A stretch of DNA of 46,223 nucleotides, from positions 1-46,223 of IMG/VR virus record IMGVR_UViG_3300033153_003564; one strand, written 5' to 3'. Position 1 is the first letter of the stretch. Each line of letters begins with the position of its first letter. Source of the stretch: a virus. This document shows, piece after piece, positions 1-46,223 of this stretch. The notes beneath the pieces are model-generated. The model was not told the origin of the DNA, did no database searches, and saw only the letters and a list, made by a program, of their open reading frames with translations. The translations under genes and the position numbers were made by a program.

Positions 1-59
1 GAATGTTATGACGGCTACCGAATCATGGTTGCTTTCGGATATGGCGGGGAACCTGAGCG
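1..59. repeat. Left copy of 59-bp terminal direct repeat
   Basis: These 59 bases are identical to 46165-46223. The reading frame of the fibre gene passes through the junction without interruption when the copies are overlapped. This is most simply the overlap left when a circular, or circularly permuted, genome is assembled by a k-mer method. A 59-bp physical terminal repeat would be short for a phage but is not excluded. Confidence 0.95.
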
Positions 60-418
60 CGGCCGACCAGGAGGATACGTTCTTTGTCTCCGGCTCAGTT
101 CCATACGATTGCACGATAGATAGTTTGTCGTATGCTTATGCTGCAAGCGGCAATGACACGATTTACTCGATAGATTTTCGCGGTCCAACCATTACCGATG
201 GCGACAATATGACCGACTCGTCCTATTTCACCGACGCTAATAAGCAGGGTAGCACGGATTGGGCGACTTGGAACGAGGTTAATTTGACTATAACCAGCGA
301 TATTTCTGCATCTGCGGGAGATAGGTATGCGGTTAAGTTCATCAACAACCTTGATGCAGATAATGATTCGACGCGGATTGCTTGGGTAAAAATCAGAATC
401 AAGCGGAGAGGTTTGTAA
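1..418 (+). CDS. C-terminal part of the junction-spanning tail fibre gene
   Basis: This is the 3' end of the gene that starts at 42509. Position 46172 of the right-hand repeat corresponds to position 8 here and both lie in the same frame, so joining the ends gives one open frame of about 1,357 codons. The visible part (about 119 residues beyond the repeat) is acidic, rich in D, S, T and N, and looks like an all-beta domain. It ends in a short basic tail, RIKRRGL. The stop TAA overlaps the ATG of the next gene (TAATG), suggesting translational coupling. An ATG at 8 is not a real start. Its function is inferred from its place at the end of a fibre-like protein. Confidence 0.85.
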   Translation, partial: NVMTATESWLLSDMAGNLSAADQEDTFFVSGSVPYDCTIDSLSYAYAASGNDTIYSIDFRGPTITDGDNMTDSSYFTDANKQGSTDWATWNEVNLTITSDISASAGDRYAVKFINNLDADNDSTRIAWVKIRIKRRGL

Positions 419-729
419 TGATTCGGGGTTGGCGCATATACTACGGCAACAAGGGAACTTTCGACAGTAATGACGGGACTCATTTTGACGCGCCAAAGGA
501 AAATGTTCAGGTCGTACTGATTTTCTTTGAGAAGAACGACGGAATGGGAAGACCGACTCGCCAGATGATGTCGGGCGCTGACTTTTATTTTTGGGACGGT
601 AGAGAGTGGAGACAGTCGTTTGACGACCCCTCTGTTGTTAGCGGGATTGTGTTTTATGGGAAGTGGATGCGAACCGAAGAAGAATTTGAAGTAATAAGAA
701 TGAAAGCGGTGGAGGACTATAACATATAA
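418..729 (+). CDS. Unknown small protein of the tail-fibre operon
   Basis: This gene encodes 103 residues starting MIRGWRIYYGNK. The ATG at 418 overlaps the fibre stop codon and follows GCGGAGAGG, so it is preferred over a start at 382. The protein is rich in aromatic residues (several W, Y and F) and has no signal peptide, unlike most neighbours. It could be a fibre chaperone or a small baseplate/fibre component, but no family was recognised. The stop overlaps the next start by one base. Confidence 0.7.
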   Translation: MIRGWRIYYGNKGTFDSNDGTHFDAPKENVQVVLIFFEKNDGMGRPTRQMMSGADFYFWDGREWRQSFDDPSVVSGIVFYGKWMRTEEEFEVIRMKAVEDYNI

Positions 730-1319
730 TGCCTACTTATTATCTCAGAGATTCGGCTTCTGACTTAGGCGGTGGTGCCGATTTTAGCGTTGAGCTTCTT
801 GATAGTACGACGACGGCAAGCTCCCTAAGCCCCGTGATTGCACAAGGAGCGACAGAAACTTCTTACGCCTTTTCTGATGTTGGCGTACCGAATAATGCCG
901 ATTGGGAAACCGGAACAATTACGGTCGAGGTCAATGTTACTACGGCCGATTCAGATGCGCACTTAGACATAAGCGTATCGAGGGTAAACTCCAGCGGAAC
1001 CGTTCAAGAGACCTCATCTTTGGCGGGAGAACAAAATCTTTCAGCCGTTCAGGTCTATAATTTTACTGTCCCATCAAAGGATTGGGCGGCTGGAGCAGCG
1101 GGCGACCGCATTAGAATAAATTATGCGTTCAGGTCAAGTGCTCTACACGGAAACATTACCCCCACTATTGAAACCGGAACCGTCGATACCGAGCATATTA
1201 CGGTAATCACAGAGGGTAACGGAGAAGCTGTGGTCGAGCCGACGTTAGAGGTACACGGACCAAGCGGCGCAAGCGTTAAGCACGGTCCCGGTAGCGCGGG
1301 CAGGAAGGGCGGGCCATGA
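729..1319 (+). CDS. Probable beta-rich virion protein
   Basis: This gene encodes 196 residues beginning MPTYYLRDSASDLGGG. It is low in charge and rich in S, T, V and N, as expected of an all-beta fibre or appendage protein. The last 30 or so residues are glycine-, proline- and lysine-rich (HGPSGASVKHGPGSAGRKGG), unlike the rest, and may be a flexible tail. It has no obvious signal peptide. Start and stop overlap both neighbours, so it belongs to one tightly packed tail operon. The role as a minor structural protein is inferred from composition and position. Confidence 0.7.
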   Translation: MPTYYLRDSASDLGGGADFSVELLDSTTTASSLSPVIAQGATETSYAFSDVGVPNNADWETGTITVEVNVTTADSDAHLDISVSRVNSSGTVQETSSLAGEQNLSAVQVYNFTVPSKDWAAGAAGDRIRINYAFRSSALHGNITPTIETGTVDTEHITVITEGNGEAVVEPTLEVHGPSGASVKHGPGSAGRKGGP

Positions 1320-2074
1320 GAAAACTCTTAGCCTGTTTATTGCTTATTGCCGGTCCTGCCTTGGGTCAAGATACGGTCTGGGTTGTGGGAGAGTTGGATG
1401 CTACCAAGATTTACAGCACAGGCCCTACTTACAATTACGGCTCGTCAACTTCGATTAGCATAAAAAACAACCTTGAGCGGCGAGCGTTGGTCAAGTTCAC
1501 GGCGATAGAAGATTCTATTGGAACCGGACAGAATATAATTGAATGGATAGTAAGAATACATAGCCTTACGCTTGTGTCCGGCGGCTATGTCGGCGTTTAT
1601 GAAACGCTGAAGCCTTGGTTTGAGGGAACGTCTTCAGGCGCCGCCGAAAACGGGGCGACCTGTTACGACGAATGGTATTACCACACAGACGACGGTACTG
1701 ATAGTTTATGGCAAAGCGGGGGGGCGGATAGTACCAGCGATACCCGTCCCCAAAACAGGGCGGACGGAACGGACGCGGACAGGCGGGCAACGGCGATGGA
1801 TTCCGTAGATGTAAACGCCAGTGATTCTTATTTCAACCTGAACGTGGACACGGCCTTAGCAAACGCATGGTATAACGGGACGAAATCTAATTTTGGAGTA
1901 ATACTTATACAGCAAAACGACTATGTTGACATTGCCTTGGGTAGCGACGACATTACGGTTGATTCTCAAAAGGTGAGGATCGGCGTTATCTATGAATCTC
2001 TCAGCGCTTCATCTGTAGGGGTAGAAGGCTCGGTAATCTTTGAAAGGGCCGTAACAATAGAAGGGGCGCCGTGA
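1316..2074 (+). CDS. Exported DNRLRE-like protein in tail operon
   Basis: This gene encodes 252 residues. The first 17 (MRKLLACLLLIAGPALG) form a classic Sec signal peptide, with cleavage likely before QDTVW. The following region resembles the DNRLRE fold of secreted bacterial surface proteins: an early Y-x-x-G-P-x-YNYGSS motif near residue 43, then ERRALVKF near 63, and later a conserved W-Y-N-G-x-x-S-N-F-G-V segment near 190. That fold is known from extracellular matrix and carbohydrate-binding contexts. Here it lies among virion genes, overlapping the previous gene by 4 bp and the next by 4 bp. It may be a receptor-binding or capsule-binding appendage. The domain call is by eye. Confidence 0.65.
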   Translation: MRKLLACLLLIAGPALGQDTVWVVGELDATKIYSTGPTYNYGSSTSISIKNNLERRALVKFTAIEDSIGTGQNIIEWIVRIHSLTLVSGGYVGVYETLKPWFEGTSSGAAENGATCYDEWYYHTDDGTDSLWQSGGADSTSDTRPQNRADGTDADRRATAMDSVDVNASDSYFNLNVDTALANAWYNGTKSNFGVILIQQNDYVDIALGSDDITVDSQKVRIGVIYESLSASSVGVEGSVIFERAVTIEGAP

Positions 2075-5013
2075 GAAAGCTACTCTACATATTGCTGCTG
2101 TTGCCGACATTGGCGTGGCCAACCAACCGCGTAGATTATGAGGATGACGCGCAGTTTACGGCATCTGCTGATGTATTGGGCATCCCCCGTTGGAAATGCG
2201 CCGTCTCGCCGGAGAATATCGGTAAGCGATGGGCTATCAGCTCCGATTCTCTCTGGTACTCATCCGATAGCGGTAAGACGTGGAGTACGAGAATACGCCA
2301 GCCCTCAGCTTGGCGGGATATTCATAATGGCATTTCCCCTTTATATGATTCTATCGGCATCGCCCGACATGGCACGGTCTTTGGCTTTCAGATCATGGTT
2401 GACGGCGACACGGCAACAGGCCAATCCGTTACTAACGCAGACGGTTCTACTCGAGGGGTAGTGATTGGAGATTCAACGACCGGCGTATTCTGGCTGGTTT
2501 TACGAGAGCTAAATACTTCCCCTGATAACTGTTGGGCGTACTTCACTGACGACGGCGGGGCGACTTGGGACACGGAGAGTTTTACCGACCTGACCGACGC
2601 TGGCGCAGATTGTAGAGTAGGCGGGTTCCAGTGGCATGACGGGATTATTATCACCGTTCTTGATTTTGAGGATGATAGCTTCCGGTACTTCAAGGCCGAT
2701 ACGACTAACGGAGTCACGGCTTTATCAGACAGCGTTATCGTTGATTTAGGATCGGGGGAGGCGAACAATTCTCGCAGCTTCACCATGAACGGTTACTACA
2801 ATGATGACGATACGTTATTGATGTTGGTCTATGGTTGGAATGACTCGCTCCTATGTCAATGGCAGCACGAAGCCCAGACAAGCTGGACGAGTATCACTGT
2901 TGTCGCGGATGGCGGGGAAACGTGGCTTGACTGGAAACCTCACCTGACGATCCAGAACGATTTATTGGTTCTATATTATACTGATGCTGATACGGTTTGG
3001 GCGAAGGTCTTTGATCCGGTCGCTGAGACTTTCAGCGCTCGACATTTAATAAGCGCTGGGGTTTCGGGGGCGATAGAGGCTAACGTCCCTCAACACTGTC
3101 AGGGGCAGGTTGGATTCGCGCAGATAGGCACCGGCTCTCCTTCGGCTATGTATAACTACCGGACTTGGGCGACTCCTTACGATACGGTTATTAACGATCT
3201 GCCGTTCACGATCATAACCGGCATGAACGGCACCAGCGGCGATCCCTATGACATACGGGTTCACCCGCAAGACAGCACGTTAGCCTCTGATGACGGTATC
3301 TTTACTTTCAATACCGGGACTCACGACGTTACCATTGATCTCTTCAACGATACGCTTGACTGGAATCAGGATGGTTCGCTTAACGAGGACGGTATCTCGG
3401 CCAACAATTCTTACAACGTGAACATCACCGGCGGGTACATAATACAGGACTCTCCCGCCGCGCAGCAAAGCGCGGATACATTGTTACGGGCTGATTGCAT
3501 CGTATTCGGCGCAGGGGGGTACGGCTGGACCTTCACCGGCACATTCTTTCAGGACATTGGGCGTAATGGACAGATAGCCGTTGCTTACAGCAATTACAAC
3601 ATTACGTTTGATTCCTGTATCTTCAACAGTTTAGCGGCCTCGTTTACTCAAAGAGATTTAATGGAAGACGCGGCTACAATATCATTCGTCACCCTTGATG
3701 ACGCCGACGCTCAGACCGATTTCACGCACCATCTGTATATGCGTAAGTGTTCTACTATTGTCGATTATTGGATCAACGTCTATGTCGAGGGGGACAGCGG
3801 GGTTGTAATACTTGATACAAATTACCAGATGGTTGATGCCCGTAATGATTTTGACACTACCGCCGATCCGGTCCATGGAAGCGCAGCCCAGTGTTATGCT
3901 ACGCTCATACGCGGACCGGGGGCAGCTACTTCTTCCCGGATAATCCTTGACGGCAACACTATCCGCAGCGGCACATCCTACGGCGGCGGCAGGGGGATAT
4001 TTATATCCGGTAACGAGGGAATGAATCTCAGCAATATAGACAGCGCGATAACTTTCATCCGCAATGATATATCGGTCCACATGGAATATGACGAGGAAGA
4101 TAGCACCTGCAATGGGATAATCGTCAGGCAGGGTTGGAAAAATGTCTGGATAGAAGATAACACCATTGAAGTAACGGGGACGGGAACGCCCGGCTCCGGT
4201 TCTGGTCCCGGCCCTCATTCTGGTATTCGGTTGACTGGCGGACCTATTGGGGACGGCCTCTTTATTCGCGGCAACCTTATCAGGACGTATATAACCGGAT
4301 CGTGGACGCCGGATTACAGCGACAACGGGCGGTTTGCGGCCTGTATTATGTTTGACGAGTTCAACCAGAACACTCCGAACGTAACGATAGATTCCAACAG
4401 ATTTGAGTCAAATAGTCTTTTGGTCCGGTGGGGATTCTTTAACGGACAGGGCGGTAACGTAACAATGTTTGCCGACACCTTTGCGGATTACAGCGGGGAA
4501 ACGGTCACGCTTGATTGGACCTTCTATCTCGGTTACGGCGCAAGTAATTCTCTCGGCGCACACCCTAACTGGGTCATTGATCCAGTGATGGTTGGCGCGG
4601 CCAGCGACACGAATATGTTTGTAGATGACGCTGAACCGGATTCATTATCTCTCGGCCTGCAAGTGATCTATACTGGCACCGTTACTCGTAGCGGCTCTCC
4701 TGTAGCCTCGGCTGATTACTGGATTGTTGACGCTTACGGAGACACGACTTCACAGGGAACGACCAACGGCAGCGGGGAATACTCAGACACGATAACATAC
4801 TGGCGGGAGTTCAACGATACATTCAGTCATCCCGATTCAGTTGGGTTTAATGCGCACACAATAGGCGCGGCTGAGAGCGGCGATACTTCATCAGCCAGCT
4901 TCACAATGGCTTGGAATAATAAGGACACGACATTGACGTTAGCGGCAAGCTCATCCACAACCGTTCAAGTATCTGGTAGCGTAAGTCTGTCAGGGAAGGT
5001 GATAGTACAATGA
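2071..5013 (+). CDS. Exported tailspike-like protein: Asp-box propeller plus beta-helix
   Basis: This gene encodes 980 residues from a GTG start that overlaps the previous stop. Residues 1-16 (MRKLLYILLLLPTLAW) form a signal peptide. Two Asp-box (BNR) motifs are visible, SSDSGKTW near residue 64 and TDDGGATW near 159, as in sialidase-type beta-propellers. From about residue 380 to 800 there are repeated short turns such as LDGNTIRSG, IEDNTIEVTG, IRGNLIRTY and IDSNRFES, typical of right-handed parallel beta-helices found in tailspike depolymerases. The C-terminus (about 840-980) looks like an Ig-like or regulatory domain. It is likely a receptor-binding spike with possible glycan-degrading activity; catalytic residues could not be assigned. 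Confidence 0.7.
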   Translation: MRKLLYILLLLPTLAWPTNRVDYEDDAQFTASADVLGIPRWKCAVSPENIGKRWAISSDSLWYSSDSGKTWSTRIRQPSAWRDIHNGISPLYDSIGIARHGTVFGFQIMVDGDTATGQSVTNADGSTRGVVIGDSTTGVFWLVLRELNTSPDNCWAYFTDDGGATWDTESFTDLTDAGADCRVGGFQWHDGIIITVLDFEDDSFRYFKADTTNGVTALSDSVIVDLGSGEANNSRSFTMNGYYNDDDTLLMLVYGWNDSLLCQWQHEAQTSWTSITVVADGGETWLDWKPHLTIQNDLLVLYYTDADTVWAKVFDPVAETFSARHLISAGVSGAIEANVPQHCQGQVGFAQIGTGSPSAMYNYRTWATPYDTVINDLPFTIITGMNGTSGDPYDIRVHPQDSTLASDDGIFTFNTGTHDVTIDLFNDTLDWNQDGSLNEDGISANNSYNVNITGGYIIQDSPAAQQSADTLLRADCIVFGAGGYGWTFTGTFFQDIGRNGQIAVAYSNYNITFDSCIFNSLAASFTQRDLMEDAATISFVTLDDADAQTDFTHHLYMRKCSTIVDYWINVYVEGDSGVVILDTNYQMVDARNDFDTTADPVHGSAAQCYATLIRGPGAATSSRIILDGNTIRSGTSYGGGRGIFISGNEGMNLSNIDSAITFIRNDISVHMEYDEEDSTCNGIIVRQGWKNVWIEDNTIEVTGTGTPGSGSGPGPHSGIRLTGGPIGDGLFIRGNLIRTYITGSWTPDYSDNGRFAACIMFDEFNQNTPNVTIDSNRFESNSLLVRWGFFNGQGGNVTMFADTFADYSGETVTLDWTFYLGYGASNSLGAHPNWVIDPVMVGAASDTNMFVDDAEPDSLSLGLQVIYTGTVTRSGSPVASADYWIVDAYGDTTSQGTTNGSGEYSDTITYWREFNDTFSHPDSVGFNAHTIGAAESGDTSSASFTMAWNNKDTTLTLAASSSTTVQVSGSVSLSGKVIVQ

Positions 5014-6278
5014 AGAAGTTTATAGCGTTTATATTGATTCTGTGTGCGGCGACAGGAGCGGGGGCGGCGGATATGTACCTGCACGTCCCGCTTTATTTGC
5101 AGTCGGCTACGGACTCAGTACAGTTACTTGTTTATTCCAATGAGAATCTTGTGCCAGCCAATCGAGACAGCCTTGTCCATGCGGGGAATGTCCAGATTTG
5201 GGACACGTCAATAACTATTGGTGATGATTCTGGATGGACGGCCAACTATAGGATATGGTACACTGGTAATGATTCGGCGGTATCGTTCACGTATAACTAT
5301 ATCCCACAGGCGGCAGCGGCAGCTTCGACAGACACTACAAATATCAAACTCATGCTACTAAACAACCTCTTTGCTCGGCTGTCTCAGGATACAAGTTTAC
5401 TGGTCTCGGTAGAAGGAGCGCCGATAATCAACATTGACAGTTTGCTTGGTGACTTAGCGACGGCGCAGTTTGAAGGTAGTTTCTTGACTTCCGCCCTTGT
5501 TGACGGCGGTACGTGGCAAGAGGCGGCGCCATTTATTATGGCATCGCTTGGAGATAGTTTGTATGGAAGCGCGGCATTAGACGATACTATCAGAGCGGCT
5601 GTGGGGGATGGACCACAGGGCGGCTATATAGATTCCAACATCACTGAGCAGGGCGGCATAGCGGGCGCAACAATTCCGTTTTATGTATATACTATTGACA
5701 CCTCTGGAACTGATGATACTGTGTCTATTACTTCAACGGGACTTGAGGACGCAACCGGTAGTCCGAAAGACGGCGGGCCGACAAACTCAGCCGGATTTAT
5801 TCAGTTTACAGTTACATCGGGGACTTGGACGGTGAGCGCGACACAGAGCGGTTATCACTTTGACGACTCAAGCTATAGCGTGACCACCAATGATACGGTG
5901 GCGATATGGGGATATGATAGAGCGGTCTCTACTCCAAGTTCAGCCGATCTATCAACCGTCTTTGGCTACATTAAGGATGCCAGCGATAACCCGCTCATCG
6001 GGTGCGTAGTTTCGGCGACTCTATCTAACGCCACAAATACCGGGGATACGTCTGGAACGTCGGTGATAGTCGGGGGGACCACGGTATCAGCCGACGCCGA
6101 CACCCTTGGGTACTTTGAGCTATTCTTGCGCCGGACCACCACCTTCACCGACACAACGCGGGGTTACTATAACATAGTAGGCACGTACAACGAAGAGGTG
6201 GTGTTCAACGTAACGAACTTCTATGTCCCGGCGTCGGGTAACGTGAACCTTGGCGATACGCTGTTAGTGAGGCAGTAA
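5010..6278 (+). CDS. Exported Ig/CNA-B-like domain protein of tail operon
   Basis: This gene encodes 422 residues. A signal peptide is clear (MKKFIAFILILCAATGAGA, cleavage before ADMYL). The middle region is serine/threonine/aspartate-rich. Residues about 225-300 and 315-405 look like two Ig-like domains. The second (TVFGYIKDASDNPLIGCVV, later GYFELFLRR) matches the pattern of carboxypeptidase-regulatory/CNA-B domains, where an inserted element is followed by D-x-x-G-Y/F-F. Such domains are common in surface adhesins and some phage decoration or fibre proteins. It overlaps the spike gene by 4 bp and precedes the endolysin by one base. It is probably a virion surface protein; the exact role is unknown. 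Confidence 0.65.
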   Translation: MKKFIAFILILCAATGAGAADMYLHVPLYLQSATDSVQLLVYSNENLVPANRDSLVHAGNVQIWDTSITIGDDSGWTANYRIWYTGNDSAVSFTYNYIPQAAAAASTDTTNIKLMLLNNLFARLSQDTSLLVSVEGAPIINIDSLLGDLATAQFEGSFLTSALVDGGTWQEAAPFIMASLGDSLYGSAALDDTIRAAVGDGPQGGYIDSNITEQGGIAGATIPFYVYTIDTSGTDDTVSITSTGLEDATGSPKDGGPTNSAGFIQFTVTSGTWTVSATQSGYHFDDSSYSVTTNDTVAIWGYDRAVSTPSSADLSTVFGYIKDASDNPLIGCVVSATLSNATNTGDTSGTSVIVGGTTVSADADTLGYFELFLRRTTTFTDTTRGYYNIVGTYNEEVVFNVTNFYVPASGNVNLGDTLLVRQ

Positions 6279-6279
6279 G

Positions 6280-6708
6280 ATGAAATACCAAGAAGAGCAA
6301 CTACACTGGTTTCTAAAAACGGTTGAGGGCTTTTGGGGGAAATGGTACGTATGGGGCGGCGATGACCCCGAGGGCTTTGATTGTTCGGGGTTGGTAATCG
6401 AGGGGCTAAAGTCAGCCGGACTACTTGACAACAATGACGATCTTACCGCAGACGGTATATTCCGTAGGTTTGACAAGCCTTGGAATAAGTGTCCACGGGC
6501 AAAGCGTGGCGCCCTTGCTTTTTGGTTTAATGAGGCTCGTGCTTATCATATCGCCGTTTGTGTTTCGGACCACTGGTGCATAACAGCGGATGGCGGTAGG
6601 GGAAACACCTTGACGCCAGAATTGGCAGCAAGGCATAACGCCTTCATCAAATATCGACCGATACGTCACCGCAAGACAGAGCCGGAATTTCTTTACGTAT
6701 TTTCATAG
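6280..6708 (+). CDS. NlpC/P60-family endolysin
   Basis: This gene encodes 142 residues and is a peptidoglycan amidase/peptidase candidate of the NlpC/P60 class. The core motif FDCSGLV (about residues 29-35) supplies the catalytic cysteine, and AYHIAVCVS (about 88-96) supplies the histidine; the preceding WGGDDPEG is typical of the family. There is no signal peptide, so export would need the holin. The length is that of a bare catalytic domain without a cell-wall-binding domain. Its position just upstream of a small membrane protein and an exported beta-rich protein defines the lysis cassette. Confidence 0.85.
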   Translation: MKYQEEQLHWFLKTVEGFWGKWYVWGGDDPEGFDCSGLVIEGLKSAGLLDNNDDLTADGIFRRFDKPWNKCPRAKRGALAFWFNEARAYHIAVCVSDHWCITADGGRGNTLTPELAARHNAFIKYRPIRHRKTEPEFLYVFS

Positions 6709-6715
6709 TTGACGC

Positions 6716-6738
6716 CGACAACCTATTGAGAGTTGTCG
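6716..6738 (+). terminator. Possible terminator or attenuator after endolysin
   Basis: CGACAAC (6716-6722) pairs perfectly with GTTGTCG (6732-6738) around a 9-nt loop. A T-rich stretch follows (GTTTCTCGGGTATTTT). The stem is only 7 bp and the T-run is interrupted, so it may reduce rather than stop transcription into the holin candidate. Confidence 0.4.
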
Positions 6739-6783
6739 TTTCTCGGGTATTTTACAAGTAGTGAATTTAACCAAGGAGGCTTA

Positions 6784-6996
6784 ATGCTGGACAAGGTTCT
6801 GCCGTTTCTACAGAAGATCATTGAGAAGTACGGCACCAAATCAATCGTGGCGGGGTTCGCCCTGTACCTACTACATGACTTAGCAACTCAGGGGTTGGCG
6901 ACAATCCCCGTGGTTGTGGGTATGGTGGTGATCTGCTCTGTGTTTTTCATCTTTCGGCATATTCAGGAAATCAACTCTAAAGGAGGTACTAATTGA
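6784..6996 (+). CDS. Small membrane protein, holin candidate
   Basis: This gene encodes 70 residues starting MLDKVLPFLQKIIEKYG. The ATG at 6784 follows a perfect CAAGGAGG, so it is preferred over an upstream start at 6733. One or two membrane segments are visible: SIVAGFALYLLHDLATQ is moderately hydrophobic and IPVVVGMVVICSVFFIF is strongly so. The C-terminus is charged. Size, membrane character and position next to the endolysin fit a class II or III holin. The stop overlaps the next gene's TTG start. Confidence 0.6.
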   Translation: MLDKVLPFLQKIIEKYGTKSIVAGFALYLLHDLATQGLATIPVVVGMVVICSVFFIFRHIQEINSKGGTN

Positions 6997-7496
6997 AAGG
7001 ACTTCTCTTAACGTGCGCTGTAATGCTGTTAATCCCGATCACATGGGGCAACGCTGTAGCGCAAGTAACCGCGGGGAACAACATCGTAACTATCGGTGGT
7101 ACATACGACGACGACGCAGATTTCACGGCTGTCGTAGGACTTGGCTTTCCCGCCGTTGGGCGCGTGTGGGCGCTTCCCTACGTCAACGCGGGGGAGTACG
7201 GTTCCCTCAGCGCCGAATTTGCCCTGCTCTTTGGGTCACACGAAGAGGGTTTTTACATAGGTCCGACGCTCGGCCCGGGCGTTGATTTTGAGCAAATACC
7301 AGGCGATGTGCAAGCATTAGTCGCGTATATGGTTGCTGCTGGCGGTATCGTTGCTGGTTTTGACCTAAGCGACAAGTGGGGGGCATGGGGCCACGCACGA
7401 TATAAATTCGCATTTGACAACCTTGATGGCGAGCAGACGTTTTATCAGGACGGATGGTTGGCGGGCTTGGGGTTCTTTAGAAGGTTCAACTTCTAA
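6993..7496 (+). CDS. Exported beta-barrel-like outer-membrane protein
   Basis: This gene encodes 167 residues starting at TTG after AAAGGAGG. The first 23 residues (MKGLLLTCAVMLLIPITWGN plus AVA) form a signal peptide with cleavage before QVTAG. The mature part alternates hydrophobic and polar residues in stretches such as FTAVVGLGF, GFYIGPTLGPG and GAWGHARYKFAF, and ends in a terminal phenylalanine (LGFFRRFNF). These are hallmarks of a small outer-membrane beta-barrel recognised by the BAM machinery. Next to the endolysin and holin it might act on the outer membrane at lysis in place of a spanin, or block superinfection. No family was recognised. Confidence 0.6.
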   Translation: MKGLLLTCAVMLLIPITWGNAVAQVTAGNNIVTIGGTYDDDADFTAVVGLGFPAVGRVWALPYVNAGEYGSLSAEFALLFGSHEEGFYIGPTLGPGVDFEQIPGDVQALVAYMVAAGGIVAGFDLSDKWGAWGHARYKFAFDNLDGEQTFYQDGWLAGLGFFRRFNF

Positions 7497-7569
7497 GACC
7501 TCTGTTTTGGGTCGGCGGGGGGCGGGTTTTTATCCGTTTCCCGTCTCGCGCCTTTAATGAGGAGGTACA

Positions 7570-8145
7570 ATGGAATCTATCTATATTGGTCTTTCGGGTA
7601 AGATGCGGTCTGGGAAAACAAGCGTTGCGGACGTTCTCTCACGATGGGGGAAGCGTAAGGGCCTGCCGGTTGTGCGGTGTTCGATTGCTTCCAAGATGAA
7701 GGATTTAGTCAAGAAGGGGTTAGGACGAACTGACCGAATCACCTTGCAGAAGTTTGGTACAGATATCGTTACCAACTCATGTTGGGACGCCTTTGGCAAA
7801 CGAGACTTTTGGGTTAGTGTGATGCTGGCCGAGTTACCGAACGGTATGCCATCTATGTATATCTGCGACGATGTGCGTTTCCCGTGGGAGGTTGCAAGGT
7901 TGCGATCTGAGGGATGGCCGGTCGTTCGATTACTTACCAGTGAAGAGTATCAGCAAGATAGAGAGGAAGACCCCGAGCGAAAGACCGAGGGGTTGGACCA
8001 TACGACAGAGACGGCTTTGGATGAGTTTGAGGGGAAGAACTTTTTCGACTTAGAGACGCCGCCCGATGCGACAGTTGATGATATAGCCGAGGCGGTGATG
8101 GAGTTACTTCAGGGCGCTTCGCATAAACCGTGCGTAGCCTCCTGA
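7570..8145 (+). CDS. Deoxynucleoside monophosphate kinase-like protein
   Basis: This gene encodes 191 residues with a strong GAGGAGG ribosome site. A P-loop GLSGKMRSGKTS lies at residues 8-19. The segment ICDDVRFPWEVARLRSEGW (about 98-116) and the later HTTETALDE are the characteristic D-x-R-F-x-x-E and H-x-x-E motifs of phage dNMP kinases (T4 gene 1-like fold). The enzyme would phosphorylate dNMPs from degraded host DNA or modified nucleotides to the diphosphate. It opens the rightward metabolic region after a 73-bp gap. Substrate preference cannot be read from the sequence. Confidence 0.8.
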   Translation: MESIYIGLSGKMRSGKTSVADVLSRWGKRKGLPVVRCSIASKMKDLVKKGLGRTDRITLQKFGTDIVTNSCWDAFGKRDFWVSVMLAELPNGMPSMYICDDVRFPWEVARLRSEGWPVVRLLTSEEYQQDREEDPERKTEGLDHTTETALDEFEGKNFFDLETPPDATVDDIAEAVMELLQGASHKPCVAS

Positions 8146-8168
8146 CCCCCTAACTAAGAGGTATTCGC

Positions 8169-8951
8169 GTGTCGGATATTGGAACAGTAATAGTATGGAG
8201 CGATGAACACCATCCGTGTATAGATGAGGGGGCGCATGAAGCGGTCTACGCCTTCTCTAAAGACAAGCAACCCGACTACCACGTTCACATAGGCGATTGC
8301 CTCGACCTCGGAGGCATCGGCCATCACGTTACTAACGATTTTATAGCTCAGTATGAGCACCCGGTAGAGGCTGGCCTGGTGTCTCTTGGTCGTCATTTCA
8401 ATCGACTGGCTAAGATCACGCCCAAGTCAAAGATTGTGTGGATAATCGGCAATCACGACGACAGGTTGGATAGATTCGCGCAAGCCAACCCCGCATGGCG
8501 AGGAATAGTCGATAGACCGTTAAAGCTCTTACGCGGCTTTGGTGATTGTACCGTAACCGACCGCATCAAGGTCGTACGCTTAGACGACTTTGAGGACGAT
8601 TTTAAGATAGGTAAGATGCACTTCTGTCACGGCTTTAGCGCCTGTCTACACGTTGCATCAAAGACGGTAGACGCCTACGATGAGTCTATTACGTTCGGTC
8701 ACGCCCATACGATGCAGATGTTTACCCGGGTCAAGAAACATAAGCCACGGGCCGGTTACTGTGTCGGGCACATGATGAGCAAAGAAGGTCGGCGATACCT
8801 TAAGGGTACGCCGGTGCGATGGGTCACGGGGTTTGGTTACATGGAGTACCTGAAGAAGAACGGTAACTTTAATATGTACCTGATGCCGATAATTGACGGC
8901 GGGTTTATATATGGGGGGAAGTATTATAGTGGCAAAAAGAAAGCAGTCTAA
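8169..8951 (+). CDS. Calcineurin-like metallophosphoesterase
   Basis: This gene encodes 260 residues from a GTG start with AAGAGG upstream. All metal-binding motifs of the family are present in order: SDEHH (D-x-H, about residue 12), GDCLD (about 42), IGNHDDR (about 98), CHGF (about 155) and GHAHTM (about 178). It should be a dimetal phosphatase, phosphodiesterase or nuclease. Phage members include phosphatases and DNA or nucleotide hydrolases, and some counter host defences based on nucleotides. The substrate is unknown. Its end overlaps the next gene by 23 bp. Confidence 0.8.
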   Translation: MSDIGTVIVWSDEHHPCIDEGAHEAVYAFSKDKQPDYHVHIGDCLDLGGIGHHVTNDFIAQYEHPVEAGLVSLGRHFNRLAKITPKSKIVWIIGNHDDRLDRFAQANPAWRGIVDRPLKLLRGFGDCTVTDRIKVVRLDDFEDDFKIGKMHFCHGFSACLHVASKTVDAYDESITFGHAHTMQMFTRVKKHKPRAGYCVGHMMSKEGRRYLKGTPVRWVTGFGYMEYLKKNGNFNMYLMPIIDGGFIYGGKYYSGKKKAV

Positions 8952-9111
8952 AAAGAAGCAGGCCGAGATAGAGATAGGCAAGGGCTTACTCCGCGCCATT
9001 GCCACGGTGGAGAGGGTTGTTATCTACAACCGCAGGGAAGCGGGTAGGCTCACGATAGATATTTACGGACTTGCCGGAGTGGATATTAAGGATGAGGATA
9101 CGAAGAAATGA
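8929..9111 (+). CDS. Small basic protein, unknown
   Basis: This gene encodes 60 residues. A GTG at 8929 eight bases after GGGGGGAA gives an N-terminus rich in K, R and Q (VAKRKQSKKKQAEIEIGKGL), followed by a mixed alpha/beta part. The gene overlaps the phosphoesterase end and shares 4 bp with the next start. A nucleic-acid-binding role is possible from the basic N-terminus only. Confidence 0.6.
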   Translation: MAKRKQSKKKQAEIEIGKGLLRAIATVERVVIYNRREAGRLTIDIYGLAGVDIKDEDTKK

Positions 9112-9338
9112 AAGTAGTTACGGAGATAACGGGCGTTCGGTACGACAACCTTGTTTGCCAATGTCCAAATGATAAATGCCGGTGGGATAACATTGGGTTT
9201 GTTGTAGAAGTGGAATTACCAAGCGGCCCGCATGACTATAATTACAGCTACGTTAACGTAACCTGTGGCCACTGTGGGGCTGATTTTAGGGTGAGTGTTT
9301 ACTTGGCACTAAATGTGTACGAGGATACGGGGAAGTGA
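9108..9338 (+). CDS. Zinc-ribbon protein, paralogue of 24573-24803
   Basis: This gene encodes 76 residues with CQCPNDKC near residue 19 and CGHCG near residue 53, a four-cysteine zinc ribbon. Its plan, MKV start, a D-x-x-x-C-x-CPN motif, a long beta loop ending in tyrosines, then a CxxC and VYLALNVYE, parallels the protein at 24573-24803. The two are probably duplicates within the genome. No enzymatic motif is present; an RNA-polymerase- or nucleic-acid-binding adaptor is possible. Confidence 0.7.
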   Translation: MKVVTEITGVRYDNLVCQCPNDKCRWDNIGFVVEVELPSGPHDYNYSYVNVTCGHCGADFRVSVYLALNVYEDTGK

Positions 9339-9499
9339 TTCCTCAACGCTGGAAGAACGCACTGAACAAATGGACGGTGACTATCTGTTCGGTGATAATA
9401 TCTGGCCTCGTTCTATATGAGCCGGACACTATCTTTGGGAGCGCCGGTATCATCGCCCTTGCATTGATAGCTATCGTGCTTAGGTGGAGGATGGAGTGA
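9335..9499 (+). CDS. Small two-helix membrane protein
   Basis: This gene encodes 54 residues from a GTG that overlaps the previous stop by four bases (GTGA). After a basic, tryptophan-containing N-terminus (VIPQRWKNALNKW) there are two hydrophobic helices, VTICSVIISGLVLY and IFGSAGIIALALIAIVL, and a basic end RWRME. It is too short for most gene finders but is coupled to the upstream gene. Possible roles are superinfection exclusion or membrane anchoring; there is no evidence beyond topology. Confidence 0.55.
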   Translation: MIPQRWKNALNKWTVTICSVIISGLVLYEPDTIFGSAGIIALALIAIVLRWRME

Positions 9500-9577
9500 A
9501 ATACCTGTTTGCAAAACGATAAGCGCTGTTGGCACGGCATTTGCTTCGCGCTGTTGTAAAAAAGTTGAAAATAATCC

Positions 9578-9605
9578 TTGACACCGATTCAAGGTTTGGT
9601 ATATT
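9578..9605 (+). promoter_or_regulatory. Sigma70-type promoter for the early rightward operon
   Basis: A consensus -35 TTGACA (9578-9583) and a near-consensus -10 TATATT (9600-9605) are separated by 16 bp. Upstream are an A/T-rich tract and two direct copies of GCGCTGTTG (9523-9531 and 9548-9556, 25 bp apart) that could bind a regulator. It would drive the genes from 9636 or 9791 onward, starting with the Sak4-like ATPase block. It is the best promoter seen on the plus strand. Confidence 0.7.
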
Positions 9606-9635
9606 TCTGCCGAAGAAAAAACGGTGGAGTACACG

Positions 9636-9791
9636 ATGACAAATACAGCATTTATTATCCTTACTCATTCGGAGCGCGGCGGGAGCGTTTCTCATGCTAC
9701 GTTATCTCCGTTAATGTCGTGTGTCTCCACCAACCTCCCGCCGCTTCCATTTATAGACCCAAAACAAAACCCTAAATACGGAGGTCACTAA
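9636..9791 (+). CDS. Possible 51-residue leader protein
   Basis: An ATG about 30 bp after the -10 box, with GGTGGAG upstream, opens a 51-codon frame whose stop overlaps the next ATG (TAATG). The product (MTNTAFIILTHSERGGS...) has no recognised family and is proline-rich in its second half. Its coupling to the next gene supports translation. It may instead be an untranslated leader. Confidence 0.4.
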   Translation: MTNTAFIILTHSERGGSVSHATLSPLMSCVSTNLPPLPFIDPKQNPKYGGH

Positions 9792-10054
9792 TGGGTGAAC
9801 CAACATTTGTACCACCCAACCCACACTTCACATACGGCGATGATGTCACACAGGAAGAGCGCGACCTATTCGCGGTACGCTGGCGTGAATCGGCCAAGAA
9901 AGTCATTCACGTTCTCAATGAGGACTGCGCGGCATTCGTGCTAACGGTATCCATGACGATACCAGAGCCGCCAATGGTCACGCTAAACAGACTAATCAAA
10001 CATTACGCCGGTAGTAAAGACGGCAAAGATGCCCTGGCAATGAAGTCACGGTAA
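9791..10054 (+). CDS. Unknown 87-residue early protein
   Basis: This gene starts at an ATG overlapping the preceding stop, with ACGGAGG upstream. The product begins MGEPTFVPPNPHFTYGDDV, is mildly acidic at the start and ends basic (KDGKDALAMKSR). It sits immediately before the Sak4-like ATPase in the same operon. No domain was recognised. Confidence 0.65.
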   Translation: MGEPTFVPPNPHFTYGDDVTQEERDLFAVRWRESAKKVIHVLNEDCAAFVLTVSMTIPEPPMVTLNRLIKHYAGSKDGKDALAMKSR

Positions 10055-10070
10055 AACGGAGGTTGCTCTA

Positions 10071-11288
10071 ATGGATAACAACTTTTTCACAAGCCTTGAA
10101 AACACGTCGCCCTTCTTTAAGGCGAACGCTGTTGGCGAGGCGGGATCGGGGAAGAGCTACACGCTTGCCCTGATCGTGCATGGGCTACATAATTACATAA
10201 AGTCGGATAAGCCTATCGTTATTTTCGACACGGAGAAATCAGGTAAGTTTCTCAGGCCGATGTTCAAGAAGGCGGGTATTGAGGTTCTGCTAAAAGAATC
10301 GCGCACGTTACCCGACTTAACGGAAACCATGAAGTTCTGCTCAAACGGCGGTTCGGACATTCTTCTGATCGACTCCATCACCCACGTTTGGGAAGACTTC
10401 CTCAACGACTATATGCAACAGAAAGGACGCAAGCGGTTGCAGTTTCAGGATTGGGGATTCATTAAACCGACGTGGAAGCGCGAGTTTTCTGATCGGTTAG
10501 TAAACGCCAACTGCCATATCCTCTTTACCGGTCGGCAGGGGTTCACTTATGATTACGAAATGATCGACGGTAAGAAAGAACTCGTAAAGACCGGCATCAA
10601 GATGAAGGCCGAGGGCGAGACGGCGTACGAGCCGGACCTACTATTGCACATGGAACGCTTTGAGGAACTACTCGACAAGAAAAACAAGAAGGTTTGGCGT
10701 GAAGCTACCGTTTTGAAGGATCGGGCTAACCTTATAGACAACAGAACGTTCCGCAACCCAACCTTCGCCGACTTTAAGCCCATCTTGGATTTCCTAATGA
10801 CCGATGTTATGGCTCCGGTTGAAACTACATCACGGCCCAACACGGACCTAATAGACAACGAGGCCGACAATCGCAAGGAGCGCCAAGATCGGAAGATTGC
10901 CCTTGAACGTAACATCGCGTTACTCGACAAGGTTGCGGCTGGCACGTCCGGCCCTGCCAAAGCATTGCGCCTTGCTCTAATCGAGTATGCTTACCACGGC
11001 GAGACATCTGACGTTGCCATTAACGAAATGTCATTAGCACAACTACTCGAGGCGCACAGTCGCCTTGAGTCGCGTGTCCCCCCAATAGCCAACATCATCA
11101 GGGGTGAAGATCAGGTCTATCCTTTGGCGAAGGTCGTTACCGCCGCTCGAATGAAGTACGTTGAAACGACAAACTTGGGCGAGGTTGACGGCGAACGCCT
11201 GCAAGCCTACCTGGACCACATCGTTGAGAAGTACACCGCGCAGGTCGAGAAGGCTAAGACCGACGCCGAGAAAGAAGAGGTGGCGTGA
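10071..11288 (+). CDS. Sak4/RecA-like recombination ATPase
   Basis: This gene encodes 405 residues with a GGAGG site. The Walker A motif GEAGSGKS lies near residue 22 and the Walker B motif DILLIDSI near 95, followed by a RecA-like core (FDTEKSGKFLRPMFKKAG, later ILFTGRQGF as sensor strand). It matches the layout of phage Sak4-type or AAA_24 ATPases, which act with the phage SSB in single-strand annealing and replication. The C-terminal 150 residues are acidic and helical (RKERQDRKIALERN onward) and extend beyond the minimal Sak4 size of roughly 220-250 residues, so this is either a longer version or has an extra domain. An SSB gene lies in the same transcription direction at 20223. Confidence 0.7.
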   Translation: MDNNFFTSLENTSPFFKANAVGEAGSGKSYTLALIVHGLHNYIKSDKPIVIFDTEKSGKFLRPMFKKAGIEVLLKESRTLPDLTETMKFCSNGGSDILLIDSITHVWEDFLNDYMQQKGRKRLQFQDWGFIKPTWKREFSDRLVNANCHILFTGRQGFTYDYEMIDGKKELVKTGIKMKAEGETAYEPDLLLHMERFEELLDKKNKKVWREATVLKDRANLIDNRTFRNPTFADFKPILDFLMTDVMAPVETTSRPNTDLIDNEADNRKERQDRKIALERNIALLDKVAAGTSGPAKALRLALIEYAYHGETSDVAINEMSLAQLLEAHSRLESRVPPIANIIRGEDQVYPLAKVVTAARMKYVETTNLGEVDGERLQAYLDHIVEKYTAQVEKAKTDAEKEEVA

Positions 11289-11542
11289 TGTTGGATTGTA
11301 TGCCAGTGGAAGCGGTTGTGGTTCTATCAATCATATCTTTCGCGTTCCTGCTTATACGTGGAGCAATAGTAGTATTCAAAATAACAGAGGGGCCACCCAA
11401 ACTACAGCTCACCATAGCCGATAAGGTTGTTGGGGTGCCCGCCCTTGGCGTCGTCGTTGGCTCTATGGGGGGCGCTATCTTATGGAGCCTGTATTGGTTT
11501 CTAAAATGTCTATTGCAGCAAGTCTGGGGGCATAATGGATAA
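11285..11542 (+). CDS. Membrane protein, two helices
   Basis: This gene encodes about 85 residues starting at GTG 11285 or ATG 11288, overlapping the ATPase stop. Two hydrophobic segments are visible, AVVVLSIISFAFLLIRGAIV and a glycine-rich one around GVVVGSMGGAILWSLYWF, with a short loop between. No family was recognised. It is one of several small membrane proteins in the early region. Confidence 0.6.
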   Translation: MMLDCMPVEAVVVLSIISFAFLLIRGAIVVFKITEGPPKLQLTIADKVVGVPALGVVVGSMGGAILWSLYWFLKCLLQQVWGHNG

Positions 11543-11729
11543 CATGGAACGCGCACGACTCCACATCAAGGCGGCAACGAAGATATACGATGAGATACTA
11601 CTGCCCGCGTTGGCAGATCAAGCGACTGTTCGTAAAACACCGCCCGATATATACGCGGCAACGGCTAAAACCGTTTGGCGGTTTATGACTGAAGATGCGA
11701 TGAAGACATTCCATCAGCCCTCGCCATAG
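11535..11729 (+). CDS. Unknown 64-residue helical protein
   Basis: The start ATG overlaps the previous gene's end by 8 bp. The product (MDNMERARLHIKAATKIYDE...) is predicted to be helical throughout and carries no motif. It is followed by a long hairpin at 11737-11771. Confidence 0.55.
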   Translation: MDNMERARLHIKAATKIYDEILLPALADQATVRKTPPDIYAATAKTVWRFMTEDAMKTFHQPSP

Positions 11730-11736
11730 GGCAACC

Positions 11737-11771
11737 GAGGGCGGTGGGCATAATGTCAGCCCATCGTCCTC
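11737..11771 (+). promoter_or_regulatory. Long RNA hairpin between two early genes
   Basis: GAGGGCGGTGGGC (11737-11749) and GCCCATCGTCCTC (11759-11771) form a fully paired 13-bp stem with two G-U pairs and a 9-nt loop. No T-run follows, so it is unlikely to be a simple terminator. It may be a processing site, mRNA stabiliser or attenuator upstream of the gene at 11793. Confidence 0.55.
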
Positions 11772-11792
11772 ACTCTTAACATGGAGGCGATG

Positions 11793-12125
11793 ATGACTGT
11801 AAGTTTTGGTAAACTTAAACACTGCGGCAAGGATGGCAACCCGTGTAAGTGTGGGTTTATATGGGACGTTGATAATGATACGCCGGTAGCGACAGTCTAT
11901 AGCGGTAACGTTGGTGATGATTACCCGTCAATACGTATCAACAAAGACAAGGGGTCAATACTCGCCGTTGCCGAGCCGTATATGGAGCAAATAACCTATT
12001 GGACTGTGCCACAAGAAACGGCGGATGCCTATGCTATGGAACTGGTTAAACGATGGAATGAATACAATTCTCTCCGCGCTAAGATAGAAGAACTTAAGCG
12101 CGAGATCATAAGCGCGAGATCATAA
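11793..12125 (+). CDS. Unknown 110-residue protein
   Basis: The ATG at 11793 lies five bases after GGAGG; an ATG at 11781 forms part of the ribosome site and is less likely. The product has a short cysteine cluster near the start (HCGKDGNPCKCG), a central beta region and a C-terminal helix (ETADAYAMELVKRWNEYNSL). The ending resembles a repeated type of phage accessory protein whose C-terminal helix carries A-x-x-L-V-x-R-W-N; the leftward gene at 22157 has the related ASELVRRWNAHEGLL. Confidence 0.65.
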   Translation: MTVSFGKLKHCGKDGNPCKCGFIWDVDNDTPVATVYSGNVGDDYPSIRINKDKGSILAVAEPYMEQITYWTVPQETADAYAMELVKRWNEYNSLRAKIEELKREIISARS

Positions 12126-12140
12126 ACATGGAGGTTCACT

Positions 12141-12947
12141 ACGTCACGACGTAAGCGACGGCGCAAAGGAAGGCAAGGTGAATTATTCGACCCACGCGAC
12201 AGGCGCGACAGGCGGTCAGCGGATAGAAAGGTTCCCATTGTCGGACCAGGAACTCGGACTAACGCTCGAACCGGCAAGACGATGCTACAAGAGGTGCCGC
12301 CGCCCACCCAGGCGCACTATGACCAACGTAAAAAACCCCCCGATGGCGTATCCGAAGAAGATCACGGTAGGCTCAGTCAGGCGGCGGCAATGTTCGCCGA
12401 GCAGCTTGCCCTGTCTATGCCCCTGTCAGATAAGGAGAAAAAGGATCGGTACGACAAAGCGCACGGCGTCAAAGTTGACCCAAAGACTCGAAGCGCAAAG
12501 CCGCTCGATGATCGCCATGCGTTCACGCGGGTGGTCACGGTCAGGCAGGCTCAACACGCCAACATTAAAGACTTCGCTAACATCGTCAATGATGTTATCG
12601 CCGGTAAGGCAGAGATCACACCTGAGGGACCGCTACGACGGATGCGCCACAAACATACGGAGCATACATACGAATGGTTAGAGAAAATGGACATAAAATC
12701 AAAGCGGGCCATGAAAGCACGGCTCCGGCGCGAAAGAAGGATCGAGCGAAAGCAACGATCTGTGCTTCTTGCGGGTATAGCCTCGCTGGTGAACGGCTTG
12801 TCATCACAGGCAAACACCGTAAATGCTACGCCGACGAATACGGTAAGCGGCGAACCAAAGAACGAAACGCCCTCAACGCCAGGAAAGAACGGTTGCGACT
12901 CGAAAAAGAAAAGACGGCCCCTAAGATCGTACCTTATAGCAGTCTAA
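12141..12947 (+). CDS. Unknown charged protein with no canonical start codon
   Basis: The open frame runs from 12126 to 12947, but no ATG, GTG or TTG occurs before 12282. The stretch upstream of 12282 reads like real protein (SRRKRRRKGRQGELFDPRDR), and GGAGG (12130-12134) sits six bases before an ACG at 12141. A non-AUG start there, a sequencing error, or translation from ATG 12282 with no good ribosome site are the choices. The product, about 268 residues from ACG, is very basic at both ends with a helical middle (SEEDHGRLSQAAAMFAEQLA). No family was recognised. The last 274 bp overlap the next gene in another frame. Confidence 0.5.
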   Translation, partial: TSRRKRRRKGRQGELFDPRDRRDRRSADRKVPIVGPGTRTNARTGKTMLQEVPPPTQAHYDQRKKPPDGVSEEDHGRLSQAAAMFAEQLALSMPLSDKEKKDRYDKAHGVKVDPKTRSAKPLDDRHAFTRVVTVRQAQHANIKDFANIVNDVIAGKAEITPEGPLRRMRHKHTEHTYEWLEKMDIKSKRAMKARLRRERRIERKQRSVLLAGIASLVNGLSSQANTVNATPTNTVSGEPKNETPSTPGKNGCDSKKKRRPLRSYLIAV

Positions 12948-13027
12948 TGATGTTGTCTATGTCTCAATTTGAGCGAGTCGTCAAAGACGTTTGTAACGGG
13001 AAGATGCTGGTATGTCGAACCAGATAA
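12674..13027 (+). CDS. Zinc-knuckle protein, related to 13331-13720
   Basis: This gene encodes 117 residues. The core ICASCGYSLAGERLVITGKH followed by RKCYADEYGKRR (about residues 29-60) matches the C-x-x-C ... K-x-x-C-Y-x-D-Y-G-x-R pattern seen in the protein at 13331 (CRECNKP ... MCHKCYCSDYGYR). This kinship supports the frame although it overlaps the previous open frame by 274 bp. The flanks are highly basic. A nucleic-acid-binding role near the replication genes is likely. It ends overlapping the next start. Confidence 0.6.
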   Translation: MVRENGHKIKAGHESTAPARKKDRAKATICASCGYSLAGERLVITGKHRKCYADEYGKRRTKERNALNARKERLRLEKEKTAPKIVPYSSLMMLSMSQFERVVKDVCNGKMLVCRTR

Positions 13028-13344
13028 GTGAGTTCATCGCTAACTACCTGAAGTATTGCCCGGGTCTCAGGCCGGTAAAATACGCCACGGTAGAGAGGCG
13101 AAGGCGGATTAGGCACTACCTTCGTTGGCGACCGATGGACTGGTGGGTTGAATACTTTAAGAAGGTTCAGGCTACTGATTTCCTATGCGGGCGGGCAAGG
13201 GTTCAACGTGCCATGAGCGGCCAGTGGGAAGCAAACTTTGATTGGATACTTGAGTCGAGGAACATACGGAAGATTCTCAGTGATAGGTATAATGAGGACT
13301 GGCGGAACAAACAACAGACAGGGGACGCTGATGCAGATTTGTAG
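13012..13344 (+). CDS. Replication-protein C-terminal-domain-like protein
   Basis: This gene encodes 110 residues. The central part, WWVEYFKKVQATDFLCGR, then ANFDWILESRNIRKILSDRY, matches the conserved C-terminal region of phage replication proteins in which W-x-x-Y-F-x-x-V-x-x-S/T-D-F-L and F-D-W-I-L-x-x-x-N-x-x-K-I-L-x-x-x-Y are typical. In those proteins the region follows a DNA-binding N-terminus; here it is a separate small gene. It overlaps both neighbours. It probably contributes to replication initiation or helicase loading. Confidence 0.6.
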   Translation: MSNQISEFIANYLKYCPGLRPVKYATVERRRRIRHYLRWRPMDWWVEYFKKVQATDFLCGRARVQRAMSGQWEANFDWILESRNIRKILSDRYNEDWRNKQQTGDADADL

Positions 13345-13720
13345 GGAGTGCAACAAGCCGACCTCAGGAAGGTTCATCAAGGGGATGTGTCACAAATGTT
13401 ACTGTAGTGATTACGGCTATCGAACTCGAATACGGGTTCCGGTGTCATGCGGCGACTGTGATAAACCGGGCCGTCCGTTCGCCCGGGGTAGGTGTAAACA
13501 GTGTTACCACGCGGCTCTCCACATCAAAAGAAGGGCCGGTGGTTGGCCTATTTTGTGTCGCAAGATGCCGGTAAACACCGCCCAGAAAACGCGCCCGGCA
13601 ACGCCCAGAATACCCACAATAACCATCCATCAGATAGTCGGAGTAGCTACCCCAAAGACGGAAAAAGCCGTCAATAAAATCCTCTCTGGTGGGGCTGTTT
13701 TCGCGGGGGTTCCGGTGTGA
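13331..13720 (+). CDS. Double zinc-knuckle protein
   Basis: This gene encodes 129 residues from ATG 13331 preceded by AGGGGA. Two similar cysteine modules follow each other: CRECNKPTSGRFIKGMCHKC near residue 5 and CGDCDKPGRPFARGRCKQCY near residue 41. Each has CxxC, a basic loop and CxxC, as in treble-clef zinc fingers. The C-terminal half is low-complexity and P/T/A-rich. It overlaps the replication-like gene upstream and the initiator-like gene downstream, and is related to 12674-13027. Confidence 0.65.
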   Translation: MQICRECNKPTSGRFIKGMCHKCYCSDYGYRTRIRVPVSCGDCDKPGRPFARGRCKQCYHAALHIKRRAGGWPILCRKMPVNTAQKTRPATPRIPTITIHQIVGVATPKTEKAVNKILSGGAVFAGVPV

Positions 13721-14580
13721 GCTACAACTACGCAAAGGTCTGGACGGTCATTTTCAATGATAGTTGGTTCCTTGGATTAAGTGCAAGTATGCGCGGAGTG
13801 TTCCTACAATTGGTCATATTATGTAAGCATTTGGGGGACACTGGCGACATACACGTAGCAAAAATGTCGCACCTATGTACAACTCTTGCCGTAGATCGGC
13901 GAACATTGCGACTATTCATTGACAAAAGTGTCATCGCCGGTGAAATAAAATTACTCAACCCGGGTGATAAGGGTGTCCATATAAGGGTGGTTAAGTATAA
14001 GTATTGGCAAGAGGTTACAGCAAGGGAGATCGCCGAGGCGGAAAAACAAAAAGGGACGCATGAGCGACATTTATGTCATCCGCATTTTGACACCAGACCA
14101 GACCAGACCAGACCAGACCAGACCAGACCAGACCAGACCAGGCCAGACCCGCCAACCCAAAATGTGGATAACTCAGAAAAAGAAAGAACACCATTCGAGT
14201 CCTATAAAGCCTATGTCGAGGGTCACGAGGATAAGGTCCGAGAGTTGCTCGATACCGAAGGCTACCGTGACTTGGGTTTCTGGAAAGATGTCTGGCGCGT
14301 AATTATCGTCGGGGAAATTTCAGCCTACCTAAAGGCTAATGGAAACAAAGCGGCGGAGATACTTGGGCGTGTGGATCACGGCAACTGGCTGAACTACATC
14401 AAGCGCTGGTTGGATCGAGCGATGACCGACTACGTTCAACTTAGTAAACTACCAAAAGGTTTACGCAGAGGCATGACCGCCGAAGAAGAAAAGAACCATT
14501 TTGCAACCAAGACTCGCCAAGTTGACGCGCCGCCGGAAGTGAAGAAACTATTAACGGATATTGGAGGTAAGGATGCCTAA
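13717..14580 (+). CDS. Replication-initiator-like protein with pentapeptide repeat linker
   Basis: This gene encodes 287 residues from a GTG overlapping the previous stop. Residues 1-110 resemble the winged-helix N-terminal domain of phage DnaD/replisome-organiser proteins (VWTVIFNDSWFLGLSASMRG, then a helix-turn-helix-like TTLAVDRRTLRLFIDKSVIA). A linker of R-P-D-Q-T repeats (about 127-145) is encoded by a pure pentanucleotide microsatellite. The C-terminal part is helical and W-rich. With the small gene at 13012 it forms the likely initiator/helicase-loader module. Slippage in the repeat would shift the frame and truncate the protein. Confidence 0.6.
   Translation: MSYNYAKVWTVIFNDSWFLGLSASMRGVFLQLVILCKHLGDTGDIHVAKMSHLCTTLAVDRRTLRLFIDKSVIAGEIKLLNPGDKGVHIRVVKYKYWQEVTAREIAEAEKQKGTHERHLCHPHFDTRPDQTRPDQTRPDQTRPDPPTQNVDNSEKERTPFESYKAYVEGHEDKVRELLDTEGYRDLGFWKDVWRVIIVGEISAYLKANGNKAAEILGRVDHGNWLNYIKRWLDRAMTDYVQLSKLPKGLRRGMTAEEEKNHFATKTRQVDAPPEVKKLLTDIGGKDA
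14093..14147 (+). repeat. CCAGA pentanucleotide microsatellite inside a coding region
   Basis: Eleven CCAGA units occur in tandem (14093-14147). The first 49 bases are perfect, then one unit reads CCAGG. Because five is not a multiple of three, adding or losing a unit changes the reading frame of the gene at 13717. All three frames of the forward strand through the array stay open and encode the same cyclic pentapeptide. Confidence 0.95.
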
Positions 14581-14779
14581 ACCCATCGGATTCATAGCAC
14601 AGCGCCGACTTACCGTGTCATCCGAGTGGGAGTTTGTGTGGCCGACAGCGCGGGCTAACGAGAGTGATTGTAAAATGGCCTATAACCGACTACTCAGGGG
14701 GTCGGTAACAATGTTTCCAAACCGCGAACGAGCAAGACTGGTTCGCACAATTCCAATTTCAGTGGGGGTGGAGAAGTGA
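14573..14779 (+). CDS. Unknown 68-residue protein
   Basis: The ATG at 14573 follows GGAGGTAAGG and overlaps the end of the initiator-like gene by 8 bp. The product (MPKPIGFIAQRRLTVSSEWE...) is basic with two tryptophans and no recognised motif. Confidence 0.6.
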   Translation: MPKPIGFIAQRRLTVSSEWEFVWPTARANESDCKMAYNRLLRGSVTMFPNRERARLVRTIPISVGVEK

Positions 14780-14952
14780 GAAAATTACCATACGGAGCCT
14801 TACTCGGCATGATCGTCTTTATTGTTGGGCTATCTACGGAAAGCCCTATTGCTATGATCGTTGGAGGGACAAGCGGGATGATTTGTGCGTATTGGCTTGA
14901 CCTACTGATAATAAAAGAACAAGAGCGCGAACTCGAAAGGAGGCAGCGATGA
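14776..14952 (+). CDS. Small membrane protein with charged C-terminus
   Basis: This gene encodes 58 residues from a GTG in a four-base overlap (GTGA) with the previous stop. Two hydrophobic helices (LPYGALLGMIVFIVGLS and PIAMIVGGTSGMICAYWLDL) are followed by a charged helix (IIKEQERELERRQR). The stop overlaps the next ATG. No family was recognised. Confidence 0.55.
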   Translation: MRKLPYGALLGMIVFIVGLSTESPIAMIVGGTSGMICAYWLDLLIIKEQERELERRQR

Positions 14953-15176
14953 CGCCTGAAGACACTGGAATGGTCCGCACGGTTTCACTGACGAAGATCA
15001 TATCGAAGTTAGAAGCTGAAAACGATCGGTTGAAAAAGCTATTAAGGGAACTCCTTACAGCCGCCAAGCAGTATCGAGGGCTTGATTGTTTAACTGATTA
15101 TTACCCCGATGATTGTAGTGACTTACCAAATAAAGATAAATGTCCAGTCTGTCGTGCGTTGCTGGAGGGGAAGTGA
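14949..15176 (+). CDS. Coiled-coil protein with C-terminal CxxC
   Basis: This gene encodes 75 residues with GGAGG upstream. Residues 15-40 (SLTKIISKLEAENDRLKKLL) form a leucine-heptad coiled coil, and DKCPVCRALLEGK gives a CxxC near the end. It may be a zinc-linked dimeric accessory protein. It belongs to a run of overlapping small genes. Confidence 0.6.
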   Translation: MTPEDTGMVRTVSLTKIISKLEAENDRLKKLLRELLTAAKQYRGLDCLTDYYPDDCSDLPNKDKCPVCRALLEGK

Positions 15177-15178
15177 TT

Positions 15179-15376
15179 ATGGGAAAGACCGCGATAGTAG
15201 ATGAGATTATGATGCTACGGAAGCAGAGAACCCAACTCCGCGCCCGTATAGCCAAGTTGGAGGGGCTGCTTGACCGAGTAGATAATCACTTGGCACATTA
15301 TTATTACCCAAATAAAGAGCGTTCAATTATCCGCAAGGAAATCGAAGCCGCGCTGAAAGGAGAGAAGGATGAGTGA
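15179..15376 (+). CDS. Small coiled-coil protein
   Basis: This gene encodes 65 residues from ATG 15179, preceded by GGAGGGGAAG. Nearly the whole protein is a charged coiled coil (MMLRKQRTQLRARIAKLEGL). It overlaps the next start by 8 bp. Function is unknown. Confidence 0.6.
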   Translation: MGKTAIVDEIMMLRKQRTQLRARIAKLEGLLDRVDNHLAHYYYPNKERSIIRKEIEAALKGEKDE

Positions 15377-15749
15377 GTTGAGAATACTGAGAGAGCCAAT
15401 TCTTGAGTTACAACGGCTATTAATCTGTAACCCCGTTAACAATCAAGATATTGGGCGGGTGCGTGATTGGATCGTTGTTGCGCTTAAGCTCATCGACCGC
15501 CGCCTGACCGAGATAGACGGGCGGGGGAAGAAGTTAGAGAAAACCGTAGGGTTTGAACCTATCAATGATACGGTTGTGAACCTGAAACTTGATTCCGAGA
15601 AAGACGCTATCCGCGACGCCGCGCTGGATGAGGCGGTGATAATGGCGCGGTCTTGTATGTTGCGTTGCCCGTTTACGACAACCGTTAATCACGATTCAGG
15701 TATTGAAACAGCCATCGCCGCCATCGAGCGGCTGAAAGGTAAGGAGTGA
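15369..15749 (+). CDS. Unknown 126-residue helical accessory protein
   Basis: The start ATG follows AAAGGAGAGAAGG. The product has two helical parts separated by a short beta-like segment (DTVVNLKLDSEKD). Near its end, DSGIETAIAAIERLKGKE resembles the C-termini of phage accessory proteins of the type with A-I-x-x-I-x-x-L. No catalytic motif was seen. Confidence 0.6.
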   Translation: MSELRILREPILELQRLLICNPVNNQDIGRVRDWIVVALKLIDRRLTEIDGRGKKLEKTVGFEPINDTVVNLKLDSEKDAIRDAALDEAVIMARSCMLRCPFTTTVNHDSGIETAIAAIERLKGKE

Positions 15750-15973
15750 TGGAGAATCTGACTGACACGCTGTTAGATATTGCGCGAACGGCGAACGGTC
15801 TCAAGCCGAGCTATCCAGTGGATACAGTCTTTCGGGTGCAATGCGAGTGCGGGCATATAATTCTTGAACAGTACCAATTTAACCAACCGAATGACAACGG
15901 AGAAATAGGCTTTTACTGGTGTGGCTTCTGTGGGAAAAAAGTAATGGTCAAGCCATCCGGCGAGGGGGAGTGA
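15749..15973 (+). CDS. Zinc-ribbon protein
   Basis: This gene encodes 74 residues from ATG 15749 (a GTG at 15746 is the alternative). CECGH near residue 28 and CGFCGKK near residue 62 form a four-cysteine zinc ribbon joined by a beta-type spacer. Its stop overlaps the next ATG by one base. Confidence 0.65.
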   Translation: MENLTDTLLDIARTANGLKPSYPVDTVFRVQCECGHIILEQYQFNQPNDNGEIGFYWCGFCGKKVMVKPSGEGE

Positions 15974-16167
15974 TGAGGCAGATAGTTTTTGACCAAGAGA
16001 ATGTTATAAAAGCAATCAAGGATTATTACAATACGGCTATTTGGCACGTCATAGACGGCGACCCGGATAAAGCTGAACTTGAATTCAAGTTTGAATGCCC
16101 GTGTTGTAGGGTTGCTGCTACTGATCTTACCGTTACGGTCCAGAAAGCCGAGGCATCCGATGACTAA
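15973..16167 (+). CDS. Small protein with CPCC motif
   Basis: This gene encodes 64 residues starting MRQIVFDQENVIKAIKDYYN, with GAGGGGGAG upstream. It has a helical first half, then LEFKFECPCCRVAATDLTVTV with a single C-x-C-C cluster. It could bind metal as a dimer. It overlaps the next gene by 8 bp. Confidence 0.6.
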   Translation: MRQIVFDQENVIKAIKDYYNTAIWHVIDGDPDKAELEFKFECPCCRVAATDLTVTVQKAEASDD

Positions 16168-16477
16168 ATTCAAAACAGCAAGTGAAGTATGGTTGTACCT
16201 ATCCGAGATATTTGCTAAACCAATTAGTGAATGTAGTGAAGAGGAAGAGCTTCTAACGCGTTATGGGATTTGTGATGCGCTGTGGTGTTGGGAGAGTTCG
16301 GGGAATATAAACTATAAATTATGGGGGCGATTACGAGACATCGTTAATTGTGACGTGCTGAAATATATTGATGGAGGCGCTTATTTCGTTGACACCTCAC
16401 CAAGCAACCGCATTCTCCGTTCCGACTACTGCTATCTTCTATACTGTCAGGAGGTAAGCGATGATTCCAAGATTTAG
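16160..16477 (+). CDS. Unknown 105-residue cysteine- and tryptophan-rich protein
   Basis: ATG 16160 (MTKFKTASEVWLYLSEIFAK) is chosen because the longer open frame reads through the previous gene. The product has several W and C residues scattered (CDALWCWESSG) and a C-terminus like YCYLLYCQEV. No family was recognised. It overlaps the YopX gene by 17 bp. Confidence 0.6.
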   Translation: MTKFKTASEVWLYLSEIFAKPISECSEEEELLTRYGICDALWCWESSGNINYKLWGRLRDIVNCDVLKYIDGGAYFVDTSPSNRILRSDYCYLLYCQEVSDDSKI

Positions 16478-16883
16478 ATTCTATGATAAAAAGCTCAAGA
16501 AGATGGTCTATCCCGTTAGCGGCAATTTTGGCATAGACGCCGCAACGGGGAGGTTGTTTCAAACAAACACTAATCAACTTGGCCTACGAGAATACTTCAA
16601 TGACCCGCTTATGCAGTCCACCGGCCTGACGGACAAGAACAACAAGGGATTGTTTATCGGCGACATCGTTGAGCAATGGGTTTCTGCCCCGTATGACGAA
16701 AATGTCCCCGTTAAGATCACACTGGTTATAGAACAACGGGAATGCGGCTGTGCGTGGTTGGATGATAGAACAATAGGCGAAAATAGCGGCTTCGCACACG
16801 ACTTTATTAGCTACGACGGGAAGCTCCCCGTAGAGTATCGCGGCAACATCCACGACAACCCTGAGCTATTGGAGACAGAATGA
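16461..16883 (+). CDS. YopX-family protein
   Basis: This gene encodes 140 residues with CAGGAGG upstream. The pattern is characteristic of YopX phage proteins: RFRFYDKKLKKMVYP at the N-terminus, MQSTGLTDKNNKGLFIGDIV in the middle and RGNIHDNPELLE at the end. The family is widespread in temperate and virulent phages and forms small beta-barrel-like oligomers; its biochemical role is not settled. The end overlaps the next ATG by 4 bp. Confidence 0.85.
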   Translation: MIPRFRFYDKKLKKMVYPVSGNFGIDAATGRLFQTNTNQLGLREYFNDPLMQSTGLTDKNNKGLFIGDIVEQWVSAPYDENVPVKITLVIEQRECGCAWLDDRTIGENSGFAHDFISYDGKLPVEYRGNIHDNPELLETE

Positions 16884-17146
16884 AATACATTTTGATTTTA
16901 GCGGCCCTGATGCTGGTCGGGTGCGGGGAGCCGATAGCCGAAGGTACGCTACCCCCAAAGGATAGTCCCGACTTTATTTGGAGCGAAGGCGCCTTATATG
17001 GCTATCACATTGCGTTGGATATATCGGAAGCTACGGTTCGGGGCGACTTAGCAACAGCCGACTCTTTGTGTGCGGCGTTCCAAGACAGCCTATCAAGTCG
17101 ATTAAACTGGAGGCCGGACAATGAGCATATATCTGGAATGTTATAG
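16880..17146 (+). CDS. Small lipoprotein
   Basis: This gene encodes 88 residues. A short signal peptide with a good lipobox (MKYILILAALMLVGC, LVGC) predicts lipidation at cysteine 15; the following residues are GEP, with no +2 aspartate. The mature part is acidic and helical. Phage-encoded lipoproteins often block superinfection by masking a receptor (T5 Llp type), so that is a plausible role, but there is no direct evidence. It lies between YopX and RusA. Confidence 0.7.
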   Translation: MKYILILAALMLVGCGEPIAEGTLPPKDSPDFIWSEGALYGYHIALDISEATVRGDLATADSLCAAFQDSLSSRLNWRPDNEHISGML

Positions 17147-17163
17147 CTGGCGGGAGCGCGACG

Positions 17164-17637
17164 ATGGGTAAATCCCTGACCTTCTTCGTAGCCGGAGAAC
17201 CGCAGCCGTTTCCGAAGAAGCGGACAAATAAAGCAGGGATGATATATGCCTATGATCCCGATGGACGCAAGAAGGCGTGGGCTGAGTTAGTAGCCATTAG
17301 AGCTAAGGTGGCGCGTAATGATTGGGAGGCCAGTTACGGCATTGAGACATTTTACTTTCCCCGCCGTACTCCAGTGGCTATGGGGATTCAGGTTTTTCGC
17401 ACCCGCCCTAACTCAAACAAGGATAATCGCCCCGTTACTAAGCCGGATTTGGACAACTACCGCTATACGGTCTGGAACACATTAGAGGGGATTCTATACG
17501 ATAATGATTCCCAGATAGTCGAGGTGATTTGTCCAGAAGGCTTGTGGTGGGCGGGAGTAGATTATATAGACGATATTACAAAACCGTTTTTCAGTAACGA
17601 GGCCGGTATGCGGATAACGGTCAGGGAGGTTCAATAA
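17164..17637 (+). CDS. rusA: RusA-like Holliday junction resolvase
   Basis: This gene encodes 157 residues. The C-terminal core TKPDLDNYRYTVWNTLEGIL, then YDNDSQIVEV (about residues 98-127), contains the acidic residues that bind magnesium in RusA (the two D of KPDLDN and one D in the Y-D-N-D-S-Q segment). The N-terminus FFVAGEPQPFPKKR fits the family's V-x-G-x-P-x-x-x-x-R start. It would resolve branched DNA before packaging. The length is somewhat over the 120 residues of E. coli RusA because of an insertion near 50-90. Confidence 0.85.
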   Translation: MGKSLTFFVAGEPQPFPKKRTNKAGMIYAYDPDGRKKAWAELVAIRAKVARNDWEASYGIETFYFPRRTPVAMGIQVFRTRPNSNKDNRPVTKPDLDNYRYTVWNTLEGILYDNDSQIVEVICPEGLWWAGVDYIDDITKPFFSNEAGMRITVREVQ

Positions 17638-17822
17638 TGGGCATGTATGATTATGTGATCTGTAAGCGCATAATGCCGGATGGTTTTGACGCGACTGACG
17701 GACATCGTTTCCAGACGAAGGATTTTGATTGCCAGATGGAGCCTTATACAATTGCAAAAAAGATTCGCGCTAAAGCACTAAGCGCTAAAGCGCTAAGAAG
17801 TAAGGAGAAAGATGATGGCTGA
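17637..17822 (+). CDS. Small phage protein with MGMYDYV start
   Basis: This gene encodes 61 residues. The opening MGMYDYVICKRIMPDGFDA is a pattern seen in many short phage proteins of unknown function. The C-terminal basic part (KIRAKALSAKALRSKEK) is encoded by a short imperfect repeat of GCGCTAAAG units around 17767-17796. The start overlaps the RusA stop by one base. Confidence 0.65.
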   Translation: MGMYDYVICKRIMPDGFDATDGHRFQTKDFDCQMEPYTIAKKIRAKALSAKALRSKEKDDG

Positions 17823-18021
17823 TAAGATTGTCTCCGTTGGCCGCATTAACGGTAAGCTGGTCTATCCCGACGACACGCCAACCAGCGAGAGCCTTACGTT
17901 TATGATCCAGTTTCAGGACCAGATTGCGGTCAAGACTTTTATTGAGCAACTTGACGGCACGGACGTTCCGAGCTTCCGGCTTGAGTGGTTCGGCAACCAA
18001 AAACGATGGAGCGATATGTAA
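17815..18021 (+). CDS. Unknown 68-residue protein
   Basis: ATG 17815 lies seven bases after AAGGAG. The product (MADKIVSVGRINGKLVYPDD...) looks like a small beta-alpha protein. It is coupled to the next gene through TAATG. Confidence 0.6.
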   Translation: MADKIVSVGRINGKLVYPDDTPTSESLTFMIQFQDQIAVKTFIEQLDGTDVPSFRLEWFGNQKRWSDM

Positions 18022-18284
18022 TGGCTTTTTATGAAACATTAGAACCCGGCATACGGGAGATGGTTCGGTTACTGCGCAATAACGGTTTCAATACGACCGG
18101 TTCTTGCGAACATGAAATGTATGTAGATATTGACCTTCACGCCGCAGATGGGGTTGACCAACTTTATAGGCTTTTATTCGACGGTGGGCATCGTGGCTTC
18201 AAGATTGAGTGTTGTTTAATGTGTCCGCCGGATGGGTTTACGGAAGTACGAGCGAGTCTTAGACTAAAAGAATGGATGCCGTAG
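18021..18284 (+). CDS. Unknown 87-residue protein with cysteine-rich end
   Basis: This gene starts at the ATG overlapping the previous stop. The product has two alpha/beta units (GIREMVRLLRNNGFNTTGSC and YRLLFDGGHRGFKIECCLMC), a pattern common in small phage proteins that recognise clefts or nucleotides. No catalytic motif is evident. Confidence 0.6.
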   Translation: MAFYETLEPGIREMVRLLRNNGFNTTGSCEHEMYVDIDLHAADGVDQLYRLLFDGGHRGFKIECCLMCPPDGFTEVRASLRLKEWMP

Positions 18285-18312
18285 CCGAGGCGCTTAACAA
18301 GGAGAGGTGAGT

Positions 18313-18507
18313 ATGGGAAAGAAGACCCCAATTATCAACGTAGTAATCCACGAAAATCCAGTAGAGTTTAAGTGTTTTCGACAAAGCTGGGATATAGGTG
18401 GTGCTGTTTTCTTGGGAACGGTTAAGGCTAAAAGTAACATTCAGGCCCTTAATAAGGCTATGGATAAATTTGAAGGATTATGTCGAGTTGAGGAGGTGAA
18501 GCTATGA
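18313..18507 (+). CDS. Unknown 64-residue protein
   Basis: ATG 18313 follows AAGGAGAGGTGAGT. The product is MGKKTPIINVVIHENPVEFK and so on, a short alpha/beta protein without a recognised motif. Confidence 0.55.
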   Translation: MGKKTPIINVVIHENPVEFKCFRQSWDIGGAVFLGTVKAKSNIQALNKAMDKFEGLCRVEEVKL

Positions 18508-18563
18508 CCCTCTTTTTTTGAAGCCAAAGCCGTTCACGATAAATATAAATAGGAGGTGAAGGA

Positions 18564-18815
18564 ATGAGTAATCACATAATCACAGATCGTGTTTGTCCGC
18601 AGTGCGGGCATACTCGGATACATCTGATTAGCTTATGGCTTAAGGCGTTAGGTGATGCCCCCAAGCGTCACGGACATACCTACCAATGCGGCGCTAACAG
18701 CACATTGCCGAGTATTCTCAGGGGGGGCTGTGGTTATAGTAGCCAAGATGTTGAGAAGTTCAAGACATACAAACCAGCCACACAGGAGGTGAAGGATGGG
18801 AAGCCAAGAGTGTAA
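18564..18815 (+). CDS. Zinc-ribbon protein
   Basis: This gene encodes 83 residues after an AGGAGGTGAAGG site. CPQCGH near residue 11 and a second cysteine pair (YQCG and GGCGY, about residues 43 and 57) suggest a zinc ribbon with a long insertion. Its end overlaps the next gene by 20 bp. Confidence 0.6.
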   Translation: MSNHIITDRVCPQCGHTRIHLISLWLKALGDAPKRHGHTYQCGANSTLPSILRGGCGYSSQDVEKFKTYKPATQEVKDGKPRV

Positions 18816-18954
18816 AGACGTTGATTGGCATATTGAAGCCATAGAAGTATTGGGAGCACTCGTAGAATCTGTTGATAAATTGACTAATGCGGTCAATAAT
18901 TTACTTGAGCCAGACGACAAGCCAACCACACAGGAGGAACCCGATGATTCTTGA
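18796..18954 (+). CDS. Small acidic helical protein
   Basis: This gene encodes 52 residues from ATG 18796 behind GGAGGTGAAGG. The product (MGSQECKDVDWHIEAIEVLG, then acidic DDKPTTQEEPDDS) is mostly one helix with a disordered tail. It overlaps both neighbours. Function is unknown. Confidence 0.55.
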   Translation: MGSQECKDVDWHIEAIEVLGALVESVDKLTNAVNNLLEPDDKPTTQEEPDDS

Positions 18955-19033
18955 AGACTCTGAACTTAGTCGAGGTTGGACGAAGTTGAAATTAGCGTTA
19001 TTGGTCTCGCTAATCGCGGGGACGGTCGGATGA
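18944..19033 (+). CDS. Possible 29-residue membrane peptide
   Basis: ATG 18944 lies within the end of the previous gene, preceded by AGGAGGAACCCG. The peptide (MILEDSELSRGWTKLKLALL...) ends in a hydrophobic stretch LALLVSLIAGTVG. Its stop overlaps ATG 19030 of the next gene as ATGA. Confidence 0.4.
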   Translation: MILEDSELSRGWTKLKLALLVSLIAGTVG

Positions 19034-19197
19034 GACTAAAGGAAATGATTTTAGCGGGGCTTCAGCAGCCACAATGGCAATCGTTTCAGCCATTAAAAGA
19101 AGTCTTTGAAGAGATTGATAGCCTTTTCGCCGCCCAAGACGAACGGATCAAGAAATTGGAAAACGCTGATAGAAAGAAGGAAAATAATGATTCTTAG
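19030..19197 (+). CDS. Unknown 55-residue helical protein
   Basis: The ATG at 19030 is coupled to the upstream stop (ATGA); a TTG at 18976 would give a longer version but has poor spacing from its ribosome site. The product (MRLKEMILAGLQQPQWQSFQ...) is helical with a charged coiled-coil-like end. Confidence 0.5.
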   Translation: MRLKEMILAGLQQPQWQSFQPLKEVFEEIDSLFAAQDERIKKLENADRKKENNDS

Positions 19198-19255
19198 AAC
19201 GTTGCGATGCTTCGGTTGTCGATGAGATAATCAGGTGGTGGAAACACCGAAAAAA

Positions 19256-19289
19256 GGAGAAATAAGATGAAGACATTAGCCTTTTTACT
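19256..19289 (+). repeat. 34-bp duplicated segment, copy 1
   Basis: This stretch, a ribosome site followed by the first seven codons of the exported-protein gene at 19267, recurs exactly at 20157-20190. Together with a related AATTATAC...AAACCAA leader (19747 and 20138 regions) it marks a local duplication. Confidence 0.9.
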
Positions 19290-19749
19290 GTCGTGTGCTA
19301 TGATCGCCCTGCCAATTCAGGCGGGAGTCGTATTTGAACATGAAACGGCTGTTGGCGTTGACACGTTGACTTTAGGCGCCGCTTCCGTCCTTATGGATGC
19401 CGTAGATGACAGCATAGTTGCTACGGGTCTCACGGCAAGTAATCTTGTCGGGGGAAATTTAGTTTGGCACGATTGGCAGCCAGAGCCAAAGGTTCCGCGC
19501 TACAAGACCGGAGAAATAGACACGGTTATCACGCTCTACAAGATTGAGTGCGATACTACTATCTACCGCTCTTTCAAGGACAGCTTGGATCGTCAGGTGG
19601 TTGACATTAAAACTGAATGTGACACAACCTACCGGGTCGAATACCGTGATATTTGGGCCGATAAAGTACGGGCTTGGTGGACGCCGGACGAGTTAGGGCG
19701 GCTAATGAAACTGCTTCGCCCCGACACAAACAGGATAATTCGGTGGTAA
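19267..19749 (+). CDS. Exported protein of unknown function
   Basis: This gene encodes 160 residues with AAAGGAG upstream. The first 19 (MKTLAFLLSCAMIALPIQA) form a Sec signal peptide. The mature part has a beta-type first half and a later segment with paired cysteines (IECDTTIYRSFKDSLDRQ and KTECDTTYRVEYRD), a duplicated E-C-D-T-T-Y motif about 26 residues apart that could form a disulphide. It is unusual to find an exported protein between DNA metabolism genes; a role against superinfection or in the periplasm is possible. Confidence 0.6.
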   Translation: MKTLAFLLSCAMIALPIQAGVVFEHETAVGVDTLTLGAASVLMDAVDDSIVATGLTASNLVGGNLVWHDWQPEPKVPRYKTGEIDTVITLYKIECDTTIYRSFKDSLDRQVVDIKTECDTTYRVEYRDIWADKVRAWWTPDELGRLMKLLRPDTNRIIRW

Positions 19750-19778
19750 TTATACCATAAACCAAAAGGAGATTGAAA

Positions 19779-20126
19779 ATGACGACAGGACAAGCAAGCA
19801 CAGCAATGCCCCCAACGATAGGTGAGATAGCAGAAAGGGCGCAGGACGTAGAACGACACTGTGCCAACATTGATCGGCGATTAAGGGAGGTGCTGGATCG
19901 TATGTTGAGCAAAGAATGTATCAAGGAAGCATCATCGAAGGCCCCGCCAAGCCCAGACTTTTCGGGTGGCATCGGCTGGATACTTGGGCGGCTCAAGGAT
20001 GCCGATGGTCTATGTGCGACGATAAAGAAAGCCCTTATGGAACTTGAGAATATAGCTGGAGTTGGGGCGGTTGACGGCCCAGCTGAGCAACGATACAAAA
20101 CCCGCTCCCAGGGGTTCGATATTTGA
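19779..20126 (+). CDS. Unknown 115-residue helical protein
   Basis: ATG 19779 is preceded by AAAAGGAG; the upstream TTG is less likely. The product is helical with a coiled-coil segment (IGEIAERAQDVERHCANIDR) and a GIGWILGRLKDADGLC helix. Function is unknown. It lies directly upstream of the truncated duplicate and SSB. Confidence 0.6.
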   Translation: MTTGQASTAMPPTIGEIAERAQDVERHCANIDRRLREVLDRMLSKECIKEASSKAPPSPDFSGGIGWILGRLKDADGLCATIKKALMELENIAGVGAVDGPAEQRYKTRSQGFDI

Positions 20127-20156
20127 AATAATAAAGTAATTATACTACAAACCAAT

Positions 20157-20190
20157 GGAGAAATAAGATGAAGACATTAGCCTTTTTACT
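20157..20190 (+). repeat. 34-bp duplicated segment, copy 2
   Basis: This is an exact copy of 19256-19289, located just upstream of the SSB gene. After the copy ends the sequence diverges and the reading frame is cut short. Confidence 0.9.
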
Positions 20191-20233
20191 TCGGTTGATT
20201 GATCTTAAACAATGGAGGAATAATGAGCGTTAA
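20168..20233 (+). pseudogene. Truncated remnant of the exported protein's 5' end
   Basis: An ATG inside the duplicated segment encodes MKTLAFLL, as in the gene at 19267, then continues RLIDLKQWRNNER to a stop at 20233, overlapping the SSB start. It is probably a non-functional scar, though it could serve as a translated leader coupled to SSB. Confidence 0.6.
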
Positions 20234-20636
20234 TCGCGCAGACATTCTCGGACATTTGGGCCGTGACCCAGAAAACAACAAGGGAGCCGTTAAGTTCTCC
20301 ATCGCCACCAATGAGCGATGGAAAGACAAGGATGGCAATAAACACGAGGGGACAACTTGGCATAACTGCGTTTGCTTCGGTAAACGCGGCGAAACCATCA
20401 TGCAATACTTCAAGAAGGGCGACCAGATATTCATATCGGGGCGCATCAGCAACTCCACATATCAAAAGAAAGACTGCAACTGTAAGGGCTACTCGTCTGA
20501 GATTATCGTCAAAGAGTTTAGCTTCGTGGGGGGGGCTGTCGCCGAACCCGCAAGGCAGAACCATCCCGTAGGCTCAGAGGTCCCGCCAGGTGTAACGCCG
20601 GTAGGTCAGGACGATCAAGATCCGCTGCCCTTTTAA
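20223..20636 (+). CDS. ssb: Single-stranded DNA-binding protein
   Basis: This gene encodes 137 residues from ATG 20223 with AATGGAGG upstream. It follows the OB-fold pattern of bacterial SSBs: NRADILGHLGRDPE near the start, AVKFSIATNERWKDKDG, TTWHNCVCFGKRGETI, KKGDQIFISGRISNSTY, and an acidic tip DDQDPLPF that recruits partner proteins. A CNC cluster (KKDCNCKG) in the L45-type loop is not usual and may bind metal. It should protect replication intermediates and work with the Sak4-like ATPase. Confidence 0.9.
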   Translation: MSVNRADILGHLGRDPENNKGAVKFSIATNERWKDKDGNKHEGTTWHNCVCFGKRGETIMQYFKKGDQIFISGRISNSTYQKKDCNCKGYSSEIIVKEFSFVGGAVAEPARQNHPVGSEVPPGVTPVGQDDQDPLPF

Positions 20637-20709
20637 CCACTAACCGCAAGGAGCAGACTATCGAAAGGTAATATCTTAGGTTAAAGCTCTGTTGATTTAT
20701 TTGTGAGTG

Positions 20710-20741
20710 AAGCCCCCGACTCAGTAATGGGCCGGGGGCTT
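20710..20741. terminator. Bidirectional terminator between convergent operons
   Basis: AAGCCCCCG (20710-20718) pairs with CGGGGGCTT (20733-20741) in a 9-bp GC-rich stem with a 14-nt loop. It sits between the rightward SSB operon and the leftward XRE operon, so it can end both. T-rich flanks are short. Confidence 0.8.
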
Positions 20742-20745
20742 ACTA

Positions 20746-20955
20746 TTAAGCGGGCGTAAACGGAGTAAGCAGGCGGGAAACGGGACAGCCAAGAGCCGAG
20801 GCTATCCGGCAGGTTGTGCGTAAACTGATCCACTTGCCGCCCTCAGCGTTAGAAACGGTTTCGGGGCGAATCCTGGCGGCAGTCGCTAAGTCTTTCTGGC
20901 CCCAGTTGCGCTTGGCGCGTTCTACCCTTACGGCGACAACATCTAATTTCTGCAT
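20746..20955 (-). CDS. Small XRE-family (Cro/CI-like) regulator
   Basis: This gene encodes 69 residues, transcribed leftward. The whole protein is a helix-turn-helix domain: VERAKRNWGQKDLATAARI, then RPETVSNAEGGKWISLRTTC and RIASALGCPVSRLL. This is the size of a Cro-type repressor. It is the last gene of the leftward operon, 6 bp after the next XRE gene. It probably regulates its own operon or early promoters. Confidence 0.8.
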   Translation of the reverse strand: MQKLDVVAVRVERAKRNWGQKDLATAARIRPETVSNAEGGKWISLRTTCRIASALGCPVSRLLTPFTPA

Positions 20956-20961
20956 ATCTAT

Positions 20962-21381
20962 CTATTCTCCCAATGTCATTAAGGTTATCAACATCCCCCA
21001 GGCTATCAGTAAAATAGCTACCGAGCCTACCGACATGAGCCACCAGTCGCCCTTGCGGAGTTTGCCATAGTCGGGGCCGTTCTCCTCTCCGGCACTCTCT
21101 TTTCCGACTGTGTAGAGGGCTAACGCAGATTGAATTTGGGAAAGCACATCTCCAGAACGGTCATGGGGTCCATCTTGATCGTATTCGATGGCTTTCTTTC
21201 CTGTAAGATCGTTGACCGTGCAACTCAGAGTATCGCAAATTGAAAGGATGTGTTTTAGAGTTGGATTCCCTCGACCCGCAGCATAATTGCCAATCGTTGC
21301 GATGCTGATACCAGTTCGCTTCGCCAGCTCTAACTGGGTCATTTTCCTGTTTGTCAGTATTTTCTTCAAATCTGCGAGCAT
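20962..21381 (-). CDS. XRE regulator with C-terminal membrane helix
   Basis: This gene encodes 139 residues, leftward. Residues 1-60 form an XRE domain (KMTQLELAKRTGISIATIGN, then NPTLKHILSICDTLSCTVND). A 35-residue linker follows, then a hydrophobic segment near the C-terminus (WWLMSVGSVAILLIAWGMLI). No peptidase or sensor domain is seen. The start at 21381 is preferred because a second ATG lies at proper spacing from GAGAGG. A membrane-tethered repressor could sense membrane events or be released by proteolysis. This layout is uncommon for phage repressors. Confidence 0.75.
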   Translation of the reverse strand: MLADLKKILTNRKMTQLELAKRTGISIATIGNYAAGRGNPTLKHILSICDTLSCTVNDLTGKKAIEYDQDGPHDRSGDVLSQIQSALALYTVGKESAGEENGPDYGKLRKGDWWLMSVGSVAILLIAWGMLITLMTLGE

Positions 21382-21415
21382 TGGCATCCTCTCTGGCTTT
21401 TTTCCAATGGTTGTT

Positions 21416-21514
21416 TTAGATCACCCAAATCAGCACCCCCGCAGCGTACAAGAGCAATGCAATCAGCATCCACTGCCCGGCGTACAGTATTAGATCAGTC
21501 CAGCTTTTGAACAT
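21416..21514 (-). CDS. Possible 32-residue membrane peptide
   Basis: On the minus strand an ATG behind GAGG opens 33 codons encoding a single helix (MFKSWTDLILYAGQWMLIAL... ending GVLIWVI). It overlaps the end of the upstream gene by 20 bp. It is below common size cut-offs, but position and ribosome site support it. Confidence 0.45.
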   Translation of the reverse strand: MFKSWTDLILYAGQWMLIALLLYAAGVLIWVI

Positions 21515-21854
21515 CGGGAGCCTCACTATTAACGTAAGATTCAAAGCTCCAATGTTGTCCGGCTATAAGGACCATCTGGGAGTCTGTATTAACGATAATT
21601 AGTGGATGCTCGTTATCGCACTCACAAATATCAATACCAAGCCCAGTGAGGGTGTTGAGGTCGCCGCCCGAATCTTTCACCATCTCACAGAATATAATTC
21701 GTGTAAGATATGGCTTATCGTCCCATCGGTCGCGCCCGCGTTGTAAGGCCCGCCTTAGTGTTTCCGGTAGGTCTGTCCCACCCCAATGGCTATAGAGATA
21801 GATTGACGACCCCTCTCCCTCTGGTTCGATTACGATATTAGCTCGATCTCCCAT
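21495..21854 (-). CDS. Conserved phage protein of MGDRANI type
   Basis: This gene encodes 119 residues, leftward, with AAGGAG upstream. The opening MGDRANIVIEP and the segment IYLYSHWGGTDLPETL match a family of short proteins seen in many phages and some bacteria. The function is unknown. The protein is acidic, with conserved W, H and D residues that might form an active site, but no known catalytic motif. Confidence 0.7.
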   Translation of the reverse strand: MGDRANIVIEPEGEGSSIYLYSHWGGTDLPETLRRALQRGRDRWDDKPYLTRIIFCEMVKDSGGDLNTLTGLGIDICECDNEHPLIIVNTDSQMVLIAGQHWSFESYVNSEAPDVQKLD

Positions 21855-22113
21855 GATTTAATTCTCCTTCCGTTCTTAGATCGTTAAACAGTTTCAGCCG
21901 TACAGATTCAGCTACGTCAACCTTACTGCGCGGTCTCAGCCGTATCTCCACCAAGCGAAACCAGCGTTCATATTCAGCATCCGTTACATAGCCGTTCTCA
22001 CAGCCGCTATATTCACAGGGTTTGCTTGGCTTGTCTGGTAGGTCGCAGGGTTGACCGTTGCGATCCTTCCAGCCCGTGCCGTTACATGATGGGCAGGGTT
22101 TCATTTGGGGCAT
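21838..22113 (-). CDS. DnaJ-type zinc-finger protein
   Basis: This gene encodes 91 residues, leftward, from ATG 22113 after GGGGGG. CPSCNGTGW at residues 7-15 and a second cysteine pair (CEYSGCENGYV) form a DnaJ-like CxxCxGxG zinc finger without a J-domain. The C-terminal half is helical and basic. Overlap with the next gene is 17 bp. A role in binding phage or host proteins is inferred only. Confidence 0.65.
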   Translation of the reverse strand: MPQMKPCPSCNGTGWKDRNGQPCDLPDKPSKPCEYSGCENGYVTDAEYERWFRLVEIRLRPRSKVDVAESVRLKLFNDLRTEGELNHGRSS

Positions 22114-22156
22114 GGCAACCCCCCTACTTCCCACGGTCCCTCCGTGTGCTTACTCA

Positions 22157-22459
22157 TTATTCTGCTCCTTTCTGGGCGTTAGCGATTGCGGCGCGGAGTA
22201 CGTCTGCCGTCTCTTGCCAGCCCGGTTCTGATTCTATGTGTAGCTCAATGTCGTCGAATGCCTGTGAGCAAGCCGCCAGTAGCCCTTCGTGGGCGTTCCA
22301 ACGGCGCACAAGCTCGGAGGCGTTGACCTCGGCCTCCACAATGCTCAACCCATCATGGAAGGCGACCTTTGCAAAAAGGCAGTGAATTTGCTTTTCATCT
22401 TCAATGTGGATTTCAAGCATATTATGAGCGTGCTGTTTTCCCGGCGTGTGCTGTGCCAT
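22157..22459 (-). CDS. Unknown 100-residue accessory protein
   Basis: This gene is leftward, with start ATG 22459 (MAQHTPGKQHAHNMLEIHIE) preceded by GCGAGGC. The motif NASELVRRWNAHEGLLAACS and later ADVLRAAIANAQKG are typical of a widespread class of phage accessory proteins with a conserved A-x-x-L-V-x-R-W-N helix. Function is unknown. Length fits the class. Confidence 0.65.
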   Translation of the reverse strand: MAQHTPGKQHAHNMLEIHIEDEKQIHCLFAKVAFHDGLSIVEAEVNASELVRRWNAHEGLLAACSQAFDDIELHIESEPGWQETADVLRAAIANAQKGAE

Positions 22460-22460
22460 T

Positions 22461-22754
22461 TTATGCCTCGCTTTCTTGGCGTTTAAGGATTTTTCTAAAA
22501 GATTCCTTGAGTGAGAAGGGGCCAAAAGGGAACACAAATACCATGCTACCCTTAAGACCGCCACAAACTAAAGATTCTGAGCCTGACCATTTCATTTTTT
22601 TACAAAGGGCTTCAGCGGCTATCCTGTGCGCGTCTTCGTCCCTATTGCAATCAGGGACCGGAATACTTACACGGTTGCCCCAAGTGTCGTTGGCCGTCAT
22701 TCTGGCGGCCTTGTTGTCGGTTGGGCCGTGATACTTTGTTAGGATCGCTTTCAT
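22461..22754 (-). CDS. Conserved phage protein of MKAI..KYHGPT type
   Basis: This gene encodes 97 residues, leftward, with TAGGAGG upstream. The pattern MKAILTKYHGPTDNKAARMT, H-R-I-A-A-E-A-L-C-K-K-M-K-W and a final VFVF stretch matches a short protein found in many phages and mobile elements. It is thought to be a small alpha/beta protein; the role is unknown. It is the first confident gene of the leftward operon. Confidence 0.7.
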   Translation of the reverse strand: MKAILTKYHGPTDNKAARMTANDTWGNRVSIPVPDCNRDEDAHRIAAEALCKKMKWSGSESLVCGGLKGSMVFVFPFGPFSLKESFRKILKRQESEA

Positions 22755-22760
22755 ATCGTT

Positions 22761-22964
22761 TCAACCTCCTATTAGGGTTTGCACTGTTTCTGTGCAAGAT
22801 TGACGGTTATGCACAATTATTGTGCAATTAGGCAACTTGCGTCGGTAATCTGCCTTTTTGGCAGGTCGGAGCTGCCACTTTGGCAGGTTAGCTGTGGTCG
22901 GCCTATATCGCTGCATAGTGTTGGAATTCTTGCCCGTCACCTGTGATTTGTGCCATCTCTTCAA
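22761..22964 (-). CDS. Doubtful leftward open frame over a palindrome-rich leader
   Basis: A 67-codon frame from a TTG placed almost inside its ribosome site (CGGAGGTTTG). The product is highly basic and unlike its neighbours, and the frame runs across four palindromes (22779-22886). It is probably a leader or control region rather than a gene; it is listed because the frame is open and follows the leftward promoter. Confidence 0.25.
   Translation of the reverse strand: MKRWHKSQVTGKNSNTMQRYRPTTANLPKWQLRPAKKADYRRKLPNCTIIVHNRQSCTETVQTLIGG
22779..22826. promoter_or_regulatory. Paired operator-like palindromes TGCAC-N7-GTGCA
   Basis: Two sites with the same half-sites and spacing occur at 22780-22796 and 22810-22826. 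The second is a perfect 17-bp palindrome (TGCACAATTATTGTGCA). Their centres are 30 bp apart, close to three helical turns, as expected for cooperative binding by a dimeric repressor such as the XRE proteins in this operon. Confidence 0.6.
22850..22886. promoter_or_regulatory. Second pair of palindromes CTGCC-N5-GGCAG
   Basis: CTGCC-N5-GGCAG occurs at 22850-22864 and again at 22872-22886, with centres 22 bp apart (about two turns). They differ from the TGCAC pair next to them, so they may bind a second protein. They could also fold as RNA hairpins in the leftward transcript. Confidence 0.55.
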
Positions 22965-22995
22965 ACCTCCGTTAATGGTTTCTTGTTACACTTAC

Positions 22996-23024
22996 ACTAT
23001 ACAATAGTTTTATCGGCGATGCAA
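22996..23024 (-). promoter_or_regulatory. Leftward promoter of the XRE operon
   Basis: Read on the minus strand, TTGCAT (complement of 23019-23024) and TATAGT (complement of 22996-23001) are 17 bp apart, a good sigma70 arrangement. It points into the leftward operon (22754 down to 20746). Confidence 0.65.
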
Positions 23025-23639
23025 GTAAAATCTTTAGTTATTTGTAAGTTTATTTGCGTATAAGATAGAGGGGAGCACAAGGCGACAGCAGACTTGGTAC
23101 GGTCAAGACCGGGCTAAAGCGCAGCAAGTAGCGTGCCGGGTTGGTCATTAGCTTGGTCGCCAACATGGCCACAACACAGCAACTACCATGCCAAACAGAC
23201 AGCCATGCCACCACACCACCACCAACCCGTTAGCCCCTCAGCAGCCAGCTATGGGCCTTGAATAAGTGTGGCAAATGTGACACACTACCGCTTGACACGT
23301 TAAACAACCGTCTTAAGCCCGTTGAGGTCACAGTCCGTGACCAGTGGCGCGGGAGTGGGGCGAGCCTAAGACCGGCAACCGACCAGCGACAATCGAAGGC
23401 CACGGGGAAAAGAAACGGGGGAGGGGTCGTATATATATGGGACCCTACCAACGGGTAGAATTTTGAATTCTCAACGAAACCTATTTCGTCGACACCCCTT
23501 GTTTCTGATGTTATATCGTTGCCGTGGTTGACGTTATGGGGACGAACCCTGTAGGAAACGCTAAAAACAGGCTCACCCTAAAGTAATAGGTTGATATTCT
23601 TCGTAACGCTAACGCTCTGATGTTAGTACATGGAATACC

Positions 23640-23671
23640 ATTTAAGAAAAAGTAGTACATTTTTCTTAAAT
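23640..23671. terminator. Perfect 12-bp A/T-rich hairpin
   Basis: ATTTAAGAAAAA and TTTTTCTTAAAT pair perfectly around an 8-nt loop (GTAGTACA). The A-runs and T-runs at the loop side give no external U-tract in either direction, so this is not a standard terminator; it may be a protein-binding or origin element. The call as terminator is tentative. Confidence 0.4.
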
Positions 23672-23734
23672 TCTCACCCCAACCCCCTTGCAACTTGCCT
23701 GATAATGGTTTAATTGTGGTAGGAGGATTATTGT

Positions 23735-23920
23735 ATGAAGGTATTAGCGATGGGACTTTTCGTTTCGGCTACTGGGGTTGTGTTGTCTGGAACCGGTATG
23801 ATGTTTGATCCCGTTATGCCGTTACTCGTCAGGGTTGGCGTTGGACTATTATTCTATGGTTTTGCGGGAATAGTAATATTTGTCCTGGTCCCCGAGGTGT
23901 GGCGGGGGGAAGAATTATGA
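23735..23920 (+). CDS. Small two-helix membrane protein
   Basis: This gene encodes 61 residues after TAGGAGG. Two hydrophobic helices (VLAMGLFVSATGVVLSGTGM and VGLLFYGFAGIVIFVLV) are joined by a short loop. A weak promoter-like pair TTGCAA (23688) and TAATTG (23711) 17 bp apart lies upstream. It heads the zinc-ribbon gene cluster. Function is unknown. Confidence 0.6.
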   Translation: MKVLAMGLFVSATGVVLSGTGMMFDPVMPLLVRVGVGLLFYGFAGIVIFVLVPEVWRGEEL

Positions 23921-24192
23921 GCGACCATCCTAAATGCTCTAAATGCGGCGTCCCTATTGTCGTTTGGAAGAACCATAGCTTAGAGGGTTTTATTTATCGT
24001 TGGTGCCCGACCTGTGACCCTTGTCCGGTTTGTAAGGATAAGGATAGAGAACCAACTAAGCCGTCCTATCCTGAGTGTTCCGACTGCCAGCGACTGATAA
24101 TTTGGGGTAAACGGAGCGACGGGTCATTGGGGTGGTACTGCCCGTTTTGTACGGACAGGGCGGAGAATCCCGTTAAACAACCTCTTTACTGA
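23917..24192 (+). CDS. Multi-zinc-ribbon protein
   Basis: This gene encodes 91 residues from ATG 23917 (MSDHPKCSKCG), overlapping the previous stop. Five CxxC pairs are visible: CSKC, CPTC, CPVC, CSDC and CPFC. They give two or more zinc ribbons with similar spacing and a W in each. It could be a double rubredoxin-like or ribbon protein that binds RNA polymerase or DNA. Confidence 0.7.
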   Translation: MSDHPKCSKCGVPIVVWKNHSLEGFIYRWCPTCDPCPVCKDKDREPTKPSYPECSDCQRLIIWGKRSDGSLGWYCPFCTDRAENPVKQPLY

Positions 24193-24504
24193 ATGACTCC
24201 AAGCCCTAACATCTGGTCTTGGTTCAACGGCGAGTGGAAAGTTTACTGTGATAGTCGTGAACTCTACAAAGAACTCATGTCGTGGACGGGCGTACGGCAT
24301 GGGAGTAAGTATTTATTCCCTGGCCGCGGACCGGCTTATGACGTGATAATTCAGCGTCATCATTTGGCTATAGTTAGGTCAAGGCTAAAAGCGGGGTCTA
24401 ACCCAAAAAACACCCAAATTCCAGTTGTTGAACCGCAACGACTTACAAACCCTGAAAATCGCTCACAGCCCCGCTACGGGCCGAACGCAGAGATAGTAGT
24501 GTGA
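24193..24504 (+). CDS. Unknown 103-residue protein
   Basis: This gene starts directly after the previous stop with no strong ribosome site. The product (MTPSPNIWSWFNGEWKVYCD...) has an alpha/beta first part with several W and Y residues and a proline-rich, basic tail. No family was recognised. Confidence 0.55.
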   Translation: MTPSPNIWSWFNGEWKVYCDSRELYKELMSWTGVRHGSKYLFPGRGPAYDVIIQRHHLAIVRSRLKAGSNPKNTQIPVVEPQRLTNPENRSQPRYGPNAEIVV

Positions 24505-24528
24505 AGAGACGGGTAGAACAAACAAATC

Positions 24529-24545
24529 GCCCTACGGGGCTTATT
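24529..24545 (+). terminator. Short terminator-like hairpin
   Basis: GCCC (24529-24532) pairs with GGGC (24537-24540) around TACG, followed by TTATTT. The stem is short, so termination would be partial. It lies between 24504 and the ribosome site of the gene at 24573. Confidence 0.35.
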
Positions 24546-24572
24546 TCGTAAAGCAAAATTAGGAGAATTATT

Positions 24573-24803
24573 ATGAAAGTCACTTTTGGAGAACCAAGGG
24601 TAGATTACGATGAGGTTATTTGCCACTGTCCGAATTGCGAGACCCCATATACAATCAAGGGCGTTATGATGCGCCTTCCATCCTCAACGCGACAGCCGGG
24701 CTACGAGATAGGTATATCGCGGTATCAGAAGTGCAAGAAGTGTAAGAATTCCTTCACGATAACCATGAGGTTGGTCTTAGAGGCTGGCACGAGAGGACAT
24801 TAG
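24573..24803 (+). CDS. Zinc-ribbon protein, paralogue of 9108-9338
   Basis: This gene encodes 76 residues after TTAGGAG. CHCPNCE near residue 17 and CKKCKNSF near residue 53 form the zinc ribbon; the overall plan and length equal those of the protein at 9108. The order of motifs (V-x-x-D-x-x-x-C-x-C-P-N, tyrosine-rich beta stretch, CxxC, then M-R-L-V-L-E) supports a duplication inside this genome. Confidence 0.7.
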   Translation: MKVTFGEPRVDYDEVICHCPNCETPYTIKGVMMRLPSSTRQPGYEIGISRYQKCKKCKNSFTITMRLVLEAGTRGH

Positions 24804-24805
24804 CC

Positions 24806-25153
24806 ATGACCTACCGCCCCGTATATCCCTCACGCCCCCGTTATCACGCTGATCCACAACCGAAGTGGTTACCCGAGAAGACTTGGGTATGCCCTATTTG
24901 CGGCACGGAAGACTCGGTCAGCGAATGTGACTGCTGTAGCCGGACGTCCTGTTCTAACTGCTTTACCGACGATGTGGAATCGGTTGCTGTTGAGTTTATG
25001 CACTATGGGTGGCGTGAGGGGCCGCCTCCCCTCACGTACTGGGAGCGGGTATCCTTGAGTAAGGCGCGTTCGATGTCGAGGGATTGGGAGCGCACGATGA
25101 TTTTTGGCGACAGACCATTGAAGTTTAACAGATTACTAAAGGACCCCTCCTAA
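24806..25153 (+). CDS. Zinc-binding protein
   Basis: This gene encodes 115 residues. After a proline- and aromatic-rich start (MTYRPVYPSRPRYHADPQPK) comes a dense cysteine cluster WVCPICGTEDSVSECDCCSR followed by TSCSNC, enough for two zinc sites. The rest is helical. The stop overlaps the next start by one base. Confidence 0.65.
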   Translation: MTYRPVYPSRPRYHADPQPKWLPEKTWVCPICGTEDSVSECDCCSRTSCSNCFTDDVESVAVEFMHYGWREGPPPLTYWERVSLSKARSMSRDWERTMIFGDRPLKFNRLLKDPS

Positions 25154-25398
25154 TGGCAGCATTTCCGCCGGGGTGGATGCATTCCCCGGAGAAACCACCG
25201 TGTAATGCTTGTGATCCCATTGGTGGTATTTTTTGCCCCCCGAACCCCGGGGTATATTATTGTCCCGCGTGTAGGCGCATGCTCTATGTTCCACAGCAAT
25301 TTGAAATGAAGTGGGTATTCAAGGATAGCGAGCCAACATTCCCCATGCCCCACATACCCACCCTCCGCGACTCGATCATGGAGCGGTGGCCATGGTGA
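25153..25398 (+). CDS. Zinc-ribbon-like protein
   Basis: This gene encodes 81 residues. CNACDPIGGIFCPPNPGVYY, followed by CPACRRM, gives two CxxC-type pairs around residues 17 and 37. It overlaps the next gene by 7 bp. It belongs to the same zinc-ribbon block as 23917-25153. Confidence 0.65.
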   Translation: MAAFPPGWMHSPEKPPCNACDPIGGIFCPPNPGVYYCPACRRMLYVPQQFEMKWVFKDSEPTFPMPHIPTLRDSIMERWPW

Positions 25399-25586
25399 AG
25401 CGCTTATTCCACACCGTTCTCTGTTGGCTGCTCTGTAAACAATACCGTATAACGCATTGGTGGCCTCGGTGGTATTCGTGGCGGCCTTATCCTATTCAAT
25501 GGCGTATGGGTAAGATTAAATATCAGATATGGGGCGATCCCAACGCAGAGATACGATTACTCGACAAAGACGAGGAGCGTCCATGA
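25392..25586 (+). CDS. Tryptophan-rich protein, sister of 25583-25870
   Basis: This gene encodes 64 residues starting MVKRLFHTVLCWLLCKQYRI. The stretch KQYRITHWWPRWYSWRPYP shares Q-Y-x-I-T-x-W-W-P with the next gene, so the two are probably duplicates. The many tryptophans and basic residues suggest membrane-surface or peptide binding. It is four-base coupled to the next gene. Confidence 0.6.
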   Translation: MVKRLFHTVLCWLLCKQYRITHWWPRWYSWRPYPIQWRMGKIKYQIWGDPNAEIRLLDKDEERP

Positions 25587-25870
25587 TAGAAGTCGATTTC
25601 ATTCCCCTACGTCGGCCCACGGTTAAAGAGTTAATCAACGGCGAGTTTAAGAAACCAACGCTAACCGACAGGATTATATATGCAGTATTACGGGTTCAAT
25701 ACCCCATTACTCGCTGGTGGCCTTGGCGTCATTTCACTATGCCGCCCGGTATCTTGAAAATAGCAGATGGCACATTAATAGCCAATAAATTCGCATCGGC
25801 GCCAAAGGCGTCACCCCATGGTGACATTATCCACCTCAACAAAATCACCCGTCCGAAGGGGCGGAGGTAG
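25583..25870 (+). CDS. Protein with QYPITRWWPW motif, sister of 25392-25586
   Basis: This gene encodes 95 residues starting MIEVDFIPLRRPTVKELING. An amphipathic helix and the VQYPITRWWPWRHFTMPP motif (about residues 38-55) are followed by a basic C-terminus. Function is unknown. Confidence 0.6.
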   Translation: MIEVDFIPLRRPTVKELINGEFKKPTLTDRIIYAVLRVQYPITRWWPWRHFTMPPGILKIADGTLIANKFASAPKASPHGDIIHLNKITRPKGRR

Positions 25871-25878
25871 CCACGGTG

Positions 25879-25971
25879 ATGCTGTTATCCATCGCACTCA
25901 TAGTTCTTTCGTTGGTCATCCCCAGCCCTACAACGACTAACCCCCTTTACATTCCGCAACTCCTGATGTAA
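25879..25971 (+). CDS. Possible 30-residue membrane peptide
   Basis: ATG 25879 lies 11 bases after GCGGAGG. The peptide (MLLSIALIVLSLVIPSPTTT...) has one hydrophobic helix and a short polar tail. It precedes the terminase small-subunit candidate by 70 bp. Low certainty because of its size. Confidence 0.35.
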   Translation: MLLSIALIVLSLVIPSPTTTNPLYIPQLLM

Positions 25972-26041
25972 CAATGAATTGAGGACAGGTCTGTCTTTCG
26001 GGCAGATCGGACGGCAGAGAGTGTATTAAAAAGGGGGCTAT

Positions 26042-26707
26042 TTGTCTACTGGTCAGGCGGTTACAGACGAAATCAAGCGTGAGGGGGCTTGTGAAGAGCG
26101 CGGTAAGATCAAGTATTTTGCCCGCCAGCATCGTGAGCGCGTGGAGAAAGTTTGTACTGCTTACCTGAACGGCATGAAGCGCGTTGACAAGGGGGAACTA
26201 ACTGAGCAAGACCTTAGATCAGATTTAAGGCGTCGGTTTGAAATCGTAAAGGACGAAACCCTGGACAATATGCTCTGCCGTCGGTCCTCTAAAATGAGCG
26301 TTGATGCTCTTAGGGTTACCGAGGAGCTTTTAATAAGCCGTTACCACGACGTACTTCTCTCGGTCAGTTCGGCCGCTGAGGGCATCGACGCCTATATTAA
26401 ACAACTCTCCGATATGGATTGGATGACGATGGTCGCCGTTGAGGATAACGACGGCAAGGTTAAGTCGGTGACTGCGGCTGAAAAGGTTAAGCAGTTGCTC
26501 ACCGAGAAGGTCAACATACTTACTAAGGCGTTTGACCCGATCAAAGCCTTTTTACCGCGTAACGTAATAAATATAGATGTTGGCGGCAACCTGCCATCCA
26601 ACCTTAGCGACCTGGATCGAGAGTTGGAGATTGAGGCTGCTCGCTTACACGGAAAAATAGAAAACGCAGAAGAAGCTAATTTTGAGGTAGAGGGGGAAAG
26701 TAATTGA
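26042..26707 (+). CDS. Terminase small subunit candidate
   Basis: This gene encodes 221 residues from a TTG start behind AAAAAGGGGG. It is helical and charged: a basic N-terminus (RGKIKYFARQHRERVEKVCT), a middle with DLRSDLRRRFEIVKDETLD, and a C-terminus with LPSNLSDLDRELEIEAARLH. Size, composition and its place as the first gene of the packaging block fit TerS, which would bind the packaging site. No specific family motif was recognised, so the call rests on position. Confidence 0.5.
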   Translation: MSTGQAVTDEIKREGACEERGKIKYFARQHRERVEKVCTAYLNGMKRVDKGELTEQDLRSDLRRRFEIVKDETLDNMLCRRSSKMSVDALRVTEELLISRYHDVLLSVSSAAEGIDAYIKQLSDMDWMTMVAVEDNDGKVKSVTAAEKVKQLLTEKVNILTKAFDPIKAFLPRNVINIDVGGNLPSNLSDLDRELEIEAARLHGKIENAEEANFEVEGESN

Positions 26708-27195
26708 AAACTGTAGTTTTAGCGGCTTTGCTGTTGCTAACGCCGCTGATTGCTAACGCGGGCGGGCGGCATTACACTAATTCACAGATCGTGACTCACA
26801 GTATTGACACGTTGGTTGATACGACTGATGGGCTTGGGAACTCTGAAGCATCGGGAGAGATCGGCCTGTTCGCGATGGTCCGGTGGCAGAGCATGACCGG
26901 CATGATAATCATTGAGCCGTCCGGTGAGGACACGCTCGGTTACGGACTATCGGACTCCGGCTATGTGTATTTACGGACTCGATTGGGCGCGTCTGAATAT
27001 ACTATCGGGCAGGATTCGGCCGCAGAATTGCCGTGTACTTTGTACGTGGCTATCAGTGAACTGGTCGGCGATACGTTGCTCAAGGAGGCGCTGTTTGTCG
27101 ATTGGGTGATACAAGATTCGTTGTCGCACGTAGACGCCGAGGGGTTAACCACGTTCACGCATAGAGTAATTTGGAATTTCATAGTTAGAGACTAA
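26704..27195 (+). CDS. Exported protein between terminase subunits
   Basis: This gene encodes 163 residues from a TTG that overlaps the TerS-like stop by 4 bp. A signal peptide is clear (MKTVVLAALLLLTPLIANA, cleavage before GGRHY). The mature part is beta-rich and acidic with repeated D-T (IDTLVDTTDGLG), with a C-terminal HRVIWNFIVRD. It could be a head decoration or other virion surface protein that shares its style with 27209. No family was recognised. Confidence 0.6.
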   Translation: MKTVVLAALLLLTPLIANAGGRHYTNSQIVTHSIDTLVDTTDGLGNSEASGEIGLFAMVRWQSMTGMIIIEPSGEDTLGYGLSDSGYVYLRTRLGASEYTIGQDSAAELPCTLYVAISELVGDTLLKEALFVDWVIQDSLSHVDAEGLTTFTHRVIWNFIVRD

Positions 27196-27208
27196 GGGGG
27201 ACTTTTTA

Positions 27209-27736
27209 GTGAGAAGATTTTTAGCATTAGCGGTGGCGTTGGGATTGATATATGCCGTCGCTCTCGCCGTTCCGTCAACCTATACGTGGGTTAGTATCGC
27301 CGGTACTGCGACGGTCGGGGGTAATTACAACATGGTGATGGACTCGACCGACACGGCCTATGTCGATACGTTCAACTCGGATACTGTCGACGTTACCGAA
27401 GGTATGCACATGAACATCGGCCTGTGGTACACCGATGCCACGCTTTCCGATTCTTGCAACGACTCGCTGGTTGTGATCGTACAGACGTGGACATCGTTTA
27501 ACGATCTGGCAAAGAAGTTAATCTTTACCGATACCTTCTTTGACAGTAATGCTATTGCTACGCCGTTGCCGCTGGTAACATACAACTTCAAGACCGACAC
27601 GATGGTTTACAACAAACTGTGGTTCACAACGATAGCGAAGGACAGTTGCATCACAACCAGAACTACGCCCGACACCAACGTAATCAAAATGAAGTACCAG
27701 GTGTTGCAGCGGCCTTATGGTTCTGACATCTGGTAA
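27209..27736 (+). CDS. Second exported protein in packaging block
   Basis: This gene encodes 175 residues from a GTG. Residues 1-20 (MRRFLALAVALGLIYAVALA) form a signal peptide, cleaved before VPSTY. The mature part is beta-rich with D-T-A-Y-V-D-T-F and similar D-T repeats, like 26704, and ends RPYGSDIW. The two may be a related pair of surface or decoration proteins. Their position between terminase subunits is unusual. Confidence 0.6.
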   Translation: MRRFLALAVALGLIYAVALAVPSTYTWVSIAGTATVGGNYNMVMDSTDTAYVDTFNSDTVDVTEGMHMNIGLWYTDATLSDSCNDSLVVIVQTWTSFNDLAKKLIFTDTFFDSNAIATPLPLVTYNFKTDTMVYNKLWFTTIAKDSCITTRTTPDTNVIKMKYQVLQRPYGSDIW

Positions 27737-27928
27737 ATGAAACGACCGCAGAAGAAAAAGGGGAAGCGTAAGACGCGGGTGTTTGTTTGTCCGTTATGCG
27801 GGCAGCGGATACATTCGTTGACGGCTAAAGCCGCCGACACGAAAGCCCGCGATCATACTAAGACGCGACACCCCGAGGCTTACAAGGACATAATGCTTAA
27901 CCGGGCGGGGTTAGTGAGACCGATATGA
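27737..27928 (+). CDS. C2H2-type zinc-finger protein
   Basis: This gene encodes 63 residues. A basic N-terminus (MKRPQKKKGKRKTRVFVC) leads into CPLCGQRIHS and DHTKTRHPEAYKD, a C-x-x-C ... H-x-x-x-x-H finger. It starts directly at the previous stop and overlaps TerL by 4 bp. Small zinc-finger proteins next to terminase genes may assist DNA packaging or act as regulators. Confidence 0.65.
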   Translation: MKRPQKKKGKRKTRVFVCPLCGQRIHSLTAKAADTKARDHTKTRHPEAYKDIMLNRAGLVRPI

Positions 27929-29322
27929 GCGCAAGGCTTGAGGCTCTAAAGAAAGAGAAGTTGCGTATGATGCGCGAGGAGGGGTTACGGTTTTACAAAC
28001 CCCATCACGCGCAGGAACAGTTTCACAAGTCTCAGGTGCCAACTCGCGCTATATGTACCGGTAACCAGTGGGGGAAAACCTTTGCCGGTTGCGTTGAGAT
28101 AGCGTGGATAGTTGGTAAGGTTCACCCATACCGTAAAAACTATACCGGTCCTGTCTTTGCGCGTGACTGCTGTGTTGATTTTGGTACGATTCAGTCGGTG
28201 CTGGTACCGACCTACGAACGGTTATTGCCGCGAAAGCCGTGTGAGATCAACGGACGTAAGTGGCCGGGGTTGCGCGGCGGTTCGTGGTCTACGGCTTACA
28301 AGACGCAGGATCACATTCTTTATCTGGAAGACGGTTCGTTTATCGAGTTCAAGACATATGAACAGGGTCGTAAGGCCATGCAAGGAGCGCAACGGCACGT
28401 TATTCGTCACGACGAAGAACCGCCCAAGGATGTAAACGATGAGAACATTGCGCGGCAGGTAACTCTTGGCGAGAACCTTATATATACGTTCACGCCGATT
28501 GATTACTCCCAATGGTTATACGCCGACATATTTGTTCGCGCCGCAAAGCACCCTGATAAGGTTGCGTTATTTAGGGGTTCGGTTGCAGAGAATCCCTACT
28601 TAGCGCCAGGTATGCTTGAAGCGATGGAGGCTAAGTACACCGATCCGGCAATTAGGGCCGCTCGACTATATGGCGAACCAACATATTTAACCGGTAGGGT
28701 GTGGAAGGAATATGGCGACCATAACTTATGCGACCCATTCCCGATCCCCGACTATTGGGACTGCTCAGTTTGTATTGACCCGCATGATGAGAAACCGACG
28801 GCGGTTAACGTATTCACCGAATCGCCGGACGGCCAGTTGTATGTCATAGGGGAGGGCGATTTTAAGGGCGATGTTAACCAAGTTTGTGAACAGATTTTTG
28901 CCCTAACCGCCAACCGCAACATATCGCTCTGGCTGATTGATCCATCATCGAGGCGCAAGAGTACCCTTCGCGGCAAAGAGATGCGACTAATAGATGAGTT
29001 TCGGGAGCGCATTCCCACGCTAATCGAGGCTAACAACAGCCGTGAGGTCGGTTGGGACCGCGTTCGTAGGATGGTTGCCAAACCCGCTAATAATATGCCG
29101 CCAAAGTTTATGGTATTTAGGACTTGTCCCGTCACCGACTTTCAGATGCGGAACTATTCATGGAAGCCCCCTCTTAAATCGGGCGAGTCTCGCGGTAAGG
29201 CGGAAGTATTCAAGAAGGACGAAGACCATTGCGACAACGCACGTTACCGCGTCATGCATATGCCCGTAGCACACGGGGAACAGTTTAATGGATTTGGAAT
29301 AGGTGTTTACGCCAATGGCTGA
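27925..29322 (+). CDS. terL: Terminase large subunit
   Basis: This gene encodes 465 residues. The ATPase domain shows Walker A CTGNQWGKTFAG (about residues 45-56) and Walker B with catalytic acid HVIRHDEEPP (about 163-172), followed by a coupling motif near YTFTPIDYSQ. The nuclease domain starts near VCIDPHDEKPTAVNVF (about 283) with a later acidic residue in WLIDPSSRR (about 333). Length and order fit TerL. It powers headful or cos packaging with the TerS candidate at 26042 and the portal directly downstream. Confidence 0.9.
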   Translation: MSARLEALKKEKLRMMREEGLRFYKPHHAQEQFHKSQVPTRAICTGNQWGKTFAGCVEIAWIVGKVHPYRKNYTGPVFARDCCVDFGTIQSVLVPTYERLLPRKPCEINGRKWPGLRGGSWSTAYKTQDHILYLEDGSFIEFKTYEQGRKAMQGAQRHVIRHDEEPPKDVNDENIARQVTLGENLIYTFTPIDYSQWLYADIFVRAAKHPDKVALFRGSVAENPYLAPGMLEAMEAKYTDPAIRAARLYGEPTYLTGRVWKEYGDHNLCDPFPIPDYWDCSVCIDPHDEKPTAVNVFTESPDGQLYVIGEGDFKGDVNQVCEQIFALTANRNISLWLIDPSSRRKSTLRGKEMRLIDEFRERIPTLIEANNSREVGWDRVRRMVAKPANNMPPKFMVFRTCPVTDFQMRNYSWKPPLKSGESRGKAEVFKKDEDHCDNARYRVMHMPVAHGEQFNGFGIGVYANG

Positions 29323-31135
29323 TACTGACGAGACTAAAACCACTAAAGAAAACGCGACCTTTGAAGAAGATCCCGTTGCGTACTGTCAGGCTATCTACGA
29401 GGAGGCAGCGGGGCGTAACGACGATCTGCGCGATACTAACGAGGAGAACCGGCTATTCTACGAGGGGCAGGATAAGGTACTCGACGAACGGCGTAACGAT
29501 ACGCGGGTAGTACGCTCTGCTTTATTCATACCGGAAGTACAGCCCGCGATTGATACTCGGGTGGGTAACATTATTGCCAAGGTCGAAGAGCGGGAGTTTC
29601 CGGTTACGATTCGACCGGCCTCTCTTAATCCAACTACCGAGGAATACGCGCAGGCTCGTAGTGTGGAGAGGAATATAAACGGTCAGTTACGGGATTGTGG
29701 CTATCTAACCGACGGGTTCAACGAACACGTAACGGCAGCGGAAATATATCGTACCCCGTCTGCGGTCCAGGTTGGATGGGAGAGAAAGACCGAACCGAAG
29801 GCAGTCACCGAAAGCCTGCCGTTGAAAGAGGCGTTTTTCGCTTTAATGCAGGGCAAACCGATCAGCCGCGTTGTATGGAAAGATGTTCCGGTTAATCGTC
29901 CCTTTGTTGATTGGGTATACCCCGAAGACTTCCTTTACGAACCCAACCGGTCTGATTTTGAAAATACGTCTGAGTATGTAATCCGCCGTCACTGGTTGTT
30001 CTATCACGAATTGGTAGCTATGGCGAACGAGCAGGGTTGGAATACTAAGAATCTTGAAGATATGAAGGATGAGATCGGCGAGAAACAACCCGAGGGCGCT
30101 ACTGATTCACAGCGAGACGCCATCGAAGCCGAGAAAGATACGCCGTTCAGGAAGGGCTACCGAGACGGTAAGTTTCTCCTGACAGAAAACTATATTGTCA
30201 CTTATGACGCCGCCGGTCGTCAGGTAGTTAACTACGTTGTGATGGCCGGTAACAAAGAGATTATCAAACAGCGCAAGACGCCGTATCGCGGCATAAAGTT
30301 CCCGTTTGTTCCAATCGTTGCTAACCGACTACCGGGTACGCTTGAGGGCTTATCGTCGGTTGACCGCGGTAAGTATATGCAGCGACTTTATAACGAGATA
30401 TTCAACTCTTACCTGGATGGCATTACCTACCGTATTTTCCCGCCGTTCAAACATCCCCCGGGGATGAAATTTAGCAAGCAACCGGTTTATGGTCCGGCTG
30501 AGATATGGGAGATGAGCGACCCCGATGCGTTCTCGCCGGTGATAGAGAACCCCGGCCAGTTGCCCGACTTACCGGCGTTAATGAACGCTGTGGGCGCGAA
30601 GTTACGAGATGCGCTTAACGCAATCGACATTGCTCAGGGGTTCCAATCCCAACAGTACGAAAAGGCTACGTCTACCAAGTTACGCGCCGTTGGTTCAGCT
30701 ACCCGTGCGATGCCGACTCACAAGCAGTACGGCATGGCGTTGGTAAAGGTGTCTATAATGTTTTTGAAGATGAATCAGCAGTATAGTGATGATGCTCAAC
30801 TGTATGTCGGAGACTTCATTGTAGACGTACCCTCGCTGACCAACGTAAGCGATCCCGAGCAGGAGAAACAGGACTCATTGTTGTTACACTCGACCATGAT
30901 GCAAGACCCGTTATTCCAATCGCCCACCGGTATGCGGAAACGTCGGGCAATGTTTGAAGAAGTATTACGCAAGTTTAAGAAGAATAACTTTGAAGCGTTT
31001 AATCTCTCTGAAGAAGAGCTTGAGAGAGACATCCAAACGCAAACCGAAATGCAGGTAGCTGCCTTGGAGAAACAGGGCATCGCCGAGCAAATGGCGCTTG
31101 AGCAGGCGGAGGCCGCACCAGCGCAGGAGGCATAA
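29315..31135 (+). CDS. Portal protein
   Basis: This gene encodes 606 residues from ATG 29315, overlapping TerL by 8 bp; a GTG at 29303 is the alternative. The central part has the portal core pattern (AVQVGWERKTEP, PYRGIKFPFVPIVANRLPGT, then EGLSSVDRGKYMQRLYNEIF), followed by a long helical stem and crown part (QQYEKATSTKLRAVGSATRA). The C-terminus is helical and Q/E-rich. It is the dodecameric gate for DNA packaging and ejection. Its place after TerL supports this. Confidence 0.85.
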   Translation: MADTDETKTTKENATFEEDPVAYCQAIYEEAAGRNDDLRDTNEENRLFYEGQDKVLDERRNDTRVVRSALFIPEVQPAIDTRVGNIIAKVEEREFPVTIRPASLNPTTEEYAQARSVERNINGQLRDCGYLTDGFNEHVTAAEIYRTPSAVQVGWERKTEPKAVTESLPLKEAFFALMQGKPISRVVWKDVPVNRPFVDWVYPEDFLYEPNRSDFENTSEYVIRRHWLFYHELVAMANEQGWNTKNLEDMKDEIGEKQPEGATDSQRDAIEAEKDTPFRKGYRDGKFLLTENYIVTYDAAGRQVVNYVVMAGNKEIIKQRKTPYRGIKFPFVPIVANRLPGTLEGLSSVDRGKYMQRLYNEIFNSYLDGITYRIFPPFKHPPGMKFSKQPVYGPAEIWEMSDPDAFSPVIENPGQLPDLPALMNAVGAKLRDALNAIDIAQGFQSQQYEKATSTKLRAVGSATRAMPTHKQYGMALVKVSIMFLKMNQQYSDDAQLYVGDFIVDVPSLTNVSDPEQEKQDSLLLHSTMMQDPLFQSPTGMRKRRAMFEEVLRKFKKNNFEAFNLSEEELERDIQTQTEMQVAALEKQGIAEQMALEQAEAAPAQEA

Positions 31136-31626
31136 TGAATAACATGGGATACCCCTTTGTCGAGGGGAATAAGTATTTGAACGCTAAGGAGCAGGAAGCG
31201 TTTGACGCTTTTCTCTCGGAGGAGCCGCAGTCTGGGGATACGTACACAAACGAAAAGGGCGAAGTCCGTTTATGCGGTCGCATCTTTTATCCGCAGGGCG
31301 CCAAAACCGACCAAACCGTTCACATACGCAAAAAGGACGGTAGAACGTATTACTTCACGCCCGGGGCAGAGACCTTGGGGCCTAATGAAAAGTGTGCCAT
31401 GATATCGTTTTACTGCGACGACGAATGGAAACGGTGTACTTCTACTGAATGGTTGGCGTGGCTCGGGGCTAAGTTTGAACAGAAGAAACCTAAACCAACG
31501 CCGCAGATATCCAAGAAGAAGGCTGAAGCCATCGTTGCTATGCACGAACGCAGTATCCCGTCCAAGGACGGGGATAATGTTACCAAGGGGGCTAAGTGGT
31601 CCAAGCCGCGAAACAAAAAGTCCTAA
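31135..31626 (+). CDS. Unknown protein between portal and scaffold
   Basis: This gene encodes 163 residues, ATG overlapping the portal stop, with CAGGAGG upstream. It has a compact beta-type core (VRLCGRIFYPQGAKTDQTVH, then GRTYYFTPG) and a basic helical end (PKPTPQISKKKAEAIVAM). No family was recognised. A head-assembly role is inferred from position. Confidence 0.6.
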   Translation: MNNMGYPFVEGNKYLNAKEQEAFDAFLSEEPQSGDTYTNEKGEVRLCGRIFYPQGAKTDQTVHIRKKDGRTYYFTPGAETLGPNEKCAMISFYCDDEWKRCTSTEWLAWLGAKFEQKKPKPTPQISKKKAEAIVAMHERSIPSKDGDNVTKGAKWSKPRNKKS

Positions 31627-31847
31627 GCGAAGGGCTTTCCGACGAGGCTTTCTTTGAAGCCCTTATTGAATTGATTGACGAAAAGAGGGTGACGGCAAAG
31701 GGTGTGTTTGATACGCAACCAAGGTCGGACACCGACTACAGAATATCACACGGCAAGGTTCTTGTTGTTATCGAGATCATTGCCGATCTGAAAAGGCTTC
31801 AGGGGGAAGCCGCTAACGCCAACGCGGACGATGGGGTCGTGCGCTAA
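31596..31847 (+). CDS. Unknown 83-residue protein
   Basis: A GTG start six bases after AAGGGGG overlaps the previous gene by 31 bp. The product is helical with a KVLVVIEIIADLKRLQGEAA segment near the end. It lies just before the scaffold candidate. Confidence 0.55.
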   Translation: MVQAAKQKVLSEGLSDEAFFEALIELIDEKRVTAKGVFDTQPRSDTDYRISHGKVLVVIEIIADLKRLQGEAANANADDGVVR

Positions 31848-31868
31848 GGTAAGCAAAGGAGGCCAGTA

Positions 31869-32771
31869 ATGGCTGACGAAGACAGAGAGATAGTCGAAGA
31901 AACAGACGCCTCAACAGAGGATACTGAGACTACTCCAGAAGAAGAACATGAGGAGGAGGTCGAAGAGACCGCTTCTGAGGAAACCGATGAGTCCGATGAT
32001 ACGGACGATGTTGAGGTGCATGAATCCGAAGCAGATTACCTTAAACAATTTGATTTACCGGGGAATCCCCAATCATTAGACGATGCGTTCGAGGCCGCAA
32101 AAACGACGGCCACAGAATTAGAGCGACTTCGCGGGGATGAGGTAAACAGAAGGAGTCAACCGGAACCGCAACCGAAAACAGAACCGTCGGGGGATGGGTT
32201 CTTCACACGCAACTTGATGGCCGCGGCAGTCAAGGATCTATCCGGTCGAGGACAGTTCCAAAATGACGAAGCTACCAAGGGCTACAACCAGATGGCGAAT
32301 GTCGTAGACACCGCTATCAATCCGTTCATTAAGCAGGTTGAGGATACGTTGAATTTCTTTGCGGGGCATATGCAGAAGATGACGGAACATTCCCGGGAGC
32401 AATCTTGGGCGCGGTTCGATCATAAGAAGCTAATCTCCCGCGATAAGCTCAACCCGATTATGGACGGTAAGGGCCTGCTCGACTACAACCAGGCGTTTCT
32501 CGAATATGCCATGAGTAACGATCAAAGCCTGTTAGGTAAGATCACTCAGAGGGCGGAGCAACGCGGGCAGGAGCGGGCCAAGAAGGGCAAGTTGAAACGA
32601 TTCCAAACGCCTCGTCGGAGCAAACCGGCGGGTAAAAGCGGGAAGGCATACAAGGGTTACATCAACAAGTTCAATGAACTTGATATGGAACGACTCGACC
32701 GTTTGCCCATCGCCAAGAAGAAGGAAATCGTGGACGCTTGGCATGATGATATAGTAAACCCAGCCGCATAA
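31869..32771 (+). CDS. Scaffolding protein candidate
   Basis: This gene encodes 300 residues with AAAGGAGG upstream. The first 55 residues are almost entirely acidic and threonine/serine (TEDTETTPEEEHEEEVEETA), the middle is helical (TAINPFIKQVEDTLNFFAGH), and the end is strongly basic (KGKLKRFQTPRRSKPAGKSG). This acidic-helical-basic plan directly upstream of the capsid gene is typical of scaffold proteins, whose basic C-terminus docks to coat protein. No protease gene was found nearby. Confidence 0.65.
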   Translation: MADEDREIVEETDASTEDTETTPEEEHEEEVEETASEETDESDDTDDVEVHESEADYLKQFDLPGNPQSLDDAFEAAKTTATELERLRGDEVNRRSQPEPQPKTEPSGDGFFTRNLMAAAVKDLSGRGQFQNDEATKGYNQMANVVDTAINPFIKQVEDTLNFFAGHMQKMTEHSREQSWARFDHKKLISRDKLNPIMDGKGLLDYNQAFLEYAMSNDQSLLGKITQRAEQRGQERAKKGKLKRFQTPRRSKPAGKSGKAYKGYINKFNELDMERLDRLPIAKKKEIVDAWHDDIVNPAA

Positions 32772-32799
32772 CGCGACCGGGACAAAGGGGGAATAATCA

Positions 32800-34017
32800 G
32801 TGGGAGGAACAGACGCCAGTTCATACGGCGCAAACACTACCACTCTCGCATCGGCAATAAAGACTAAGTGGGAAACCGACTTACTCGCCAAGGCCGAGGG
32901 GATGCTGGTTGCGAACAAGTTCGCGGTCAGTAAAGTGATGGGACGCGGAGCAGGCGGAACGCTTCGCATTAACAGGTTGCTTCGTCCGGCTAACGTAACG
33001 TCAGCCGACACCGAGGGTTACCTGTATGACTACGATGACGCCAAACAACTTACCTCAAACTACCTTGACCTCACTCCTGAGAGTTGGGGCGATTCGTTTG
33101 GATTCACCGCCGAGGGCGGGATTCAGTCGTTTATTAAAGACAGCGATAACCAGCATGAAATAGCCGGTCAGATGGCTCGTTCGCTGGAGTATCAGTTAAT
33201 GAAAACCATGTGTACCGGTTGCCTGCGGCACCTCATCGACAAGGATGCGACTATGCAGGTCAGCGGCACCGCCGATTCTGGCGATACGACATCGCTGATT
33301 GACGATGCGCTTACGCAGTCCGATGACGCTTGGAATGGCGGCTTTCTGACAATCGTTAACCCAGGCGGGCCGAACTATGACACGACTCGTCAGGTTGTCA
33401 ACTTTACCGCATCATCCGATGACGTGGACTTCACCGGTCGAGCGTTTAACCACGCCATGACAGACGAGTCAAAATACCGGATGTCCGTTGGTACTAATCT
33501 TACATCATCCGACATTTTGACAATCACCGGACTGTTGGATTGCGCTGCGCTGCATCGTAAGCTGGAGACCCCGAAGTTCTCTGGCGGCGTGTATCGCGCT
33601 TTCATCGACGCCGCGCAGGAGCGCGATCTTAACGACGACTCGACGTTTACCACGTCGGCCAGTTACGATAACTCTCAGCGTTACGAGAACTATCGTCTTG
33701 GTCGCTGGTTGGACATCGAGTTCTTCGTTGGGTCCGAAATCTACCGTGAATCAGTCGCAGGCGTCGAGGGTATCGGCACCGGCGCTGTGTACGTCGCTCC
33801 TATCTTTGGACCGAAGTCGTACGCTGCGGTTCGTTGGGGCCAGGGACAGGGCGACTTCGGCGTGAAATTCCATTACGTCGATGAGGCTGATTCCGGCAAC
33901 CTTCGTAATAACATGAGTTGGATTTCGTGGAGTTCACGACACGCCCGTGGCGTGTTGAGAGCTACTTCGATCATCGGCCTGATGACCGGAGCTACGAGCC
34001 TTAATGTTGTTATATAG
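32800..34017 (+). CDS. Major capsid protein, N4-gp56-like
   Basis: This gene encodes 405 residues from a GTG after AAAGGGGG. The pattern fits the N4-gp56 family of HK97-fold capsid proteins: KTKWETDLLAKAEGMLVANK near the start, TLRINRLLRPANVTSADTEG, then a D-x-D-D-A-K region, and a C-terminal W-I-S-W-S-S-R-H-A-R-G-V-L segment. The position after scaffold and the hairpin following the gene support high-level expression as the coat protein. The family name is by eye; the capsid role is more certain. Confidence 0.75.
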   Translation: MGGTDASSYGANTTTLASAIKTKWETDLLAKAEGMLVANKFAVSKVMGRGAGGTLRINRLLRPANVTSADTEGYLYDYDDAKQLTSNYLDLTPESWGDSFGFTAEGGIQSFIKDSDNQHEIAGQMARSLEYQLMKTMCTGCLRHLIDKDATMQVSGTADSGDTTSLIDDALTQSDDAWNGGFLTIVNPGGPNYDTTRQVVNFTASSDDVDFTGRAFNHAMTDESKYRMSVGTNLTSSDILTITGLLDCAALHRKLETPKFSGGVYRAFIDAAQERDLNDDSTFTTSASYDNSQRYENYRLGRWLDIEFFVGSEIYRESVAGVEGIGTGAVYVAPIFGPKSYAAVRWGQGQGDFGVKFHYVDEADSGNLRNNMSWISWSSRHARGVLRATSIIGLMTGATSLNVVI

Positions 34018-34033
34018 GGCTAATTGAATGGGA

Positions 34034-34053
34034 GGGCGGGGTAATACCCGCCC
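34034..34053 (+). terminator. Hairpin after the capsid gene (attenuator)
   Basis: GGGCGGG (34034-34040) pairs with CCCGCCC (34047-34053) around GTAATA, 16 bp after the capsid stop. No T-run follows, so it is probably a partial terminator or 3' stabiliser that keeps coat protein mRNA more abundant than downstream messages. Confidence 0.55.
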
Positions 34054-34073
34054 CCTCGCAAAAGGGGTTTGTG

Positions 34074-34349
34074 ATGGCTGAATCAAAACTTGACGAGATG
34101 ATAAGGTTGGGGCAGGGTCCAAGCGTGGTTCGCACCAGCCGAGGGCCGGGCAGTTGTTCAAGCGAAATAGTGTTTGATCGTCCCGACATGAAGAAGGAAA
34201 TCCCCATGACGTTGGCGAAGATGGAATTAGCGGGCAAGTTTCACAACAACCCCGATGCTATGGCCGCAGCGAAGATCAAGTACGACGAGTCCAAGCATAC
34301 GCCCCCGTCAAATGTAGACTACCAGAAGGAGGGACACCCGCTTGACTGA
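34074..34349 (+). CDS. Unknown 91-residue head protein
   Basis: This gene starts at ATG 34074 after AAAAGGGG. It is highly charged and mostly unstructured-looking (MAESKLDEMIRLGQGPSVVR...). It could be a head-completion or decoration protein. The end overlaps the next gene by 8 bp. Confidence 0.55.
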   Translation: MAESKLDEMIRLGQGPSVVRTSRGPGSCSSEIVFDRPDMKKEIPMTLAKMELAGKFHNNPDAMAAAKIKYDESKHTPPSNVDYQKEGHPLD

Positions 34350-34998
34350 ACCAGGGATAATAGCGGCGATAGGTTTAAGCGTTCCTACTGCCGATGCGGC
34401 GGACAAGGACGCAATAGCTCTCGCCTTTATGAATGCGGCTATACTGCGGGTCGGGCGGATACCGGGCGCTGATTTCAATAGGACGTTTGCGCCCATAACG
34501 CTCACCGTTGACAAGAGTTCGTACGTCCTCGGGCAAGACATCCTCTCTGGCGTCAATGCGTGGAGCGTAGAGGAAATGTGGCGCACGGACGTGGATGGTT
34601 GGCCCGTTGAGATTATAGGTTTCGACGATTTCAACGATCTCGTACGTGGTAATACGACAACCGGAGCGCCAAGGATAGCGACCATACATTCCGAACCGGC
34701 CGTTCTGGAAGTTCACCCCGTACCCGACTCGGCATATACCTGCAAGGCTTACGTGTCGCGGAGTATAACCAAGTTGGCTAACATACCGGGCCACTACCAT
34801 GACGTAATACTAACCACCGCGCAGGCGATGTTGAAAGCAATAGCTGATCCGCAGGTGGCGTTGATGCTGGCCCAAGAGGGCATAAAAGATATGAAGGGCG
34901 ACTCGCGCACCGGCTGGACCGGATCAAGAATCAAGGTTGCCCGTGGGCTGGATCAGGGTGACGGGACATCAAGAAGGGACTCGGGGAATCTACGATGA
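34342..34998 (+). CDS. Head-tail adaptor protein candidate 1
   Basis: This gene encodes 218 residues from a TTG eight bases after AAGGAGGG. A helical N-terminus (AADKDAIALAFMNAAILRVG) and the segment SEPAVLEVHPVPDSAYTCKA are typical of phage adaptor (gp6/SU10-type) proteins, in which beta strands end in a P-V-P motif before a helical bundle. The protein lies at the right place between capsid and neck genes. No signal peptide is present, in contrast to the next protein. Confidence 0.65.
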   Translation: MTEPGIIAAIGLSVPTADAADKDAIALAFMNAAILRVGRIPGADFNRTFAPITLTVDKSSYVLGQDILSGVNAWSVEEMWRTDVDGWPVEIIGFDDFNDLVRGNTTTGAPRIATIHSEPAVLEVHPVPDSAYTCKAYVSRSITKLANIPGHYHDVILTTAQAMLKAIADPQVALMLAQEGIKDMKGDSRTGWTGSRIKVARGLDQGDGTSRRDSGNLR

Positions 34999-35681
34999 AG
35001 ACGCTTTGGCCGCTACTATTTATTCTATTTGTTGCCGTTAACGTCTCGGCGGCTGATTTCCTTGACGACTTCACGGGATACGGGGTCAAGATGCGTCAGT
35101 CGTTAGGTATTTCGGGGTCAGCTACGGGGATGCTTGACGACACAACGGCTAACAACTTCGTGCGAGAAGCCATTGTTACTTTATCGCCGTTAATTAAGCC
35201 AAGGAAAGCGACCACAACGATTATCACTACCTACAGGCAAAACGCTTATTCGTTGGACACGCTTGTTTCGGGCATAATTGCCGTGGAATGGTCTAAGAAT
35301 GATTCGGTTAAATCGCTTGTCTACGTCCCGCGTAATCTTTGGTATGAACAGTATAGCAAGGTGACTAAGGATAAAAAGGACCCATACCAGCAACGCCCAT
35401 CGTACTACGATTTCATTGACGGCACAATATATCTGTACCCGGTGCCGTCGGCTGTGAGGGGCGATACAATCAAAATCATGGGTTGGGAGAAGCTACCAAA
35501 CTTCATTTCCGCCGACACGCTTGAAATTATCCCACTTATATACCGCGTAGCAATATTGAAGTACGCCGTATATCTCGCAGCGCGAGCGCGTAGTAACCCA
35601 ATGACGCCGATGTATTTGCGCGATTACGAGCAGGCCATTGCAATACTCAGGGGGGAATATGGCACGACTCCTACTCAGTAG
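34995..35681 (+). CDS. Adaptor-like protein 2 with signal peptide
   Basis: This gene encodes 228 residues, ATG overlapping the previous stop by 4 bp. The first 19 residues (MKTLWPLLFILFVAVNVSA) make a strong signal peptide cleaved before ADFLDDF. The rest matches the adaptor plan: helical start, then SYYDFIDGTIYLYPVPSAVR followed by GDTIKIMGWEKLPN, and a C-terminal helix with RDYEQAIAILRGEYG. The shared Y/V-P-V-P segment with 34342 suggests the two are distant paralogues. Export of a neck adaptor would be unexpected. Confidence 0.65.
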   Translation: MKTLWPLLFILFVAVNVSAADFLDDFTGYGVKMRQSLGISGSATGMLDDTTANNFVREAIVTLSPLIKPRKATTTIITTYRQNAYSLDTLVSGIIAVEWSKNDSVKSLVYVPRNLWYEQYSKVTKDKKDPYQQRPSYYDFIDGTIYLYPVPSAVRGDTIKIMGWEKLPNFISADTLEIIPLIYRVAILKYAVYLAARARSNPMTPMYLRDYEQAIAILRGEYGTTPTQ

Positions 35682-38253
35682 CATACTTGTTTTTCTGTTA
35701 TACAGTTCTTCCCTCGGGCAGGATAATACTGCAACCGAAAAAGTATTTACTATAGACAGATTCCTCGGGATGAATACCATGTCCGGCGACTTCGCCGTGA
35801 AGCCGGGTGAAGCGCGGGAGATGCGGAACTTCGACCTTAATCGCAACCCGTTCTCGCTAACCAAGCGGTACGGTTATGATACCGTTGGGATAATAGCCGG
35901 TCAGGATTCCATCGTCAGTATCTACGCCGCATACTATTCAGACGGTACGCAACAGTTGTTTATCGTTACTGATTCAACGGGCGTTGGATACGGCAATATC
36001 TATATCACCGCCAAGGGATCGGATGATGTTACCTCATTAACGCGGATAGCTACGCTATGGGGGATACAAAACAAAACGTCGTTTACGATGTTGCGCGACC
36101 AGGTGTTTATGGTCAACGGACAGCAAAAGGGATTGATATGGAATGGGGATATAGCGCGGTCGTTTCCGCTGCCAGCCCCGGGTGAACCCAAGATAGTCCC
36201 GTTAGATATGGATGGGTCTACCAACGCGAACTATTACCTTAGCGGAGAGTATCGGTATAAGTTCGTCACTATCATATATCACGATACTACCGACACCCCC
36301 CCCACAAGGGTCTCGCAGCATAGTTACGCCTCGACGCCAATAGTCGTGGATGGTGGGAGGGTTTTGTTGACAGGGTTCCAGTTTCCGCCCGTTGATTCTA
36401 TCCTGAACAGTGGTGTTGCCGACTCAGTGAATATCGGTATATATAGAACGGCAGCCAACCCTGGGCCTATTACCGAAGCTGACTCAGTGTTTATAACCGG
36501 TATAACGCTATGGTCGTGGGCATCGGGGGGGGGGGCGCACGGCATGGACTCCCTTGCAGACATCGTGGTGATAGATAGTATGCCGGACAGCGCCCTGTCA
36601 ACAACGGGGATGCCGGTTGTTTTCACAGACATGGAAGGCCGCGACTCGGTTGGCGATATGTACCGTCGCTATGGAGCGCCATCTTTTTATGCGTCGAATG
36701 ATTCTGGAACGTATGATACGGCATCAGCGGGCCACGATATACAACCCTTTGGCATCTACTACGGTTTCCCAGAGCAGACCGATACCCTCGGTGTTGTTTA
36801 TGCGTGTACGTTTATAGACACTGTAAGCGGTATTGAGTCGGGGTTAAGTTCTGCGTGTCACGTTTTTAATGACACCGTAACATCAGGCGACCTTGAGTTT
36901 TCATACACAATTGGCTTACCCCGTATTCCAGACAATGACACCGGTATCGTTATCAACGTCTATCGAGCGATGATAATGCAAATCACAAGCGACAGTTCGT
37001 ACTGGAAACGTATATCCACCACCCCATACACAACAGTAGTTATTGGCCCCAACGCGACAAAGTTCGACGTGCGAAAGTTAGAAGATGGGAGTTATGCACT
37101 TTACAAGTGGCAAGATCACCTTGCCGTTGATACGGTGGTAACGTCGGACTATTATCTGTTAAGACAGGTTCCCGCGGTAGACACAATCTTAACCGACAGC
37201 ATCCGTACCGACTCACTCCTTGCAACTGGTAAGGTGTATAGGTCATCGTCTCCGCCACTACTAAACTCAGTGTTTTCCCACGGAGACAACGTGTTTGGGT
37301 TATTCAAGTCGGCGCTGTATGTCTCTAAGCTCGACACAATCTCTAATTGGGGGCTGTTTGACTACATTATCCTGAGCGGCTCTGACGGCGACGAAAACAC
37401 AGCCGCTTATCCATCACGCGGCGTTATCCGTGTGATGAAGAACAAGTCAACATACAATGTTTATCAGGACGCAAACCTCCAGTGGAACCGCTCTGAAGTG
37501 TCGGGCTATAGTGGGTGTGTTGCCCCGCGTAGTCTCGCCTCTGGGTCTGGCGGGACGTACTACTATAGTAACGAAGGCGTTGTGCGCGAGGCCGAAGGTC
37601 AGTACAAGAACCGCTTATACGACGTATCACTTATATCAGCGCCCATCCGTGCCTTGGACAGTCTGCCGATAACAGAACGCGCCAATACGGTCGGTTTCTA
37701 CCTCGGCCAGAAGTATATGCTATCAATCCCGTCTATGGGCCGCACCTATGTTTACTACGAAAAGGTCGGCGGTTGGGGCTGGTGGGACTTTGATATAGCC
37801 GGAGCAACCCTATACAACACCGAGTCTGAATTGAACTTCATTCCTGGTGATACTATGTACTTCTTTAAGGGCGGAGAGTCGGTTGTGTTTAAGTACGGAT
37901 CGTCCGAAGAGGACGGTGGTAATTCAATTAGGGTTTTATGGACATCCACGCCGATTCTAACCGATTGCTATACGTATAAGTCGATCAACGCCGTTGGGGT
38001 TGCAGTGCAATCGACAGCGGCGGACACGCTATATCTCGGATTGATAAGCGAGGAAGGGGCGCATAAACTACCGGGCTACCTTGCCTATAATAATCTGGCT
38101 AAGCGATATACGCTCAAGGGGATAAAGCCGTTAGAACAATTATACTGGCAGGTCGAGTTAGCTAACAACTACACAAGCGACAATTGGGACAATACGATCG
38201 TTGATCGCATAGATATAATCTATACTGAAAAGGGAGCTATTCTACGAGAGTGA
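35659..38253 (+). CDS. Tail nozzle/stabilisation-like protein with signal peptide
   Basis: This gene encodes 864 residues from ATG 35659, eight bases into a poly-G ribosome site; it overlaps the previous gene. A signal peptide precedes the mature start (MARLLLSSILVFLLYSSSLG, cleavage before QDNTA). The mature N-terminus FTIDRFLGMNTMSGDFAVKP, then GEAREMRNFDLNRNPFSL, is the hallmark of short-tail nozzle proteins (P22 gp10 or T7 gp12 type), followed by a beta-propeller-like body (NWGLFDYIILSGSDGDENTA, later RGVIRVMKNKSTYNVYQD). It should form the hexameric tail tip. The signal peptide is out of place for that job. Confidence 0.75.
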   Translation: MARLLLSSILVFLLYSSSLGQDNTATEKVFTIDRFLGMNTMSGDFAVKPGEAREMRNFDLNRNPFSLTKRYGYDTVGIIAGQDSIVSIYAAYYSDGTQQLFIVTDSTGVGYGNIYITAKGSDDVTSLTRIATLWGIQNKTSFTMLRDQVFMVNGQQKGLIWNGDIARSFPLPAPGEPKIVPLDMDGSTNANYYLSGEYRYKFVTIIYHDTTDTPPTRVSQHSYASTPIVVDGGRVLLTGFQFPPVDSILNSGVADSVNIGIYRTAANPGPITEADSVFITGITLWSWASGGGAHGMDSLADIVVIDSMPDSALSTTGMPVVFTDMEGRDSVGDMYRRYGAPSFYASNDSGTYDTASAGHDIQPFGIYYGFPEQTDTLGVVYACTFIDTVSGIESGLSSACHVFNDTVTSGDLEFSYTIGLPRIPDNDTGIVINVYRAMIMQITSDSSYWKRISTTPYTTVVIGPNATKFDVRKLEDGSYALYKWQDHLAVDTVVTSDYYLLRQVPAVDTILTDSIRTDSLLATGKVYRSSSPPLLNSVFSHGDNVFGLFKSALYVSKLDTISNWGLFDYIILSGSDGDENTAAYPSRGVIRVMKNKSTYNVYQDANLQWNRSEVSGYSGCVAPRSLASGSGGTYYYSNEGVVREAEGQYKNRLYDVSLISAPIRALDSLPITERANTVGFYLGQKYMLSIPSMGRTYVYYEKVGGWGWWDFDIAGATLYNTESELNFIPGDTMYFFKGGESVVFKYGSSEEDGGNSIRVLWTSTPILTDCYTYKSINAVGVAVQSTAADTLYLGLISEEGAHKLPGYLAYNNLAKRYTLKGIKPLEQLYWQVELANNYTSDNWDNTIVDRIDIIYTEKGAILRE

Positions 38254-38264
38254 GGGGGATATAA

Positions 38265-38813
38265 ATGGCCTATGAGTTTGGACAGAACGTAGGCTTCGGC
38301 AACTATCTCGGCGGCGGGGGTCAGTCGAATGACGGCATCATGCAACTACTGAGGATGTTCGGTGGCGGTGGTCAAGGCGGTGGTGGTCAAGGCGGCTTAA
38401 ACCTTGGCGCAACTGATGCGCTATCGCTTTTAGGCGGACCAACTGGTATCGGACTAAACATCGGTGGGAAAGTCCTTGAGGGTATCGGGGGGTTAATCGG
38501 CGGTCCGTCGGCTGGAGAGAAACGCGCCGAAAAGACGTTCAACTTAGCGAAGAACCGGCTCGGTCAGGACGTGCTTGATCCAAGCCAGTACCTCGCGGAC
38601 TATATGAGGTCGTTAGCCCCGCAGTTCAACCGTGACGCTGCCGGTGTGTCGGCACGACTCGGACTTGATAGCGGGTTAGCGCAACAGGAACTCGCGTCCG
38701 GTCGCCAGTCACAGATAAGCGACTTCTTCTTCAAGGGGAAGATGCTGAATGACCAACTGAAGGCGCAACAGGATAATATGCTGCTCTCGCTAATGGCGCA
38801 GCTTGGGGGTTGA
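38265..38813 (+). CDS. Glycine-rich ejection/virion protein candidate
   Basis: This gene encodes 182 residues. The first half is glycine-rich (MRMFGGGGQGGGG-type stretch around residues 29-45, then ALSLLGGPTGIGLNIGGKVL), the second helical and amphipathic (SQYLADYMRSLAPQFNRDAA, then RLGLDSGLAQQELASGRQSQ). Small proteins of this plan next to nozzle genes are often internal virion proteins ejected with DNA. No signal peptide is present. Confidence 0.55.
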   Translation: MAYEFGQNVGFGNYLGGGGQSNDGIMQLLRMFGGGGQGGGGQGGLNLGATDALSLLGGPTGIGLNIGGKVLEGIGGLIGGPSAGEKRAEKTFNLAKNRLGQDVLDPSQYLADYMRSLAPQFNRDAAGVSARLGLDSGLAQQELASGRQSQISDFFFKGKMLNDQLKAQQDNMLLSLMAQLGG

Positions 38814-38817
38814 TCTG

Positions 38818-39696
38818 ATGGCACAGGATAGACCTACCAACTTTTTCGAGGTTCTGTTTAAGTCTGCGGGCGCCGGTCTGTCTGAAGTCGGCGAAAAACT
38901 ACCCGGGGCGAAACAGCAGGAACGTCAGAACAAGATACAGACGTTGATGCTCGGCATGCAGATGCAGCAGAGTCAGCGGGATCAGCAACTCAACAGTCTC
39001 AATATGCAGATGCGTAAGTTGCAGATTACGGGGCTGGAAGCTCAGACAAAAAAGATACTGCGCGATTCGGCGAAGACGCCGGAGCAGTTAGCGGCAGAAG
39101 AAGCGCGGGCGCAGACCGCTGGTACATTAGAGGCTATACGTGGATTCGAGGGGATGACCGCGCCGGAAGGTTTTGGGTTTGATATACCGGGGCTGTCGCC
39201 CATAGGGGAGCCGAAGATACCTAAGTTGGACGTGAACCAGTTCATGCTCGATCAACTTGGGCCAGAGGCTTTTGCGGATTGGCAAACGGGAACTGGTGCT
39301 TTTACCCCACCGCCAAAGGAACCGACATCAGCAGAACTCAGGGCGCGGGGAAAAGAAACGGAACGGAAAAGCAGGCGCAGCGTACTCACTAAGGCCAATA
39401 ACCTCTACCAGAAAGTTGTCTCTGATACAGAGCGCTCAAAGGCAGGTGTCGTAGCTATTAACGACGAAGCAGACCTCCAGAAAGTTGTGGCGCATCTGAT
39501 TAAGACAGGCGGACGGACCAGAATTAGGGGGAACCGATTCACTGATGAGTTTTTCCCCGATGAGAGTGATCCTAAGATAACGGGGGACCTTAACGCCCTA
39601 CTGGATGAATATATATCCATCGGCGCGACCGAAACTGTCCTTACCGCTGACGAGGAAGCGGAGTTTAACGCTTTAATGGAGAAGCAGAAGCAATAA
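38818..39696 (+). CDS. Coiled-coil virion protein candidate
   Basis: This gene encodes 292 residues from ATG 38818, after GGGGG at proper distance (the TTG at 38803 is less likely). A long helical part rich in Q and M (QTLMLGMQMQQSQRDQQLNS) suggests a coiled coil; the rest is mixed and ends in an acidic helix (ADEEAEFNALMEKQKQ). Its place between two ejection-type proteins suggests an internal or neck role. Confidence 0.55.
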   Translation: MAQDRPTNFFEVLFKSAGAGLSEVGEKLPGAKQQERQNKIQTLMLGMQMQQSQRDQQLNSLNMQMRKLQITGLEAQTKKILRDSAKTPEQLAAEEARAQTAGTLEAIRGFEGMTAPEGFGFDIPGLSPIGEPKIPKLDVNQFMLDQLGPEAFADWQTGTGAFTPPPKEPTSAELRARGKETERKSRRSVLTKANNLYQKVVSDTERSKAGVVAINDEADLQKVVAHLIKTGGRTRIRGNRFTDEFFPDESDPKITGDLNALLDEYISIGATETVLTADEEAEFNALMEKQKQ

Positions 39697-39699
39697 CGT

Positions 39700-42279
39700 A
39701 TGCCATTAACTGTAGCTGAAAAACGACGGATGTTGGAGTTGCATCGTAAGCGCGAAGGGACCGCCGTTGCCGTAGCTGAACCTGAGCCGGAGGATACTGG
39801 CGGCGGGTTTCTATCCACGCTTGGGGCTTTCTTAAAACACCCGTTTGTCGGTGCTGGGGGAACGATAGAATCTGGGATACTGAATCCAGCTCAGTTCTTC
39901 CAGCAAGACCCTGTTGTTGCGGCGAAGCGTGTTGGCGGGGGATTAGCCGCCGGAGCTACGCTTGGCGCAGTTGCGCCATTCGCGGAAGATGTTGAAGGCT
40001 CAACGTCTGGTCAGGTTGCCGAACTCCTCGGGACATTCGCTCCATTTGGAGCCGTGAGTAAATTCGTTGGTGGGATCAAGGGTGTTGGCGGTCTTACGCG
40101 AGGTCTTATGACGGGGGCCTCACTTGCCGGGGTAGAACAGGGGGCAAGAAGCGCTGTTGGTAAGGATGTTAGTTTAGGGCAAGCCGCCGGAACAACTGCT
40201 ATCTTCGGCGCACTCGATGGTTTCTTACACGGGTTAGGTTCGTTTGGTAAGAAGCTCTCTAAGATGCGAGATGTTACCAAGATACAGAAGGAACTCAGTG
40301 GGGCCGTTGAGCGTGGCGAGATTAAGGCTATGTCTGATTCTGAGGTGAAGACACTGAGTAAGGCTATTGTTCACGGTGAAAGCAAGGCATCACTCGCTTT
40401 ACCCGCTAACGAACGATTCCTTGGGCAATCCGGTCTCGGCGGTGCATCTAACCAACCTCGTCTGTATGCACCAGCCATCACTCGCGGCGAAGAGAAGGTC
40501 TTACACCAGATACCGCAGATAACTGAACGGGGTACAATAGACCGGTATGTTACGCAGCCGAACTTCATAGAGACCGGTCCGAGGATGCATCGGCGATTGG
40601 GCACCACGGAACTTATGCTAAACCCGATACATAAAGCCGAGAATGATGCGGCGCGTCACATTAAGGATACGTCAGATGAGTTCAACAAGCTCATTAAGGA
40701 CAATATAAAGTTTGGTCATCGTGGGCCAGCGAGTAGGAATATAATGATCTACGCTACCGCCCAACAAAAAGGTGGGGCTAAGATACTTGGACAGATGGGC
40801 ATTAAAGAGACACCAACGCTTACTGCTAACGAACAAAAGATATATGGGTGGATGCGCGAACGATTAGAGGGGTACTATACCGCTCTCAATCAGGCGCGAT
40901 TAGCGGGCGGGTTGAAGCCGTTCCCTAAAGTGCAAAACTATTTCACGTTCTTCCGGTCAATGAACGGTGAACTCAAGAATGGGTTTGACATGAGAACGCT
41001 CGACATACCAAATACGATGCGTAGGCGAATACCGAGGATCGAGGAAACGCCGTTTAGGTACAAGAAGCCCCGCGTTACCGATGATTACGGCGAGTTGGAG
41101 CTTGATGCTTTCAGCGTCTTTGAGCGCTATTCGCAGTCTGCCTTGCGTCACATTGAACTCACCCCGCAGGTACAGCGCGTTAGACAAATGCTTGATCCCG
41201 TGGGTGGTAAATTTAAGAGCGGGTTTAATCTCCTTGAAGAAAACCCGGAAGCGTACAGGGACCTTAATAGTTGGGTCAACTTCGTTGCGGGCGTGGATGA
41301 GCGACTATTAGCGGCGTCAGTGGAAAAGCAGCTTGGGAAAACAAACGAGAATTTAGCTTACGCCGTACTTGGATACAATATCAGATCGGCTTTCATCCAG
41401 CCCACCGCTATCGTAAACTCTCTCGTTGAGATAGGTCCTAAATATACCATGCAGGGTATAAATGCGATGTTCAACAAAGAAGAACGGGCATTTGCAAGGA
41501 GAATGTCTGACCATCTTGCCGGGAGGGAACACGACGTCGCCCTTAACGAGTTAATGACCAGCGTTACCGGGTCTACGGCTCAGATAAAGAAAAAGGTCGG
41601 TCGGGGTGGACTCAAGCCCCTACAACTCCTTGATATGCAGACAGCTGTTGCTTCGTGGTTGGGAGCTTACAAAAAGGGCCGCGCCGTGGAGAAACTCGGC
41701 GAAACAAAGGCTGCGCGGTATGCAGACGATATTGTTATCCGCACACAGGCATCAGCTTCAAGGTCAGACGTTGCCCCAATTCAACGATCTAAGACGGGTA
41801 AGTTTGTAGCGATGTTTCAGACGTTCGTTATTAACAACTGGGGCTTTCTAACGCGAGACGTGCTTGGGTTGGGCAACGTATCCGTAAACAACAAACAGGC
41901 GATGGCTAAAGTCGTGCGATTGATCGCGGGCGTGACCGCTGTAAACACGTTATACGAGGATATACTTGGCGTTAGGTCGCCATTCCCCGCTCCGATAAAC
42001 GCTTACAGAAAAGAGATTGCAAAGAGCGGTGAGTCCGGTAAAGCGATAGGGCAAGCCATACTTGAATTAGCTGAGGTTGTTCCCGTTGTCGGCGGCGGTA
42101 TGCGATACGGTAGTAGTCCGCTTGGTGCGGGGATACAGTTAACGGAGGACTTAGCTGAATTAGTTCGAGGGAAACAAAAAGCAGCCAAGGCTGCTGAGAC
42201 AATCGGTAAACTAACCGGTATGCCTGGAACCACACAGATAAAGAAGACGATACGCTTCCTGAAGAAGCCAAAAGAATAA
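39700..42279 (+). CDS. Large internal (ejection-type) virion protein
   Basis: This gene encodes 859 residues. The N-terminus is charged (MPLTVAEKRRMLELHRKREG), then comes a glycine/alanine-rich hydrophobic part (RVGGGLAAGATLGAVAPFAE), which could insert in membranes, and a long helical body (EKQLGKTNENLAYAVLGYNI, then SAFIQPTAIVNSLVEI). The segment FVAMFQTFVINNWGFLTRDV fits the C-terminal part of large polyvalent or ejection proteins of podoviruses. No transglycosylase motif was identified. It is likely released into the cell envelope with the DNA. Confidence 0.6.
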   Translation: MPLTVAEKRRMLELHRKREGTAVAVAEPEPEDTGGGFLSTLGAFLKHPFVGAGGTIESGILNPAQFFQQDPVVAAKRVGGGLAAGATLGAVAPFAEDVEGSTSGQVAELLGTFAPFGAVSKFVGGIKGVGGLTRGLMTGASLAGVEQGARSAVGKDVSLGQAAGTTAIFGALDGFLHGLGSFGKKLSKMRDVTKIQKELSGAVERGEIKAMSDSEVKTLSKAIVHGESKASLALPANERFLGQSGLGGASNQPRLYAPAITRGEEKVLHQIPQITERGTIDRYVTQPNFIETGPRMHRRLGTTELMLNPIHKAENDAARHIKDTSDEFNKLIKDNIKFGHRGPASRNIMIYATAQQKGGAKILGQMGIKETPTLTANEQKIYGWMRERLEGYYTALNQARLAGGLKPFPKVQNYFTFFRSMNGELKNGFDMRTLDIPNTMRRRIPRIEETPFRYKKPRVTDDYGELELDAFSVFERYSQSALRHIELTPQVQRVRQMLDPVGGKFKSGFNLLEENPEAYRDLNSWVNFVAGVDERLLAASVEKQLGKTNENLAYAVLGYNIRSAFIQPTAIVNSLVEIGPKYTMQGINAMFNKEERAFARRMSDHLAGREHDVALNELMTSVTGSTAQIKKKVGRGGLKPLQLLDMQTAVASWLGAYKKGRAVEKLGETKAARYADDIVIRTQASASRSDVAPIQRSKTGKFVAMFQTFVINNWGFLTRDVLGLGNVSVNNKQAMAKVVRLIAGVTAVNTLYEDILGVRSPFPAPINAYRKEIAKSGESGKAIGQAILELAEVVPVVGGGMRYGSSPLGAGIQLTEDLAELVRGKQKAAKAAETIGKLTGMPGTTQIKKTIRFLKKPKE

Positions 42280-42296
42280 CGTCAAAGGGGGCCACT

Positions 42297-42512
42297 TTGT
42301 CACAAACGATAGACGATAGAGCATGGGAATTGCTGGTGGAGAATATAGCGGCGATCAGGAAGAGCGTTACTGATGTTGACGGTAAGATTGCGGAAGGTTT
42401 CAAGACGTTGAATGGTCGCGTCCGTAAGCTCGAATACTGGCGGGCGTATCTGACCGGGGCTGTTGGTATGGTAAGCGCTGCGGTCGCTATTATGTGGGGG
42501 GTATTCAAGTGA
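42297..42512 (+). CDS. XhlA-like membrane protein
   Basis: This gene encodes 71 residues from a TTG after AAAGGGGG. Coiled-coil helices (WELLVENIAAIRKSVTDVDG, then GFKTLNGRVRKLEYW) are followed by one membrane helix (YLTGAVGMVSAAVAIMWGVF). This is the plan of XhlA-type lysis-associated proteins, which help holins. It lies far from the lysis cassette and is coupled to the fibre gene, so a virion or membrane-anchor role is possible. Confidence 0.55.
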   Translation: MSQTIDDRAWELLVENIAAIRKSVTDVDGKIAEGFKTLNGRVRKLEYWRAYLTGAVGMVSAAVAIMWGVFK

Positions 42513-45500
42513 AACTTACGAAACTTGGTATGACTATTGCGGGGCTTGTGGTCGTACTATTCTGGATATTGTGGCCGGGTGGTCCGCTATGGGGGCAGGG
42601 GTCGCCGCCAAGCGCAAGCTACTGGACCAGAGGCGGGACTGCTCTATATAATACTTCCGGCGACACCCTTGCTATGTATGCGGCGGGGGTTCCGATGTTC
42701 CGCGTCTATGATAAGGGCGACACGTCGTATTTTCAGCCAATGACTAATGAAAATATCATTTTAGGCGGCAGCGTTGACACTTGGCACATTTATGACCCTT
42801 GGATATGGTATGATGAAATTGTGATGGGTGGAAATGACATTAACGGCATTGGAACGGCAACGGCAACATCGTTCGTCGGCAACCTGACCGGCCACGCTGA
42901 TTCGGCAAGCGCGATAACGGACGGCGGGGTTGACGCGGCTGATATGGCCGACGAAGATCATGGAGACTTCACATACTTAAGCGCAGTAGCAACCTTAGAC
43001 GCTAATACTGTTGACTCAGGACAAGTAACCGATGCTAGCCTTATCGAAGCAGACCTGAAAGTTACAAACTCCCCCACTGATGACTACCTTCTGAGCTATG
43101 ATTTGGCATCACTGGGTTTCACTTGGGTTGTTAGTCCTTCTGCTGGCGCCTTGACCTACTGGACAGAATCAGAGGGTAGCGATAGTTCGCGGCTGATACC
43201 TGTCACAAATACCATTGCAACCATACAGGCTGATTCTGAGATTGTCTTTGTTGCCGGTGCTGGAACTTCTGCGCCCTTCACGTTCAAGGGTCCGGGGGGC
43301 GCAAGTATCGGCCTCGGAACTGGAACGCCGGTAGTTTTAGATTCTTCGTTACTGGCTTGGTTGGTGCAGACATTAACCGCTAATCAGTTCTTAGCTATTG
43401 ACGACTTCACGCTAACCAATGGATCGGCGGCTGACGGCACCTATGATGCCACGGATGTACCAACGGACGGTCAACAGCTAACGTGGAATACGGGGAATAC
43501 TTACACTTGGGAAGCGGCTGGCGGCGGTTCTGTGACTCTTGCCGCTATGTTCCCCTTCATGGACCGAAGCTATTTCGATACAACAGTGACGGGTACTAAC
43601 GATTCTCTGATTCCCAAGATGACAAATACTTGGGCCGACGAAGATATAATCACTTACGAAGCGACGGGAGACGGCTTTGAGGGACAGACTATTGCCGAGC
43701 TTGGCATTGCGGCGAGGGGAGATACGGTAGCGGGGGCAGCGCCGATTGACGCTTCTGCTCTATTAGTGTCGAGCAATCAGGTTTATGATTGGGTGACGGC
43801 TAATTTCCTATTGAACACTACGGATATATTGGTTGGGACGCTGACCCTTGACGGGCTTACTCTTGGAGCGAACGAGAATATCACGCTTGGGGCTGAGACT
43901 ATTGATCACGATGGAACAGATTTTGTGTTTAGCGATGATATAGATATAGGAAGTTTTACATATACGGGATGGGGCATAGGCTCTGGCGTCGATCTTAACG
44001 TGAGTTCGTCAGATACAATCAAATTCTTGCCGAGCGCAGGGCCGCTTGATTGGACAATGGCGGGAAATCGTTTTGAGGGAATAGCCAACACCGCCGTCGT
44101 AGCCGACTCCGGTATCTTCAGCGTTAGGCTCGTTATGGGGTCTGCCGATATAGCCGAGGCTGAATTAGAGATACTTGACGGCGCTACGGTTTCAACAACG
44201 GAGATAAATTACGTTGTCGGCGTGACCGGCCCTATTCAAGATGCGTTAGATACAATGTTACTTGGCTATCCGATTGATACGGCGACGGGGGGCGGAAGTA
44301 ATAACCTTGATGAAGGCGACTTATTGGCTTGGAACTCCGCTAACAGCGAATGGCGTCCAACAACTGCCGGTGCGGGGGAAACTAATACTCTTAGCGATAC
44401 GGGAACCTTTAATGGCACTGAGGGATTCGGTCTTGCTGGCGGGAAAACTGGCACCGCCCTGAAGGTTAAAGGACTCATCGAGGGAACGAATATAACGATA
44501 GCGCCTGACGGTGATTCCGCCTACACGATCACTGCCTCTGGCGGTTCGGGTGATGTCACGAAGGTTGGAACCCCCGTGAACGATCAGGTGGGAGTTTGGA
44601 CCGGAGATGGGACGCTCGAAGGCGATGCTGATTTGACGTTTGACGGTTCCAATCTGACGGTAACGGGAACTCTATCTGCCTCGAATGTAAGCGGCACTAA
44701 TACGGGCGATGTTGCCGAGGATGATATTGATTCGCTGCTCTTAAAGACAACTAACGCCCTTGCGGACGAAGACATTATTACCTACGAATCTACCGGTGAT
44801 GGGTTTGAGGGAATGACACCTACGGAGTTAGGCTTGGCCGTTGATGGCGGCGCACACCATGACGGTTTCTCTGACTTCGTAGCTACGGAACATATTGATT
44901 CGACCGTTCTGTCTGCCGTTGTAAGTGATACCGCAGATATATTACGTGCCGAGATGGATGACTCTGTAACCTTCCTAAACGTCTATAAATACTTTGATCG
45001 GACTTATTTTGACACTCTTATTGACGCCGAGGGCGATAGTATATTTGTTCTATTAGCTGACTCATCAGCGAGAACGGATACAAGCATTGTCGCCAGTTTA
45101 GCGGCCCTCAATGATAGCTTGGCGGTCATTCGGGACACGATAGGCATTATCACCGATCTTGATTCGGCGAACATATCAGACAATGGTATTGCAGACACGG
45201 ACATTGACTGGGGGAACGCTACCGCTGGTCAAGTCAGTATGGATGATATTGGCGATGGTTCTACTAATGCGGCAATCACGCTCACACAGGAAACTAACTT
45301 TGAATCTGCTTACGGGTGGGGCGATCATGGAACGGAGAACTACTTCGACACCACAGCCGACAACCTTGCGGATATTCCGGCCTCTGGCAACTGGTTAGTA
45401 TATTACAGTAACGGAACTGCCGTCTTAACAGGATTGGCTCTCGGCGCGGACGGCACTTACCTGCGTAGCAACGGGGCAGCGGCAGCGCCGACATTCACAA

Positions 45501-46223
45501 CGCCATCAGGTTCCGGCCTTTGGGTGGAAGCCGAAGATAAGAGCCACCTGCTCGACATGACCGACAGCGATTCGCTGATGGTCCTTACCGATGATGACGC
45601 AGGCAATGTAACATGGGCTATTGGCGATGAACAAACGGGCGGGCTGACCATTGACGGTACAGGCGACTTGACGCTGGTTGGCGCTACGGGAGAATCAAGT
45701 ATTGGCGTAGGCGTAGGCACTCCGGTTGTGATGGACTCGACCTTTATCAGTTGGCTGGTGAATACGCTGGTGGGGTTGGACTTCTTGATTGGCACTGCCG
45801 ACGCTACGCTTACCAGCGAATTCATTGTAGGCACGACTCCGAATGGCGATCTTGGCGGGACGTGGGACGCTATCACCGTTGATGATGATTCACATAACCA
45901 TGTTATTACCAACGTGGACGCCTTCACTGAGACAGAATTAGAAACGCAGACCTCGGACGTAACGGCTTACTTCACCAACAATGTCACCGGAGACGTAACG
46001 GTCTCGGCTTCAACTTCAACTATCGGCGCAAATGTCGTTGATTCTACGCACATAACGGACGGCGATCTCGCTGTAGAAGATATGAATTGGGACTATGAAT
46101 GGATTCATTTCTTTAACGTCCACGGTTTTGCGAGAGCGTTAGAGGATTCTATTTACCTGTATGAGAATGTTATGACGGCTACCGAATCATGGTTGCTTTC
46201 GGATATGGCGGGGAACCTGAGCG
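42509..46223 (+). CDS. Large tail fibre protein, N-terminal part, with signal peptide
   Basis: This gene starts at a GTG in a four-base overlap with the previous stop and runs past the window end, continuing at 60-418. The first 30 residues (basic MKLTKLG, then MTIAGLVVVLFWILW, cleavage plausible before QGSPP) look like a signal peptide or membrane anchor. The body is low-complexity, acidic and beta-rich with D, T, G and S. Repeated segments occur: DEDIITYEATGDGFEG near 43640 and DEDIITYESTGDGFEG near 44770; also SIGLGTGTPVVLDSSLLAWL near 43303 and SIGVGVGTPVVMDSTFISWL near 45698. YGWGDHGTENYF near 45310 is a motif of fibre repeats. It is probably the receptor-binding fibre. Confidence 0.8.
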   Translation, partial: MKLTKLGMTIAGLVVVLFWILWPGGPLWGQGSPPSASYWTRGGTALYNTSGDTLAMYAAGVPMFRVYDKGDTSYFQPMTNENIILGGSVDTWHIYDPWIWYDEIVMGGNDINGIGTATATSFVGNLTGHADSASAITDGGVDAADMADEDHGDFTYLSAVATLDANTVDSGQVTDASLIEADLKVTNSPTDDYLLSYDLASLGFTWVVSPSAGALTYWTESEGSDSSRLIPVTNTIATIQADSEIVFVAGAGTSAPFTFKGPGGASIGLGTGTPVVLDSSLLAWLVQTLTANQFLAIDDFTLTNGSAADGTYDATDVPTDGQQLTWNTGNTYTWEAAGGGSVTLAAMFPFMDRSYFDTTVTGTNDSLIPKMTNTWADEDIITYEATGDGFEGQTIAELGIAARGDTVAGAAPIDASALLVSSNQVYDWVTANFLLNTTDILVGTLTLDGLTLGANENITLGAETIDHDGTDFVFSDDIDIGSFTYTGWGIGSGVDLNVSSSDTIKFLPSAGPLDWTMAGNRFEGIANTAVVADSGIFSVRLVMGSADIAEAELEILDGATVSTTEINYVVGVTGPIQDALDTMLLGYPIDTATGGGSNNLDEGDLLAWNSANSEWRPTTAGAGETNTLSDTGTFNGTEGFGLAGGKTGTALKVKGLIEGTNITIAPDGDSAYTITASGGSGDVTKVGTPVNDQVGVWTGDGTLEGDADLTFDGSNLTVTGTLSASNVSGTNTGDVAEDDIDSLLLKTTNALADEDIITYESTGDGFEGMTPTELGLAVDGGAHHDGFSDFVATEHIDSTVLSAVVSDTADILRAEMDDSVTFLNVYKYFDRTYFDTLIDAEGDSIFVLLADSSARTDTSIVASLAALNDSLAVIRDTIGIITDLDSANISDNGIADTDIDWGNATAGQVSMDDIGDGSTNAAITLTQETNFESAYGWGDHGTENYFDTTADNLADIPASGNWLVYYSNGTAVLTGLALGADGTYLRSNGAAAAPTFTTPSGSGLWVEAEDKSHLLDMTDSDSLMVLTDDDAGNVTWAIGDEQTGGLTIDGTGDLTLVGATGESSIGVGVGTPVVMDSTFISWLVNTLVGLDFLIGTADATLTSEFIVGTTPNGDLGGTWDAITVDDDSHNHVITNVDAFTETELETQTSDVTAYFTNNVTGDVTVSASTSTIGANVVDSTHITDGDLAVEDMNWDYEWIHFFNVHGFARALEDSIYLYENVMTATESWLLSDMAGNLS
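46165..46223. repeat. Right copy of 59-bp terminal direct repeat
   Basis: Identical to positions 1-59. See the left copy; the two are the overlap of a circular map. Confidence 0.95.

Follow-up and report, generated by a model that had tools for sequence, protein, structure and literature searches.

Predicted Sec signal peptides are carried by the outer half of the tail (second neck ring, nozzle and fibres) and are absent from the head and inner neck in a short-tailed phage and its two close relatives. The phage is the virus record IMGVR_UViG_3300033153_003564, positions 1–46,223; this whole stretch of 46,223 nt is referred to here as the window, genes are named by their start coordinates, and all coordinates are on the + strand. 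In textbook accounts tailed phages are finished in the cytoplasm before lysis, and in known short-tailed phages the adaptor and nozzle are attached there. The confinement of the signals to the outer tail half suggests that this part of the virus is made outside the cytoplasm, for which no case is known among tailed phages. Export of the signal-bearing set is well supported by the sequences, and the assembly route of the exported parts is something we infer. In the open-access literature, where absence is not proof, no report was found of tailed phages with signal peptides on their neck or nozzle proteins.

An earlier note on this DNA had ascribed tripartite Sec signals to eight proteins (34995, 35659, 42509, 1316, 2071, 5010, 26704 and 27209), and reading of all the N-termini bore this out (scores 13.5–17.6). 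The score was a home-made one built on the n-, h- and c-regions, and a Sec/signal peptidase I signal was taken to have a positive n-region, an h-region of 8–16 hydrophobic residues and small residues at −3 and −1. Signals of this kind scored 13.2–19.4, overlapping the positive controls OmpA, PhoA, MalE, LamB, DsbA and OmpF (13.6–17.7 by the same score). The top + strand matches of the window were the eight plus 6993 (16.5), 16880 (15.5; it carries a lipobox, LVGC) and 19267 (13.9), and the best antisense ORF reached 13.2. Virion genes of T7, P22 and SU10 (first 40 kb) all scored below 13, the maximum being T7 gp14 with 11.3; the remaining high scorers were Rz, Rz1, a holin and small non-virion genes. 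The same score applied to 61 late genes of the Cellulophaga phages phi14:2, phi38:1 and phi18:1, two of which have virion MS/MS annotation, detected no virion protein with a signal, and the sole match was a lipoprotein adjoining the endolysin. An artefact, from mis-called starts or from N-termini hydrophobic by chance, had nothing in its favour and has an almost negligible probability in view of these clean control phages, the coupled starts without alternatives and the concordance of orthologues. The signal-bearing genes start behind G-rich ribosome sites and overlap the preceding gene ends. Translation from the next in-frame start would begin within the adaptor domain (codon 33) or partway through the conserved nozzle motif. 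Mis-called starts are thus ruled out as far as sequence can tell.

Scans of viral contigs with TerL and with profiles yielded the two close relatives, G001 and G002, which form a clade of three genomes with the window phage, and the distant L013, L014, L017 and L020. Searches of annotated phages by whole-region nucleotide comparison and by tblastn with adaptor-2 and the nozzle gave no match, scans of viral contigs with the major capsid protein and a single-sequence nozzle gave nothing, no host-linked relatives were found in genome contigs, and PDB sequence searches returned nothing relevant. G001 and G002 show 40–56% identity, and every orthologue of the exported set in them has a signal peptide. 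All eight signal-bearing families with orthologues have the signal in G001 and/or G002, and all ten virion or packaging families without one lack it in the relatives. No homologue translated from after the hydrophobic part, which the earlier note had named as evidence against export, was found within the clade; distant homologues without a signal start there, and the clade keeps the extension. The signals have been kept in orthologues despite sequence divergence. Identity of the nozzle signal is 18–47%, and against the G002 copy it is 18–21%, with 57–67% over the next ~50 residues. Neutral retention of the signal score per lineage was put at about 7% for the nozzle and 20% for adaptor-2. Orthologue concordance, the homologues without signals and Gln at +1 together make it well supported, at the level of sequence, that these are real Sec signals maintained by selection. 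L017, an SU10-type phage, has signal peptides on fibre-like genes between adaptor and nozzle and none on the adaptor or nozzle; the border of the exported set is not universal, because L017 exports fibres and not these two proteins.

Two adaptor-like genes are adjacent in the window. Adaptor-1 (34342..34998), probably of the SU10 type, has no signal peptide and ends in a C-tail of ~35 residues (GWTGSRIKV) that resembles a portal-clamping loop and aligns with YSGSPIAI of SU10 gp11, whose loop clamps the portal (PMC9509320). Adaptor-2 begins with the predicted Sec signal MKTLWPLLFILFVAVNVSA (34995..35054; score 15.25, predicted cleavage near SA/AD), and its orthologues have signals scoring 16.2 and 18.8. 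The mature part (35055..35681) belongs to the SU10_adaptor family (Pfam PF24175, E = 1.2e-13, 52.4 bits against a cut-off of 27) and has a short C-tail without likeness to the gp11 clamp loop. In the G002 adaptor-2, position 3 of the Pfam profile corresponds to residue 26, so that the domain starts after the signal, and the adaptors without signals (those of L013, L014 and L017, and adaptor-1 of G001) begin at profile position 1 with Met. The G001 orthologue of 34342 matches SU10_adaptor with E = 7.9e-9 (residues 1–187 to profile 1–182), whereas the window and G002 copies fall below the cut-off and the window copy has only a weak match to PHROG 10775. The AlphaFold model of adaptor-1 is poor (pLDDT 50), and its best Foldseek matches are phage adaptors. 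Direct profile comparison of the two adaptor sets was not significant. It is probable from these sequences that the adaptor was duplicated and that only the copy without a signal has an SU10-like clamp tail, the paralogy resting on the G001 copy.

The nozzle follows, with the predicted Sec signal MARLLLSSILVFLLYSSSLG / QDN (35659..35718; score 13.7, orthologues 16.4 and 15.8) and a mature part of SU10 gp17 type by hhalign and PHROG (35719..38253). The assignment is indirect and passes through the L017 nozzle, which was aligned by hhalign with P 96 and E = 1e-9 over only about 130 N-terminal residues, residue 31 pairing with L017 residue 12. The L017 nozzle and SU10 gp17 both match phrog_3287, and the window nozzle matches phrog_511 with E = 0.001; its AlphaFold model (pLDDT 28) is uninformative. 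The likeness to P22 gp10 and T7 gp12 that had been proposed holds for the short-tail adaptor and nozzle roles, but SU10 represents the nearest family identified. A family-like N-terminus directly after the signal was confirmed for 34995 and 35659 and not for 42509, which has no family match. A membrane-penetrating tail tip is disfavoured, because by SU10 homology the nozzle N-terminus lies at the platform.

No signal peptide was detected on the terminase, portal, scaffold, capsid, inner adaptor or internal proteins of the window phage and its two relatives. The portal (29303..31135) matches Pfam SU10_portal PF23899 (E = 1.2e-13, 50.9 bits, cut-off 30) and the major capsid protein (32800..34017) matches phrog_1357 (E = 4.5e-11). 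Three probable internal (ejection) proteins, 38265, 38803 and 39700 (38265..42279), were recognised by gene order; orthologues without signals are found in both relatives for the first two and in G002 only for 39700. Phage-encoded signal peptides have been reported in Nixviridae of Porphyromonas gingivalis, some of them of Q-rule type with unknown function there, and also on major capsid proteins, where they were ascribed to the prohead protease (PMC10367356). This precedent favours a reading in which the signals are cut by a phage protease or serve as assembly peptides without any export. In the window, however, no prohead protease was recognised, and neck, nozzle and fibre proteins carry signals that capsid and scaffold lack, so this reading is very unlikely.

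Bacteria that follow the Q-rule are expected to have Gln at +1 of their signal peptidase I substrates (PMC5837995), and a Q-rule host was taken as one in which at least about 48% of such substrates show it. A small residue followed by Gln was found at or near the predicted cleavage site in 10 of about 25–28 signals from the three genomes against a background of 6% (P = 4e-6), a share that exceeds the background and falls short of the 71% Bacteroidetes mean (PMC5837995). Because of this Gln at +1, Bacteroidota-type hosts are plausible for the phage. The earlier note had also considered the signals as membrane tethers. The N-termini would then be inserted and left uncleaved, so that neck, nozzle and fibres are held at the inner membrane for head docking or tail completion, or form membrane-active ends of the virion. 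The orientation and hydrophobicity of the signals would also suit an anchor, and long h-regions are seen in fibre 42509 and in G002 15332. Nevertheless, c-regions of A-X-A type and the Gln enrichment point to cleavage, and by SU10 homology the nozzle's N-terminal platform is turned towards the adaptor rather than the distal tip (PMC9509320). Tethering is therefore regarded as unlikely, and the Sec signals of this clade are probably cleaved.

The observed signals, their conservation and confinement, and the complete domains behind them give somewhat better than even support to a virion assembled in two compartments, for which export, cleavage, periplasmic assembly and joining at lysis would be required. 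Terminase, portal, scaffold, capsid, internal proteins and adaptor-1 would build heads in the cytoplasm and fill them with DNA; adaptor-1, which has the portal-clamping C-tail, would close them. Adaptor-2, nozzle and fibres would pass through SecYEG, be trimmed by host signal peptidase I and fold in the periplasm, possibly assembling into tail-tip complexes. Opening of the inner membrane by holin and endolysin would bring the heads together with the waiting distal tails and so complete the particle; against this route, head completion at lysis leaves a short time. The fuller proposal, that filled heads are cytoplasmic and the distal tail is separately exported and matured in the periplasm, with the split set by adaptor duplication and by signals on one copy, the nozzle and the fibres beyond, is given an even chance. 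Of the earlier reading, the real Sec signals are well supported. Its suggestion that the particle is partly built at or beyond the inner membrane agrees with the data and gains precision from the division into exported and non-exported adaptors, though we still infer it.

SU10 (Escherichia phage, Kuravirus; PMC9509320) shares with the window the portal, adaptor and nozzle families and the gene order TerL-portal-scaffold-MCP-adaptor...nozzle, but has a single adaptor and no signals on adaptor, fibres or nozzle, whereas in the window the adaptor is apparently doubled and the distal parts bear signals. T7 gp11/gp12 and P22 gp4/gp10 likewise serve as adaptor and nozzle of a short tail; no sequence match to them was found, and they lack signal peptides. 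Phage phi14:2, compared among crAss-like and other Bacteroidota phages, resembles the window in having more than one small neck-like structural protein by annotation, and differs, like phi38:1 and phi18:1, in virion proteins that have no signal peptide by the same score. In Nixviridae the capsid has signals, and here the neck, nozzle and fibre do and the capsid does not. Filamentous phages of the M13 type also have virion proteins with cleavable signals (G3p, PMC8310372) and assemble at or outside the inner membrane, but they are unrelated ssDNA phages extruded without lysis, and the phage of the window is a tailed dsDNA one with genes for terminase, capsid protein, endolysin and a holin-like protein. 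If the two-compartment reading is true, a virion can be assembled on both sides of a membrane, the closing of the neck can be separated from the attachment of the tail in a natural system, and host Sec and signal peptidase are predicted to be necessary for infectivity. Signal peptides on nozzle and fibres would also be a genomic signature searchable in other uncultured phages, where it would at present escape notice, since the genes concerned receive either a functional annotation or none.

The fibre region contributes further exported candidates. The fibre-like protein 42509 (42509..46223; 1,357 aa), with the signal ...LVVVLFWILWPGGPLWG/QGSPP, runs over the circular join to base 418, its reading frame crossing the 59-base terminal repeat of the window. 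Protein 1316 (1316..2074) has the signal MRKLLACLLLIAGPALG/Q (score 15.3; G001 orthologue 19.4), and the fibre/spike-like 2071 (2071..5013) has MRKLLYILLLLPTLA (13.5; G002 orthologue 15.2). The fibre-like 5010 (5010..6278) has a signal in all three genomes, with only the C-terminal ~196 aa common to relatives; in one fibre family, N-terminal domains have been swapped between genomes and the signal peptide retained. Genes 382 and 729 of the same region have no signal. Disulphide formation as a general cause of export was rejected, because the mature adaptor-2 and fibre have no Cys.

Phage-encoded exported proteins that alter the host surface are known. A dual fate, in which each protein is divided between a pool that folds in the cytoplasm before export and enters the virion and an exported pool with another function, such as receptor masking against superinfection, would agree with that and with the lectin-like domains in exported sets (L017 3795 matches Laminin_G_3; 1316 matches CBM96 below the cut-off). 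It is nonetheless rather improbable, as no second start site was found after the signals, no role at the surface is obvious for adaptor-2 or the nozzle, and strong signals disfavour cytosolic retention. Two predicted exported proteins lie upstream of the terminase, 26704 (26704..27195; score 16.8, G001 orthologue 18.0) and 27209 (27209..27736; 17.6, orthologues 14.8 and 16.1). A ninth, 6993 (6993..7496; 16.5), is near the holin-like 6733 and has signals on its orthologues G001 6939 and G002 22798; judging from sequence, 26704, 27209 and 6993 may not be virion parts.

The earlier note had claimed that eight proteins begin with Sec signal peptides, namely an adaptor (adaptor-2, gene start 34995), the nozzle (35659), a fibre-like protein (42509), three proteins of the fibre region (1316, 2071 and 5010) and two encoded upstream of the terminase (26704 and 27209). 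Translation bears this out: every N-terminus combines one or two Lys/Arg (in the nozzle, just one Arg) with a hydrophobic run of 8–16 residues and then a small-residue cleavage pattern. By a simple tripartite score the eight reach 13.5–17.6, compared with 13.6–17.7 for the positive controls OmpA, PhoA, MalE, LamB, DsbA and OmpF. The leading plus-strand matches in the window are these eight together with 6993, 16880 and 19267. The early-region gene at 16880–17146 likely encodes a small lipoprotein (MKYILILAALMLVGC) and has a lipobox. No virion protein of T7, P22 or the first 40 kb of the Escherichia phage SU10 scored 13 or more, the matches there being spanins, one holin and small non-virion genes, whereas the nozzle, adaptor-2 and fibre of the window carry signals. 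The single match among 61 late genes of three Cellulophaga phages (virion proteins annotated by MS/MS in two of the three) was a lipoprotein adjoining the endolysin. Virion signals are therefore not the rule in short-tailed or Bacteroidota phages.

With an exact 59-base terminal repeat (1–59 and 46165–46223) and an IMG/VR virus record as its source, the window represents a complete phage genome. The fibre gene, of 1,357 aa, spans the genome join (42509 to 418), and its C-terminal end is thus what is listed as the ORF at 8–418. A TerL search gave two close relatives: G001 (3300033148_002821), which is 46,077 bp long and has a terminal repeat of 114 bases, and G002 (3300033145_003410), of 34,940 bp. 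Core proteins show 40–56% identity. Scans of genome contigs found no relatives. The TerL of G001 (locus L002:8672–11005, or G001:27928–30261) contains an intein of roughly 310 residues (Intein_splicing E 4.6e-9, LAGLIDADG_3 E 5.7e-10), inserted before the equivalent of window TerL residue 127; the TerL of the window and of G002 have none.

In the orthologue table for G001 and G002, only signal-bearing orthologues were found for 34995, 35659, 1316, 2071, 5010, 6993, 26704 and 27209 (the G002 copy of 6993 has its signal at an inner start, 22798). Orthologues of TerL, portal, 31135, scaffold, MCP, 34071, adaptor-1 (34342), 38265, 38803 and 39700 lack signals. Borderline scores of G001 adaptor-1 (11.6) and of the longest reading of the G002 portal (10.4) are taken as false positives of the score, the former because its n-region contains acidic residues, its c-region contains Asp and it aligns with the first helix of the family itself. 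Nozzle signals are 18–47% identical between genomes and the next ~50 residues 54–67%; conservative random drift at the nozzle-signal divergence left the score high enough to pass in about 7% of trials. Members of the 5010 family share no more than their C-terminal ~196 residues, their N-terminal domains having been exchanged, and each of the three copies still starts with a signal. The orthologue pattern, the drift of signal sequences and this domain exchange indicate that selection acts to keep the signal. The conserved, predicted exported protein at 6993–7496 (G001 6939–7424, G002 22798–23271), beta-rich and barrel-like in look, adjoins holin-like 6733 and may serve in lysis or exclusion at the outer membrane.

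Mis-called starts seem an unlikely source of the signals, because G-rich ribosome sites and gene-end overlaps occur at the called starts, and translation from the next candidate start codons would truncate the adaptor domain or the conserved nozzle motif. A family-like N-terminus right behind the signal, also proposed earlier, was confirmed for adaptor-2 by Pfam profile and for the nozzle by profile alignment to the signal-less nozzle of L017, a distant SU10-type phage fragment. SU10_adaptor matches 34995 (E 1.2e-13) and its orthologues; residue 26 of G002 adaptor-2 corresponds to profile position 3, and residue 1 or 2 of signal-less homologues (G001 adaptor-1 and the distant relatives L013, L014 and L017) to position 1. 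The window nozzle from residue 31 onward aligns with the L017 nozzle from residue 12 onward (P 96, E 1e-9), and phrog_3287 is common to the latter and SU10 gp17. The portal is SU10_portal by Pfam. Portal and adaptor matches, domain starts after the signal and the nozzle link through L017 thus show that the structural module is of SU10 type, with signals added onto complete proteins. No signal occurs on MaAM05 nozzles and adaptors or on the ctKR88 nozzle. The 274-kb record MW495066.1 (L024, 'Microcystis phage MaAM05'), in which pgcA, kimA, lepA, proS and ftsH flank a prophage-like SU10-type module, appears to be part of a bacterial chromosome and not a phage.

Directly upstream of 34995 lies 34342, apparently a second adaptor, whose G001 orthologue matches SU10_adaptor across the full profile (E 7.9e-9). 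Paralogy of 34342 and 34995 is likely rather than proven, because the PHROG match of the window protein is weak, its structure model is poor (best Foldseek matches, phage adaptors) and the two adaptor sets did not match significantly when their profiles were compared directly. The SU10 adaptor has a C-terminal loop wedged between portal clip domains (PMC9509320). In alignment A7, the C-tails of 34342 and its orthologues (GWTGSRIKV, LWSGNSIGI, SWEGNTILV) align with EYSGSPIAI of SU10 gp11, and 34995 and its orthologues end soon after the last helix. It is therefore the adaptor with the clamp-like tail that lacks a signal, and the one without this tail that bears it. Signals are absent inward of this adaptor border; beyond it, the nozzle and most fibre-region proteins (exceptions, 729 and 382) carry them.

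The best reading is a two-compartment assembly of the virion, in which we infer actual export, and what follows it, from the signals. Heads and adaptor-1 would be made in the cytoplasm, distal tail parts would be located in the periplasm, and the two would join once lysis proteins opened the inner membrane. Lysis genes comprise an NlpC/P60 endolysin (6280), with 42297 and 6733 holin-like by appearance only. Late attachment of a tail part to filled heads is established for the P22 tailspike in extracts. The proteins could instead be partly exported and partly kept for the virion, or the signals could be removed by a protease. Signals might also stay on as uncleaved tethers holding the proteins at the membrane, but a small residue plus Gln occupies the predicted cleavage site in 10 of 28 signals (those of L017 included) vs 6% in mature stretches (P 4e-6). 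In Bacteroidetes and some other bacteria, signal peptidase I substrates have Gln at +1 (PMC5837995). The enrichment favours cleavage rather than tethering, and a host of this general type, but the frequency in the window, G001 and G002, about 40%, is below the Bacteroidetes mean.

Searches of the open-access literature found no tailed phage described as having signal peptides on its neck or nozzle proteins. The nearest precedent is Porphyromonas phages, reported to have Q-rule genes and signal-like N-termini on capsid proteins (PMC10367356), whereas those of the window are on neck, nozzle and fibre. The protein families are known; new is their apparent sorting.

In L017, the adaptor and nozzle have no signal and all three genes between them do (L017:2076–4583); these fibre-like genes, one with a Laminin-G-like domain, occupy the place of SU10's fibre genes. 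Because signals are found there on fibre-position genes and not on adaptor or nozzle, fibre export may have arisen more than once, or may be the first step. In L013, whose adaptor and nozzle are without signals, a small protein between terminase and portal (L013:5604–5951) has a borderline signal (12.7), and its position resembles that of 26704 and 27209.
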